This document shows positions 1 through 57,938 of a DNA stretch of 57,938 bases, one piece after another (within the stretch, counting starts at the first letter, position 1; every line of letters starts with the position of its first letter). A model generated the notes under the pieces. The model had not been told where the DNA came from, did no database searches, and saw only the letters and a list, made by a program, of their open reading frames with translations. The stretch spans positions 1 to 57,938 of the forward strand of contig MEOD01000093.1 of the NCBI GenBank assembly GCA_001768555.1, given 5' to 3'. The position numbers and the translations under genes are program-made. The DNA comes from Bacteroidetes bacterium GWF2_29_10 (lineage in GTDB: Bacteria > Bacteroidota > Bacteroidia > Bacteroidales > GWE2-29-8).

Positions 1-285
1 ATATTCATGGCAAAAAATTGTTTAACGCTACGCATTAGAAATTAACACCCAAAATTAGTCATTTTTTTTTAATGCGGAATCTGGGTTAAACCTAAAAAAG
101 TTATTATCTAAAATTTATTATTGACTAAAAAGAAAAATTTACTTTATTATATTGATTTATAAAAATTAGAATTTACCAATAATTTAGAACAAGCAAATTG
201 ATATTTTTAAATTTCTAATGGACAATTTGGGTTTATGGGATTATCCTTTAGATATGAGTCTAAAATTACCTAACGCGTAATCTGG
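1..285. other. Left-edge non-coding region
   Basis: No convincing gene is seen here. The stretch is very AT-rich and holds an imperfect direct repeat around GCGgAATCTGGGT (about 72-90 and 273-290), described separately. It may be the remains of a mobile element or only intergenic sequence; the window edge prevents a decision. Confidence 0.5.
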
Positions 286-290
286 GTAAA
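72..290. repeat. Imperfect direct repeat pair
   Basis: Positions 74-90 and 275-290 share GCG-AATCTGGGT-AAA with one substitution and one indel. The two copies are about 200 bp apart and their GC content stands out from the AT-rich surroundings. I see no transposase between them. The meaning is unknown. Confidence 0.35.
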
Positions 291-319
291 AAAATAAGAC
301 CAGTTAAAAAACTGGCCTT
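286..319 (-). terminator. Rho-independent terminator after the dcw cluster
   Basis: On the minus strand a hairpin (AACTGG 305-300 pairing with CCAGTT 315-310, extended by AAG/CTT across one mismatch) is followed by TTATTTTTTT. It lies about 40 bp after the yqeY stop and probably ends the dcw transcript. Confidence 0.8.
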
Positions 320-360
320 ACTAACAACATAACTAAAAAAAAGAGAAATATATTTGAGAA

Positions 361-810
361 TTAATTTCCCAAAATTTGTTTTAAAATATCAGAAATACGC
401 TTTCCGTCTGCTTTCCCTGATAGTTCTTTTGAAGCTATTGCCATTACTTTACCCATATCTTTAATGGATGTAGCATTTTCTTGTTTTATAATATTTATCA
501 AAAATTCTTTTAATTGATTATCATCCATTTTTTCTGGAAGATATTTTTCAATAACTTGTATTTGTAGTATTTCTGTTTCGTACAAGTCTTTACGATTTTG
601 GTTTTTGTATATTTCAGCAGACTCAACCCTTTGTTTTACTAATTTTTGTAAAATTTTTATTTCCATTAGAGGATCAATTTCTGTTGCATTTTTATCTGTT
701 TCGGCTAATAAAAGAGCTGATTTAATAGCTCTAAGAGCCTCAAGACTTACTTTGTCTTTTGAAAGCATAGCCTTTTTTATGTCTTCGTTTATTTTATCTT
801 TTAGACTCAT
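361..810 (-). CDS. yqeY: GatB/YqeY domain protein
   Basis: This 149-residue protein is a stand-alone YqeY domain, the helical module also found at the C-terminus of the GatB amidotransferase subunit. Recognisable stretches are the N-terminal LKDKINEDIKKAMLSKDK, the central QVIEKYLPEKMDD and the C-terminal GKADGKRISDILKQ. Its role alone is not established; a link to tRNA-dependent amidation is inferred from the GatB homology only. It starts 13 bp after the ftsZ stop, as in many Bacteroidota, and a terminator follows, so it is the last gene of the dcw transcript. The length is normal. Confidence 0.9.
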   Translation of the reverse strand: MSLKDKINEDIKKAMLSKDKVSLEALRAIKSALLLAETDKNATEIDPLMEIKILQKLVKQRVESAEIYKNQNRKDLYETEILQIQVIEKYLPEKMDDNQLKEFLINIIKQENATSIKDMGKVMAIASKELSGKADGKRISDILKQILGN

Positions 811-823
811 AATTTAGTATATT

Positions 824-2416
824 TTAATCTGCTTTATCATTTAAATAAGAATTATCTGATTTTAGGCTATAGTTTGATAATGCTCCTCCTACAGAATATT
901 TAGAGACTATGTTATCTGACGATTTTATTGTGTCATCAATATTTTTATTATGTCTTACAAAAGCGGGTTCACTTTCATATTTAGATAAATCAAGATTTCG
1001 ATAGTCTATATCTTCTTCAAAAAACGGATTGCTATTTGGGTCAAAGTAATTATTTTTAGATGCTTCTGATAATTGTTTAAAAGTGTTTTTTCTGTCATCA
1101 TTTTTTTTAGTATCAATGCCTTTTTTTTCTATACTTTCGGAATAAGAATTATCATCATCATCATTGCTTAAAACTGTTGGAATTATTTCTTTTTCTTGTG
1201 TAGCTTCTATTGGTTTTATGCTATCAATAACATCTGAGTCAGAATTAATATTGTAGCTATCTTCGAATGGTTTGTTTTGTTTTATATTAATGTTAAATAT
1301 ATTATCTGTTTGTATTGCTTCTGTTGTTTGCTTTACTTCAGGTTTTGTTTCTATGTCAACTACTTTAACTTCTTTTTCTTCAACATTTATAGTATGATTA
1401 ATTACTTTAGTAGCTTCTATTTTGACTCCAACTTCTGGAATTGTCGCAAATCCTGTAGCTACAATTGTTGCTGAAATTTTATTTTCAAGGGCTTGATCAT
1501 GTCCTAATCCAAGTATTACATTTGCATTTTCTCCAGCTTCTTCTTGTACTATTTTTGTTATGCATTCCATTTCGTCCATAGTAATTTCTTCATTTCCGTG
1601 AGATATATAAAGCAATACATTTTTTGCTCCGTAAATCTGATTATCATTTAATAAAGGTGAATTTAATGCAGATTTAGTAACAATTTCAGCTCTACCTTCA
1701 CCTTCTGCAAAAGCAGAACCCATTATTGCAACTCCACTATCTTTCATAACTGTTTCTACATCATTAAAGTCAACATTAATGTATCCCTCATAGTTTATTA
1801 TATTTGAAATACTTTTGGCTGCTATATTTAACACATTGTCTGCATTTGCAAAGGCTGCTCTTACTGTTTGATTGCCATAAAATTCTCTAATTTTATCATT
1901 TCTAATAACAATAAGTGCATCAACATATTGTTTTAATTCTTTTATTCCTTCTTCGGCTTGTTTTTTTCTTTTAGGGCCTTCTAAAAAGAATGGCACTGTA
2001 ACTATTGCTACTGTAAGAATCTTTAGTTCTTCTTTTGCAAGTTTTGCTATAATAGGAGCAGCTCCAGTACCTGTTCCTCCACCCATTCCTGCTGCAATAA
2101 ATAACATTTTTGTATTTTGCAGATTATTTTTTATTTCATCCATAGATTCAGTTGCAGCATCGGCACCTTTCTTCGGATCTTGACCAGCCCCTAGTCCCTG
2201 TGTAAGCTTTGAGCCCAGTTGAATCTTTACTGGGACTTTACTAGATGCTAGTGATTGATAATCTGTGTTGCAAACAATAAAGTCCACATCATTAATACCA
2301 TTGCTATACATGAAGTTTACAGCGTTTGTGCCACCACCTCCAACTCCAATTACTTTTATAATTGGTTTGAAGTTTTTTTTCTCCATTTCTGGTTCAAAAT
2401 AGTTTTTACCGTTCAT
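824..2416 (-). CDS. ftsZ: Cell division protein FtsZ
   Basis: FtsZ is the tubulin-like GTPase that forms the cytokinetic ring. The N-terminal GVGGGGTNAVNFM and the tubulin signature GGGTGTGAAP (about residues 112-121) form the GTP pocket. The globular part ends near residue 320. A long, Asn/Ser/Asp-rich linker of about 190 residues follows, ending in a short tail, NSYLNDKAD, of the Bacteroidota type that should bind FtsA. At 530 residues it is longer than E. coli FtsZ (383) because of this linker. The start is preceded by AAGGAG, a strong Shine-Dalgarno that is unusual for Bacteroidota and may allow high expression. It follows ftsA by 41 bp. Confidence 0.97.
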   Translation of the reverse strand: MNGKNYFEPEMEKKNFKPIIKVIGVGGGGTNAVNFMYSNGINDVDFIVCNTDYQSLASSKVPVKIQLGSKLTQGLGAGQDPKKGADAATESMDEIKNNLQNTKMLFIAAGMGGGTGTGAAPIIAKLAKEELKILTVAIVTVPFFLEGPKRKKQAEEGIKELKQYVDALIVIRNDKIREFYGNQTVRAAFANADNVLNIAAKSISNIINYEGYINVDFNDVETVMKDSGVAIMGSAFAEGEGRAEIVTKSALNSPLLNDNQIYGAKNVLLYISHGNEEITMDEMECITKIVQEEAGENANVILGLGHDQALENKISATIVATGFATIPEVGVKIEATKVINHTINVEEKEVKVVDIETKPEVKQTTEAIQTDNIFNINIKQNKPFEDSYNINSDSDVIDSIKPIEATQEKEIIPTVLSNDDDDNSYSESIEKKGIDTKKNDDRKNTFKQLSEASKNNYFDPNSNPFFEEDIDYRNLDLSKYESEPAFVRHNKNIDDTIKSSDNIVSKYSVGGALSNYSLKSDNSYLNDKAD

Positions 2417-2457
2417 AATTAATTTCTCCTTATTATTTAGTTGTTTTATGTTGTTAC

Positions 2458-3735
2458 TTAATTAATATCTTTAATAAGATCATCAAACCATTTTTTTAAT
2501 TTGTCAGTTTTCTTTGGTTTATTTGATTCCTTATCTGTTTTGGTTTCTTCTTTAGATTTTTCTTTGTTAGTTTCTTTTTTTTCCATTTCTTCAAAACCTT
2601 TTAAAACAAGCCCTACACCTGTTGAATACATTGGACTTGTTATATCTTTATTTTCTGTTAGAGCTAAATGCTCTGTTGGGTAACCTATTCGGGTTTCCAT
2701 AGATGTAATAAGTTCTGTTAATTGTTGAATATGTTTCATTTGAGCTCCACCTCCAGTAAGTACTATACCAGCAATTAGTTTTTTAGAAAAACCAGAATTT
2801 TTTATATCTAGATATACAAATTTTAAAATTTCTTCCATTCTTGCTTGTATTATATTTGCAAGATTTCTTAGTGAAATTTCTTTAGGTTCCCGTCCTTTTA
2901 ATCCAGGTATTGTAACGATTTCAGTTTCTTTATTTTCAGAAGCAATTGCTGAACCATACCTAATTTTCAATATTTCAGCTTGTTCTTTTAAAATAGTACA
3001 ACCTTGACGTATATCCTCAGTAATAACATTACCTCCAAACGGAATTACTGATGTATGCCTAATTATTCCATCTTGAAATATAGCAATATCAGTTGTTCCT
3101 CCTCCAATATCAACTAATGCAACTCCTGCTTCTTTCTCTTCTTCACTTAAAACTGCTTCAGCTGAAGCTATTGGTTCTAACATCAAATTATTAACTTTTA
3201 AACCAGACCTCTCAACACATCTATGAAGATTTTTTATTGCAGATATTTGCCCTGTGATGGTATGAAAACTTGCTTTTAAGTTTCTTCCAAACATTCCTAC
3301 TGGTTCTTTAATTCCGGTCTCATTATCAACATTATACTCTTGAGGAATAACGTCAATAATTTTATAACCTGCCTCAACTGCAACATTATACATACTGTCA
3401 ATTAATTTCTCAACATCATTTATGCTTATTTCTTCATTAAAACTTTCTCGCATAAGAGACCCATCATTTTGAAAGCTTTTTATGTGTTGTCCAGCAATTC
3501 CCACATTTACACTATCAATTTCTACTCCAGCTATTTCTTCTGCTTCTTTTATTGCTTGTTTTATGGATTCAACCGTTTTATCAATATTAACAACCACTCC
3601 ACGCATAACGCCAACAGATTTTACTTTGCCGACTCCTATTATATCAATTTTATTGTTTTCGTTTCTACAACCAACTATAGCTGCTATTTTGGTTGTCCCA
3701 ACGTCTAAACCTACAACAATCTTTGATTCTTCCAT
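2458..3735 (-). CDS. ftsA: Cell division protein FtsA
   Basis: FtsA is an actin-like ATPase that tethers FtsZ to the membrane. The phosphate-binding loop VGLDVGTTKIAAIVG (residues 8-22) and the second nucleotide motif ALVDIGGGTTDIAIF are clear, as is the late GIVLTGGGAQ. The last 15 residues (DKLKKWFDDLIKDIN) form an amphipathic helix expected to insert in the membrane. A Lys/Glu-rich linker precedes it. The length of 425 residues is typical. The gene lies 12 bp after ftsQ and upstream of ftsZ. Confidence 0.96.
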   Translation of the reverse strand: MEESKIVVGLDVGTTKIAAIVGCRNENNKIDIIGVGKVKSVGVMRGVVVNIDKTVESIKQAIKEAEEIAGVEIDSVNVGIAGQHIKSFQNDGSLMRESFNEEISINDVEKLIDSMYNVAVEAGYKIIDVIPQEYNVDNETGIKEPVGMFGRNLKASFHTITGQISAIKNLHRCVERSGLKVNNLMLEPIASAEAVLSEEEKEAGVALVDIGGGTTDIAIFQDGIIRHTSVIPFGGNVITEDIRQGCTILKEQAEILKIRYGSAIASENKETEIVTIPGLKGREPKEISLRNLANIIQARMEEILKFVYLDIKNSGFSKKLIAGIVLTGGGAQMKHIQQLTELITSMETRIGYPTEHLALTENKDITSPMYSTGVGLVLKGFEEMEKKETNKEKSKEETKTDKESNKPKKTDKLKKWFDDLIKDIN

Positions 3736-3747
3736 AATTATGTTTTT

Positions 3748-4533
3748 TTAGTTACAAACTACCTGATTTTTATATTTTAAATTAATTACCGAATATTTAT
3801 CCCATCCCATATATATTATTCCATGTTGATAAAATGCTAAAAGTTTTCGGAATTTATTCTCTAAGTTTTCAACATTACCAAGTATAATTACTTGATTTCC
3901 TATTTTTGGGATTAATTCTATCTCATTTTGTTCGTTTATATATATTTGCTCTATCATTCTTGACCATAATGAGTCATTATCTATATACTTGCAAACGGTA
4001 TAAATGTCTGAAATAATATTGTTTTGCATTAAACTTTTTTTGTCTTTATCCACAATAATATTCTTTGAAGCATAGTTTGCATAATTTTTCTTTATAAAAC
4101 CATTTGCATATATTACTCTAGGAGTAAAATTTTCAGAGGTATATAAAATAGCTCCATTATCATCAATAAGAAAGTTTTCATAATTGCTATTAATAATTCT
4201 TACTATTGGCTTGCGGTGTTCTATATCTATTCTTAAAATACCATCTATTGTTAAATATACATTTGCTTTTTTTACATAATGCATGCTGCTTATAATGCTC
4301 TCTATTTTATTTATATTAATATCTTTTATTTTTGTTTCTAATATGTTTATTTTTTGGTCTTGTAATATTTTTAAAATCTCTTCTTGTGTGTAATACTTTA
4401 AATTATCGTTAATAGAAATCTCTACTGATTGACACAAAGAATCATTATGAGAAATTGTAACAAAGCTAAATATTGTAATAGAAACAACCAATACAACAAC
4501 TAATTTTACTATATACAATACCCTATTCATCAT
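3748..4533 (-). CDS. ftsQ: Cell division protein FtsQ/DivIB
   Basis: This is a bitopic divisome protein of 261 residues. One transmembrane helix lies at about residues 8-28, with the rest outside the membrane: a POTRA-like segment at about 35-110 (ILETKIKDININ...VKKANVYLTIDGILRI) and a beta domain after it. Sequence conservation in FtsQ is poor, so the call rests on this topology and on position between murC and ftsA. The start overlaps the murC stop by 4 bp, which suggests translational coupling. Confidence 0.88.
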   Translation of the reverse strand: MMNRVLYIVKLVVVLVVSITIFSFVTISHNDSLCQSVEISINDNLKYYTQEEILKILQDQKINILETKIKDININKIESIISSMHYVKKANVYLTIDGILRIDIEHRKPIVRIINSNYENFLIDDNGAILYTSENFTPRVIYANGFIKKNYANYASKNIIVDKDKKSLMQNNIISDIYTVCKYIDNDSLWSRMIEQIYINEQNEIELIPKIGNQVIILGNVENLENKFRKLLAFYQHGIIYMGWDKYSVINLKYKNQVVCN

Positions 4534-5888
4534 AGATATTTAGTAATTAAAAATTTCTTAATATATATAATCAAGCTATCAATGTCACCTGCTCCAAATG
4601 TAACCAAAACATCTGTTTCTAATTGATTAAGGTGTGATAGTAGTTTCTCTTTCGTACTTAAATGCTTTTTACATTTTAATCTATCATATATTATCTGAGA
4701 ACTAACTCCCTCTATTGGCTCTTCTCGTGCAGGATATATATCTAAAAGAATAACTTCATCTAATTTATTTAAACTATCTGCAAATTCTTTATATAAATCT
4801 TTAGTTCTTGAATATAAGTGTGGTTGGAAAATCCCAGTTATCTTCTTTCCTTTATATATCTTTTTTAATGATTTAATTATTTTTTTTAATTCTTCAGGAT
4901 GATGTGCATAATCATCTATGTATACAATTTTTTCAGTATTTATTATATATTCAAATCTTCGTTTTACTCCCTTGTATTCACTAACCGCTTTTTTTGCAAT
5001 TTCAACATCTATGTTCATTAATTTTGCTACCGATAATGCTGCTGTAATATTTTCTATATTATGCTCTCCATGTATAAATGTTGATATATTTACAACATCA
5101 CTACTAACAAAATCAAAACTACCCCCATTCTTGTCAATAATAATATTTTTCGCTTGAAAATCAGCAATATCTGATGTTGAATACGTGTAATTCTTTATAC
5201 TTTGTGAAACATTAATATTTTTTATTCTTTTATTAGTAATTAAAATTCCATTATCTTTAATTTTAGAAGCAAATTCATTAAATGCTAGTTCTATATTTTT
5301 AATATTTTTATAAATATCAAGATGATCAGTATCAATAGAACTAATAACAGATATATTTGGAGATAATTGCAAAAAAGATCTGTCATATTCATCTGCTTCA
5401 ACAACAAATATTTTCGGCTTATTTATGTCTGACATTATTAGATTAGATTTATAGTTACACATTATGCCGCCTATAAATCCAAAAACATTAACACCTGCTT
5501 GCTTCAGTATATGTGCTATTATTGATGATATTGTTGTCTTTCCATGACTTCCTGCTACAGCAATTGTAAAAGCATCTTTTGTAATCAACCCTAATATTTC
5601 TGCTCGTTTATATATTTTGTAATTCTCTCTTTCCAAATAGTTATAAATATTTGAAACCTTTGGCACAGCAGGAGTATATACAACAAATTTTAACTTTTTA
5701 GGGAAATAATCGATACTATCTTCATAAAAAACATTAATACCCTCCTTAATTAGTGCTTCTGTTAATGTTGTTTGGGTCTTATCATAACCATATACATTAT
5801 AATTAAGGCACTTATAATACCTTGCTATAGCACTCATTCCTATACCTCCAATGCCAAGAAACAATATATTAGTATCTCTATTTTCCAT
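4530..5888 (-). CDS. murC: UDP-N-acetylmuramate--L-alanine ligase MurC
   Basis: MurC adds L-alanine to UDP-MurNAc, the first peptide step of peptidoglycan synthesis, in the cytoplasm. The N-terminal UDP-binding loop GIGGIGMSAIARYY, the ATP loop AGSHGKTTISS (about residue 111) and the later DDYAHHPEELKK are diagnostic. The 452 residues give all three Mur ligase domains, unlike the neighbouring truncated murD. It overlaps murG by 11 bp and ftsQ by 4 bp. Confidence 0.96.
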   Translation of the reverse strand: MENRDTNILFLGIGGIGMSAIARYYKCLNYNVYGYDKTQTTLTEALIKEGINVFYEDSIDYFPKKLKFVVYTPAVPKVSNIYNYLERENYKIYKRAEILGLITKDAFTIAVAGSHGKTTISSIIAHILKQAGVNVFGFIGGIMCNYKSNLIMSDINKPKIFVVEADEYDRSFLQLSPNISVISSIDTDHLDIYKNIKNIELAFNEFASKIKDNGILITNKRIKNINVSQSIKNYTYSTSDIADFQAKNIIIDKNGGSFDFVSSDVVNISTFIHGEHNIENITAALSVAKLMNIDVEIAKKAVSEYKGVKRRFEYIINTEKIVYIDDYAHHPEELKKIIKSLKKIYKGKKITGIFQPHLYSRTKDLYKEFADSLNKLDEVILLDIYPAREEPIEGVSSQIIYDRLKCKKHLSTKEKLLSHLNQLETDVLVTFGAGDIDSLIIYIKKFLITKYL

Positions 5889-6993
5889 TTATATCATTAA
5901 TAATATATTCAACAATATTTTGCGTTGCATTAGGAAATGCAAATTTTTTTATATTTTCAGATAAGTTTTTCATTAAATCATCGTCACTTATAATATCTAA
6001 TGCTTTTTTTATGATTAATCGTCCAACTTCGTTTTCTCCAATCATTATAGCTGCCCTTTTCGCTACAAGAGTGTTTGCATTAACTGTTTGATGATCTTCA
6101 GTAACATTGGGTGATGGAACGAGTATTGATGGCTTTGCATTTATTGCTAATTCTGAAATTGCTATTGCACCAGCTCTAGAAATAACCAAATCTGCAATAT
6201 TATAAGCATAATCCATCCTATCAATAAATTCAGTAATTACTATTCCCTTTCTATTAACATCATTTTTGTAATCATATTTAAACGTTTTTCCTGTTTGCCA
6301 TAATACTTGAATATCTTGATTTATAAAAGAATTAATATGTTTATGAAAAACATTATTGATTGTTCGAGAACCTAAACTCCCTCCAAGAACTAGTATTGTT
6401 TTTTTATTATCTAATAGCCCAAAATATTTTAAAGCCTCTTCTCTATTTATATTATTCTCTATGATATCCTTTCTTATAGGATTACCCGTAAGAAGTATTT
6501 TATTTGCATTAAAGAATTTATCCATATTAGGATAAGCTACAAATATCTTTCTTACATATTTACTTAAAAGCTTATTAGTTATTCCTGCATAAGAGTTTTG
6601 TTCCTGTATATAGCATTTTTTACAAAATAGTGAAGATACAAAAAGTATCGGACCACTTGAATATCCTCCAACACCAATTACAATCTTAGGATTAAATTTT
6701 ATTATTATTATTAATGAATGTATTAAGCTAAATATGATTTTGCATATTGTTTTTATATTCTTGATTTTTGATTTTCTGTTAAATCCTTCAATCCATAGAC
6801 CTTTTATATTATATCCAGCTTCAGGAACTTTTTTCATTTCCATGCGATTTGACGAGCCAACAAACAATATATTTTCTTGTTTAATAGATAGTTTATCTTT
6901 CAGCTCATTGGCTATAGCTATAGCTGGGAATATATGCCCACCTGTTCCACCTCCTGCAATTATAATTTTTATATTTGAACTATCCATTAACAT
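5878..6993 (-). CDS. murG: UDP-GlcNAc transferase MurG (lipid II synthesis)
   Basis: MurG moves GlcNAc from UDP-GlcNAc to lipid I at the inner face of the membrane to make lipid II. The Gly-rich acceptor-binding loop IIAGGGTGGHIFPA near the N-terminus, GVGGYSSGP and the C-terminal domain ILVLGGSLGSRTINN...ISRAGAIAISEL match GT28 family MurG. The length is 371 residues. The first ATG (6993) overlaps the ftsW stop as TAATG, indicating coupling; an ATG two codons later is also possible. Confidence 0.96.
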   Translation of the reverse strand: MLMDSSNIKIIIAGGGTGGHIFPAIAIANELKDKLSIKQENILFVGSSNRMEMKKVPEAGYNIKGLWIEGFNRKSKIKNIKTICKIIFSLIHSLIIIIKFNPKIVIGVGGYSSGPILFVSSLFCKKCYIQEQNSYAGITNKLLSKYVRKIFVAYPNMDKFFNANKILLTGNPIRKDIIENNINREEALKYFGLLDNKKTILVLGGSLGSRTINNVFHKHINSFINQDIQVLWQTGKTFKYDYKNDVNRKGIVITEFIDRMDYAYNIADLVISRAGAIAISELAINAKPSILVPSPNVTEDHQTVNANTLVAKRAAIMIGENEVGRLIIKKALDIISDDDLMKNLSENIKKFAFPNATQNIVEYIINDINGK

Positions 6994-8192
6994 TAAAACT
7001 CCTCTGTTTTTATATCTTTACTAACACTTAATATAATTCCAAGCGAAATACTAGAAAACCAAATAGAAGTACCTCCCATACTTATGAATGGTAATGGCTG
7101 ACCTGTTACTGGAAATAGATTTACAGCTACAGCCATATTTGTCATACCTTGAAAAACTAAACTAAAACTTAAGCCAAATGCTAACAAGGCTCCAAATGTT
7201 CCAGAACTATTTATTAATATAATTAATGCTCTATACATAACAACTAAATATAAAAATAAAACAACAAACCCTCCAACAAACCCATACTCCTCTATTATAA
7301 TAGCATATATAAAATCAGAATAAGGATGAGGTAAAAAATTCCTTTGTGTACTATTACCCGGACCTTTCCCAAAGATTTTTCCTGTTGCTATTGCTATTTT
7401 GGATTGCTCTGCCTGATAATTTGCATCTGAAAATCGGCCTCTTTTCAAATCACTATTTTCATCATTGCTTTTTGCATTAACAAATGTATCTATTCTTTTT
7501 TTCCATGTTCCTAAACGACCTGTATCTGTAGATTTATTTAATATAAATATAAAAACTAGAAACGAAACTATTCCAATCAAACCAATACTTAATAAATACT
7601 TAATATTAACATTGCCTACAAACATTAAAACAATGCATGTTACAAAGATTAATGCTGAGGTAGAAAAATTTGATTTTAATATTAGTCCACAGATAATAAA
7701 TATTGGTAATAGTATTGGTAATATTGCGTTTTTAAACTCAAATTGATTAAAAGTCTTTACATTGTCTTTATATATGGATAATGCTCTTGCTACATACATT
7801 ATTATTGCCAATTTACCCAAGTCTGATGTTTGAAAAGATATCCCTAGAAAAGGAATACTTAACCATCTGTCAGCTTCATTTATATTTGTTCCCATAAAAT
7901 GGGTTAAAACCAATAATATTATAGCTAAAAATAAGGCTAAAACTGTAATTATTGCGAACTTCCTATAAGGAATTAAATGAGTCAAAAATATAAGTAAAAA
8001 TCCAAAAACAACAATACTTAAATGTTTAAATAGATAATACGCAGTATTACCTCCTTGATACTTATAAGCTAAAGTCCCAGTAGCACTATATACTGTAAGT
8101 ATTGAAATTATAAATAAAAGGATAACTACTCCCCAAATAGCTTTATCTCCTTTTGTAAAATAAAATAATATGTTTTTTGTCTTTTCTGACAT
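6993..8192 (-). CDS. ftsW: Peptidoglycan polymerase FtsW (SEDS family)
   Basis: FtsW is the septal glycan polymerase working with the class B PBP. The protein (399 residues) is polytopic, with about ten hydrophobic helices. It shows SEDS features: DLGKLAIIMYVAR, the FGKGPGNSTQRNFLPHPYSDFIYAIIIEEYG region (quoted in part as GPGNSTQRNFLPHPYSDFIY) and LPFISMGGTS near the C-terminus. It starts 6 bp after the murD remnant and overlaps murG by one base. Confidence 0.95.
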   Translation of the reverse strand: MSEKTKNILFYFTKGDKAIWGVVILLFIISILTVYSATGTLAYKYQGGNTAYYLFKHLSIVVFGFLLIFLTHLIPYRKFAIITVLALFLAIILLVLTHFMGTNINEADRWLSIPFLGISFQTSDLGKLAIIMYVARALSIYKDNVKTFNQFEFKNAILPILLPIFIICGLILKSNFSTSALIFVTCIVLMFVGNVNIKYLLSIGLIGIVSFLVFIFILNKSTDTGRLGTWKKRIDTFVNAKSNDENSDLKRGRFSDANYQAEQSKIAIATGKIFGKGPGNSTQRNFLPHPYSDFIYAIIIEEYGFVGGFVVLFLYLVVMYRALIILINSSGTFGALLAFGLSFSLVFQGMTNMAVAVNLFPVTGQPLPFISMGGTSIWFSSISLGIILSVSKDIKTEEF

Positions 8193-8198
8193 ATATGT

Positions 8199-8729
8199 TT
8201 ATAAATTTCTTACTGATTTAATGAAAGATTCCCCTCGTTCTGCATAATTCTTATATAAATCAAAACTTGGACAACCTGGCGAAAACAAAACTATATTATC
8301 TTTTTGACCAATCCTATAAGATAAAATAACAGCATCTTCTATATTTCTAACATTAGAAATATGTTTATCTTGATTCAAAAAATAATTTTCTAACATATAA
8401 TTTTCTTCACCCATATAAATAATTTCCTTAACCTTATCCCTAACTAAATCTTTTGTCATATTTAACTCACTTATATTTATTTTGCTTCCTATAATCCAAA
8501 TAATATTTTTTGTCATTTTCTCAAGTGAATACCATGATGAATTTATATTTGTTGCCTTAGAATCATTTACATAATCAACGCCTTTTATTTTTGCAACAAA
8601 TTCTAACCTATGATCATCAGATTCAAAATTACATAAAGACAACTTGATTGGATTTTTTCTTAATTCTAATAGCTTGTCATTAATTACTGTAAATATTGCG
8701 GCCTTCTTTTCCTTTATAACTATACTCAT
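8199..8729 (-). CDS. murD: MurD, C-terminal domain only (truncated ligase)
   Basis: The protein has only 176 residues, where MurD normally has about 440-450. It aligns by eye with the C-terminal domain: HRLEFVAKIKGVDYVNDSKATN, in part, with the conserved DSKATN, then WYSLEKM, and near the end LFSPGCPSFDLYKNYAERG, corresponding to the usual SPACASFD-FKN-E-RG. The UDP-binding N-terminal domain and the central ATPase domain with its GKT loop are absent. The DKGNDY-like stretch usual after IIWIxGG is replaced by SKINISEL. The ATG lies 1 bp after the mraY stop and the frame is open to its end, so this is a clean deletion rather than a frameshifted gene. As it stands it cannot catalyse D-glutamate addition. 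It could be a decaying remnant, half of a split enzyme, or a domain with a new role. Confidence 0.85.
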   Translation of the reverse strand: MSIVIKEKKAAIFTVINDKLLELRKNPIKLSLCNFESDDHRLEFVAKIKGVDYVNDSKATNINSSWYSLEKMTKNIIWIIGSKINISELNMTKDLVRDKVKEIIYMGEENYMLENYFLNQDKHISNVRNIEDAVILSYRIGQKDNIVLFSPGCPSFDLYKNYAERGESFIKSVRNL

Positions 8730-8730
8730 C

Positions 8731-9993
8731 TTATCTTAATTTTAATGTTACAATTGTTAATACTGCGAGAATTATACCGATAATCCAGAATCGAAGAACT
8801 ATTTTAGGTTCTGGGTATCCTAATTTTTGAAAATGATGATGTAACGGAGACATTTTAAATATTCTTCTGCCTTCTCCATATTTTTTCTTTGTGTATTTAA
8901 AATAACCAACTTGTATGATTACTGATAGATTTTCGACTAAATAAATTCCACATAAAACAGGTATTAATAATTCCTTTCTTATTATAATTGCAAATACAGC
9001 AATTATACCTCCCAAAGTAAGGCTTCCTGTATCTCCCATAAATACTTGAGCAGGAAACGTATTATACCAAAGAAATCCAACACAAGCTCCAACAAAAGCA
9101 CTAATGAATATTGTTAATTCTCCTGTATTTGGAATGTACATAATATTAAGATAGTTTGCAAAAATTGTATTACCAGAAACATAAGCAAGAACACCTAATG
9201 TTGTCCCTATTATTGCAGAAGTACCCGTTGCAAGTCCATCTAACCCATCTGTAATATTTGCACCATTTGATACAGAAGTAATTATTAATATAACAATAGG
9301 GATGAATATTAAAAAAGCCCACTTTTTATAATCATTACCTATAAATGAAATAAGAACTGCATAATCAAATTCATTGTTTTTAAAAAATGGTATAGTTGTT
9401 TTTGTTGAATTAATAGATTCGTTTTTAAATAATTTATTATTTGTATTTATGCTTTCTACTTTGAATAAATTATCATCATTTATAGCGATTACTTCTTTAT
9501 TTTCTGTTACCTTTTCTTTTATTACGACATTGTTGTTAAAAATTAAAACACTACCTATTATAATCCCTAAACCCACTTGACCCATAATTTTGAACTTTCC
9601 TGCAAGACCTTCTTTATGTTTTTTAAATACTTTTATGTAGTCATCAGTAAATCCAATTATTCCTAACCATATAGTTGTTATTATCATTAATATTATGTAA
9701 ATATTATCTAATTTGGCTAATAATAATGTAGGTATTAATATTGAAGCAATAATAATAATTCCTCCCATTGTTGGTGTGCCTTTCTTACTCATCTGACCTT
9801 CTAAACCTAAATCTCTTATAATTTCGCCAACTTGCTTTAATTGTAAATACTTTATTATACTTTTACCCCAAAATAATGATATTAATAAAGAAAATATTAA
9901 TGCCATAGCAGCTCTAAAAGATATATATTGAAACACTCCTATTCCTGGTATGTTATACAGCTTGTGTAAGTATGTAAACAAATGATATAGCAT
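8731..9993 (-). CDS. mraY: Phospho-MurNAc-pentapeptide transferase MraY
   Basis: MraY transfers phospho-MurNAc-pentapeptide to undecaprenyl phosphate, giving lipid I. It is polytopic (about ten helices, 420 residues). Signature stretches are [13 protein letters not shown], the Asp-rich [38 protein letters not shown] and the HHH loop [12 protein letters not shown]. About 50 extra residues near 160-210, rich in Asn and Lys, sit in a loop; a longer MraY of this kind is usual in Bacteroidota. It is followed 1 bp later by the truncated murD. Confidence 0.97.
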
Positions 9994-9996
9994 ATT

Positions 9997-11454
9997 TTAC
10001 AAGTTTATAAATTCAGTTAATATTTCTTTATCATCAAAATGAGATTTAATCCCTTTAACATCTTGATATGTTTCATGACCTTTGCCTGCAACTAAAATAA
10101 TGTCATTTGGTTTTGCGATTAAACATGCCGTTTTTATTGCCTCTCGTCTATCACTTATAACAATATACTTATTGTCAAAAGTGTATTTTTTTATCCCTTC
10201 TAACATATCTTTTATAATATCTTCTGGATTTTCAAATCTTGGATTATCCGAAGTTATTATTGTTTTATAACTTTTCTCACAAGCTATTTTCGCCATCTCT
10301 GGACGCTTCCCTTTATCTCTATCCCCACCACAGCCAATTATTGTTATAATATTTTGACTGTCATTTTTTGTAATATTTATAGTCTCCAATACATTTTCTA
10401 AAGCATCTGGAGTATGAGCATAATCTATAATGCCTTTTTTGTTTTCACTTCCTTCTATCTTTTCAAAACGTCCTTTTACCGAACCTAAAATACTTAATAT
10501 TGTTAACATTTTCTCTGTTTCCTCACCAATTATTGATGCAACTGAATAAACTGTCAGTAAATTGTAAGCATTAAAAACCCCACATAATTGAGTATATAAT
10601 TCTTTATTTTCAACATTTATTTGCATTCCTTCAATTGTATTTTCTACAATTCTAAATTTGAAGTCTGCTATATTATTTAAACTATATAGGTATTTTTTTG
10701 CTTTGGTATTTTGTAACATTAAATTGCCATTTCTATCATCTTTATTTGATAGTGCAAATGCAGTACTTGGCAAATTATCAAAAAATAGTTTCTTTGCATT
10801 AATATAATTTTCAAAAGTTTTATGATAATCTAAATGGTCATGTGTAATATTGGTAAATACCCCTCCAAAAAAGCTTATTCCATCTATTCTTTTTTGAATA
10901 ATTGAATGTGAGCTAACCTCCATAATACAATATTGACATCCTTTTGAGACCATAAGATTCAAATATCCTTGCAATGTTATCTGATCAGGGGTAGTATGTG
11001 TTGCTTGAAATTCTTCTTTATTTACATATACGGCTACTGTACTTAATAAACCAACATTATATCCTAAACTACTCAGTAATTTATATAGAAGTGTTGCGGT
11101 TGTTGTTTTTCCATTTGTTCCTGTTATTCCTATTACTTTTATTTTGTCTGAAGGATTATCATTGAAGTTCGCAGCAATAATTCCTAATGCATGATTTGAA
11201 TCTCTTACAACTACATATATTATATTTTCATTTAATTGTAATGGTAATTTTTCTAATACAATGACTTTTGCTTGATTTGCTATTGCTTGATCTATATAAT
11301 CATGCCCGTCAACATTAGTACCTCTTATAGCAAAGAAAATACCGTTATCTAATAAATCTCGTGAATTAAAAGATAATTTAGAAATCAGACAATTGTCATA
11401 ATTTATCTTTTCAATTACTTCTACATCTATTAAAACTTGGTCTAATTGTTTCAT
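9997..11454 (-). CDS. murE: UDP-MurNAc-tripeptide synthetase MurE
   Basis: MurE adds the third amino acid to UDP-MurNAc-L-Ala-D-Glu. The ATP loop TGTNGKTTT is at residues 111-119, and TTPDQITLQGYLN and THDHLDYHKTFENY are family motifs. The substrate motif is DNPR (in TSDNPRFENPEDII, near residue 400), the form seen in enzymes that add meso-diaminopimelate rather than lysine, so a DAP-type wall is inferred. The length of 485 residues is normal. The start abuts the ftsI stop. Confidence 0.95.
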   Translation of the reverse strand: MKQLDQVLIDVEVIEKINYDNCLISKLSFNSRDLLDNGIFFAIRGTNVDGHDYIDQAIANQAKVIVLEKLPLQLNENIIYVVVRDSNHALGIIAANFNDNPSDKIKVIGITGTNGKTTTATLLYKLLSSLGYNVGLLSTVAVYVNKEEFQATHTTPDQITLQGYLNLMVSKGCQYCIMEVSSHSIIQKRIDGISFFGGVFTNITHDHLDYHKTFENYINAKKLFFDNLPSTAFALSNKDDRNGNLMLQNTKAKKYLYSLNNIADFKFRIVENTIEGMQINVENKELYTQLCGVFNAYNLLTVYSVASIIGEETEKMLTILSILGSVKGRFEKIEGSENKKGIIDYAHTPDALENVLETINITKNDSQNIITIIGCGGDRDKGKRPEMAKIACEKSYKTIITSDNPRFENPEDIIKDMLEGIKKYTFDNKYIVISDRREAIKTACLIAKPNDIILVAGKGHETYQDVKGIKSHFDDKEILTEFINL

Positions 11455-13560
11455 CTATCCTAAATATAAAATTATAGAACTTCCTTTTGTAAATTTAGAT
11501 CCTGGATTTAATGATTGTCTTACTACAGCACCTTTGCCTATAGCAACAACTTTCAATCCATGATTCTCAAGAAAATAAATGGCATCTTTAATACTTAGTC
11601 CAATTAAGTCTGGAACAACATCTTTTGTGAGATTTGAGATGATTATGTTCTCATTTATACCTGATTCTCTAAATATTTTTTTTGTTAATTCTGGCTTGTT
11701 TAATATTATTTTATTTATAGCTTTTATATCTTCAAAAGTACTTTTCTTGTATTTTGGTATAGCCAGTATTTGTTGATTTTCTTCTTTGGCTGGATCATGT
11801 ATATCTAACCTAGTAGCATAAACCCTATCTGCAATTTCTTTGAATACAGGCGCAGCAACTGCACTTCCATAAAATATTGTAGCAGGATTATTAATTACCA
11901 CAACACATGAATACTTAGGATTATCCGCAGGAAAATATCCAACAAAAGATGCCCTATAAGTTGTTCTAAGTCCACTTTTATACCCTTGATTTGTATTTGC
12001 AATTTGCGCTGTCCCTGTTTTTCCTGCTATCTTATAAACATCATTTTTTATATTTTTAGCTGTTCCATTTTCTACTACTTCAAGCAATAATTCTTTTACT
12101 TTTTTTATTGTTTCTTGTGAGCATATAGATTCATTTATAACGTATGGTTCATATTTTTCTAATATTTTTCGTGTTGTTCTTATTTCTTTTACAAATAATG
12201 GTTTCATTAATCTCCCATTATTTGCTATAGCATTGTAGAAAGTAAGCAATTGTAATGGAGTTATATTAATTTCATACCCTATTGAAATCCATGGCAAAGA
12301 CAGAGCTGACCAAAATTTATCTTTTGTATTTTTTATGTATGGACTTTGTTCTCCTTTTATATCAATATCTAATGAATTATTTAATCCTAATCTATATAAA
12401 CCATCTATAAATTTTTGAGGATTTTTTGAATATTTATTATGAATTAATTGTGATATAGCTACATTTGAAGAAATTGCGAAGGCTTTTTTTAATGGCATTT
12501 TTATATTTGTTCCTTCATAATGAGAATCTTTCATTTCTTCACCAGAATAATTTGTCCTTCCTGTGTTTAAAATATCATCTAATTCAACCACACCATCATC
12601 AAGAGCGACAACAATTGAAGCAAGCTTAAATGTGGAACCAGGTTCTGAACTTTCTCCTATGGCAAAATTATACGACTCATAATAATTACTATCTATTCTA
12701 TCTCTTTTTAAATTAGCAATTGCTTTTATATATCCTGTCTCAACTTCCATTAAAACAACACAACCATGATCTGCTGAACTTTTCTTTAATTGTTTTTGCA
12801 AAGCATTCTCTGCTACATCTTGCAAATTGATATCTAGAGTGGTTATTACATCCATGCCATTTTTCGGCTCTATTTCATTATTGTCATTTACTGGCTTCCA
12901 ATTATTCTTTGCTACTCTTTGCATTAAACGTTTTCCTGTAGAACCCTGTAAAAGCTTATTATAAGCTCCTTCTAAACCTACATTATTGCAATCAACACAA
13001 TTTAAATGAGCCTTGCCTATTGACCTCTTTGCTAGCAAATTAAAAGGATAAACTCTTTTGCTCTTTTCTTCCACTATAAAACCACCTTTGTAAATTCCCT
13101 TTCGAAAAATAGGAAATCTCTTTATTTTGTTTAGTTGTAGAACAGAAATGTCCCTCTCTAATAAAAAGTAATGATTTTTTAACTGAATACTTTTTTTTAT
13201 ATATTTCTTATAATTTTTACTATTTCTAAATAATATATTTAAATCTCGACACAAACTGTCTAAATCCTTCTCAAATGTTTTTCCTTTATTTTGTTCCTTA
13301 AATGTTTCCGATGCAAAATCTATTCGTATATCATAAACAGGGATTGATGTAGCCAATAACTTGCCCTCTAAGGTATAGATGTTTCCCCTAACAGCCCCAA
13401 CACTATCATATTTAAGAGAAAAATCATCAGCCATTTCTCTTAAATAAGGCCCCTCTTTTAACTGTATTGTTATTACTTTATTTATTATAGCAATAGCAAA
13501 CACAAGAATAAAAATGTAAACTAGAAAAGCCCTCCAATATTGTTGCCCTTTTTTATCCAT
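11455..13560 (-). CDS. ftsI: Division transpeptidase FtsI (class B PBP) with PASTA domain
   Basis: This is the septal peptidoglycan cross-linking enzyme. A single N-terminal helix (about residues 12-30) anchors it; a PBP dimerisation domain follows (VRGNIYTLEGKLLATSIPVYDIRI, in part). The transpeptidase motifs are STFK (309-312), SSN in AISSNVAIS, and KTG in AGKTGTAQ. The last 65 residues form one PASTA domain (VVPDLIGLSIKDAIYFLENHG). At 701 residues the size is usual for Bacteroidota FtsI. It lies directly after the ftsL-like gene. Confidence 0.95.
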   Translation of the reverse strand: MDKKGQQYWRAFLVYIFILVFAIAIINKVITIQLKEGPYLREMADDFSLKYDSVGAVRGNIYTLEGKLLATSIPVYDIRIDFASETFKEQNKGKTFEKDLDSLCRDLNILFRNSKNYKKYIKKSIQLKNHYFLLERDISVLQLNKIKRFPIFRKGIYKGGFIVEEKSKRVYPFNLLAKRSIGKAHLNCVDCNNVGLEGAYNKLLQGSTGKRLMQRVAKNNWKPVNDNNEIEPKNGMDVITTLDINLQDVAENALQKQLKKSSADHGCVVLMEVETGYIKAIANLKRDRIDSNYYESYNFAIGESSEPGSTFKLASIVVALDDGVVELDDILNTGRTNYSGEEMKDSHYEGTNIKMPLKKAFAISSNVAISQLIHNKYSKNPQKFIDGLYRLGLNNSLDIDIKGEQSPYIKNTKDKFWSALSLPWISIGYEINITPLQLLTFYNAIANNGRLMKPLFVKEIRTTRKILEKYEPYVINESICSQETIKKVKELLLEVVENGTAKNIKNDVYKIAGKTGTAQIANTNQGYKSGLRTTYRASFVGYFPADNPKYSCVVVINNPATIFYGSAVAAPVFKEIADRVYATRLDIHDPAKEENQQILAIPKYKKSTFEDIKAINKIILNKPELTKKIFRESGINENIIISNLTKDVVPDLIGLSIKDAIYFLENHGLKVVAIGKGAVVRQSLNPGSKFTKGSSIILYLG

Positions 13561-13962
13561 TTAGTTAGATTTTAGTTTAACAATTATTTTTTTTGGTGGA
13601 ATCTTTGATTCTTTAATTCCATAAGGTTCTAGCATACTTGCAACATTTGATTGCTTTGTTGAATCCATTAAAACAGATTTAATATTAACAAATTCTACTC
13701 GAGTAAATTCTAAATCTTTATTCATTTTTTCAAGTCTTGTTACTAACTTCTCTGAATAGTAAGAATTCGAAATATATGTAAATACTAAAATAGCAATGAA
13801 AACTATAAATGGAATATTGTTATAAAAATTTTCTTTGCCAATGTAACTGCCACCTAAGATAAGATTCAAAAACTTACCCACATTTTTTGTTCTAGGATTT
13901 GCTTTCTTTTCTGCCTTTTCTGGTGTTTCTTTAGTTAAAGTTTTTTTTAATATATTTCCCAT
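13561..13962 (-). CDS. FtsL-like division protein
   Basis: A small bitopic protein of 133 residues: a basic cytoplasmic N-terminus, a transmembrane helix (IPFIVFIAILVFTYISNSYY) and a following heptad-like segment (LVTRLEKMNKDLEFTRVEFVNIKSVL, in part). Position between rsmH and ftsI and this topology fit FtsL, which bridges FtsQ and FtsI in the divisome. The sequence itself is weakly conserved. I chose the ATG at 13962, 5 bp after the rsmH stop; an in-frame ATG at 13983 would overlap rsmH by 16 bp. Confidence 0.8.
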   Translation of the reverse strand: MGNILKKTLTKETPEKAEKKANPRTKNVGKFLNLILGGSYIGKENFYNNIPFIVFIAILVFTYISNSYYSEKLVTRLEKMNKDLEFTRVEFVNIKSVLMDSTKQSNVASMLEPYGIKESKIPPKKIIVKLKSN

Positions 13963-13967
13963 TATAA

Positions 13968-14879
13968 TTATAACTTTTCGCAAATTCTTAATTTTGCACT
14001 TCTGGACCTGTTATTTGCAAATATTTCGTTATCATCTGGCTGTATTGCTTTTTTTGTTATGGCTTTAAAACAAGAAGTGTTGTTTGTATAAAGACTGAAA
14101 TTTTCTGTTGATTCTTCAAATGCTCCATATCTCATGAAGTTTTTGACTAATCTGTCTTCTAATGAATGATATGAAATAACAACTAAGCGTCCAGATGGTT
14201 TTAACATCTCTTTTGCTTGTAATAAAAACTCCTGTAAAGATTCAAGTTCATTATTTACCTCTATTCTTAATGCCTGAAATATTTTAGCTAAAAATTTCGC
14301 ATCGTTCACTTTGTGAAAATTACCCATAGAGTTTTTTATATCTAACACTGTTTTTATTGTTCCTGTTTTTCTATAATTGCATATTCTGTTAGCAATCATT
14401 TTTGCTTCTTTTAACTCTCCATAATTTTTTAAAATCCTGTAGATTATTGTTTCATCATAATTATTTAATATATATTCCGCTGTAAGACTCTGCGTTTTGT
14501 CCATTCTCATATCTAATAATGCCGAATCATCTCTTATTGTAAAACCTCTTTTAACATTATCTATTTGATATGAAGATATTCCTAAATCAGCCAAAATGCC
14601 ATCAACTGAGTTGAATTTATGATATCTTAAAAAATTCTTTAAATATTTAAAATTATTATTAACAAACGTAAACCTTTCATTATTAACAAGATTAGCCTCA
14701 GCGTCACTATCCTGATCAAAAGCAATCAAATGGCCTCCTTGCAAATTATTTAATATAGCTTTTGAATGACCTCCACCTCCGTAAGTAACATCAACATAAA
14801 TTCCATTTGGTTTTATATTTAATCCTTCTATGCTTGCCTCAAGCAATACACTTGTATGATATGCTCTTTCTTCAATCAT
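13968..14879 (-). CDS. rsmH: 16S rRNA (cytosine-1402-N4) methyltransferase RsmH
   Basis: RsmH (MraW) methylates C1402 of 16S rRNA in the ribosomal P site. The N-terminal YHTSVLLEASIEGL, the SAM loop YVDVTYGGGGHS, DGILADLGISSYQID and the C-terminal VVISYHSLEDRLVKNF are family hallmarks. The length is 303 residues. It overlaps mraZ by 4 bp. Confidence 0.97.
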   Translation of the reverse strand: MIEERAYHTSVLLEASIEGLNIKPNGIYVDVTYGGGGHSKAILNNLQGGHLIAFDQDSDAEANLVNNERFTFVNNNFKYLKNFLRYHKFNSVDGILADLGISSYQIDNVKRGFTIRDDSALLDMRMDKTQSLTAEYILNNYDETIIYRILKNYGELKEAKMIANRICNYRKTGTIKTVLDIKNSMGNFHKVNDAKFLAKIFQALRIEVNNELESLQEFLLQAKEMLKPSGRLVVISYHSLEDRLVKNFMRYGAFEESTENFSLYTNNTSCFKAITKKAIQPDDNEIFANNRSRSAKLRICEKL

Positions 14880-15346
14880 TCTGATTTACCTCCCATAACT
14901 TTTTCTGCTAATATTGATAAATCATCTCCATTTTCTTCAATATGCTTATTATAAGTTTCTTCATCCCATATCTCAACTTTATTTTGATCTGCATATAAAA
15001 CTATATTTTTTTTAATGCCAGCATGTTGCATTAGCATTTTTGGGATGACTATTCTTGAACTCTTGTCAATATCGACTTCGTTTAAACCCGATTTTAATAA
15101 TCTTTTAAAACGTCTTTCTTCCTCTATAAAATCATTTAATTTGCTTAAATCATCCTCTATTTTATCCCATTCACTAACTGGATAAAGAACTAAACATTTA
15201 TCTAATCCTCTATTTATCATTAATTTATTACGATAATCTTCACGCTCATCAACAGGCAACTGTTTTTGCAATGCAACAGGCAACATAAAACGCCCCTTGA
15301 CATCAAGCGTACAACGAAATTCTCCTCTTAAGCGCAAATTAATCAT
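14876..15346 (-). CDS. mraZ: Transcriptional regulator MraZ
   Basis: MraZ is a ring-forming DNA-binding protein that controls the dcw cluster, including its own gene. Two AbrB/SpoVT-like halves are visible: GEFRCTLDVKGRFMLPVALQ, and VDIDKSSRIVIPKMLMQHAG. The length is 156 residues. It is the first gene of the cluster, and three 10-bp-spaced repeats matching the MraZ box lie 49-75 bp upstream, so autoregulation is likely. Confidence 0.96.
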   Translation of the reverse strand: MINLRLRGEFRCTLDVKGRFMLPVALQKQLPVDEREDYRNKLMINRGLDKCLVLYPVSEWDKIEDDLSKLNDFIEEERRFKRLLKSGLNEVDIDKSSRIVIPKMLMQHAGIKKNIVLYADQNKVEIWDEETYNKHIEENGDDLSILAEKVMGGKSE

Positions 15347-15394
15347 TAATTAATTTTATTAAAAAAATTAGTTTGTAAATTTAAATATAAAATA

Positions 15395-15421
15395 CCACTT
15401 AAAACCACTTTTCTCCACTTT
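15395..15421 (-). promoter_or_regulatory. MraZ box: three AAAGTGG-type repeats
   Basis: On the minus strand AAAGTGG, AAAGTGG and TAAGTGG occur at 15421-15415, 15411-15405 and 15401-15395, each separated by 3 bases, giving an exact 10-bp period on one helix face. This matches the published Mollicutes MraZ box AAAGTG[T/G]-N3 and resembles the TGGG repeats bound by E. coli MraZ. It lies just upstream of mraZ. Confidence 0.85.
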
Positions 15422-15526
15422 TTTTTTAACAATTTATCAACATCAACTACAAATAGCTAATAATCAAAGCATTACATATAATAAAAATCCTTAAAATTTT
15501 TAATCAATTTTGTGATTTTTCATTAG

Positions 15527-15534
15527 TACTTTTG
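15527..15534 (+). promoter_or_regulatory. Candidate -7 box TActTTTG for the GNAT gene
   Basis: TACTTTTG matches the Bacteroidota -7 consensus TAnnTTTG, 45 bp before the gene start. A TTTG at 15509-15512 is only 14 bp away, shorter than the usual spacing, so the -33 element is unclear. Confidence 0.45.
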
Positions 15535-15578
15535 TCAAAATATTTATTAACAAAATATAAAAGCATAAAAAAACAATC

Positions 15579-16043
15579 ATGTTAATAATCAAAAAAGCAA
15601 TACTGCAAGAAGTTATAATGGTAAAAGAATTAATAGATTACACTCTGGATTATTTTTATAAAGATTACTATAATACAGAAAGTTTAGACTACTTAAAAAA
15701 TGATTACCATAGCATAGAAAACATAATTCATGATATTCAGCAAGAAAATGTATATATACTTTGCTATAGCAATAAAATTATAGGAACAGGAACCATCGAA
15801 AACAATTATATTAAAAGGCTTTTTGTATTAAAGGATTTTCAAAAAAAAGGCTATGGAACTTATATTATGAACTTCCTAGAACAAACAATTTTAAAAAATG
15901 GATACAATGAAATAATACTTGACGCCTTAGTAATTTCCAAAGATTTTTTCACAAAAATAGGATACTTAACTATAAATGAAAAAGTATGGGTGGTAAAAAG
16001 TGGAAAAGATTTTAAATATTTCGAAATGAAAAAAATAAAGTAA
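15579..16043 (+). CDS. GNAT family N-acetyltransferase
   Basis: This 154-residue protein has the GNAT fold pattern: an N-terminal strand (LIIKKAILQEV), a central strand IIGTGTIENNYIKRLFVL, the acetyl-CoA loop with DFQKKGYGTYIMNFLE (Q-x-x-G-x-G), and the C-terminal FFTKIGYL. It transfers an acetyl group from acetyl-CoA to an unknown amine. It is a single-gene unit, divergent from mraZ, with nothing in the context that points to a substrate. Confidence 0.82.
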   Translation: MLIIKKAILQEVIMVKELIDYTLDYFYKDYYNTESLDYLKNDYHSIENIIHDIQQENVYILCYSNKIIGTGTIENNYIKRLFVLKDFQKKGYGTYIMNFLEQTILKNGYNEIILDALVISKDFFTKIGYLTINEKVWVVKSGKDFKYFEMKKIK

Positions 16044-16169
16044 TTTTTTTTGTAAACTCTATTGTTAATATATATAATAAAAATTTCTATGACGCAAAAC
16101 GGTTGCAAAAAAGCACTATTTAATAATTTCGTTATTAAATCTCAATATTTTTTTAGATTTTAAAATTAA

Positions 16170-16202
16170 TTTGATGAAATTTGTAATTTATCTTTACTTT
16201 TG
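16170..16202 (+). promoter_or_regulatory. Bacteroidota-type promoter
   Basis: TTTG at 16170-16173 and TACTTTTG at 16195-16202 are separated by 21 bases, matching TTTG-N19-21-TAnnTTTG. The following gene starts at 16245, leaving a leader of about 35 bases. Confidence 0.65.
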
Positions 16203-16244
16203 AATAGTTGTTATAATATTAAACAGAATTAACAAATTATTTTA

Positions 16245-16676
16245 ATGATAAATTATCCTGTAGAAGTCCTTTTAATATTAATTGAAGCAATGAAAGATAA
16301 GGACATAAATGGTAAGTTTATTAATTGGTTAATACAAAACTGGCCTGAGTTAGGGGCTTTTGTTAACTCAATTAAAGGTGATGAAAAGGCTCTTAAATGG
16401 CTTGGCAATAATAATTTTATAGAACTTGTAGCAATACATGATGCTTTGTTTGAGGAAGAAAATAAAGCCTTCAAATGGCTTAAAGATAATAGTTATTATT
16501 CTGCATTATTAATTAGCTCTATTAAAGATGATAAACAAGCTAGCGAATGGCTTCATAATAATTGTAAAATATTATATTTGTTAGCGGAATCAATGCAAAA
16601 TTATAAAGAAGAATTTGAAAAAGAAGAAAAATCAATTGCTAAATTCTTCAGTAAATTACATAATCCATTCAGTTAA
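16245..16676 (+). CDS. Unknown protein with three WLxxN repeats
   Basis: I do not recognise a named family. The 143 residues contain a repeated helical unit of about 33 residues: a GDEKALKWLGNNNF-like stretch, then EENKAFKWLKDNSYYSALL, then DDKQASEWLHNNCKILYLL, with FINWLIQNWPELGAFV as a divergent first copy. No signal peptide or membrane helix is evident, so it is probably a cytoplasmic alpha-solenoid-like protein. It has its own promoter and faces the cytidylyltransferase gene tail to tail. Confidence 0.7.
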   Translation: MINYPVEVLLILIEAMKDKDINGKFINWLIQNWPELGAFVNSIKGDEKALKWLGNNNFIELVAIHDALFEEENKAFKWLKDNSYYSALLISSIKDDKQASEWLHNNCKILYLLAESMQNYKEEFEKEEKSIAKFFSKLHNPFS

Positions 16677-16686
16677 TAAGTTGTTT

Positions 16687-17517
16687 TTATAATCTATTTA
16701 TTTTTATAATATCTGCTGCATTATTTAATTCTAACTGACGTAACAAATTCTCTGCTTCAATCAGTTCTTCATTAATATTCATAAATTTTCTTTTGTGAAA
16801 CACATTGGCATTTAAATCTCTAAGCCAAGGATTAGAATTAAGTAAATTATAAACATCCTTAGTTTCAAAAAAAATGTTTTTATCATACAATGCATTAAAA
16901 ACAGAGCATAAAAATGAATAATCTTGAGGAGTATCCAAAGTTAATCTTATAGGTTCATCGTGTTTGAAATCATCATAATTTAAAACCCTAAATTTATCAA
17001 TATCTTTAGCTCTTTGAATAATAAAAGGAGTCACATGTTCTATATCATAAGCCTCTATTGCATTATTAAAGGCATACTCTAAGATATCAAAAGTAAATAC
17101 TTCTATATTTGTTCCATTAGGAAAACCTGTTGAATGTAAGTAATTTTCAAATTTATCACCGAAATGATTAACAACATCATTCATCATTGGAATATCTAAA
17201 CATGGATTATCACCTGTGAAACGACATACTACATCAAAATCATACATTTTTGCTGCATAATAAAAACGAGATAAAACATTAGGTAAGCTTCCTCTAAAAC
17301 AACTTATATTATTTTCTTTGCAGAAATTCTCAACAGAATTATCTGAAGAATCTTCTGAAGTTGCAATAATTACTTCATTTATTTTATCAACCTTCTTTAA
17401 ACGGTCTATTATATGTTTTAAAACAGGAATTCCAGAACCGTATGGTAATTCTTTAAATATCTTATTTGGTAACCTAGTAGATGATGCTCTTGCTTGAATT
17501 ATTGCTCCTATTTTCAT
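16687..17517 (-). CDS. SpsF-like cytidylyltransferase
   Basis: This is a nucleotide-sugar-type transferase of 276 residues resembling SpsF and CMP-sugar synthetases. The N-terminal nucleotide loop GAIIQARASSTRLPNK, the metal-binding region VCRFTGDNPCLD and the downstream VNHFGDKFENYLHST fit the family. It probably activates a sugar acid or related group for a surface polysaccharide, but the substrate is unknown. The last 40 residues are an extension with a helical NEELIEAENLLRQLEL stretch. It lies 12 bp after the M48 peptidase gene and may be co-transcribed. Confidence 0.8.
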   Translation of the reverse strand: MKIGAIIQARASSTRLPNKIFKELPYGSGIPVLKHIIDRLKKVDKINEVIIATSEDSSDNSVENFCKENNISCFRGSLPNVLSRFYYAAKMYDFDVVCRFTGDNPCLDIPMMNDVVNHFGDKFENYLHSTGFPNGTNIEVFTFDILEYAFNNAIEAYDIEHVTPFIIQRAKDIDKFRVLNYDDFKHDEPIRLTLDTPQDYSFLCSVFNALYDKNIFFETKDVYNLLNSNPWLRDLNANVFHKRKFMNINEELIEAENLLRQLELNNAADIIKINRL

Positions 17518-17529
17518 AAAATATTATTT

Positions 17530-18762
17530 TTATTTTTTGAATGCCATTATTCTTTGTAATAAAGTAGGATGAGAGTAATTTAGAAAAACATTTAACTTAT
17601 GAGGATTAATGTTTGATAAATTATCAGAATATAGCTTTTTTAAAGCTGCAATAAAATGTGTCGTTTCATAATTAAGATCAACATATTTATCCGCTTCATA
17701 TTCAAACTTTCTTGATAAAAAATTACTTAATATTCCAAATAATAGACTTATAGGAGAGAACAATAACCCAAAAGCTATTAATCCTAGATTATAACTAATC
17801 CCAGTCCCTCCTAAAGCTATAGATACGTTAGAGTTAAATATTGCAAAAGAAAGCAAATAAAGAATAAATCCTGTTTGAACAAATGACATTATTAGCCCCT
17901 TTATAGTATGCTTATGTTTATAATGCCCAATTTCATGAGCAATAATAGCAACAATTTCTTCTTTAGTGTGGTTTTTAATTAATGTGTCATAGATTACTAT
18001 TTTCTTTTTCTTTCCTAAACCAGAGAAATAAGCATTAGATTTAGAAGATCTACGAGAGCTATCAATAACAAAAATATTATCAATTTTAAAATTAACTTTA
18101 TTTGCAAACTCTTTAATTGCATCTCTTAAATCCCCATCTTCTAGTGGAAGAAGCTTATTAAATATAGGAACTATTAAAACAGTATAAAATTCGGAAATAA
18201 ATATGGTAAACAGCACTGAAAATACCCAAAACAACACCCAAAAGTTTTTGCCTAAATAACCTAGACTAAAAATAAGAACAGAAAAGATCAATGTGCCAAT
18301 TATAAAGGCAATTAGCATAGACTTCAGCTTGTCTGTTAAAAATGTTTTTAAATTAGTTTTATTAAATCCAAATTTATGTTCTATAACAAATGTTGAATAA
18401 TAAGATAAAGGCAATGATATAATCTCTGAAAATAAAAATATAATTCCAAAAAAGCAAATAGAAACTATTAATTTGTTTTGATAAGCTGACATTATCATTG
18501 TTTCTATATTCCCAAAAACACCATACAATAAGCAAAGCAACAATATTATAAATGAAAAACTATTTTTAAATAAACCAAATAAATACCTTTGGTGATTATA
18601 CTTTAAAGATTTAGCATATTTATCTTCATCATACACACCTTTTAATTCTGGGTTAATTGAAGCATTGTTATTCTTGTCATCAAGAAAAGAAACTAATTGT
18701 TCAATTAAAAAATCAACAATGTAAAATACAATAATTACGGTTAGAATAAAATTTGCAGACAT
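17530..18762 (-). CDS. M48 family membrane metallopeptidase (Ste24-like)
   Basis: A 410-residue multi-pass membrane protease. The zinc motif HEIGH is in VAIIAHEIGHYKHKHT, and the third ligand Glu is in the later KFEYEADKYVD. The stretch SRRSSKSNAYFSGLGKKKKI is typical of the Ste24/CAAX protease group. Several hydrophobic helices precede and flank the zinc site. In bacteria these enzymes probably degrade or process membrane proteins. The gene follows another membrane zinc peptidase by 26 bp. Confidence 0.9.
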   Translation of the reverse strand: MSANFILTVIIVFYIVDFLIEQLVSFLDDKNNNASINPELKGVYDEDKYAKSLKYNHQRYLFGLFKNSFSFIILLLCLLYGVFGNIETMIMSAYQNKLIVSICFFGIIFLFSEIISLPLSYYSTFVIEHKFGFNKTNLKTFLTDKLKSMLIAFIIGTLIFSVLIFSLGYLGKNFWVLFWVFSVLFTIFISEFYTVLIVPIFNKLLPLEDGDLRDAIKEFANKVNFKIDNIFVIDSSRRSSKSNAYFSGLGKKKKIVIYDTLIKNHTKEEIVAIIAHEIGHYKHKHTIKGLIMSFVQTGFILYLLSFAIFNSNVSIALGGTGISYNLGLIAFGLLFSPISLLFGILSNFLSRKFEYEADKYVDLNYETTHFIAALKKLYSDNLSNINPHKLNVFLNYSHPTLLQRIMAFKK

Positions 18763-18788
18763 ATAGAATTAACTAATAGTAATTTGTG

Positions 18789-19469
18789 TTATCTCCTATC
18801 ACCACCTAAATAAATCATAATATAATAAAGCAAAGAAGCTAAGGAGCCTAAAGCCGCAACAACATAAGTTAATGCAGCCCATTTTAAAGCATCTTGAGCT
18901 TTGCTATGACCAATACTGTTTACTACACCTGAATTATCAAGCCATACTAGAGCTCTTCGAGATGCATCAAACTCAACTGGTAAAGTAATAAAACTAAACA
19001 AAGTTGTTGTTGCAAATAATATTATACCTATAAGCAAAAGTGTTGGGAATGTATTAATCATTAATATACCTGCCAACAACACCCATTGCATCCAGCGAGA
19101 ACTAAATTCAACAACAGGAACTAATTGAGACCTTAATGTTAGAAATGCATAAGATTTAGAATGTTGAATAGCATGTCCACATTCATGAGCAGCAACAGTA
19201 GCTGCAGACACATTTGCACCATAGTAAACAGCTTCACTAAGGTTTACGGTTTTCTTTAACGGATTGTAATGGTCTGTCAATTCTCCGTCTGTAGATATAA
19301 CTACAACATCATCAATTCCATTTTGTTTTAACATTTTTTCAGCAATATCTTTTCCTGTCAATCCAGAAGGTAGAAATTCATTAGAATATTCTTTAAATTT
19401 TGACTTCAAACGTGAGCTTACTAACCAACTAGCAAGCATAAAAATCCCGAAAATTAAATAGATTCCCAT
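18789..19469 (-). CDS. YugP-like zinc-dependent membrane peptidase
   Basis: This 226-residue protein carries HECGH in VAAHECGHAIQHSKSYAFL, followed by the conserved RSQLVPVVEFSSRW and the EFDASRRAL stretch that supplies the likely third ligand. Hydrophobic helices sit at the N-terminus and around residues 125-165 and 200-220. It fits the YugP family of zinc peptidases of unknown substrate. It may form an operon with the next two genes downstream. Confidence 0.88.
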   Translation of the reverse strand: MGIYLIFGIFMLASWLVSSRLKSKFKEYSNEFLPSGLTGKDIAEKMLKQNGIDDVVVISTDGELTDHYNPLKKTVNLSEAVYYGANVSAATVAAHECGHAIQHSKSYAFLTLRSQLVPVVEFSSRWMQWVLLAGILMINTFPTLLLIGIILFATTTLFSFITLPVEFDASRRALVWLDNSGVVNSIGHSKAQDALKWAALTYVVAALGSLASLLYYIMIYLGGDRR

Positions 19470-19599
19470 AGTTTTATGTATTTTTTAATTTTAATAAATA
19501 ATGATGTTGCAAATTAAATACCAAACAGCATTTTGGCATTGTTTTTTTTATTTTATTTATTACTATGACATTTTTGCTTATATTATAATAAAAGGTATT

Positions 19600-19640
19600 A
19601 TATACAAAAATACCCCACTTTTGTATAAGCAAAAGTGAGG
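19600..19640 (-). terminator. Rho-independent terminator after rpmH
   Basis: On the minus strand CACTTTTG (19637-19630) pairs with CAAAAGTG (19623-19616), extended by CC/GG across one mismatch, and is followed by TATTTTTGTATA. It lies about 30 bp after the rpmH stop. Confidence 0.75.
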
Positions 19641-19668
19641 TTGAATTCTTTAAAAAACTGTATAGAAA

Positions 19669-19824
19669 TTATTTATGAGTTTTTTCGTCAGAAACTGTTA
19701 ATTTTTTTCTTCCCTTAGCTCGTCTAGATGCTAATACTTTCTTTCCATTAACACTTGACATTCGGCTTCTAAACCCATGTTTATTTCTTCTTTTTCTTCT
19801 TGAAGGTTGGAATGTTCTTTTCAT
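19669..19824 (-). CDS. rpmH: 50S ribosomal protein L34
   Basis: This 51-residue, very basic protein begins [18 protein letters not shown] and continues [20 protein letters not shown], the invariant L34 pattern. It is a component of the large ribosomal subunit. The C-terminus ([11 protein letters not shown]) is slightly extended, as is common in Bacteroidota. A well-formed promoter precedes it and a terminator follows, so it is probably a single-gene transcript. Confidence 0.97.
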
Positions 19825-19846
19825 AGTTTTTATTTTTTTAGGACTG

Positions 19847-19878
19847 CAAAGATAGAATCTTTATTTTTATTTTGCAAA
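19847..19878 (-). promoter_or_regulatory. rpmH promoter, consensus Bacteroidota form
   Basis: On the minus strand TTTG (19878-19875) and TATCTTTG (19854-19847) are exactly 20 bases apart, a full match to TTTG-N19-21-TAnnTTTG, 23 bp before the rpmH start. Confidence 0.85.
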
Positions 19879-19959
19879 AAAAAAATTCATAATAAATATT
19901 TTGCAAAAAATTATAATAAGACTAATCAAATAAAACTTAGAAATATAATTATTTTTTAA

Positions 19960-19967
19960 TAATTTTG
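19960..19967 (+). promoter_or_regulatory. Candidate -7 box TAATTTTG
   Basis: TAATTTTG matches TAnnTTTG and lies 20 bp before the start of the secreted protease. No clear TTTG is seen at the -33 position, and the leader would be short. Confidence 0.45.
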
Positions 19968-19987
19968 CTTTCTTAAAAATATTTTCA

Positions 19988-22270
19988 ATGAAAAAACAAC
20001 TAATATTTCTATTATTTATTTTATTATTTTCAATTGATTCTTTTTCTCAAATTAGTATTGGGGGACTGCCATATAGCTTTACAAATAATAATAAAAGACT
20101 AACAACCCGATTAATTGACACATATAATACAGCAGAAATAGATTTATTAAAACTAGAAAAGGAAGATTCTATTGATAATAGGAAAGGACGCCCTTTTAGA
20201 TTTGGTTATGATTTTGATGCTGATTTGAACTTAAATAATTCTGGAACTTGGACAACTTTGGATAATGGTGATAGAATTTGGCAACTTGCAATAAATTCGC
20301 CTAAGGCATTAACAATAAACTTAATTTTTGACAAATTCTATATACCAGATGGAGGTTTGTTATACTTGTATAATAAAGATCGGAGCAATATTATTGGAGG
20401 ATATACAAGTGCAAACAATTCTATTGACAGCCTTTTTGCCACAACAATAATAAGAGGTGAAGAAATTATATTAGAATATTACGAGCCATATTATTCTAAA
20501 AATCAGGCTAAAATATCTATTTCAAAAGTTATTCATGGATACAAAGATATATTTACAAAATCTATAAAAAGAAAAGAAAAAAGTTTTGGAGGTAGTGGTA
20601 GCTGTAATGTTAATATTAATTGTGATGAAGCCAAAGATTGGCAAAAGGAAAAAAGAGCTGTTGCTATGATATTATTAAGTAATAATACAAGGCTGTGCTC
20701 TGGATGTATGTTGAATAATGTAAAAGGAGATCAGATCCCTTATTTTCTTACAGCATTTCACTGTGTCGAAGGCGAAGATGTTAAAACTTGGATTTTTATG
20801 TTTAATTATGAAAGTTACAATTGCGATAACAATGATGGAAATACAAGCAATACAATATTAGGAAGTGATTTAATTTCTTATTCTGATAAATCAGATTTCG
20901 CTCTTTTAAAATTAGCAGAAACACCTCCTGATGATTATAATGTATATTATGCAGGTTGGTCTAATTTAAAATCGGATACTACTGATAGTTCTGTTGTAAT
21001 ACATCATCCTTCTGGAGATATAAAAAAAATATCATTTTCATATCCATATTCAAGGCTTAGCGATTGGGGAACGAGTATGAATTATTCTCATGTAGAGGTA
21101 CCTTATTGGAGCATTGGAACAACAGAAATGGGTTCATCTGGGGCCCCATTATTTAACAAACACCATAAAGTAATAGGACAACTACATGGAGGAGATGCCG
21201 CTTGTTACAACCAATACTCTGATTATTTTGGAAGTTTCTATTACTCATGGGTTGCTGAATCTGTAATTAAAAGCATGAAAAAACTCTCAAATTGGTTAGA
21301 CCCAGATAGTACAAATGCTACAGCATGTGGAGGTCGTTTCTTTAATATTTCTACAGACTCTTCTGACCTTAAATTAGTACAAATAAATCGCTCAAATAGT
21401 GAGCTATGTAAAAATTCATTAATACCTGAAATTAAAATTAAAAATGTAGGTCAGAAGGCTGTTACTCAGTTTACATTAAATTATTTTATTGATAATAACT
21501 TTTTATACAAATATGATTGGATTGGAAATTTAGAAAGTTCCTTAGAAATTAATTTAACGACAGATGAAATAACAAACTTAACTATAGGCATTCATAAACT
21601 AAAAATAATAATTAATTCGGTTAATAATTACATTGATGATAATAGAACTAATGATACCCTTAATTATAACTTTTCAGTTGCAGAAGGTGCTATCATAAAA
21701 ATGGAGTTAATGACAGACAATTATGGGGAGGAAACAAAACTATTCTTAATAAGAACAGATAATGGCTCTGAAATTATTTACGAATCAAATGATACTTTTG
21801 CTTCTAACTACTTATATGTTAAAGAATTTTGCTTGCCTAATGGGTGCTATTATGCTAAAATTGAAGATAAAGAAAAAGACGGCTTATGCACTGTAATTAA
21901 TGGAAACAAGCCTGGATATTTTAAAGTATATGTAAATAATCAACTTATTTCTGAAAATTGCGATTTTGAAAAAGAAGCAATTATTCGATTTGGATTAGAC
22001 TGCAATGATTATAAAAAATACTGTAGTAATGCAATCGTATTTCCAAATCCATTAACAGAAAGCAACTTAACAATAAATATAGATAATAAAGATAAGCTTC
22101 CTGCTGTAATAGAAGTATATAATTACCTTGGGGCTTTTATAATGTCTTATAAAATAACAGAACTAATCTCTGAAATAAAAATTCCAAAAAACATAAATAC
22201 AGGGTTGTATATCTTTAATATTAAATATAGTGGAGGTAATGAAAGGGTTAAAGTTATAATTATAAATTAA
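19988..22270 (+). CDS. Secreted lysyl-endopeptidase-like serine protease with T9SS sorting domain
   Basis: A 760-residue exported protein. The signal peptide spans residues 1-21 (FLLFILLFSIDSFSQ). Residues 205-440 form a trypsin-like domain: His258 in LTAFHC, Asp303 in KSDFALLKL and Ser384 in MGSSGAPLF form the triad, and several Cys may form disulfides, as in Achromobacter lysyl endopeptidase. A region of beta repeats follows. The last 75 residues (FPNPLTESNLTINI ... GLYIFNIKYSGG) form a type A T9SS sorting domain, so it should cross the outer membrane by T9SS and be anchored or released. Cleavage after lysine is inferred from the family only. Confidence 0.88.
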   Translation: MKKQLIFLLFILLFSIDSFSQISIGGLPYSFTNNNKRLTTRLIDTYNTAEIDLLKLEKEDSIDNRKGRPFRFGYDFDADLNLNNSGTWTTLDNGDRIWQLAINSPKALTINLIFDKFYIPDGGLLYLYNKDRSNIIGGYTSANNSIDSLFATTIIRGEEIILEYYEPYYSKNQAKISISKVIHGYKDIFTKSIKRKEKSFGGSGSCNVNINCDEAKDWQKEKRAVAMILLSNNTRLCSGCMLNNVKGDQIPYFLTAFHCVEGEDVKTWIFMFNYESYNCDNNDGNTSNTILGSDLISYSDKSDFALLKLAETPPDDYNVYYAGWSNLKSDTTDSSVVIHHPSGDIKKISFSYPYSRLSDWGTSMNYSHVEVPYWSIGTTEMGSSGAPLFNKHHKVIGQLHGGDAACYNQYSDYFGSFYYSWVAESVIKSMKKLSNWLDPDSTNATACGGRFFNISTDSSDLKLVQINRSNSELCKNSLIPEIKIKNVGQKAVTQFTLNYFIDNNFLYKYDWIGNLESSLEINLTTDEITNLTIGIHKLKIIINSVNNYIDDNRTNDTLNYNFSVAEGAIIKMELMTDNYGEETKLFLIRTDNGSEIIYESNDTFASNYLYVKEFCLPNGCYYAKIEDKEKDGLCTVINGNKPGYFKVYVNNQLISENCDFEKEAIIRFGLDCNDYKKYCSNAIVFPNPLTESNLTINIDNKDKLPAVIEVYNYLGAFIMSYKITELISEIKIPKNINTGLYIFNIKYSGGNERVKVIIIN

Positions 22271-22304
22271 AAAAGAGAGGCCAAATAAAAATATTCAACC
22301 TCTC
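22264..22304 (-). terminator. Rho-independent terminator after glyA
   Basis: On the minus strand GAGAGG (22304-22299) pairs with CCTCTC (22280-22275). G-U-rich inner pairing closes the loop, and a run of T with ATTTATA follows. It lies about 30 bp after the glyA stop and just past the facing protease gene. Confidence 0.65.
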
Positions 22305-22334
22305 AATAGTATCTTTTAGGGGTATTCTAATACT

Positions 22335-23615
22335 TTAATAAGCAAACAAAGGCAAGTTTGTCATTAATTCATTAACTTCATTTCTTACAGATTTAATAGT
22401 ATTCTCATCATCAATATTTGAAATAACTCTATCTATTAAATTCACAATATGTGTTACATGTTCTTCTTTTAATCCTCTTGTTGTTATTGCTGGAGTTCCA
22501 ACTCTAATACCTGAAGTAAGAAAAGGAGAACGAGAATCAAAAGGAACCATATTTTTGTTTATTGTAATATCTGCAAGCACTAATGTGTTCTCCGCTTTCT
22601 TTCCTGAAATTTCAGGAAATTTCGATCTCAAATCAATAAGCATTAAATGATTATCTGTACCGTCAGATACAATATTATAACCTTTACTAATAAATGCTTT
22701 TGCCATTACTTGAGCATTTTTCATTACTTGTGAACAATATTGATTATATGATTCACTTAGAGCTTCTCCAAATGCTACGGCTTTTGCTGCAATAACATGT
22801 TCTAGAGGTCCGCCTTGTGTTCCTGGAAATACGGCTGAATCAATAATTGCTGACATCATTTTTATTTCTCCTTTAGGAGTTTTTATTCCCCATGGATTTT
22901 CAAAATCATTTCCAATAAGTATCATACCTCCTCTTGGTCCACGAAGCGTTTTGTGAGTTGTGGTTGTTATTATATGACAATGTTGTACAGGATCATTTAG
23001 TTTTTTTGTAGCTATTAATCCTGCTGGATGAGAAATATCTGCCATTAAAAGAGCTCCTATTTTATCTGCTATATTTCGCATTCTCTCAAAATCCCAATCT
23101 CTTGAATAAGCAGAAGCTCCAGCTATTATTAACTTTGGCTTCTCTGCCAATGCAAGTTTTTCCATATTATCATAATCCACTCGTCCTGTTTCTTTATCCA
23201 CAGAATAAGCTATTGGCCTATATAAAATCCCTGAATAATTAACAGGCGAACCATGAGTTAAATGTCCTCCATGTGACAAGTCTAAACCCATAAAAGTATC
23301 ACCAGGCTTTAATACAGCAAGCATAACAGCTGAATTTGCTTGAGCACCAGAGTGAGGTTGAACATTTGCATACTCAGCTCCAAAAAGCTTTTTAGCTCTG
23401 TCTATAGCTATTTGTTCTGTTTGGTCTACTATTTGGCAGCCTCCATAATATCTCTTCCCTGGATATCCTTCTGCATATTTATTAGTTAAACACGAGCCCA
23501 TAGCTTGCATAACTTCTTGGCTAACAAAATTTTCAGAAGCAATTAATTCAATACCATGTTTCTGACGGTTTAATTCAGCTTCAATAAGATTAAATATTTC
23601 TGTGTCCTTAATCAT
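22335..23615 (-). CDS. glyA: Serine hydroxymethyltransferase
   Basis: GlyA interconverts serine and glycine with tetrahydrofolate, the main source of one-carbon units. The 426 residues carry [15 protein letters not shown], the substrate stretch [16 protein letters not shown] and the PLP lysine in [14 protein letters not shown]. The length is normal for Bacteroidota. It stands as a single gene with its own terminator. Confidence 0.98.
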
Positions 23616-23689
23616 AATTATTGGGATTTTAAATTTTTACGAAATTAATTAAATTATAGATAGAATATCGTAAATAATACTAAAATTTT

Positions 23690-24355
23690 TTAACAATTTT
23701 CTATTATTCCAATATTCGTTATTCCTCCCTTAACTTTTTCATTTATTTCTACTAATATTTTTGTTCCAAGAGGCAATAATAAATCAACTCTAGACCCAAA
23801 TTTTATGAAACCTATTTCGCTCCCTTGCTTAATTTCATCACCCTCATTAGCATAATAAACTATTCGTCTTGCAACTGCTCCTGCTATTTGACGAACAAAT
23901 ATTGAAAAATTATACTCCTTATTTTCTATCAAAATAGACGTTCTTTCATTTTCTGTTGAAGATTTAGGATGCCAAGCAACCAAATATTTACCTGGATGAT
24001 ACTTGACATATTTTATGACACCTCCAATAGGAGCCCTATTTATGTGCACATTTAATGGAGACATAAATATTGATACCTGTATTCTCTTCTCATTTAAAAA
24101 TTCATCAACAAAAACTTCTTCTATTGTTACAACCTTACCATCTGCTGGTGATAATATATTATACGATTTACTTTCTACATCAAGTAAAGGATAGCGAAAA
24201 AATAAAACAATAAAAATTAACATTAACATGCTAACAATATAAACAATATACTTTACTAGTTCCTTATTTATAAAACTATATGTTGCTATATTTAGCATTA
24301 TTAGCATAACTATGCTAAAGATTATTGTTGTGTATCCTTCTCTATGTATTTTCAT
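23690..24355 (-). CDS. psd: Phosphatidylserine decarboxylase (short form)
   Basis: Psd converts phosphatidylserine to phosphatidylethanolamine at the membrane. The 221-residue protein has two N-terminal helices and the conserved SPADGKVVTIEE, FMSPLNVHINRAPIGG and PGKYLVAWHPKSS. The self-cleavage and pyruvoyl site is the GS of FGSRVDLLLP, the form seen in short Psd enzymes. It overlaps cdsA by 4 bp, so the two phospholipid genes are coupled. Confidence 0.95.
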   Translation of the reverse strand: MKIHREGYTTIIFSIVMLIMLNIATYSFINKELVKYIVYIVSMLMLIFIVLFFRYPLLDVESKSYNILSPADGKVVTIEEVFVDEFLNEKRIQVSIFMSPLNVHINRAPIGGVIKYVKYHPGKYLVAWHPKSSTENERTSILIENKEYNFSIFVRQIAGAVARRIVYYANEGDEIKQGSEIGFIKFGSRVDLLLPLGTKILVEINEKVKGGITNIGIIENC

Positions 24356-25170
24356 AATTCATAATTTGTAATTAAAACCATATATGTATAAACAAAAGGA
24401 GATGATATAAATACAGCATCAAACCTATCCAAAATGCCTCCATGACCAGGCAATATCACCCCTGAATCTTTTGTGTTTAAACTCCTTTTAAACATCGATT
24501 CAACAAGATCTCCATAAGTTCCACAAACAATAACTATAATTGATATAACTAACCAATTTAAAAGACTAATTTCTATAAATATCTTTGAAAGTATAAACGA
24601 AGAAAATAATGTAATAATTGTGCCTCCAGCAAATCCTTCCCATGATTTCTTTGGAGATATTCTTTCAAAAAGCCTATGCTTGCCTAAAGTAATACCCGTT
24701 AAATATGCAAAAGTATCAAAGCACCATATTAATATAAAATATCCTAATAATAAATGGCTAGTACCTCCCGCAAATCCATAAAAAGAAGATAATAAACTAA
24801 TCGGAAGGGCAATATAAACTACACCTAAAACACTATATGCTATACAACTAAAAGGGACTTGATTATTTTTATATAATTCAGTTATGAATAAAACAAAAAT
24901 TATAGGCAAAACTACAATTGGACTAAAATTATCTATCAAATTAAAACTTTCAATAAAGATAGATGTAAATAAAGCAAAGCCAATAATTATACCCCAAATG
25001 TAATTCGTCCTTATATTATTTATTTTAAGAAGGTTATAAAATTCATAAAGACCAAAAAAAGTTATTGCTAAAAATATTAGGTAAAAAAGATAACCGCTAA
25101 ATATTATAGCACTAATAATTACAATTAAAAATAATATACCAGTTATACTTCTCTGTGCAATATTATTCAC
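24352..25170 (-). CDS. cdsA: Phosphatidate cytidylyltransferase CdsA
   Basis: CdsA makes CDP-diacylglycerol from phosphatidate and CTP, feeding all phospholipid synthesis including the Psd branch. The protein is polytopic (272 residues, about seven helices). SPKKSWEGFAGG and the C-terminal signature KDSGVILPGHGGILDRFD are diagnostic. It overlaps the DUF2007 gene by 8 bp and psd by 4 bp. Confidence 0.97.
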   Translation of the reverse strand: MNNIAQRSITGILFLIVIISAIIFSGYLFYLIFLAITFFGLYEFYNLLKINNIRTNYIWGIIIGFALFTSIFIESFNLIDNFSPIVVLPIIFVLFITELYKNNQVPFSCIAYSVLGVVYIALPISLLSSFYGFAGGTSHLLLGYFILIWCFDTFAYLTGITLGKHRLFERISPKKSWEGFAGGTIITLFSSFILSKIFIEISLLNWLVISIIVIVCGTYGDLVESMFKRSLNTKDSGVILPGHGGILDRFDAVFISSPFVYTYMVLITNYEL

Positions 25171-25357
25171 TTTCCTTTATTATTTGTAAAGCAATGTCTT
25201 TATCTTTTAAATCAACAAAAAGCTCTATATACCCAAAACCATATGAAGAATCTTGCTTATTTATTATAACTGAATTAACACCATTGTCACCTAAAATAAT
25301 TTTCATCATTTCTGCATTTGTTAATTTATTTGTTTCATATACTTTTATCCAATCCAT
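25163..25357 (-). CDS. DUF2007 small protein
   Basis: A 64-residue protein with the pattern of DUF2007: WIKVYETNKLTNAEMMKIIL, then GVNSVIINKQDSSYGFGYIEL, then DIALQIIKES. These domains are small ACT- or PII-like folds proposed to be signal proteins, with no known reaction. It starts 1 bp after the LUD gene stop and overlaps cdsA by 8 bp. Confidence 0.85.
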   Translation of the reverse strand: MDWIKVYETNKLTNAEMMKIILGDNGVNSVIINKQDSSYGFGYIELFVDLKDKDIALQIIKESE

Positions 25358-25358
25358 T

Positions 25359-26006
25359 TTAATACATATTATCTATTAAAATTAAATATAATTCTTTAAC
25401 CCCAACTCCTTGACTCGGTTTATTTTCAAAACAATAATGAAGAGTTGGACCAGATACATAATTAATTACACTTGGCAAATTCTTGTATTTATCTTGCAAT
25501 TTTTGCATACTTATCTTTATATCAGGGATAATCTGAGAAGGCGTCGCTATCACTATAGCTATTTCTGACAATGATAATATTTTAACACTATCTTCTATTC
25601 CTGATGAAACTATTATTGTGCCTGTTCTTGATATTAAATACTCACAATTACAAATACCTATATCTATTTTAGTACTTTCTTTTGTTGTGGAAATATAATC
25701 TATACCTGCTTGAATAAGAATTTTACTTGCATCATTCTGTTTACACAGGATTTCTTTTGATGTAAAATCTTCTCTTGACATTAGTGTTGTAAACTCTTCT
25801 GTAAATTCATTAAAGTTCTCGCAATATATAAATTTACCTCCATTTTTTACAAATTCTTTTGCAAAGGTTATATCTATTTCGTCTTCGCTTTGAACAAATA
25901 TTTGATTTTCTAAATCAATGTTTTCATTACAAGGTACTGCAGAAGTCTGTATTAAACCATTCCTTATGTTTTTTAATATTTTTTCCTTTGCAGTACTTTC
26001 TTTCAT
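25359..26006 (-). CDS. LUD domain protein (LutC/YkgG family)
   Basis: This 215-residue protein has the LUD fold pattern: an N-terminal AKEKILKNIRNGL, then ISTTKESTKIDIGICNCEYLISRTGTIIVSSG, in part, and the late YVSGPTLHYCFENKPSQGVGVKELYLILID, in part. LutC works in lactate oxidation with LutA and LutB, but neither is near, and the lone form beside ftsH is widespread in Bacteroidota. Its function there is unknown. Confidence 0.88.
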   Translation of the reverse strand: MKESTAKEKILKNIRNGLIQTSAVPCNENIDLENQIFVQSEDEIDITFAKEFVKNGGKFIYCENFNEFTEEFTTLMSREDFTSKEILCKQNDASKILIQAGIDYISTTKESTKIDIGICNCEYLISRTGTIIVSSGIEDSVKILSLSEIAIVIATPSQIIPDIKISMQKLQDKYKNLPSVINYVSGPTLHYCFENKPSQGVGVKELYLILIDNMY

Positions 26007-26043
26007 AATTTATATTGATTTTGTATTTCCCAAATTAATAAAT

Positions 26044-28215
26044 TTATTCTTTATCAGAAATTTTTTCTTCTTTTGTAATATTGTTATTTATTTGTTCGTT
26101 GTGTTTAGCAAAAGTATCATCAGCATAAAGCTCAGTGCTATTACCAAATGGTCTTTTCCCTAATATATTTTCCAAATCTTCCTTATATATTACTTCTTTT
26201 GACAATAATTCTTCTGCTATTTTCTTTAGGCCTTCAATGTTTGTGCTTAATATTTCTCTTGCTTTATCATATTGTTCTTCTATTATTTTTTTTACTTCAA
26301 TATCTATTTTTTCAGCAGTTTTGTCGCTATATGGTTTTGATAATGAATATTCTTGACTACCTCCTGAATCATAATAGCTCAAATTCCCTATTTCTTTATT
26401 CATCCCATATATAGATACTATAGCATAAGCTTGTTTTGTGGTTCTTTCCAAATCATTTAATGCACCTGTTGAGATCTTATTAAAGATTAAATCCTCAGAT
26501 GCTCGTCCTCCAAGCGTAGCACACATTTCATCTAAAATTTGTTCCGTAGTAAGTATTTGTCTCTCTTCTGGTAAGTACCATGCAGATCCTAATGATTTAC
26601 CCCTTGGAACTATTGTTACTTTTATTAAAGGATTTGCATATTCCAAAAGCCAACTAACTGTTGCGTGTCCTGCCTCATGATACGCTATGACTTTTTTCTC
26701 ATTATCTGAAATAATTTTATTTCTTTTTTCTAAACCTGCAACTATTCGGTCTATTGCATCAAGAAAATCTTGTTTAACTATACTTTGATGGTTTTTCCTT
26801 GCTGCAATAAGGGCTGCTTCATTACATACATTTGCAATATCTGCTCCAGAAAATCCTGGAGTATGTCTCGCTAAAAAATCAACATTTAGATCTTTCTCTG
26901 ATTTTATTGGTTTCAAATGAACCTTAAATATTGCCTTTCTCTCTTCTAAATCTGGAAGCTCAACATGAATTTGCCTGTCAAAACGTCCTGCTCGTAATAA
27001 AGCCTTATCTAAAACGTCAGCTCTATTTGTCGCAGCCAAAATAATAACCCCACTGTTAGAACTAAAACCATCCATCTCTGTCAATAATTGGTTTAATGTA
27101 TTCTCCCTCTCATCATTTGATTGCATCAAATTCTTTCCCCTTGCTCTACCTATTGCATCTATCTCATCTATAAAAATAATACAAGGTGCTTTTTCTTTTG
27201 CTTGTTTAAATAAATCTCTGACTCTTGATGCTCCTACACCAACAAACATTTCTACAAAATCTGAACCTGATAATGAAAAAAAAGGAACTTGTGCTTCCCC
27301 TGCAACTGCCTTTGCCAATAAAGTTTTTCCTGTTCCTGGAGGGCCTACTAGTAAAGCTCCTTTTGGAATCTTCCCTCCTAATTCAGTATACTTCTTCGGA
27401 TTTTTCAAAAAGTCAACAATCTCCATTATTTCAACTTTGGCTTCTTCTAAACCAGCCACATCATTAAAATTAATCTGAATGCTTGCAGCTTTATCATATA
27501 ATGTTGCTTTGGATTTTCCAAAATTAAATATTTGACCGCCACCGCCACCACCACCAACTTTTCTAAACATAAAAATCCATACACCAATCAATAATAACAA
27601 TGGCAACACCCACCCTAATATTTCTGATGTCCAATCTTTTTTTTGTTCATATCTTATTTCAAACCTATAATCATTTAGCAATGATTCTTTCCCTGTTTCA
27701 GAGATATAGGCATCTTTTACAAGAGAATCATTTGATAATAATTTATTTGCTTTTGTAATACTATCTAGCTTTTGATTAATTATTTTTTTTCTAGTATTCT
27801 CTATGTTATTATTTAATGTCTCTATTGTACCTATTGAAAAAACATATTGGGGAGCCTTTTCTGAAAGACCTTTTTTTATTTCTTCTTTATATTTATCTGT
27901 TTTTAGCTTGTCTTTTTTAATATAAACTTCAGCGCTTTCTTTGTTTACTATTATTAGTTTTTCAACATCTTTTTCTAAAAACAATTTTTTTTCAAACGTA
28001 TCATAATCTATCTCTTTCGGTTTACTATAAGTACCTAAAAATTGAATACCAATAATGACTGCTATAAGCGCAATATATAACCAGTTTATATTAAACTTAA
28101 ATTTATTGCTATTTAAAGGTGGTTTGCCATTACTTGAATCCTTTGGCTTATTTGTCGAATTAGTTTTCTTTGAATTAGTATTTTCTTTTTTGTTGTAATT
28201 ACTACTCATATACAT
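26044..28215 (-). CDS. ftsH: ATP-dependent membrane protease FtsH
   Basis: FtsH extracts and degrades membrane and soluble proteins. Order: a basic Asn/Lys-rich N-terminus, TM1 (about 45-61), a periplasmic domain, TM2 (200-218), a seven-glycine run, the AAA module with Walker A GPPGTGKT (291-298) and Walker B IIFIDEID, and the zinc peptidase site HEAGH (about residue 515). The length is 723 residues. The first ATG overlaps rsfS by 14 bp; an ATG two codons later is equally possible. Confidence 0.97.
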   Translation of the reverse strand: MYMSSNYNKKENTNSKKTNSTNKPKDSSNGKPPLNSNKFKFNINWLYIALIAVIIGIQFLGTYSKPKEIDYDTFEKKLFLEKDVEKLIIVNKESAEVYIKKDKLKTDKYKEEIKKGLSEKAPQYVFSIGTIETLNNNIENTRKKIINQKLDSITKANKLLSNDSLVKDAYISETGKESLLNDYRFEIRYEQKKDWTSEILGWVLPLLLLIGVWIFMFRKVGGGGGGGQIFNFGKSKATLYDKAASIQINFNDVAGLEEAKVEIMEIVDFLKNPKKYTELGGKIPKGALLVGPPGTGKTLLAKAVAGEAQVPFFSLSGSDFVEMFVGVGASRVRDLFKQAKEKAPCIIFIDEIDAIGRARGKNLMQSNDERENTLNQLLTEMDGFSSNSGVIILAATNRADVLDKALLRAGRFDRQIHVELPDLEERKAIFKVHLKPIKSEKDLNVDFLARHTPGFSGADIANVCNEAALIAARKNHQSIVKQDFLDAIDRIVAGLEKRNKIISDNEKKVIAYHEAGHATVSWLLEYANPLIKVTIVPRGKSLGSAWYLPEERQILTTEQILDEMCATLGGRASEDLIFNKISTGALNDLERTTKQAYAIVSIYGMNKEIGNLSYYDSGGSQEYSLSKPYSDKTAEKIDIEVKKIIEEQYDKAREILSTNIEGLKKIAEELLSKEVIYKEDLENILGKRPFGNSTELYADDTFAKHNEQINNNITKEEKISDKE

Positions 28216-28612
28216 TTAAATTGGGTACTTCTTGTTTAGAACTTTCTATAAACGTTATCTTTGCATCTTCCCATAATTTCTCAAGATTATAAAAATTTCT
28301 TGACTCATTATTAAAAATATGTACGATAACAGAACTGTAATCTATCAAAACCCATTCCATATTTTGTTGACCTTCTTTATGAAAAGGTTTTACTTTTAAT
28401 TTTGCTCTAACATTTTCTAAAATAAAATCATTTAATGCACTAATATGAGGCTTTGAATTGCCCTCACATATAACAAAATATTCACTTACCGTACCTTCTA
28501 TTGAACGCAAATCTAATATTGATATATTTGTCCCTTTTTTTTCTTCTATAGAGCTGACAATAGTGTCAATTAATAATTCCGAATTGTCTATTGTTTGATT
28601 ATTCTTTCTCAT
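28202..28612 (-). CDS. rsfS: Ribosomal silencing factor RsfS
   Basis: RsfS binds L14 and blocks subunit joining when nutrients are low. The 136 residues show IVSSIEEKKGTNISILDLR, YFVICEGNSKPHISALNDF and EWVLIDYSSVIVHIFNNESRNFYNLEKLW, in part, all typical. It heads the rsfS-ftsH-LUD-DUF2007-cdsA-psd run, and a promoter lies just upstream. Confidence 0.96.
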   Translation of the reverse strand: MRKNNQTIDNSELLIDTIVSSIEEKKGTNISILDLRSIEGTVSEYFVICEGNSKPHISALNDFILENVRAKLKVKPFHKEGQQNMEWVLIDYSSVIVHIFNNESRNFYNLEKLWEDAKITFIESSKQEVPNLNVYE

Positions 28613-28642
28613 TTATAATTTTTTGTGTCTTGTATAATATTG

Positions 28643-28674
28643 CAAAAGTAAAGATTTTTTTCAATTATTTTAAA
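28643..28674 (-). promoter_or_regulatory. Promoter of the rsfS-ftsH run
   Basis: On the minus strand TACTTTTG (28650-28643) matches TAnnTTTG. A TTTA (28674-28671) lies 20 bases upstream as an imperfect -33 element. The rsfS start is 30 bp downstream. Confidence 0.65.
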
Positions 28675-28765
28675 TATTTTTGTCAAATGAAGTTTGACAA
28701 TATTTATTTAATTAAATATTACAAAAAGAATTCTATATAAAAAAACCACGATATTAAAAGACCAT

Positions 28766-29518
28766 ATGAACCTTAGTATAATTAAACTAAATTCTGTAAA
28801 TTCTACAAATATATATGCCAGTCAATACGCAGAGAATAATAAGCATTTATTGAAAGAAAGTATATCATTATTTTATGCTTCCGAACAACTAAATGGAAAA
28901 GGACTAGGAACTAATAAATGGGAAAGTAATCCTGAAGAAAATATTACATTTAGCATACTTTTTGATCTTGCTCAATTGCACACAAAAGAGTTTTTCTTTA
29001 TAAACAAATTCTTTTCTATATCTATTCTTGAGTTTGTAAAATCAATTATCTCCAATAAAAATAATTTAAAAATAAAATGGCCTAATGATATTTATTTTGA
29101 AAATAAAAAAATAGCGGGCATTCTTATCGAAAATAGAATTGAAGGTAATTATTTCAAATATTCTATAGCTGGCGCTGGCATTAATATAAATCAGGAGAGA
29201 TTTTCTATTGATATCCCTAATCCAATATCAATTACAAATATAACATCACTAAAGTATGACATTGAGGTGCTTATAAACAATTACTCTTCTTATTTTCAGA
29301 AGTGGTATGAAATATTTTTAACACGCAATTACAAGTTGTTAGATGATATATTTTTTGAAAACTTATATTTGTTAAATCAGCCCTCGAAATTTATTGTTAA
29401 TAATATTGTTATTGAAGGAATTATAAAAGGGGTTAGACAAAATGGCATGCTTATTATGGATGACAAAAATGGAATGACAAAACTATATGACTTCAAGCAA
29501 ATAAAATATTGTATTTAG
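28766..29518 (+). CDS. birA: Biotin--[acetyl-CoA-carboxylase] ligase
   Basis: BirA attaches biotin to carrier proteins. The 250-residue protein has the catalytic region GKGLGTNKWESNPEENITFS, then LKIKWPNDIYFENKKIAGIL, and a C-terminal beta domain. There is no N-terminal helix-turn-helix, so it is the monofunctional form without the biotin-operon repressor domain. It is divergent from rsfS. Confidence 0.94.
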   Translation: MNLSIIKLNSVNSTNIYASQYAENNKHLLKESISLFYASEQLNGKGLGTNKWESNPEENITFSILFDLAQLHTKEFFFINKFFSISILEFVKSIISNKNNLKIKWPNDIYFENKKIAGILIENRIEGNYFKYSIAGAGININQERFSIDIPNPISITNITSLKYDIEVLINNYSSYFQKWYEIFLTRNYKLLDDIFFENLYLLNQPSKFIVNNIVIEGIIKGVRQNGMLIMDDKNGMTKLYDFKQIKYCI

Positions 29519-29621
29519 GGTTCTCTAAAAAAGTCAAGAGTTCCATTTATAATAAATTTTATTTCTTGGTATGTTAAAAGAAATTACTCCCTCTAACATA
29601 TATATTAAGGTGAGGTATTTG

Positions 29622-32600
29622 TTATTGCTTAATGAACTTTCGCTTTGCAACAGTATTGTTTGATTCAATATTAATAAAGTATATTCCAGGTGAAAGTTTT
29701 GAAACATCAATAGCTTTTGTATTGTTGTTTTGTGTTGATATGTTTTGTTTAGTATTTATAGTTTCACCGAGAATATTAGAGATGAATATATTTCCATTAA
29801 AAGAAGATTTGAAAGATACATTAATTATGTTTTGAGCTGGGTTTGGGTATATAGCAAAAGCGTTAAGTATATCAAGCTCTTCGATAGAGTTATACTCTAA
29901 CACTTCTATAGTAATATATTCTGAAACAGAAGCGCATTGGTTTGTAGCTATAAGCATAATTTTATATTCACCATCTTGAGAAAATATATGTTCAGGATTT
30001 GTTTCTGAAGAAGTTTGAGTATCTCCAAAATCCCAATAGTATGAGTCTGCATTAGAAGAAAGATTTTCAAATTGCAAAGTTCTTCCTGTATTTTTAAAAG
30101 TGAAAGAAGATATAGGAACTGGGTTAAGAGTTACGTTCACACCATCAACAATAATAACACAACCATTTCTATCGGTAACGGTAACATCATAGAAGCTTTT
30201 AGGCTGAGTAACTTTAATGTATGGAGCAACAGATCCACTTGACCAAACATAAGATAAGTATTTGTTAAAGTCAGGGTCATTATCAATAAATAACATTAGA
30301 GTATCGTTTTGACAAGCGGTGTTGTTTGGTTTATCTGAAATGACCAAAGGTGATTCTGTTTTAAATACTTTCACTTCAATAGAATCAGAAATTAGGACAC
30401 AATTATTATTATCAATCACGGTTATAAAATAATAACCAGGATCATTAACATTAATTGTTTGGGTAGAGCTGGAGTTATTCCAAGTGTATGAAGCATAGTT
30501 AGGTTCAACTGTTAAAGATAATGTTACATCAACGGGGTTTGTATTAAGCGTGTTATCGCAGAATCCTGTTTTATTATCTTTTGCTGTAATAATAGGTTTC
30601 ACAACATCATGAACATTTACTATTACAGTGTCAACGTCAAGACAACCATTAGGTGATTTTATTGTAAGAGTATATGAAGTAGTAACTTTTGGAGCTACTA
30701 ATGTTTTAGTGTCATATCCTCCATTACTCCATATAATGGTATTGCCTAAGTGTGTAGAAGCAGAAGCATCTAGAATTACAGGCAAAGCATTAAAGCAAGT
30801 AGTAAAGTCTGTTCCTGCATCGGCTATAGGAGCTTTTTTTACAAAAATATTAACAGTATCGGTTATACTACAAATATTTGTATCGGTTACTGTGACTATA
30901 TATTGTTTGTATTCATCTGTAATAGTTTGAGGATTAAATGCAATCATTTGTCCAGTTAAACCTTGTTCGCTCCATACATAAGCAAAACCTCCATAAGCAG
31001 CTAAAATAAGTTCGTTATTTGAACAAATTGTATCATAATTAGAATACATTGCAGTATAAGGAAGAGGGTTTACTTTTACTGTTATAGAGTCAATATCAAC
31101 ACATCCAAATTCATTTTGAGAAGTAACTATATATTTGGTATTATATTTAGGACTAACAATAATAGTATCGTTTTTATCTCCTGTATGCCATTCGTATGAT
31201 GACGCTCCAGTAACAATAATAGTGTCTATATCTTGTAGACAAATTATTTGTTTGCCAGTAACAATTGAGTTAGGATTTGGATGAACTGTAATAACGACTG
31301 AATCAATAGCCGTGCATTTATAGTAATTAGTAATGCTTAAAGTATATGTTGTAGTTATCAAAGGAGTAGCTATAGGGTAAGGAATAGAGTCATTGTTAAG
31401 ACCTAGAGATGGAGTCCATTTATATTTTACGCCACCTTGACCATTAAGATAAATTGATTTATTAAAACATATAGCACTGTCCATACCAGCATCAACGAAA
31501 GGTACTGGCAATACTTTTACTGTTTTTTGTGCAGAATTAAAACACCCATTTATGTCTGTAATAGTAACTGTATACTGGGTTGTGTCTTCAGGAGAGATTG
31601 TTAAAACTGCATTAGTAGAATTATCTGACCATAAGTATGTATCAGTTGCTTGTGCTGATTTATTTTTTATCTTAACAGTGTCGCCAAAGCAAATAAGAGT
31701 ATCAAATCCTAGATTAATAAATGGTAAAGGATTAACAAAAACTACAAGAGTATCATTGTTTACACAACCATTTACATCTGTAGCATAAACAGCATAAGCT
31801 TTATTGTTTTTAGGAAATAGGATCGGGGAGTCCGTATTTTCATCTATTATATCAGTATTAGGTATCCACGAATAAGTTAAGCCTCCAGTGGCAGTTATAG
31901 TCCCTTTATTTAGAGTATCTCCTACACATATTGATAAGTCATTACCTGCATTAACAATAGGAAGAGGATTTATAAATACCACCACATCGTCAGTATTACT
32001 ACAATTATTATTATCAATTACAGTAAGTGTGTATGTTGTGGTTATGGTTGGATAAACTTCCATGTACGCAGTATCGTATTGGTTTGACCAATAATAGTAT
32101 TCTCCTCCAGAACCAACTAAACTAGTCGTAGCCCCAAAACAAATACTTGTATCCTTCCCAGCATAAGCAACAGGTAAAGGATTTACTTTTACAAATACGG
32201 TATCTATACTAATACAAATATTGTCATTAATAGTTACAGTATAATAAGCATCAATAGTTTCTTTTATGACTATACTATCTTTCATATTGCCATTACTCCA
32301 TGAGTAAGATAATCCTCCAGTTGCAGATATTATTACTTCCTGATTGTAACAAACGGTAACATCATCTTGAGCTTTGGCAACAGGGAGAGAAACAACAATA
32401 TCATCAGCAGCTGAACAATTATTTGTATTAACAACAGTTACAATATATGTGGTTGTAATTGTTGGCGTTGCTAAAGGGTTTTGAATACTGTCATTGTCAA
32501 TGCTATTTGCAGGTGACCAGTAGTAATTTATTCCCCCTACTGCATTAAGCAATATATTTGTTCCATTGCAAATCATAGTGTCATTTCCTGCAAAGGCCAA

Positions 32601-35600
32601 TGGAAGGTCATTTACTTTAAGAATAATATCATCTGTATTTGAGCAACCATTACTGTCTGTAACTGTAACAATATATGTGGTTGTAATCATTGGAAATGCA
32701 TTTGGGTTGTATACGGTGTCATTACTTAAACCTGCTTGAGGCAACCATTTATATTTTACTCCAAAAGAAGAGTATATTTTTATATTATTACCATAACATA
32801 TAGCTGTATCATTTCCTGCATTAACAATAGGCAGTGGATTGATTTTAATAGACAACGATTTAGTATTAATACATCCATTTGTATCGGTAACTTCTACTGT
32901 GTAAGTTGTATTTGATGTAGGGGCAGTATTAGGATTTTTAACGTTATTATAACTTAATCCAGTTGAAGGATACCAAGAATAGTAAGCAGCAGTAGTAGAA
33001 TTTGCTATAATATTAGTGCTATCGTAAATGCAAATAGTATCATTTTTGCTTACAGTTATTGTAGGTAAAGAAAGCACCGTAACTACAACATTGTCTGAAG
33101 CAGAGCATTTATTAACATCAGTAACTGTAACGGTGTATGTTGTATTAACTGTAGGGGAAGCTAAAGGATAAGGAATTGTTGAGTCAGATAGAGTTTTTGC
33201 TGTGTTCCATTTAAACACATCTCCCATATTGAACCCAGATAAATTAAGATATTCGAAGCTTCCTTGACATATTGAGATATCCTCTCCTGCAGATATAACA
33301 GGAAGATTGTTAATATATACCCATATATCATCTGTACCTGAACAACCATTAATATCTTTTGCTGTAATAGTATAGTATGTGTCAAATTTAGGGTTCACAA
33401 CAAGTGTGTCATTTGTAGAAGCATTGTTCCAAATGTAACTCACTCCTCCATTAGCTATTAGATTTACTTTCTTTCCATAACATATTGCAGTATCAATTCC
33501 TTTTGCTATACTTATTGTAGGAAGCATATTTACAGATACATTTATTGAGTCCATAGTGCTACAACCATACAAACTAACAGTTACAAAGTATTTTGTTGTA
33601 GTATCAGGTGATACATGAATAATGCTATCATAATCTCCATTATCCCATATATAATTATCTCCACCAGAAGCAAATAAATAGAGCGAATCATTCAAGCATA
33701 TACTTGCGTCAGTTGTTTTCATTGTTACTTTTGGAACTATTACTCTAACGCCTACTGTATCCATATCAGAACAACCGTTGGCGTCAAATACGGTAACTTC
33801 ATATATTATGGATATCGAAGGTGTAACATTAATAAACTTGCCAGTATCACTTGTGCTCCAATAGTATGTTTCGCCACCAGAAGCAAGAAGGGAAATACTT
33901 TCATTTTTGCATATTGTTCTATCTTCTCCTGCATTAGCAGTAGGTAAGCCATTAATTATGATATTAACTTCATCGGTTGCACTGCATCCATTAATATCTG
34001 TTGCAGTAACTTTATATGTAGTGTTTTCTGTAGGATTAACATAAATTGAATTGCTTGTTTTTCCATTATCCCAAGTATAATAGTTTGCTCCAGTTACATT
34101 TATGTTAACAGAATCATTTAAGCAAAGATAAACTAAATTGTCAGTTTTTATTACAGGGATGGCATTCACAATGACTGTTATATAGTCTGAAGCGGAACAA
34201 CCATTAATGTCAGTAGTGGTTAGCCTATAAATAGTGTTGTTGGTAGGGAATACTAATGGCGTTGTAATCGTAGAATCGTTAATACTTTGTTGATTATCCC
34301 AAGTGTATGTATTCATTACACTACTGCTAGTAGCAATAAGCATTATGGTGTCTCCAATACATAGAGAAGTATCGGTTCCTGCATCAATATTTGGAATTTG
34401 GAATACACTTACTACTATAGCTCCAGATTTTTCACATCCATTTTTGGATACAGTGACGGCATATATGATTGATGCTGTGTCCCCAATGGTTATTGCTGAA
34501 TCACTAGCTCCATTACTCCATTTATATGAATCTCCACCTGAAGCCCATAGGCTTATTACAGAACCTCTGCAAATATTAGTATCATTAGAATAAGTAATGT
34601 TAGGATATTCAAAAACATTTACAACAACTTGAGCAGTTGCGGTGCAATTACCTGTATTATTTGTAAGGGTTAATGTGTATGTAGTTGTTCCTGTAGGAGA
34701 TGCGATAGGTGTTGCAGAGTGATTATCATCTAAAGAACTTGCTGGTTCCCATGAATATAAGTCTGCACCTGAAGCTGAAAGAGAAACAGTTTGCCCAATA
34801 CATATAGATTTATCAGAAGTTACATTTACCGTAGGTAGCGGATTAATGGAAACAATAACGCTATCATTAGCGGTGCAATTATATTGGTTTTGAGTAGTTA
34901 CATAGTAAGTAGTTGTGTATGCTGGTTTGACAGTAATACTTGCAATAGAATCACCTGTATTCCAGTAATAAGCATTTCCTCCTGTAGCAGTAATTGTTAC
35001 AGAGTCATTAAAACAAAGTGATTGATCTCCACTAACAATTAATATAGGATTATCATAAACAGTAACAATAACATCATCTGTATCTGTACAACCATCTTTT
35101 GTAACGGTAAGAATATATGTTTCTGTAGATGACGGCTTAACTGTACTATTTTTTGTATTGTCTCCACTTGTCCAATTATATAAATCCATTCCATAATTAG
35201 CTTTAATGGTAACAGTATCACCAAAGCAAATTTCTCTATCAATACCTGCATCTGCAACTGGAATTTGATTTACTGCTACAGTAACTGTATCATATCCTTT
35301 ACATCCTTTATTGTCGGTTCCTTCTACAAAATATATTATAGTGTCTGTAGGACTTACTATAATTTGCGCTAATGTGCTTCCATTGCTCCATGTATAATTT
35401 GTAGCTCCAGATGCAGTGAGAATGGCAGAATCGCCTAAGCATATTATTGTTTTATCTTGAGTTACATTAACATCAGGCAAAGGGTTAACAGTTATAAATA
35501 CTCTATTTGTTTCTGAACAGCCATTATTATCTTTTACAGTAACAGAGTAATACACACTAACTGTAGGAGAAACAATAGCTGTATCTTTTGTAAAGTCATT

Positions 35601-38600
35601 TATTGCTTCTTTAGGAAACCATGTATAAGTGGAGCCTCCTGTAGCAAATATTGGGGTGGAACTATTCATACATATTTCTTTATCAGGGCTAACTGTAACT
35701 ATTGGAAGAGGATTAACAGTAACGTCTGTTACATCTGTATCACTACAACCTTTACTGTTTGTAATAGTAACAGTGTATGTGGTATTTATAGTTGGTTTTG
35801 CCCAAGGATTAAAATATATATCTTTATTTAAAGAACTTGAGTTATCCCATTTGAATATCACGCCTCCAAATGCATGAAGTTGCACGCTATCTCCAATACA
35901 AATAGTCCCTGATGGACCTGCATCAATAACAGGCAATGGATTAACATTTACTGACATTGTATCCATATCAGAACAACCATTGGAATCATAACCTGTTACA
36001 GTATATAGCGTTTTTGTTGTTGGTGCAACAATAACATTTGCAGTTGTTCCTACATTATCATCCCAAGTATATGTGTTAGCTCCTAATGCACTAAGAGTAA
36101 TAGAACTGCCAATACACACTTCGTTGACAAGCCTGTCTATTGTTACGTCAGGCAATTGAAATACATTTAGCACAAAATCATCAGTAGCTGAACAACCGTT
36201 AGCATCTGTTCCTGTAATTGCATAAATAATGGAAGCTGTAGGAGCAACAATAATGCTATCTGTAGTTTCTGCTGTACTCCAAAAGTAGCTATCAGCATTA
36301 GTTCCTTTAAGAGTAAGTGTAACGCCTCTACAAATATAATTAGTATCTGCAATAATTTCCACAACAGGAAGAGGATTTACTACAACTTCAATTGTGTCAA
36401 TATTAGTGCAATTATTATCATCAGTTCCTGTAACTATATATGTAGCCGAAACTGTTGGTAATATTTCAAGATTCTCAATATTTCCAAGATTAACATCATC
36501 CCATAAGTATGTTTTAGCACCAGTAACAGATATAATTGTTGTTGTCCCATAACATATAGTATCTGGTAACGCATTAGCAATTACATTAGGCAAAGCATTA
36601 ACTTTAATCTCTATTGAGTCAATATTACTGCAAGTGTTGGTGTCTATAACAGACACTAAATATTTAGTGTCTGTTGAAGGTTTAACAAGTATTGAATCAT
36701 TAGTATTGTTACTAATTATTTCGGATGCAAACCATGAGTAAGTTGTCCCGCCTGTAACAGTTAATAATGAGGAGTCAAAGTTACATATAGTTGAAATGCC
36801 TGTTATATTAATAGAAGGTAAAGGGTTGACAGTAACGACAACAGAGTCTGCATCAGAACACCCATTAATATCTGTAACAGTAACAATATACTGGTCTGTA
36901 ATATTTGGTAATATTGTAATTGTTGCCGTATCAAGACCTGAGATAATCGAGGAATTATTAGCCCATAAATAATCTATAGCTCCAGATGCTGTAAGTACAA
37001 CCGTATCATTTAAACAAATAGTTTTATCAATTCCTGCATCAGCTGTAGGTAGAGGGTTTATTATTATTGCAATTTCATCAGTTGCAGTACAGGAGTTTGA
37101 TCCAGTAATAGAAACAGAATAAGTGATATTTATAGTTGGCTTTGCAACAGGTTTTGCAATATTAATATCATTTAATGTTAGGTCATTAGGAGACCATGTG
37201 TATGTTGTTCCATTTGTAGCAGTTAAATTAATACTATCACCAAGACATATCGTGGTTTTATCTGCAGTGATTTTTGTTGTGATAGAATCAACCATAACTA
37301 CTATTGTATCATAAGCAGAGCAATTATTTTCTATACCAATTACTGTGTATATTGTTGTTGTATCTGGTTGTACATAAATAGAATCCTTTATTTCTCCCGT
37401 ATTCCATAAATAATTAGGAGCTGAGGCTACTACAAGCAAAATACTGTCATTTTTACATATTGACTTATCTGCTCCGACAGATATACTTGGAGCAAGGTTT
37501 ACAGTAACAAATACGCTGTCAATATTAGAGCAGCTATTAGAATCGGTAACATTAACATAATACATTATAGAATCTGTTGGAGTTACTTTTATTACTGGTA
37601 TTGCTTCTGTGGTGCTCCATGAATAAGTTTTACCTCCAGTAGCTGTAAGAGTTGCAGTATCTCCCTTACATATTGTAATGTTGCTTCCTGCGTCAGCAAT
37701 AGGGAGAGTATGAACAGTAATAGGAATACTAAGATTAGCAACACATGTATTAGCTCCTGCAATTATTACGGAGTATGTTGTTGATACTTGAGGTGTTGCA
37801 ATAGGATTAGATGCAGAAGAGTCAGATAAAGAACCATTTTGAGGTGTCCACAAATAAGTAATACCTCCCGTAGCACTTAATTGTAAGGAATCTCCAAAAC
37901 ATATAGTGTCTTTTGATGTGTAAATCTTAGCATCAACAGAGTCAACGGTAACAACAACTGTATCATAATTTTTACATATTCCATCTGAAACTGTAAGTAT
38001 ATATGTTGTTGAATAAGGAGGGCTTATTCTAATAATTGCTGTATCTTCTCCACTACTCCATGAATAAGTTGTTCCTCCAAAACCAGCAAGGAATATTGAG
38101 TCACCTTTACATATAGTCCTGTCCCAACCAGCATCAGCTAAAGGAAGTGTTAATGTCGTAATAAGTATGCTATCTTTAGAGTAGCAACCATTATCATAAT
38201 ACCCTGTTACATATATATAGGACGTATTATTTACAGGTATTTTAATAGATTGAGAATTTGCTCCAGTACTCCACAAATAAGTATCTGCCCCAGATGCTGT
38301 TATAGTAATAGTATCTTTAGAGCAAATGGTTGTGTCATTGCTAATTGTTAATACAGGCAAAGAATTTACTACAATTATAGCTGTATCAGTAGCTATACAA
38401 GCTAAAGCATTGGTTACTGTAACATAATAAGTTGTTGTATTGAGTGGCATTGCCATAGTATTTTGAGCTGAGGAATCAGATAAAGAACCATTTTGAGGTG
38501 TCCATATAAAGCTAATACCAGTATCAACAGAAAGGTTTATAGAGCCACCAAAGCATATTGTATCATCAGAGATATTTATTTTGGTATAGAATGAATCGAC

Positions 38601-41600
38601 GGTTATAATCAATTCATCTGTGCTTGAGCATAATCCATCATTAACAGTAAGGGTGTATGTTGTTGTTATGTTAGGTTTGAAGTAAACTGGGTTTCCTGTT
38701 TGTCCGTCAGACCATTGATAGTTAATTCCTCCAGATGCTGTAACTTGTGTTGAGTCTCCGTAACATATAGTTTGGTCTACTCCTGCATTTGCGATAGGGA
38801 GTTCAGCTACAGATACTAATACTGAATCTTTAGCAGAGCAATTATTATCAGTTACAGTTACATAGAATAAAGAGTCTGTTAATGGTAAAACAATAGTTGA
38901 TTGAGTATTAACTCCACTGCTCCAAGAATAAGTAATACCTCCAGTAGTAGATAATGTAGTGCTGTTACCTTTGCATATGGTTTGATCAGCTCCTGCTTCT
39001 GGAATAGGCAAAGCATTTACGGTTACAACTTGAGTAACAGAGTCGTAGCAAATAAGTTGCTTTTTCCCTACAATAGAGAAATCATCAATACGCCAGCCTT
39101 TATATGTTCCAGAAGCGTCTGTTGAACCAATGCCAAATTGTATTCTAAATAAAGTATTTTTATCTGCATAAGTACTAACGTCAAAAGTTTTTAAAGTCCA
39201 TGAATTTTCTTGTATAGGTGTTGTTTGATTGGAATATATTGTTTGCCAGTTACCTTTAAACACTTCTAATACAGCAGCATCATTAGAGCTTTCAAAAGCT
39301 GAATTACTATAGAAAGAAATTTTTACTTCTTCATAATCCAAACAGTTAATCCAAGGTGATAGGAAGTATTTTTTTGTCAGATTATTCTCATAGCAACTGT
39401 TAATATAAGTTCCTAATATTCCATTATCTGAAGTGAAAGGAGAATAATCCTGAGTAGGGTTTTGATATGTTCCATCGCAAATACTTCCTGTAGAAACAGG
39501 TGCAATATCCCAGCCTCCTTCTCCATAACCTGACCAACCTTTTGTTTTAGTACTAAAATCATCAAAGAAAAAATTACTAACAACAGTGAATGTGTCGCTA
39601 TTAACATATGTTATGGTATGGGTTCCAACGCCAGCAAGTTCTGGAGAAAATATACTATCATTGATTATTCCTGGTCCATAAAATACTCCTCCACTATGTT
39701 GTCCTTTTACAACAACAGAAGGTGCATTTTGACAATATTCAGCATCTAATCCTGATATTGATAAATTTAAACTATTGACAGTTACTATAATTTGTTCTGT
39801 AGCAATACAAGTTCCCTTGGTTCCAGTTATGTTATAAGTGGTAGTTGTTAAAGGTGTGACTGTTATACTACTATTGGTATATCCTCCTGTCCATATATAA
39901 TTATCTGCTCCATAAACATTTAGAGTTATACTATTTCCTTTGCATATAGTTTGATCATCACTTGCATTAATAATTAAAGGATTAACGTATACAACAAGGC
40001 TATCCTTAGAAATGCAAGCTCCTGAAGTAGCGTAAATTATATATTTTGTTGTTGAAGGAGGAGTTACAGTTGGTGTTAGTGTGTTTACACCACTAACTAT
40101 TGTTGCAGTAGGTGTCCAAGAGAAAGTAGTTCCATTACTTGTTGCATTAAATTGTATGCTTGCTCCAGTGCATATACTAACATCTGAACCTGCTTCAACA
40201 GTAGGAGGAGCGCTTACTATAATATTAACGGAACCAGTAACAGTACAACCATTAGAATTAGTAACAGTAACAAAATAATTTGTTGTTATTGTAGGAGAAG
40301 CAATAGGTGTTGCACTATTAATATTGTTTAAAGTTCCATCATTAGGAAACCATGTGTATGTCACTCCATTTGTAGCTTTGAGCATTGTTGTATCTCCACA
40401 TACAGAATAACGATTAGCCGTAACGATAGTTGTTGCAACTGGATATAGATTTACTACAACGCTTTTTGACCCTTTGCATCCATTAGCATCGGTTACAGTA
40501 ACTGAATAATTAGTAGAAACTGTAGGTGTCGCAATTGGGTTTGCTATATTTGCATTACTTAATCCTGTTGATGGCGACCAAATATAGTTTGTTGCCCCAG
40601 CGTATGTGGCATTAATGTTGGTGTTTCCTTCTGGACATATGGAGCCTCCCCCTGTAATAGTAATTACAGGTAATGGATTAACAGTAACTACAACATCATC
40701 AGTAGCAGAACAACCAAACCCATTAGTAATTGTAACTATATATGTCGTGTTTGTTGCTGGATTTGCTATAGGATCGTAAATATTTATAGCACTTAATGCT
40801 GTTGCTGGCGACCAAGAATAAGATGTTCCTCCAAAAGCACTAAGTGTTGTACTATTCCCTTGACATATAGTAACATCAGCGCCAGCACCTCCAACAGGAG
40901 GAGTATTAACTGTAACAGATACATTCCCAGTAACAGTACAACCATTAGAATTAGTAACAGTTACTAAATAATTCGTTGTTGTTGTCGGGGACGCAATAGG
41001 TGTTGCAATATTAATATTGTTTAAAGTCCCATCATTAGGTAGCCAAATATATGTTCCTCCATTGGTGGCTTTAAGCCTAGTTGTATCTCCTTTGCATATT
41101 GCAGTTCGATTTGCTGTAACAGTTGTTGTTGCAGCTGGATATACTGAAATTATTATACTTGCCGTATTTGAACAAGTATTAACATCCGTTCCTGTAACTT
41201 TATAAGTTGATGTGCTGTTAGGGTTTACATTTTGAATAGATGAAATATCGGCTGTATGTCCCCAAATATAAGTCTTAGCTCCTGATGCTGTAAGTTTTAC
41301 AGTTGTTGCTGGACACACATTATTTTTGTCAGATGATATAATTACTGATGGCAAATTATTTACAGTAACTACTACATCGTCAGTAGCCGAACAACCGAAA
41401 CCATTAGTAATTTTGACTATATAAGTTGTATTTGTTGCTGGGTTTGCAGTAGGATTGGAAATATTTGTAGCACTTAATCCTGTTGATGGTGACCAAGAAT
41501 AAGAAGTACCTCCAAAAGCATTAAAAGTTGTACTATTTCCTTGACATATAGTAACATCTGCTCCAGCACTTCCAACAGGTGGAGTGTTAACTGCAACAGA

Positions 41601-44600
41601 TACATTACCAGTAACAGTACAACCATTAGAATTGGTAACAGTTACTAAATAATTTGTTGTTGTTGTCGGGGACGCAATAGGGTTGCTAACAGTTGTATCA
41701 TTTAAAGAATTACGTGGGATCCATGCATATGTAATCCCTCCAGAAGCTTTAAGCCTAGTTGTATCTCCTTTGCATATTGCAGTTCGATTTGCTGTAACAG
41801 TTGTTGTTGCAGCTGGATATACTGAAATTATTATACTTGCTGTATTTGAACAAGTATTAGCATCCGTTCCTGTAACTTTATAAGTTGATGTGCTGTTAGG
41901 GTTTACATTTTGAATAGATGAAGTATCGACTGTATGTCCCCAAACATAAGTTTTAGCTGCTGATGCAGTAAGTTTTACTGCTGTTGCTGGGCATACATTA
42001 TTTTTATCTGAAGATATAATTACTACTGGCAAATTATTTACGGTAACTACTACATTATCTGTGGCGGTACAACCAAAAGAAGTAACTTTTACGATATATG
42101 TGGTAGTTATAGAAGGGCTTGCTTTAGGGTTTGCAATATTAGCGAAATTTAATCCATTTGTTGGAGACCAGGAATAAGATGTTCCTCCAGAAGCATTAAG
42201 AATTGTAGAGTCTCCTTTGCATATAGTAGCATCTGCTCCCGCATTTGCAATGGGTATAGGGTTTACGGTAACTGTAATGGTTGCTGTGTTTGTGCATCCG
42301 TTAATATTTGTTCCAGTTACTTTATACGTTGTTGTAATAGTTGGGGCAACTTTGCTTCCTGTACCAAGAATAATGTCCCAAATATAAGAGACGGCGCCTC
42401 CTCCTGTAAGTGTTGTTGAATCTCCTTTACATATTGGGTTAGGGCTTGCAGAAGCAGTTACATTAGGCAAAGCATTTACAGTTATAGTAATGCTTGAAGT
42501 GTTTGTACAACCTTTTACATCAGTACCTGTAACAGTATACGCTGTTGTAGTAGTAGGATTTACTATTTTAGGGTTTACAAAACTAGAAGGATTATTCCAA
42601 GCATAAGTATTAGCTCCAGTTCCTGTAAGATGTAATGTGTCATTTTTGCATATAGCTGTTTTTGTAACACTTATTCCAACTGTAGGCAATGGATTTACTT
42701 TTATAATGTATGAAGCAGTGTTTTTGCAAGCATTTGCGTCGGTTCCTGTTACTGTATATGTAGTGTTTATTATTGGTTTTACATATTTTGATGCTCCAGA
42801 TCCAAGAGAATTACTCCATATATATGAAGTTGCTCCAGAAGCTGTAAGTCTTGAAGAGTCAGTATTGATACATATTTCATCTTTTGTTGCTGTAATCGTA
42901 ATATTAGGCAAAGGATTAACAAACACCTTTACAGATGCAGTTGTTGTGCATGATGTTATTGTGTCTCTGGCAGTAACGATATAAGTAACAGTTGAGGTAG
43001 GTATAACATTCTTTACAATAGCTCCAGAAGCACCATTACTCCAAGTATATTTTACAGAAGCTCCTCCAGAAGCTGTAAGTTGAACTGTATCATTTTTGCA
43101 AATAGTATCTTTGTCAACAGTCGCAGTAATAATAGGCAAGGCATTAACTGTTATTCTTGAGGAAGCCACATTTGCACATCCTTTTGTGTCTTTTCCAGTA
43201 ACACGATAGGTGGTATTTATTGTAGGAGAAACTGTTTGTATTGCTCCTGTATCTAAACCATTATTCCATGTATAAGTACCTTTAAAGCCAGCTCCAGATG
43301 CGGTAAGAGTTATGCTATTCCCTTCACATATTGTAGCATTTGAAGGCGCAATACTAATATTAGGCAAAGGGTTTACAGTTACTATAACAGAGTCAAAAGC
43401 ACTACAGCCCCCAGCGTTGGTTATAGTTACGCGATAAGTTGTTGTTATAGTTGGTTTTGCCCAAGGACTAATAGTATCTTTATTGCTAAGAGTTGACGAA
43501 GGTGCCCAAGAATATGTGGATGTTCCTCCTGCTAAATTTTTTGCAGTAAGTTGCACACTATCATTCACGCAAATAGTCTTATTAGCTCCTGCATCGGGAT
43601 TAACATCAGCCCAAACATAAGTGGAAGCTGTAGACTGGTTATTGCAAGTGGCAGTAAAAGTTCCTGAAACTTTAAAATCATCAATACGCCAACCTTTATA
43701 TTTATTGGTTGCATTTGTTGGTCCTATCCCAAAACGAACACGAAAATTAGAATTATTATCGGCATAAGTAACATTGTTAAAACTAGGAAAAGACCAGCCA
43801 AAGTTATTGACAGCCACTTTTGACATTTTATGCCATAAATTATCTGTTCCCAGTACTTCTACAGAGAATGTGTCTAAAAAAGTACTAAAAGATGAACTTT
43901 GTGCAAATTGAATTGTAACATTTGTAAGATTAGAACAATTAATTACAGGGGATGTTATATAATATGTTTGAGGAATATTAAGATTATAACAGCTATTAAT
44001 AAAAGTTCCCAGAACAATGCTATCGTTTGATGTTAATGTCGCATCATCTGGAGGTTGAGCAGACCCGACACAAGCAATAGCAATGTTAGGGTTTATTGCT
44101 TTTCTTTCCCATCCACCAGAATCTAATGCTCCTACATCATAACCAGTCCAACCTTTATCTGTGGAAAAATCATCTTGAAAAGAAGTTATTATTATCCATG
44201 GATTTTCAACATAATCATAAGTGATTGTTTTTGAGCCAATGCCTGCAACAGAAGGTGTAAAAGTTGTAACACCTAATACAGTTAATATACCGGGGCCCGA
44301 AAATGTTCCTCCAATAGGATTCCCTGTTAAAGTGACAGCAGGATTACTAAAACAATATTTTGAAGCAAGCCCAGAAATAGCACCATTTTGAGTGGCAACA
44401 TAAACCATTACATTGTCTGTAGCTGTAAGTCCTCCACTAGTTACTTTAACAGTGTATTTTGTATCTATTATTGGTTTAGCATAAGGGTTTGAAGCAGAGG
44501 TATTAGTAAGTCCTGTTGATGGGTACCAGGAATAAGTATACGTGCCAGTTCCTCCTGTTGCAGTAGGGGTGCCTCCAATAATAACACTATCTCCGGAACA

Positions 44601-44738
44601 AACTACTTGATCCCTGCCTGCCTCAACAATAAGTTGGGCTTTAGAAAAATTTATGCTAAAAATAAAAATAAATAAAAAGATTAGCTCCTTAATGTTATAT
44701 GTAAGTAGCAATCGTATATATAGTATAAGTTGTCTCAT
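29622..44738 (-). CDS. Giant T9SS surface protein with about 58 Ig-like repeats
   Basis: An unbroken frame of about 5,038 residues. After a signal peptide (FLFIFIFSINFSKAQ) come about 58 units of roughly 75-80 residues, each with a leading Cys (for example AGADATICKGDSTIL), a Y-x-W core, TTTYTV, and a second Cys in NGCS, ending in VTVNPLP. Two larger cassettes interrupt the row at about residues 130-355 and 1660-1890; each holds a jelly-roll-like domain with DDFS and WRIDDF. Near residue 4870 is a PKD domain (SSNADSYYWDFGD), and the last 80 residues (YPNPAQNIINVSF ... LSPGIYFINIE) are a type A T9SS sorting domain. It is probably a long surface adhesin or matrix fibre. I chose the ATG at 44738; a longer frame to 44771 uses TTG or ATG codons that overlap or crowd the promoter. 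Base use is visibly less AT-rich than in its neighbours. Confidence 0.93.
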   Translation of the reverse strand: MRQLILYIRLLLTYNIKELIFLFIFIFSINFSKAQLIVEAGRDQVVCSGDSVIIGGTPTATGGTGTYTYSWYPSTGLTNTSASNPYAKPIIDTKYTVKVTSGGLTATDNVMVYVATQNGAISGLASKYCFSNPAVTLTGNPIGGTFSGPGILTVLGVTTFTPSVAGIGSKTITYDYVENPWIIITSFQDDFSTDKGWTGYDVGALDSGGWERKAINPNIAIACVGSAQPPDDATLTSNDSIVLGTFINSCYNLNIPQTYYITSPVINCSNLTNVTIQFAQSSSFSTFLDTFSVEVLGTDNLWHKMSKVAVNNFGWSFPSFNNVTYADNNSNFRVRFGIGPTNATNKYKGWRIDDFKVSGTFTATCNNQSTASTYVWADVNPDAGANKTICVNDSVQLTAKNLAGGTSTYSWAPSSTLSNKDTISPWAKPTITTTYRVTITNAGGCSAFDSVIVTVNPLPNISIAPSNATICEGNSITLTASGAGFKGTYTWNNGLDTGAIQTVSPTINTTYRVTGKDTKGCANVASSRITVNALPIITATVDKDTICKNDTVQLTASGGASVKYTWSNGASGAIVKNVIPTSTVTYIVTARDTITSCTTTASVKVFVNPLPNITITATKDEICINTDSSRLTASGATSYIWSNSLGSGASKYVKPIINTTYTVTGTDANACKNTASYIIKVNPLPTVGISVTKTAICKNDTLHLTGTGANTYAWNNPSSFVNPKIVNPTTTTAYTVTGTDVKGCTNTSSITITVNALPNVTASASPNPICKGDSTTLTGGGAVSYIWDIILGTGSKVAPTITTTYKVTGTNINGCTNTATITVTVNPIPIANAGADATICKGDSTILNASGGTSYSWSPTNGLNFANIANPKASPSITTTYIVKVTSFGCTATDNVVVTVNNLPVVIISSDKNNVCPATAVKLTASAAKTYVWGHTVDTSSIQNVNPNSTSTYKVTGTDANTCSNTASIIISVYPAATTTVTANRTAICKGDTTRLKASGGITYAWIPRNSLNDTTVSNPIASPTTTTNYLVTVTNSNGCTVTGNVSVAVNTPPVGSAGADVTICQGNSTTFNAFGGTSYSWSPSTGLSATNISNPTANPATNTTYIVKITNGFGCSATDDVVVTVNNLPSVIISSDKNNVCPATTVKLTASGAKTYIWGHTADISSIQNVNPNSTSTYKVTGTDVNTCSNTASIIISVYPAATTTVTANRTAICKGDTTRLKATNGGTYIWLPNDGTLNNINIATPIASPTTTTNYLVTVTNSNGCTVTGNVSVTVNTPPVGGAGADVTICQGNSTTLSAFGGTSYSWSPATALSAINIYDPIANPATNTTYIVTITNGFGCSATDDVVVTVNPLPVITITGGGSICPEGNTNINATYAGATNYIWSPSTGLSNANIANPIATPTVSTNYSVTVTDANGCKGSKSVVVNLYPVATTIVTANRYSVCGDTTMLKATNGVTYTWFPNDGTLNNINSATPIASPTITTNYFVTVTNSNGCTVTGSVNIIVSAPPTVEAGSDVSICTGASIQFNATSNGTTFSWTPTATIVSGVNTLTPTVTPPSTTKYIIYATSGACISKDSLVVYVNPLIINASDDQTICKGNSITLNVYGADNYIWTGGYTNSSITVTPLTTTTYNITGTKGTCIATEQIIVTVNSLNLSISGLDAEYCQNAPSVVVKGQHSGGVFYGPGIINDSIFSPELAGVGTHTITYVNSDTFTVVSNFFFDDFSTKTKGWSGYGEGGWDIAPVSTGSICDGTYQNPTQDYSPFTSDNGILGTYINSCYENNLTKKYFLSPWINCLDYEEVKISFYSNSAFESSNDAAVLEVFKGNWQTIYSNQTTPIQENSWTLKTFDVSTYADKNTLFRIQFGIGSTDASGTYKGWRIDDFSIVGKKQLICYDSVTQVVTVNALPIPEAGADQTICKGNSTTLSTTGGITYSWSSGVNTQSTIVLPLTDSLFYVTVTDNNCSAKDSVLVSVAELPIANAGVDQTICYGDSTQVTASGGINYQWSDGQTGNPVYFKPNITTTYTLTVNDGLCSSTDELIITVDSFYTKINISDDTICFGGSINLSVDTGISFIWTPQNGSLSDSSAQNTMAMPLNTTTYYVTVTNALACIATDTAIIVVNSLPVLTISNDTTICSKDTITITASGADTYLWSTGANSQSIKIPVNNTSYIYVTGYYDNGCYSKDSILITTLTLPLADAGWDRTICKGDSIFLAGFGGTTYSWSSGEDTAIIRISPPYSTTYILTVSDGICKNYDTVVVTVDSVDAKIYTSKDTICFGDSLQLSATGGITYLWTPQNGSLSDSSASNPIATPQVSTTYSVIIAGANTCVANLSIPITVHTLPIADAGSNITICKGDTATLTATGGKTYSWSTTEAIPVIKVTPTDSIMYYVNVTDSNSCSNIDSVFVTVNLAPSISVGADKSICKNDSILLVVASAPNYLWNTGEIKDSIYVQPDTTTIYTVIGIENNCSAYDTIVVMVDSITTKITADKTTICLGDSINLTATNGTTYTWSPNDLTLNDINIAKPVAKPTINITYSVSITGSNSCTATDEIAIIINPLPTADAGIDKTICLNDTVVLTASGAIDYLWANNSSIISGLDTATITILPNITDQYIVTVTDINGCSDADSVVVTVNPLPSINITGISTICNFDSSLLTVTGGTTYSWFASEIISNNTNDSILVKPSTDTKYLVSVIDTNTCSNIDSIEIKVNALPNVIANALPDTICYGTTTIISVTGAKTYLWDDVNLGNIENLEILPTVSATYIVTGTDDNNCTNIDTIEVVVNPLPVVEIIADTNYICRGVTLTLKGTNADSYFWSTAETTDSIIVAPTASIIYAITGTDANGCSATDDFVLNVFQLPDVTIDRLVNEVCIGSSITLSALGANTYTWDDNVGTTANVIVAPTTKTLYTVTGYDSNGCSDMDTMSVNVNPLPVIDAGPSGTICIGDSVQLHAFGGVIFKWDNSSSLNKDIYFNPWAKPTINTTYTVTITNSKGCSDTDVTDVTVNPLPIVTVSPDKEICMNSSTPIFATGGSTYTWFPKEAINDFTKDTAIVSPTVSVYYSVTVKDNNGCSETNRVFITVNPLPDVNVTQDKTIICLGDSAILTASGATNYTWSNGSTLAQIIVSPTDTIIYFVEGTDNKGCKGYDTVTVAVNQIPVADAGIDREICFGDTVTIKANYGMDLYNWTSGDNTKNSTVKPSSTETYILTVTKDGCTDTDDVIVTVYDNPILIVSGDQSLCFNDSVTITATGGNAYYWNTGDSIASITVKPAYTTTYYVTTQNQYNCTANDSVIVSINPLPTVNVTSDKSICIGQTVSLSASGADLYSWEPASSLDDNHSATPIASPTGTTTYTLTLTNNTGNCTATAQVVVNVFEYPNITYSNDTNICRGSVISLWASGGDSYKWSNGASDSAITIGDTASIIYAVTVSKNGCEKSGAIVVSVFQIPNIDAGTDTSLCIGDTIMLIATSSSVMNTYTWDNQQSINDSTITTPLVFPTNNTIYRLTTTDINGCSASDYITVIVNAIPVIKTDNLVYLCLNDSVNINVTGANYYTWDNGKTSNSIYVNPTENTTYKVTATDINGCSATDEVNIIINGLPTANAGEDRTICKNESISLLASGGETYYWSTSDTGKFINVTPSISIIYEVTVFDANGCSDMDTVGVRVIVPKVTMKTTDASICLNDSLYLFASGGDNYIWDNGDYDSIIHVSPDTTTKYFVTVSLYGCSTMDSINVSVNMLPTISIAKGIDTAICYGKKVNLIANGGVSYIWNNASTNDTLVVNPKFDTYYTITAKDINGCSGTDDIWVYINNLPVISAGEDISICQGSFEYLNLSGFNMGDVFKWNTAKTLSDSTIPYPLASPTVNTTYTVTVTDVNKCSASDNVVVTVLSLPTITVSKNDTICIYDSTNIIANSTTAAYYSWYPSTGLSYNNVKNPNTAPTSNTTYTVEVTDTNGCINTKSLSIKINPLPIVNAGNDTAICYGNNIKIYSSFGVKYKWLPQAGLSNDTVYNPNAFPMITTTYIVTVTDSNGCSNTDDIILKVNDLPLAFAGNDTMICNGTNILLNAVGGINYYWSPANSIDNDSIQNPLATPTITTTYIVTVVNTNNCSAADDIVVSLPVAKAQDDVTVCYNQEVIISATGGLSYSWSNGNMKDSIVIKETIDAYYTVTINDNICISIDTVFVKVNPLPVAYAGKDTSICFGATTSLVGSGGEYYYWSNQYDTAYMEVYPTITTTYTLTVIDNNNCSNTDDVVVFINPLPIVNAGNDLSICVGDTLNKGTITATGGLTYSWIPNTDIIDENTDSPILFPKNNKAYAVYATDVNGCVNNDTLVVFVNPLPFINLGFDTLICFGDTVKIKNKSAQATDTYLWSDNSTNAVLTISPEDTTQYTVTITDINGCFNSAQKTVKVLPVPFVDAGMDSAICFNKSIYLNGQGGVKYKWTPSLGLNNDSIPYPIATPLITTTYTLSITNYYKCTAIDSVVITVHPNPNSIVTGKQIICLQDIDTIIVTGASSYEWHTGDKNDTIIVSPKYNTKYIVTSQNEFGCVDIDSITVKVNPLPYTAMYSNYDTICSNNELILAAYGGFAYVWSEQGLTGQMIAFNPQTITDEYKQYIVTVTDTNICSITDTVNIFVKKAPIADAGTDFTTCFNALPVILDASASTHLGNTIIWSNGGYDTKTLVAPKVTTSYTLTIKSPNGCLDVDTVIVNVHDVVKPIITAKDNKTGFCDNTLNTNPVDVTLSLTVEPNYASYTWNNSSSTQTINVNDPGYYFITVIDNNNCVLISDSIEVKVFKTESPLVISDKPNNTACQNDTLMLFIDNDPDFNKYLSYVWSSGSVAPYIKVTQPKSFYDVTVTDRNGCVIIVDGVNVTLNPVPISSFTFKNTGRTLQFENLSSNADSYYWDFGDTQTSSETNPEHIFSQDGEYKIMLIATNQCASVSEYITIEVLEYNSIEELDILNAFAIYPNPAQNIINVSFKSSFNGNIFISNILGETINTKQNISTQNNNTKAIDVSKLSPGIYFINIESNNTVAKRKFIKQ
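41068..41934 (-). repeat. Near-identical internal duplication in the giant gene
   Basis: Positions 41068-41256 and 41746-41934 differ by only a few bases, with an offset of 678 bp (226 codons, three repeat units). Weaker matching extends on both sides, with a one-codon shift upstream. The pattern suggests recent duplication or gene conversion of a three-unit block. Confidence 0.85.
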
Positions 44739-44768
44739 ATTCAGTGCCAAAAAGTAAAATAAAAACAT

Positions 44769-44801
44769 CAAATATACGAATTTTTTTTAATAAATATTCA
44801 A
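44769..44801 (-). promoter_or_regulatory. Promoter of the giant surface-protein gene
   Basis: On the minus strand TATATTTG (44776-44769) matches TAnnTTTG, with TTG (44801-44799) 22 bases upstream. Transcription would begin near 44762, which supports translation from the ATG at 44738 with a leader of about 24 bases. Confidence 0.7.
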
Positions 44802-45284
44802 TTTTTATAAAAAAAATCGGTGTAATAAATAAATTATTCTATAATCAAGTCATTTCTCATGAATTTTAATTATATATTACACAAAACGGTCCATTATTAT
44901 GGAATAATATATTCGTAAATTAGAGAAGCTTATATTCACAAATAATTACTATTTAATTTAGTAATAAAATTTTCAAAATAAGTTTCTATTGAGAGTGTTT
45001 CATAAAAAATTGCATAATTATTTAATTAAGTTAACATTTTGTAAAAGGAGGGTGATAACAATATCTTTTTGTTAATTTCCTTTATAATTAAAGAATTATA
45101 GTCATTTTTCTTAATGTAAATAATTTATTTACGTACACTAATGCTTGTATTTAAAAAACTATTATTATTTTTGCTACCAATTCGATAGCTTAAATAACAT
45201 TAATCTTGTTGAATTGTTGGTAATAACAATAAGCATTTTTGATAAATGGAATAAAGTAAAAATAACATAATTATAAACATAAAA
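44802..45284. other. Long divergent intergenic region
   Basis: No gene is seen. The stretch is very AT-rich and separates the divergent giant gene and receptor gene. A candidate plus-strand promoter (TTG at 45145-45147, 18 bases, TATTTTTG at 45166-45173) would leave a leader of about 105 bases before the receptor gene. The leader contains a short inverted repeat, CAATTC/GAATTG. Confidence 0.5.
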
Positions 45285-47573
45285 ATGAGCCCAAATTTTA
45301 ATCTAAATAATTTTTATAAAAACTTATCAATAAGGAATAAACTTATAATGAGTTTTTTTTGGATATTGCTTTTCGTACTTATAAGTTTTGGATATTTATT
45401 TTGGAGTAGTATGAATGACGATTTAGATTCTTCATATAAAACGGATGTAGCAGGACGAATGCAAATGTCAAGTCAGAAAATAGCAGCATTAACATTTTTA
45501 ATGACTAACAAAAATGAAAATATTAGGAATGAAGCAAAAGAAGAATTAATTAAAACTATTGATTTATTTGAATCAATAATAAAAACACTAAAAGATGGAG
45601 GAATTATAGAAGGTACCGATTATTTGTTAAAACCAACTATAGAAAAAAATATTTTAATTAATATTCGTGAATTAGAAATTCTTTTTTCTGATTACCATGA
45701 AAATGTAAAAATACTTATTGATAACCATTTATTTGTAACAACTCCCTCTTATATTACCATAAATTCAAATGCACTGGAGTCGAGTATAGAACAAATAATA
45801 AATCCTATTGTAGAAAATGCTTTGCAAAGAGGCATAAATGATTTTATAAAAGGAGATATTTTAAAAACTACTAATAAATTAACAGAACTATATGCAGAAA
45901 ATGATGCTAAGATAAAGTCAGATAAAATAAAATTAAGAAACATCCTTTTTAGTATATTATTATCAATGATAATAATAGTTATTGCTTTGAATTTTGTTTT
46001 AATGCGAAAATACATTGTTATTCCAATTGGGAATATCTCTGATATTGCAAATAAAATAGCAGAAGGTAATCTTTCAGTAAAAATCACTTATAATAATATA
46101 AAAGATGAGTTGGGAAGAATAGGAATGGCTATAAATACTTTAGTAAACAACCTTAGGGAGTCTGCTCAGTTTGTAGTTCAAATAGGACAGGGTAATTTTG
46201 ATGCAAAATATAATGTTAAAATTAGTGAAGATATAGATATAGCAAACGATAATTTAGGCATAGCTTTGTTAAATATGAGAGATAGATTAAAAAGTATTGC
46301 CGAAAACGACAAATCAAGAAAATGGGCAACTGAAGGTTTTGCTAAATTTGGAGATATTTTACGACTTAACAATAATGATTTTAAAGAATTAAGTAATAGC
46401 ATTATTTCAAACCTTGTTAAATATTTAAAAGCTAATCAAGGCTGCATGTTTATTATTAATGATAATAACAATAATGATTTTTATTTAGAACTAGTAGCTT
46501 GTTATGCTTTTGAAAAAAAGAAATATTTATCAAAGAGAATAAGTAAAGGGGAAGGAATTGTTGGTCAAGCATGGCAAGAGGGGGATTATATTTATTTAAC
46601 TGAAGTTCCTAATAACTATATAAATATCACGTCAGGTTTAGGAGGTGCAAATCCAAGAAGTATATTGATTATGCCATTAAAAATAAACGAAGAAATTTTT
46701 GGAATAATAGAATTAGCTTCATTTGAGGAATTTTGCTCATATGAAATTGAATTTGTGCAAAAACTTTCAGAAAGTATTGCTTCTACAATTTCTACAGCAA
46801 AAGTAAACATTCGTACAAAAGAACTTCTAGAAATATCTCAACTACAAACGGAGGCAATGAAAGCACAAGAAGAAGAAATGCGACAAAATATGGAAGAACT
46901 TGCTGCTACACAAGACGAAATGTCTCGTAAAGGAGCAGAATTAGAGATTGTTCTTAATGCCGTAAATTCTACAATAGGAACCATTGAATACGATCTGCAC
47001 GGTTGTATATTATCTGTCAATAAGTTTTTCCTTGACATTACAGAAATGAAAGAAAAAGATGTTATAGGTAAAAAACACTATGATTTTGTAAATAAGAATA
47101 TAATTAACGATAAAGATTATAATGAAATATGGGACAAAATAAGTGATGGTATAACTCATAAATGTGAAATGAACTATATTTTTCCTAATGGAAAAAAAAT
47201 ATGGTTACTTGAAACTTATAATCCAATTAAAGATATGGATGGGAATATTATAAAAGCTTTAACAGGGGTAATTGATATTACGATAAACAAAAACTTACTT
47301 CTTGATGTTCAACAACAGAATGAAACGATGAAAGCACAAGATGAAGAACTTCGACAAAACATAGAAGAAATAGCTGCAATGAATGAAGCAATAGAGAAAG
47401 AACAAGAAGAGTTTAAAAAACTTAAAGAAAATGAATTAAAAGAACAAATCAGAATAACAAATACTTATGAGGATGAAATAACAAGTATGATGAATCTGTG
47501 GACAGAACATCTTGAAGGTGCAGAGAAGATGCTTGCGGAAAAATACGTTAACAATTGTAATAACAATAAATAG
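45285..47573 (+). CDS. PilJ/HAMP/GAF/PAS receptor-like protein without a signalling output domain
   Basis: A 762-residue membrane sensor. TM1 is at about residues 20-40; AGRMQMSSQKIA (56-67) resembles the PilJ-type chemoreceptor N-terminus; TM2 (about 222-243) is followed by HAMP. Then come a GAF domain (about 365-505), a coiled coil (EEEMRQNMEELAATQDEM), a PAS domain (about 550-675) and a second, similar coiled coil (DEELRQNIEEIAAMNEAI). I find no methyl-accepting signalling hairpin and no histidine-kinase, cyclase or other output motif. The next gene, 1 bp later, encodes a CZB domain, a module usually fused to chemoreceptors, so the two probably act together. Confidence 0.82.
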   Translation: MSPNFNLNNFYKNLSIRNKLIMSFFWILLFVLISFGYLFWSSMNDDLDSSYKTDVAGRMQMSSQKIAALTFLMTNKNENIRNEAKEELIKTIDLFESIIKTLKDGGIIEGTDYLLKPTIEKNILINIRELEILFSDYHENVKILIDNHLFVTTPSYITINSNALESSIEQIINPIVENALQRGINDFIKGDILKTTNKLTELYAENDAKIKSDKIKLRNILFSILLSMIIIVIALNFVLMRKYIVIPIGNISDIANKIAEGNLSVKITYNNIKDELGRIGMAINTLVNNLRESAQFVVQIGQGNFDAKYNVKISEDIDIANDNLGIALLNMRDRLKSIAENDKSRKWATEGFAKFGDILRLNNNDFKELSNSIISNLVKYLKANQGCMFIINDNNNNDFYLELVACYAFEKKKYLSKRISKGEGIVGQAWQEGDYIYLTEVPNNYINITSGLGGANPRSILIMPLKINEEIFGIIELASFEEFCSYEIEFVQKLSESIASTISTAKVNIRTKELLEISQLQTEAMKAQEEEMRQNMEELAATQDEMSRKGAELEIVLNAVNSTIGTIEYDLHGCILSVNKFFLDITEMKEKDVIGKKHYDFVNKNIINDKDYNEIWDKISDGITHKCEMNYIFPNGKKIWLLETYNPIKDMDGNIIKALTGVIDITINKNLLLDVQQQNETMKAQDEELRQNIEEIAAMNEAIEKEQEEFKKLKENELKEQIRITNTYEDEITSMMNLWTEHLEGAEKMLAEKYVNNCNNNK

Positions 47574-47574
47574 T

Positions 47575-47931
47575 ATGAATATTGATTTTTATTTAGCAAA
47601 ACATAAACATCTTATGTGGAAAATTAGGCTGAAAGCTTTTTTAATAGGTTTAAAAGATATGGAAGAAAAACAAGTTGTTTCGCATCATGATTGTGACTTG
47701 GGAAAGTGGCTTGATAATTTTGCAATGAATGAATATAAAAATATTGAAGAACTAAAAAAACTCGAAAAATTACATATTAAAATGCACAATGTTGTTGCAG
47801 ACATAGTAAGAGTAAAAAATGAAAATAATATGGAAGAAGCTTGCAAATTATACAAAATGATGAAAGCTTATTCTGATAATATTATTGCTTTACTTGATAT
47901 AGTTGACAATAAATTAAAACAAATTGGATGA
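47575..47931 (+). CDS. Free-standing CZB (chemoreceptor zinc-binding) domain protein
   Basis: A 118-residue soluble helical protein. The CZB pattern is complete: His in the first helix (AKHKHLMWKIRLKAF), the HHDCDLGKWLDNF motif with the zinc Cys, and two His in LEKLHIKMHNVV. In known receptors this 3His/1Cys site senses zinc or oxidants such as hypochlorous acid. I chose the ATG at 47575, 1 bp after the receptor stop; a longer in-frame start would overlap it by about 60 bp. Confidence 0.85.
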   Translation: MNIDFYLAKHKHLMWKIRLKAFLIGLKDMEEKQVVSHHDCDLGKWLDNFAMNEYKNIEELKKLEKLHIKMHNVVADIVRVKNENNMEEACKLYKMMKAYSDNIIALLDIVDNKLKQIG

Positions 47932-47944
47932 ATATGCTCTAAAA

Positions 47945-47990
47945 ACAAAAGACCTCACAGTTTAAATAAACTGTGAGGTCTTTTTGTTTT
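47945..47990. terminator. Strong bidirectional terminator
   Basis: A perfect 13-bp stem (GACCTCACAGTTT, 47951-47963, with 47968-47980) has a 4-base loop. TTTTTGTTTT follows on the plus strand and CTTTTGTTTTT on the minus strand. It serves the CZB gene and the facing carbamoyltransferase gene. Confidence 0.92.
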
Positions 47991-48004
47991 GTGTGTAATA
48001 GATT

Positions 48005-49006
48005 TTAAGCTCCTAAAGTAGCTACCATAACTGCCTTAATGGTGTGCATTCTGTTTTCAGCTTCGTCCCAAACAATTGAAGCAGGTGATTCGAAAACATC
48101 TTCAGTTACTTCTAATCCATCAAGTTTGAATTTTTTAAATACATCTTCTCCTATAGTTGTTTCTCTGTTATGGAAAGCTGGAAGGCAATGTAAGAACTTA
48201 ACATCAGGATTGCCAGTTAATTTCATTAATTCTTTATTTACTTGGTATGGTTTTAATAATTTTATTCTTTCAGCCCAAACTGAATCAGGTTCTCCCATAG
48301 ATACCCATACGTCAGTGTAAATAAAATCTGCATCTTTTACTGCTTTTTTAACATCGTCAGTAATAGTTATTTTTGCTCCAGTAGATTTTGCAATTTCTTT
48401 ACATTCTTTAACTAATGCTGCACTTTGTTGTAAAGATTTAGGAGCTGCTGTACGAAAATCCATCCCCATTTTTGCAGCACCAACTAATAATGAATTTCCC
48501 ATATTATATCTGGCATCTCCAAGATAGCATATTTTCATTTCATTATATGGTTTATTACTGTGTTCTTTCATAGTTAAAAAATCTGCTAATATTTGAGTTG
48601 GATGATACTCATTAGTTAAGCCATTCCAAACAGGAACTCCTGCATACATTGCTAATTCTTCAACTATTGCTTGTCCGAATCCTCTATATTCAATACCATC
48701 ATACATGCGTCCTAAAACTCGTGCTGTATCTTTCATTGATTCTTTTTGTCCTATTTGAGAACCTGATGGTCCTAAATAAGTTACATGAGCCCCTTGATCA
48801 TAAGCTGCCACTTCAAAAGCGCAACGAGTACGAGTTGAAGCTTTTTCAAATATAAGAGCTATATTTTTCCCTTTAAGTTTTTGTTGTTCTGTACCTGCAT
48901 ATTTAGCTTTTTTCAAATCTAAAGATAAATCAAGTAAAAACTTAATTTCTGCAGGGGTGAAGTCTAGCAACTTCAAAAAATGACGATTTCTTAAATTAAA
49001 AGCCAT
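48005..49006 (-). CDS. argF: Ornithine carbamoyltransferase (probably catabolic)
   Basis: The enzyme interconverts ornithine plus carbamoyl phosphate with citrulline. The carbamoyl-phosphate site STRTR is at residues 57-61, and HPTQILAD and [11 protein letters not shown] are the other family motifs. The 333 residues match ArgF/ArcB. It is 26 bp after the carbamate kinase gene and shares its transcript, so the catabolic direction (the arcB role) is the better inference, yielding ATP through carbamoyl phosphate. No arginine deiminase gene is in the window. Confidence 0.93.
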
Positions 49007-49032
49007 GTTGTATAAATATTAGGGTTATTAAA

Positions 49033-49974
49033 TTATTTTACTATTTTCGTTCCACAATTAGGGATTTGTAATTCTTTTGCTTCTGTAATTATCGTTTCGT
49101 GTCCACCATTAACAATAAAGTTTATAGCAGCTCTAACTTTAGGAGCCATACTACCTTCCGCAAAATGACCTTCTTGTATGTATCTGTTTGCTTCTTCTAT
49201 AGTTATTTTGTCTAGTTTTATTTCGTCTGGCTTATGAAAATTAATACAAACTTTTGGTACATCTGTAAGGATATAAAACTCATCTGCATTAATTCTTGCT
49301 GCAAGCATTGCTGAAGCAAGGTCTTTATCTATAACAGCATCTATACCAACTATTTCTTTTTTGTCATTATAGAACACAGGAATTCCGCCACCTCCAACAG
49401 TTATTACAATATTTCCCTCACTTGCCAATTGTTTAACTATTTGTGAATTATTTATTTCTATAGGAGTTGGGGAAGCAACTACTCTTCTCCAACCTCTTTT
49501 TCTAGGGTCTTCATTAAATACCCATCCATTTTCATCTATAAGTTTTTGAGCTTCTTCTTTTGAATAAAATGGACCTACAGGTTTTTGGGGATTACTAAAA
49601 GCAGGATCATTTTTATCAACAAAAACTTGAGTAACAATAGTAACTATATTTTTATTGATATTGTGTTTTAAAAGTACGTTTTTAAGTTGTTGTTCTATAA
49701 TGTAACCTATTGATCCTTGTGTTTCTGCAACACAGAAGTCAAGAGGCATTTTAGGTACTTTGTAATTATTTAATCCTGCTTCATGTTGAAGCAATACATT
49801 GCCTACTTGTGGACCATTACCATGTCCAATTACAATGTCATAACCTTTTTCTATTAGGTAAACCAAGTTTGAACAAGTTTCATAAACATTTTTTTCTTGT
49901 TCATCAAAAGTTCCAGCTTGATCACCTTTTATAAGGGCGTTTCCTCCGAATGCTATTACTGCTAATTTATTCAT
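49033..49974 (-). CDS. arcC: Carbamate kinase
   Basis: ArcC makes ATP from carbamoyl phosphate and ADP. The 313 residues begin MNKLAVIAFGGNALIKGDQ and contain DIVIGHGNGPQVGNVLLQHEA, in part, VVASPTPIEI, TVGGGGIPVF and DKDLASAMLAARINAD, all typical. I chose the ATG at 49974, where the conserved start begins, over an upstream ATG at 49998. A candidate promoter lies 22 bp upstream. Confidence 0.95.
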   Translation of the reverse strand: MNKLAVIAFGGNALIKGDQAGTFDEQEKNVYETCSNLVYLIEKGYDIVIGHGNGPQVGNVLLQHEAGLNNYKVPKMPLDFCVAETQGSIGYIIEQQLKNVLLKHNINKNIVTIVTQVFVDKNDPAFSNPQKPVGPFYSKEEAQKLIDENGWVFNEDPRKRGWRRVVASPTPIEINNSQIVKQLASEGNIVITVGGGGIPVFYNDKKEIVGIDAVIDKDLASAMLAARINADEFYILTDVPKVCINFHKPDEIKLDKITIEEANRYIQEGHFAEGSMAPKVRAAINFIVNGGHETIITEAKELQIPNCGTKIVK

Positions 49975-49995
49975 AAATAATAATATTATTTTTTG

Positions 49996-50024
49996 CAAAA
50001 ATATTAAATCTTATCAATAATCAA
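49996..50024 (-). promoter_or_regulatory. Candidate promoter of arcC-argF
   Basis: On the minus strand TATTTTTG (50003-49996) matches TAnnTTTG, and TTG (50024-50022) lies 18 bases upstream. The arcC start is 22 bp downstream. The -7 box overlaps the alternative ATG at 49998, which favours the ATG at 49974. Confidence 0.55.
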
Positions 50025-50261
50025 TAAAATTTTTTTAGTGCAAGGCAAGATATTCAAATAATTTACAACTAAACTCGTTTGTTAAATATTATATTTTCAA
50101 TATCATATAACTTTTACAGGGTGGTTACAAATAGACACAATATCTTTATTTGTAAACTATTCTATAATCTGGTATTGATTATAATGTTATCGTTTTATTT
50201 AACTAAAAAACAATAAATTATATGCAAACAATTTAGGGAAGCATTATTTATTTAGGATACT
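50025..50261. other. Divergent intergenic region between arcC and the TPR gene
   Basis: AT-rich with no gene visible. It is bounded by the arcC promoter on the minus strand and the TPR-gene promoter on the plus strand. I see no clear operator or RNA. Confidence 0.5.
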
Positions 50262-50295
50262 TTTGAATAAAAATAATTTATTTTATGTACTTTTG
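50262..50295 (+). promoter_or_regulatory. Promoter of the TPR-rsmA operon
   Basis: TTTG (50262-50265) and TACTTTTG (50288-50295) are 22 bases apart, fitting the Bacteroidota promoter form. The gene starts 24 bp downstream. Confidence 0.7.
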
Positions 50296-50318
50296 AGCCT
50301 TATAATATCAGCCAACTT

Positions 50319-52139
50319 ATGCGACAATTAATATTTTTTATTTATATAGCTTTTTTATCATTAGGATCTTTTGCCCAAACGAATGAAGAAAGTATAGAAT
50401 TGGCTAATCAATATTATAAAAATAAAGAATATGATAAGTCAAATATTATATATGACAAGCTTATTAACGATAAAAATGTAGCAAAAACAATATTTAATAA
50501 TTATGTTAATAGTTTATATGAGACAAAAGACTTTAAAGAAGCAAGCAAAATTATAAAGAAAATGATTCAGTTATTTCCTGCAACTTCTGTTTATGAAGTA
50601 GAACTTGGAAATAGTTATATATTATCAGGCAATCAAAAATCAGGTAATCAGCAATTTGATAATATTTTAAAAAACATTAAAAATAACAAGAGTAATATCA
50701 CGGAAATAGCTAATTCATTTATAAAAATTAAGCAGTATGAATATGCTTTAAGGACATTAAGAATAGGGGAGAGAATGTTCCCAAATGATAATACTTTTAA
50801 TTTGCAAATAGCAGCCGTTTATCAGGAAATGGGCAAGATAAAAGAGATGCTTAATGAATATATAGGCCTTATTGAAATAAGCAATCTGTATATTAATGAT
50901 GTGCAAAATTATTTACAAAATGCATTAGAAAATGATGACAATAAAATTATAAAAAATGCATTGTTTGATTTGCTTATAGCTAAAATACAGAGTAATCCAA
51001 ATGAATATGTCTTTTCAGAAATGCTAATATGGCTATCTATTCAAGAAAGGGAGTTTGAACCAGCATTTAATCAGTCGAAAACATTGGATAGAAGATTAAA
51101 GGAAAATGGAAATAGATTATTTAACTTAGCTTCTGTATGTGTTGCAAATAAGGATTATGCAACTGCCGAAAAATGTTATCATTACATAATAGATAAAGGG
51201 AGCGACAATCCTTATTACTTTAATGCTAAATATGAATTAGTAAATATACAATATTTGCAAATCACAACAAAAGATAAGGATATTACAAAAGCAATTGAAT
51301 TGAAGAAAAATTATGAAGATTTTTTTCATGAATTTGGCAAAAATGCTTCTACAATTACATTGATAAAAGATTATGCACATATTTTAGCATTCTACCTTGA
51401 TAGTATTGATTTGGCTATTAACGAACTTGATGCTACAATAAATATGGGAAGTGTTAATCAGCTTAAAGGTGCTGAGTGCAAAGTTGAACTTGCTGACATA
51501 TACTTAGTTGCAGAAGAGTTATGGGATGCTGTTCTTTTATATTCGCAAGTAGCAAGTGATTTTAAAAATGATCCTATAGGGCATTTAGCTAAATTCAAAA
51601 AAGCTAAGGTTTTCTTTTATATTGGAGAATTCAGATGGGCACAAAATGAGCTCAATGTTTTGAAAGCATCAACATCAAAGTTAATTTCAAATGATGCAAT
51701 GGATTTATCTATAATTATAACTGACAATATAGGTGAAGATAGTTCTATGACAGAAATATCAATGTATGCAAGAGCTGACTTCCTATTATTTAAAAATAAA
51801 ACAGATCTTGCTTTAGAAACGTTTGATTCGATTGTTAAGCTTTACCCATGGCATAGCATAGTTGATGAAACTATTTTTAAACAAGCAACCATATATGAAT
51901 CAAAAAAGAATTATAATAAAGCTGATAGTTTGTACAAGTACGTTTGCGAAATGTTTCCTTCAGATATATATGCTGATGATGCCCTTTATGCTAGGGCATT
52001 GTTAAATGAAACTGAATTTAATAATAAAACTTTAGCTATGGAATTATATCAAGAAATAATTACAAAATATCCAGGAAGCTTATTTGTTGTTGAAGCAAGG
52101 AAAAAATTCAGAACACTTAGAGGAGATATAATAAATTAA
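50319..52139 (+). CDS. Exported TPR protein
   Basis: A 606-residue protein with a signal peptide (LIFFIYIAFLSLGSFAQ). The rest is helical with tetratricopeptide-like units, clearest near residues 285-320 (YATAEKCYHYIIDKGS) and 490-580 (ALETFDSIVKLYPWHS, then KADSLYKYVCEMFPSD). It is probably a periplasmic scaffold; the partner is unknown. It lies 6 bp before rsmA and shares its promoter. Confidence 0.82.
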   Translation: MRQLIFFIYIAFLSLGSFAQTNEESIELANQYYKNKEYDKSNIIYDKLINDKNVAKTIFNNYVNSLYETKDFKEASKIIKKMIQLFPATSVYEVELGNSYILSGNQKSGNQQFDNILKNIKNNKSNITEIANSFIKIKQYEYALRTLRIGERMFPNDNTFNLQIAAVYQEMGKIKEMLNEYIGLIEISNLYINDVQNYLQNALENDDNKIIKNALFDLLIAKIQSNPNEYVFSEMLIWLSIQEREFEPAFNQSKTLDRRLKENGNRLFNLASVCVANKDYATAEKCYHYIIDKGSDNPYYFNAKYELVNIQYLQITTKDKDITKAIELKKNYEDFFHEFGKNASTITLIKDYAHILAFYLDSIDLAINELDATINMGSVNQLKGAECKVELADIYLVAEELWDAVLLYSQVASDFKNDPIGHLAKFKKAKVFFYIGEFRWAQNELNVLKASTSKLISNDAMDLSIIITDNIGEDSSMTEISMYARADFLLFKNKTDLALETFDSIVKLYPWHSIVDETIFKQATIYESKKNYNKADSLYKYVCEMFPSDIYADDALYARALLNETEFNNKTLAMELYQEIITKYPGSLFVVEARKKFRTLRGDIIN

Positions 52140-52145
52140 AAATTA

Positions 52146-52922
52146 ATGTACGATAATAATTACGTTCGACCAAAGAAAGCATTAGGACAACATTTCCTTA
52201 CGGATGAAAATATAGCACAAAGTATAGCAAACTCATTAAATGATATTAGCAATTGTGTGTTGGAAATAGGACCTGGTACGGGTGTGCTTACAAAGCACTT
52301 GTTAAACATTTATGATAATTATTTTGTAATAGAAATTGATGAAGAATCAATTCGTTATTTATCAGAACATTATCCTGCATTAAATAATAAAATTATATCG
52401 GGCGACTTTCTTAAGCTAGACCTTAACACTTTTAATTCATTTCCTTTAGCCATAATAGGAAATTTTCCTTATAATATATCATCTCAAATTTTATTTAAGG
52501 TTTTTGAAAATATAGAGTTGTGTAATCAATTAGTTGGTATGTTTCAAAAAGAGGTAGCAGTAAGAATTTGCTCAAAAGAAGGTAATAAAAACTATGGCAT
52601 TCTTAGCGTGCTTATTCAGGCTTTTTATGACGTCGAATATTTATTTGCTGTACCTCCAACGGTATTTAATCCCCCTCCTAAAGTTGAATCCGCCGTAATT
52701 AGATTAACTCGTAATAGTTTTTTTATGGATGCAGAACAAAGAAAATTGCTAAAAATATTAGTAAAAACTGCATTCAATCAAAGAAGAAAAATGCTTAGTA
52801 ACGCATTAAAGCCTCTCCCAAAAGGTGATATCTCAAATATAGATAAAGATATATTAAAACTGCGCGCAGAGCAGCTAACAGTGCAACAATTTATCGAAAT
52901 GTCGAAAAATATATTCGTGTAA
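52146..52922 (+). CDS. rsmA: 16S rRNA (adenine1518/1519-N6) dimethyltransferase
   Basis: RsmA (KsgA) dimethylates two adjacent adenines in helix 45 of 16S rRNA. Clear motifs: PKKALGQHFLTDENIAQ, the SAM loop LEIGPGTGVLTKHLL, the catalytic GNFPYNISSQILFK and the late AFNQRRKMLSNALK. The 258 residues are normal. Confidence 0.97.
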   Translation: MYDNNYVRPKKALGQHFLTDENIAQSIANSLNDISNCVLEIGPGTGVLTKHLLNIYDNYFVIEIDEESIRYLSEHYPALNNKIISGDFLKLDLNTFNSFPLAIIGNFPYNISSQILFKVFENIELCNQLVGMFQKEVAVRICSKEGNKNYGILSVLIQAFYDVEYLFAVPPTVFNPPPKVESAVIRLTRNSFFMDAEQRKLLKILVKTAFNQRRKMLSNALKPLPKGDISNIDKDILKLRAEQLTVQQFIEMSKNIFV

Positions 52923-53330
52923 AAAAATGTTCTAATTATTAAGTTTTTTTTAGTTTTGGATACTTAATAAATAGTGTAGTGGCTTATTAAAAACTTTTAT
53001 GTGTCTCCTAAATAACTATGGGAAAACGTATTGTTTACTTGCTCAATCTCTTCCCAGAGTTATCCATTTTAGTGCGACAAAGAGAGAGATTGGGTAAATT
53101 TTAAAATCGCACCATTGTGTTTGGTTCTTATTTTTATTTCTTTAATCTAGTTATTTTATTAAACATTCTTGTATCCGTAACCTTTTTACACTCTGCAATA
53201 AATTTATTTATTGACATGTATGTATTTATTTAATTCTGTATATTTTGCAACAACAATTTCCATAAAACAGATTAATAGATATTGTTTTGCTTGTTTGTTG
53301 GTACAAGATAGCCTTTTACTTGTGATTTAT
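52923..53330. other. Intergenic region with nested inverted repeats
   Basis: No gene is seen. It marks the change from core genes to the accessory segment. Two overlapping inverted repeats lie at 53043-53091 (CAATCTCT/AGAGATTG) and 53071-53112 (GTGCGA/TCGCAC). They cannot form at the same time, and no U-tract follows, so they do not look like terminators. Confidence 0.45.
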
Positions 53331-55655
53331 TTAACATTTATCAATTACAACTTTTGAGTTCAACAAATTAATGAAATTATTAAAATATTTATCATCAACT
53401 ATTTGATTATTGCCATTTCTTAATAACATTAACATTTCATGAATATCTCCCTTAATCTTTAGAATTGCAACTTCGTTCATATCTGTTTTAAACGCATTCA
53501 ATATCAACCAAGTGATATAAAAATCTTGATAAGACCTTCTGAATGTTTTATTTTTCTTAACATTAAAAAATGAATTAATTTCTTCTTTAGTTGGGCTATT
53601 ATTAAATATTTCTTTTAATTTAATAATCAATGTTTCCGTCCTATCAATACTTTTAACAAATAATTCCTTTTCTGTAATACTCTCATCTAATTTTATCAGA
53701 AAATCAGTAATTGCAGTTTTATTCTTTAATCTACATGTTATTCTGTCTCTCCTTGGAAATAAACCCAAAACTTTTTCGTATGTATTATCTTTGTCAATTT
53801 GATGAATTAAATACGACAATATGGTTATTAATTCTTCATTTTCCATTCTATCTGCTCTATCTTTGGTTTCAGTAGTATCTTTGCTAAAAAACCATGCGAT
53901 ATATTTATTTGTTACATTCTTTATTTTATCAATTATTTCTTTGTCTACTGTTGAATTCCACATCTCAAAGGAGTTATTATTAATTGGATAAGGTTTTTGA
54001 TTTAAACGAATAAATAAATCAGTAGGTTCAAAACCCTCATTAAGATTCTCTTCAATTATTATTTCATCAACTACAAAATCTAAAATTTTATCTTTGTCAA
54101 TATTGGACAATGAAGAATAATTACTGCCATTTAAATTGGTAAGTATTTTTAGTCCTTTAAGTTTATAACTATTGTTAATGGAGAACGTTAATTCATCGTT
54201 TTCATTTCTATACTGCTTTCCTAAAAAAGCAATAACAGATAATAACCTCTGTTGCCCATCAACAACTTCTTTTACTCCAGACTTTCTTTTATAAATAAAA
54301 ATAGGTGGCAAATAAATTCCTAATAGAATACTTTCTATTATGGAAGATGCTTTGACAATTGAGATTTTTTCTTGTCTTTGATATGATGGACGAATCAAAT
54401 ATTTATTTGTAATTACATCTGAAAGAATTTCTTCAACTGGTTTTGATATTGGAGAAGGTTTGTTTATTCTAAGACTTTCAAGTTTTTTTATTACATCTTC
54501 AACATCACTATCTGTTTGTTTTAATGTTTTTATCTCATTTTTAAAATCATTACTCCGTAGATAAATATCAAAATTCAGCCCTGTTAGATTTCTAAATATA
54601 TAAGCAGTATCTGTAAATCTGTCAATTATAGTCTTATAGAAAAATGAGTTTTCATCAGAATACAAATCAGCATTTTTTCTATAATGAGAGAGAATTGTCT
54701 CATATTCTCTCTCAATATCAATAACAAATGACTCTGCATCAATTATTCTTAATGCCCACAAAATTGTTTCATATAACAACTTGTACTTAGGTTTAAACTC
54801 TGATTTATTAAATCTATCATGAATTTCAATTACTTTTTTAATTTGGTTTATAAATTTTTGGGATTCACTATCTAAATTCTCAATACTATTAACAACTGTT
54901 TCATAAAGTATGCTTATTATTTCACTCCTTTCTGAACCTGTTGCATACTTTGATATTGGGAATTTAGACAATATAAACGATCTCCTTTTGAAATCTACCA
55001 TTTTTTCTAATAAGTCTGGAGTCTCCAATTCGTTTGGAAAAAAACATTTTTTAAAACCTTCACGATACTTATGGTCGTCTTTCAACTTGTTTTCGAAAAT
55101 ATCAGACAGTTTATCATTGTCATATTTTGCACTATCAATTTCAACAGACGTTAGTGGTGTTATTCCAGTATTATATCTTCTAAATATTTCTTTTTTAATT
55201 TTATCCTCTATATTTGAATTTACACTTATAATAATTTCAAATTCAAACACACGAATGTTAGAATTCCAAAAAACGTTTTTAATTTCATCCTTTAATTTGT
55301 TAAATGTTTGTTTTGATAAAGCAGGTAAAGACATTAACCCTTTTTGAGTTAGCACAATATCATTTTCAATAAATCTCTTTAATGTTTCAAATCGTTGTCT
55401 ACCATCAATTACTTCAATACTAGTTCCTGATTTAAATAATATTAACGGTGGAATTTCAGTACCGAGAATTACACTTTCTATAAAAAATGTTTGCTTTACA
55501 TTATCCCAAACATAATTTCTTTGATAATATGGTTTGTAATCTATTCTTCTTAAATTTCTATCACTTAAAAAGGTTTTTATTGATAATGTTCTAGCTGTTA
55601 TTTTTAAGCCATTCTTAAAAATATCAATAAAATTTTGTTCTATCAAATTCGCCAT
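53331..55655 (-). CDS. Tandem DUF262 protein, candidate defence effector
   Basis: A 774-residue protein with two DUF262 (ParB-like) domains. Copy 1: YYQRNYVW (43-50), IPPLILF, IDGRQRFETL (core DGRQR at 84-88) and FRRYNTGITPL (158-168). Copy 2: PSYQRQEKI (423-431), LPPIFIY, VDGQQRLLSV (core DGQQR at 466-470) and FIRLNQKPYPIN. DUF262 domains occur in GmrSD-type modification-dependent nucleases, where DGQQR is a nucleotide-binding or hydrolysis motif. I see no H-N-H or DUF1524 nuclease motif in the C-terminal third, so the effector action is unknown. It starts 1 bp after the AbiC-like gene stop, in one operon. The first copy has Arg in place of the usual Gln in the core motif. Confidence 0.85.
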   Translation of the reverse strand: MANLIEQNFIDIFKNGLKITARTLSIKTFLSDRNLRRIDYKPYYQRNYVWDNVKQTFFIESVILGTEIPPLILFKSGTSIEVIDGRQRFETLKRFIENDIVLTQKGLMSLPALSKQTFNKLKDEIKNVFWNSNIRVFEFEIIISVNSNIEDKIKKEIFRRYNTGITPLTSVEIDSAKYDNDKLSDIFENKLKDDHKYREGFKKCFFPNELETPDLLEKMVDFKRRSFILSKFPISKYATGSERSEIISILYETVVNSIENLDSESQKFINQIKKVIEIHDRFNKSEFKPKYKLLYETILWALRIIDAESFVIDIEREYETILSHYRKNADLYSDENSFFYKTIIDRFTDTAYIFRNLTGLNFDIYLRSNDFKNEIKTLKQTDSDVEDVIKKLESLRINKPSPISKPVEEILSDVITNKYLIRPSYQRQEKISIVKASSIIESILLGIYLPPIFIYKRKSGVKEVVDGQQRLLSVIAFLGKQYRNENDELTFSINNSYKLKGLKILTNLNGSNYSSLSNIDKDKILDFVVDEIIIEENLNEGFEPTDLFIRLNQKPYPINNNSFEMWNSTVDKEIIDKIKNVTNKYIAWFFSKDTTETKDRADRMENEELITILSYLIHQIDKDNTYEKVLGLFPRRDRITCRLKNKTAITDFLIKLDESITEKELFVKSIDRTETLIIKLKEIFNNSPTKEEINSFFNVKKNKTFRRSYQDFYITWLILNAFKTDMNEVAILKIKGDIHEMLMLLRNGNNQIVDDKYFNNFINLLNSKVVIDKC

Positions 55656-55656
55656 G

Positions 55657-56946
55657 TTAAATATTTTGTATGTTTTTTATTTTAAAATTAAATTCAAGAT
55701 TTGGAGGACAATCTATGGTTGAGATAATAATTTGATCTTCTTCTGGCAATTTAAATTTATTAAGAAAAAGTACAGAGTATATTTGCCTTGATATTAGTTT
55801 TTTAATTCTTTCTTTCGTTAAGGTTTCATGATCTTCCAGATCATTTTTGATAAATTTTAAGATAAATTGGAATTCGCTTATTATTTTTAATTCAATCCAT
55901 ACTTCAATTCCTAAAATTTTTGAATTAGTTGAAAAATCTACATCATCAGCTACTTCAATACTTGAGAATTTATTAAATCCCTTTATAATATATGCTCCTA
56001 TTTCCGAAAGAAAATCCTCAAACTCATATTTTACATCAACGTTTAAATCTGAACCAATTTCAATTTTATCTAAAATACTTATATGCTTTAAGATATCATA
56101 CTTAACAACATAAGGTCTAACTTTAACACCTAATTGGGTGTGATAATTGTAATAAAGTATTAATAACTCGTCATCAGATAATTGAGAACGTAACAACTTA
56201 AAATATTGTTGTTTTTTATCTTCATCAAGAGAGCTTGAATCTATTAACATAATAATTCTATACAGAGTTTTAAAATAATGTGAAAGTTCGCTTTTATTAT
56301 TATGAAATACCTCCACATATTTAGCTTGAATTAATTCTATTGATGCTACTAACGTTTGTTCTTCAATATTTACTTCAGAAATAGATTTATAAATGTCCCC
56401 AAAATAATTTGTTTTTTTTATATTAAGTGTATTTTTTAATTCAATAAACACGTTTAAATATGAAAAAAAACTACTATCAAATTGCTGTAATTTTGCCGTG
56501 TATGTTTGTTCTTTTAAATCTTTAGTTTGTTGCTTGTAAAGACTTGTTTGCTCCCTAAATAAAAGTGTTTGTTCTTCGTATACTTTTCTAGTCTCAATTA
56601 ATTCCGTTTTCTGAGCTTTAAATTCTTCCACTTGTTGATGCAATGCCGTATTTTGTATTTTTAAATTTTCTTGATTTATGTTAATGTCTTTTCTTTGTTC
56701 CTTTAAAGCGACATAGAATAAAATTACCCCAGCCAAAGAAAATAAGCTACCAATTATTCCTCCAATGAAATCTCCAAATTGGGCGACTTTCTCTTCATCA
56801 AGTATTGTCGAAAATGACCAATTTCCAAAAATAAGAAATATAATTATAACTATTATTATAAAAAAAAAACCACCAATGATAAATGTTTTTCCTGTTTTTT
56901 CTGAAAAGAAAATTTCTTTTTCAACTACTTGTTTGAGTTTAGTCAT
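55657..56946 (-). CDS. AbiC-like membrane protein (putative phage abortive infection)
   Basis: A 429-residue protein with two helices (22-40 and 58-81), then a coiled coil (about 82-150, with repeated EQT units) and a soluble domain. Residues 155-270 carry the pattern I associate with the putative AbiC family: FDSSFFSYLNVF, SHYFKTLYRIIMLID and YFKLLRSQLSDDELLILYYN. Proteins of this family are linked to phage abortive infection, which would act by stopping growth of infected cells. The C-terminal 160 residues are not recognised. It is the first gene of a two-gene operon with the DUF262 protein. Confidence 0.75.
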   Translation of the reverse strand: MTKLKQVVEKEIFFSEKTGKTFIIGGFFFIIIVIIIFLIFGNWSFSTILDEEKVAQFGDFIGGIIGSLFSLAGVILFYVALKEQRKDININQENLKIQNTALHQQVEEFKAQKTELIETRKVYEEQTLLFREQTSLYKQQTKDLKEQTYTAKLQQFDSSFFSYLNVFIELKNTLNIKKTNYFGDIYKSISEVNIEEQTLVASIELIQAKYVEVFHNNKSELSHYFKTLYRIIMLIDSSSLDEDKKQQYFKLLRSQLSDDELLILYYNYHTQLGVKVRPYVVKYDILKHISILDKIEIGSDLNVDVKYEFEDFLSEIGAYIIKGFNKFSSIEVADDVDFSTNSKILGIEVWIELKIISEFQFILKFIKNDLEDHETLTKERIKKLISRQIYSVLFLNKFKLPEEDQIIISTIDCPPNLEFNFKIKNIQNI

Positions 56947-57015
56947 ATAAATATTGTTAGAATACTTTTGTTTTGTCTTTTTTACATTTAACCACCAACT
57001 TGTTTATAACCTCAC

Positions 57016-57053
57016 CAAAAATAAAGCTATACCTTAAATATATTATATAGCTT
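57016..57053 (-). promoter_or_regulatory. Candidate promoter and operator-like inverted repeat of the AbiC-like operon
   Basis: On the minus strand TATTTTTG (57023-57016) matches TAnnTTTG, about 70 bp before the gene. An 8-bp inverted repeat AAGCTATA/TATAGCTT (57024-57031 and 57046-57053) lies directly upstream, over the spacer and -33 region, where a bound repressor would block polymerase. Confidence 0.4.
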
Positions 57054-57226
57054 AATTGTTTATTTATGGTTGTTGGTTTTCAATTGCATAAAAAGCATAT
57101 TACAAATCAGCAAATATATAGTTTCACTTTCCCATTTTGATTTATGAAAATCCATTACTAATTTTCTAAATCATTACAAATATAAATAAGTTTTTTAGAT
57201 TGATTTAATTTTTTATAAAAATTTTT

Positions 57227-57382
57227 TCAATTCCTTGTCATTTCGTTAATAAATGTATCTACAAAGTTCAATATTTTTTTCAAAATTCTTTCACCTACCG
57301 TTTTACGTTGCAATACACTTGGTTTTTCTCCTTCTATTAATTCCAATATTTCGTCTCTCAATGGTTCTCTTTCTGCGAACAT
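57227..57382 (-). CDS. Small ORF of 51 residues, unknown
   Basis: An ATG-to-stop frame encodes a charged, helical peptide starting MFAEREPLRDEILELIEGE and ending FVDTFINEMTRN. It lies 12 bp after the transposase stop on the same strand. I know no family for it. It may be a real small gene carried with the transposase or a chance frame. Confidence 0.35.
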   Translation of the reverse strand: MFAEREPLRDEILELIEGEKPSVLQRKTVGERILKKILNFVDTFINEMTRN

Positions 57383-57394
57383 GCTTCTCTTTGT

Positions 57395-57938
57395 TTAGGC
57401 ATTGTTGTTGTTAAATTTATCGGTATTCCAATTTTGGAGGTTATTTACTATATAGTTTTTAATACGTTGGTATTCCCAATCGTTTCTGATAATATGATCG
57501 TGGTAATTGGGTTGAAAAAAATGGTTGTTACGGTTGTATTTGGGCATCGTTATTTTATTCTCATCAATATAATTATCAATTTTTTTATTTACAGCAGATT
57601 TAAAACATGCAATAAATGACGAAATTGATTTTGGTAAACGAATCGCAGGATTACGTTTAATTGTTGAATTTAAAATATTTGGTTGTGATTCCATAAACGG
57701 TGATTGATTATCCAATACAACAATGGCGTGTATATGGTTTGGCATTATTATAAATTCATCCAAAAACAATTCATTGCGAATTTCAAACGATTTATACCAT
57801 TCCGATTCAACGATATTCCCAAAATCGTATAATTGTAGAGACGCACGGCCGTGCGTCTCTACGTTTTCGTGCGTCTCTACAATTTTCCCTAAATTACATT
57901 CTCTATTTTGAGTTACAATGGTTAGAAAATAAATGCCA
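57395..57938 (-). CDS. REP-associated tyrosine transposase (Y1 family), partial
   Basis: The frame is open through the right edge, so the N-terminus is missing. The visible part starts GIYFLTIVTQNRE, the conserved first strand of TnpA-REP proteins, then has MPNHIHAIVVLD with the HxH metal site, KSISSFIACFKSAVNKKI, and FQPNYHDHIIRNDWEYQRI, where the catalytic Tyr is expected. Such enzymes cut single-stranded DNA at palindromes. About 17 residues near the N-terminal end (VETHENVETHGRASLQL) are encoded by a GC-rich palindromic repeat, read in frame. A later ATG gives a 124-residue product that would lack the first strand. Confidence 0.85.
   Translation of the reverse strand, partial: GIYFLTIVTQNRECNLGKIVETHENVETHGRASLQLYDFGNIVESEWYKSFEIRNELFLDEFIIMPNHIHAIVVLDNQSPFMESQPNILNSTIKRNPAIRLPKSISSFIACFKSAVNKKIDNYIDENKITMPKYNRNNHFFQPNYHDHIIRNDWEYQRIKNYIVNNLQNWNTDKFNNNNA
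57831..57884. repeat. GC-rich REP-like palindrome inside the transposase gene
   Basis: A perfect 28-bp palindrome (GTAGAGACGCAC-GG and its complement, 57835-57862) is followed by another half-site (CGTGCGTCTCTAC, 57868-57880). The outer arms (57831-57847 and 57868-57884) form a 17-bp inverted repeat. GC content is far above the surroundings. A GTAGAGACGCAC-type repeat is, from memory, common in cyanobacterial and some Bacteroidota genomes. Confidence 0.9.

Follow-up and report, generated by a model that had tools for sequence, protein, structure and literature searches.

The window analysed here is a stretch of 57,938 nucleotides from Bacteroidetes bacterium GWF2_29_10, and it contains a dcw cluster in which the gene at the place of murD, here called MurD-C, encodes only the C-terminal part of the protein (Table 1). 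MurD is an essential enzyme and an antibiotic target. The ATG of MurD-C lies 1 base past the mraY stop codon, and its own stop codon lies 6 bp ahead of ftsW. A profile search revealed that MurD-C matches only positions 287-440 of the MurD profile TIGR01087 (E 9e-38), with a score of 130.5 bits, which is below the curated cut-off for full-length MurD (211.95). The initial annotation, made from the sequence of the window, had described a MurD reduced to a C-terminal part of 176 aa in an open frame, starting 1 bp after mraY among intact dcw neighbours. The ORF and the profile match bear out this description, and mraY, murE, murG, murC and ftsW are indeed all full length. Its equation of the 176 of about 440 residues with the C-terminal domain was right in that only the tail is left, but has to be refined: MurD-C is the last ~40% of MurD, comprising the whole C-terminal domain and also the final ~35-40 residues of the central domain. 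The P-loop and the ATP-binding central domain are absent, as the ORF begins past both.

The AlphaFold2 model of MurD-C (pLDDT 83.7; confidence low in residues 1-6, and pLDDT about 46-62 across residues 1-40) has the fold of the MurD C-terminal domain, and its best PDB matches in Foldseek were all MurD (E 8e-13). MurD-C thus resembles MurD (TIGR01087) in its homology over the last ~180 residues, its place in the dcw cluster and the fold of its C-terminal domain, but is without the UDP-binding domain, the P-loop and nearly all of the ATP-binding domain. MurT is a Mur-ligase-derived protein that lacks one domain of the classical ligase. The MurT of MurT/GatD (PDB 6h5e) gave a weak fold match to MurD-C; however, MurT retains the catalytic central domain and acts together with GatD, whereas MurD-C is a C-domain only.

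Table 1. Features of the dcw cluster around MurD-C (positions in the window)
Feature	Position	Strand	Evidence
Stand-alone MurD C-terminal-domain gene (MurD-C), 176 aa, between mraY and ftsW	8199..8729	-	ORF, profile match, AlphaFold2 model
MurD-C residues 1-39: helical N-terminal segment with homology to the end of the MurD central domain; begins where full-length MurD has its conserved internal Met	8613..8729	-	Alignment
MurD-C residues 40-176: MurD C-terminal domain fold	8202..8612	-	pLDDT mostly 84-97; Foldseek to MurD E 8e-13
D56 codon of MurD-C (E. coli MurD D317), in 51/51 C-domain genes	8562..8564	-	Alignment
mraY, 420 aa, full length, directly upstream of MurD-C	8731..9993	-	ORF
ftsW, 399 aa, full length, directly downstream of MurD-C; ftsW reference for survey and tree	6993..8192	-	ORF
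murE, 485 aa, full length	9997..11454	-	ORF
murG, 371 aa, full length	5878..6993	-	ORF
murC, 452 aa, full length	4530..5888	-	ORF

Distribution of C-domain genes and repeated truncation of murD

A profile built from seven C-domain genes was run against 393 genomes of the same order, with a second listing for weaker cases. The surveyed genomes are relatives of one another, many of them MAG-like drafts; families were counted by group codes. C-domain-only genes were found in 51 of the 393 genomes, representing 18 families. Wherever the flanks were assembled, the gene lies downstream of mraY and upstream of ftsW, often with gaps of just a few bases on either side. The products are about 176-199 aa in length, 182 aa being the commonest, and their start corresponds to a single conserved Met inside full-length MurD (MTLEELALQGK). 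After inspection, G103 and G149 (open frames shortened by contig ends), G201 (apparent frameshift) and G053 (272 aa, at a contig edge) were excluded, while G006 and G358 were kept despite nearby contig ends because there is no MurD homology upstream. At related C-domain loci, no N-terminal or central-domain remnant was found within 400 bp upstream. A class-wide search revealed no clearly short MurD frames in other orders among the best matches listed, and a scan of named genomes returned solely remote full-length MurDs. Searches of a literature collection with few subscription journals found neither a stand-alone MurD C-domain nor a Bacteroidota MurL described.

That 51 independently assembled genomes of 18 families share this truncated gene and its locus rules out an assembly deletion at the mraY-murD junction, which the initial annotation had raised. 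Full-length murD sisters occur in 8 of the 18 families with a truncated gene. In one case the two forms occur within a single genus: in g7 of family f6, G120 and G006 have the truncated form and G212, G285 and G344 a full-length murD. The initial annotation had held that a close relative with a full gene would speak against a genuine reduction; such relatives exist, but each reflects one of several truncations that took place separately, and the reduction is not refuted by them.

The tree built from the mraY and ftsW proteins shows 14 changes of truncation state, of which strongly supported branches force 12. The C-domain tree gives 12 changes and places truncated genes from families f13, f72 and f113 with full-length sisters. 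The changes (at least 12) on strongly supported mraY and ftsW branches, together with the full-length sisters in 8 of 18 families, speak against a single ancient truncation. Because a full-length MurD cannot re-form by mutation, most of the changes are best read as separate truncations, and transfer of the whole cluster may lie behind some of them. murD is accordingly best read as having been cut to the same C-terminal piece at least about a dozen times.

The C-domain was not found in one genome with MurL, G076 (L165, C160), in which ftsW lies outside the dcw cluster and its neighbours are unrelated; this is possibly a complete loss of the C-domain. In three further MurL genomes (G021, G125 and G153), ftsW of the dcw cluster is missing from the assemblies, so that they are uninformative on such loss.

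MurL, MurI and MurD2 in the window's genome and its relatives

The genome to which the window belongs is assembled in 110 contigs (2.8 Mb, 92% complete). Its other Mur ligases are MurE, MurC, MurF, an 838-aa protein of the size of MurF-Alr, and Mpl; a complete MurD was not found in this assembly, nor was any match to TIGR00067 (MurI). A MurL homologue is present at C108:25150-26421 (NF041275, E 4.6e-75), scoring 252 bits where the equivalog cut-off, which was set on Xanthomonadales, is 700. This MurL (L066 1435-2706) ends ~30 residues short of most relatives, and the profile match continues beyond the TAA; a few relatives are likewise short. MurD2 was not found in the 92%-complete assembly, although G001 of the same family has it. 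FolC, also present in G001, was not found either, so the MurD2 gap is in line with missing sequence, though MurD2 may truly be absent. The suggestion that a full MurD lies elsewhere therefore applies to the relatives, which have a second full-length MurD-like ligase, but not to this genome, in which only MurL was found.

MurL was detected in 124 of the 393 genomes and MurI in 249. Just two genomes, G279 and G339, match both, and the MurI match is weak in each (E about 1e-21). Fifty of the 51 C-domain genomes carry MurL and lack a confident MurI. When only genomes with a visible dcw murD frame were counted, murD was truncated in 50 of 116 genomes with MurL versus none of 108 with MurI and without MurL (Fisher p 1e-17, a value that overstates the association because the genomes are related).

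Nearly every C-domain genome has a second full-length, divergent MurD-like ligase, usually beside MurL. Among 12 relatives inspected, this MurD2 adjoins a ~460-aa MurL-family protein in 10, and it carries K348R in all 12 and D182E in 11. In Xanthomonas oryzae, MurD2 ligates L-Glu and MurL epimerises the product, and K348R and D182E are the published L-Glu-type changes of MurD2 (PMC8788868, PMC5808125). The two reviews name Proteobacteria and actinobacteria as MurD2/MurL taxa, with remote orthologues in a fungus, cyanobacteria and an amoeba; Bacteroidota are not among them (PMC8788868, PMC5808125). Our case is like the X. oryzae pathway in that a MurL homologue is present and MurI absent in the window's genome, and in the K348R and D182E changes in the MurD2 of the relatives. 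It differs in the retained MurD C-domain, which is not described in those sources (PMC8788868, PMC5808125). Ligation of L-Glu by the Bacteroidota MurD2 and epimerisation by MurL are predicted activities. The data suggest that, in about one in three sampled genomes of one Bacteroidota order, an L-glutamate/MurL route has taken over from glutamate racemase, and such a route would bear on inhibitors of MurI and MurD.

In family f78 (G078, G174, G255 and G319), the matches to MurL and to the MurD2 C-domain share one open frame of 885-921 aa (e.g., G078:C12:29769-32177), which suggests a putative MurL-MurD2 fusion protein. Where the dcw MurD of a MurL genome is full length, it keeps every catalytic motif and is therefore probably still an enzyme. 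G013, G027, G014, G028 and other MurL genomes have such a full-length murD with all catalytic motifs, and no confident MurI was found in them; their MurD would need D-Glu from another source, or may act in recycling.

Given these associations, the C-domain might serve the new pathway as a regulatory or structural subunit that binds MurD2 or MurL and has no role in the membrane complex. The presence of MurL in 50 of 51 C-domain genomes, the adjacency of MurL and MurD2 in 10 of 12 relatives and their shared frame in f78 would all agree with this. However, the C-domain gene stays between mraY and ftsW and was never observed adjoining murL, and the association with MurL is equally expected if MurL just renders the MurD activity dispensable. 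A further counter-example is G016 (L141, C4:294000-305000; 98% complete, 2.1 Mb), which has MurE, MurF, Mpl and FolC; no MurC, MurD, MurD2, MurL or MurI was found in it, and it nonetheless keeps a divergent C-domain. This argues against a role limited to MurD2/MurL, and we regard the subunit explanation as unlikely. In G016, it looks as if UDP-MurNAc-tripeptide were supplied only by recycling via Mpl.

Selection and residue conservation in MurD-C

Purifying selection, for which the initial annotation had proposed a check, is evident in the C-domain genes. In five close pairs with unsaturated dS, dN/dS was 0.06, 0.08, 0.06, 0.11 and 0.17, comparable to ftsW and mostly somewhat above mraY of the same genomes; between distant pairs, with dS near saturation, it was as high as 0.4. 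Several C-domain genes evolve fast and form long branches on the C-domain tree, so the constraint differs among lineages.

The residues that contact the ligands have mostly been lost. By alignment to E. coli MurD, whose numbering is used here, H267 is kept in 6%, N271 in 18% and K348 in 22% of the 51 C-domain genes, compared with 97-100% in full-length MurDs. H267 and N271 are positions that we take to contact the adenine/nucleotide, and K348 is the Lys of MurD that contacts D-Glu. D317, by contrast, is present in 100% of the C-domain genes, and W72, W84 and F175 (alignment numbers) in 94-98%. The loss of the contact residues from a fold that is kept indicates that MurD-C is not a ligase, and we infer that it is kept for something other than ligation.

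It might be argued that MurD-C is a slowly decaying pseudogene whose short ORF merely maintains translational coupling or spacing between mraY and ftsW, since ligand-contact residues have been lost, evolution is fast in some lineages and the gaps to mraY and ftsW are often a few bases. Against this, dN/dS in close pairs is like that of ftsW in the same genomes, about 180 codons are intact in 51 of 51 genomes, and residues of the fold core are near invariant; coupling alone would explain neither the conservation of the protein sequence nor the same start across separate lineages. The pseudogene explanation is therefore very improbable. Still less credible is a split MurD, also raised in the initial annotation, with an N-terminal half encoded elsewhere that cooperates with the C-terminal half. 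The open frame, the intact neighbours and the absence of MurD2 from the window's genome assembly are compatible with it, but no N-terminal or central-domain half was found in that genome, relatives have complete MurD2 proteins, and the tail is without the nucleotide- and D-Glu-contact residues, K348, H267 and N271 being lost in most C-domain genomes. We accordingly read MurD-C as a conserved, non-catalytic protein rather than a broken gene, and it probably has a second function.

A putative internal start in full-length murD and the proposed role of the C-domain

The Met at the truncation point is present in 97% of the full-length MurDs of MurL genomes and in 87% of the others, the latter class comprising, in the tree and codon tests, 26 MurI genomes and four with no match to either MurI or MurL. 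Roughly two in three stand-alone genes also retain the L and the G that follow the Met in the MTLEELALQGK motif. In full-length murD of MurL genomes, the codons near this Met make the RNA less structured than synonymous alternatives would, by +2.0 kcal/mol when the window is centred 10 codons upstream (all 21 of the 21 MurL families being positive, p 1e-6), +1.5 at the Met itself and +1.7 at 10 codons downstream. No comparable increase was seen in other windows within 120 codons of the Met, and no structure signal was found there in the remaining genomes. An excess of A over the nine codons after the internal Met amounts to 0.22 per codon in MurL genomes (19 of 21 families), compared with 0.15 at the true starts of stand-alone genes, 0.12 at the murD starts of MurI genomes, about zero at control sites, and a weak 0.08 after the internal Met in MurI genomes. 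The C-domain of full-length MurDs is also better conserved relative to the other two domains in MurL genomes than in MurI genomes (identity difference 0.11 vs 0.05). Shine-Dalgarno sequences were not enriched at the internal Met, and the TAnnTTTG motif of an internal promoter was not found.

These codon statistics, which emerged after several exploratory tests, support a putative internal start at the conserved Met of full-length murD in MurL lineages. Codon choice near the domain boundary may also reflect something else, for instance an RNA element or an internal promoter. It is also possible, though we hold it to be the lesser chance, that there was no earlier internal start: the Met would be structural, and each deletion would have taken the sole handy in-frame ATG near the domain boundary. 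The conservation of the Met in MurI genomes too (87%), where the start-like codon signal is weak, fits such an origin, but that signal is peculiar to the full-length genes of MurL genomes and recurs in 19-21 of 21 families.

The explanation we propose is that the MurD C-terminal domain has a second role and that an internal start at the conserved Met of murD would yield it as a separate protein of ~182 aa. MurD2/MurL would have replaced MurD in these lineages, with the C-domain as the sole part kept, and deletions of the 5' two thirds of murD, on at least a dozen or so occasions, would then each have left the nested gene immediately after mraY. That MurD-C is such a non-catalytic remnant with a second role, nested in murD and spared after the takeover by MurD2/MurL, appears fairly probable. 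The stronger claim, that murD is two genes in one, a ligase and an internally started, non-enzymatic C-domain protein needed for envelope synthesis, with the ligase part deleted repeatedly once redundant, has in our judgement about an even chance of being right. The new role suggested in the initial annotation thus remains the best reading of the conservation, while the role itself is inferred. Our guess is that MurD-C most likely works within the cytoplasmic peptidoglycan machinery, as a binding partner or scaffold for MraY, MurG, FtsW or other Mur enzymes. MurD, MurE and MurF have been reported to bind MurG and MreB, and MurG has been proposed as a scaffold (PMC6420597, PMC4929429). A C-domain whose gene has stayed near mraY, ftsW and murG could bind within such a complex.

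Parallel reduction of MurD to its C-terminal domain under selection implies that the domain does something beyond catalysis. Knock-outs in standard model bacteria cannot part such a role from the essential ligase activity, but species with MurD-C alone make it directly testable; if the explanation is true, repeated deletion of the rest of MurD has exposed a hidden second function of its C-terminal domain. A partial parallel is the CTP1L endolysin, where a single gene is reported to give rise both to the full-length enzyme and to a second, C-terminal product that lacks the N-terminal part (PMC4777826). CTP1L differs in being a phage endolysin whose C-terminal product complexes with the full-length enzyme (PMC4777826), and in having no counterpart to the parallel loss of full-length MurD.

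Elsewhere in the window, a 5049-aa ORF (29622-44771, - strand) encodes numerous Ig_7 domains along with PKD domains and a Por secretion tail. A type IX secretion sorting domain is thus encoded in the same window as MurD-C, which, like the relatives, points to the Bacteroidota; the product is predicted to be a giant secreted type IX adhesin-like protein.
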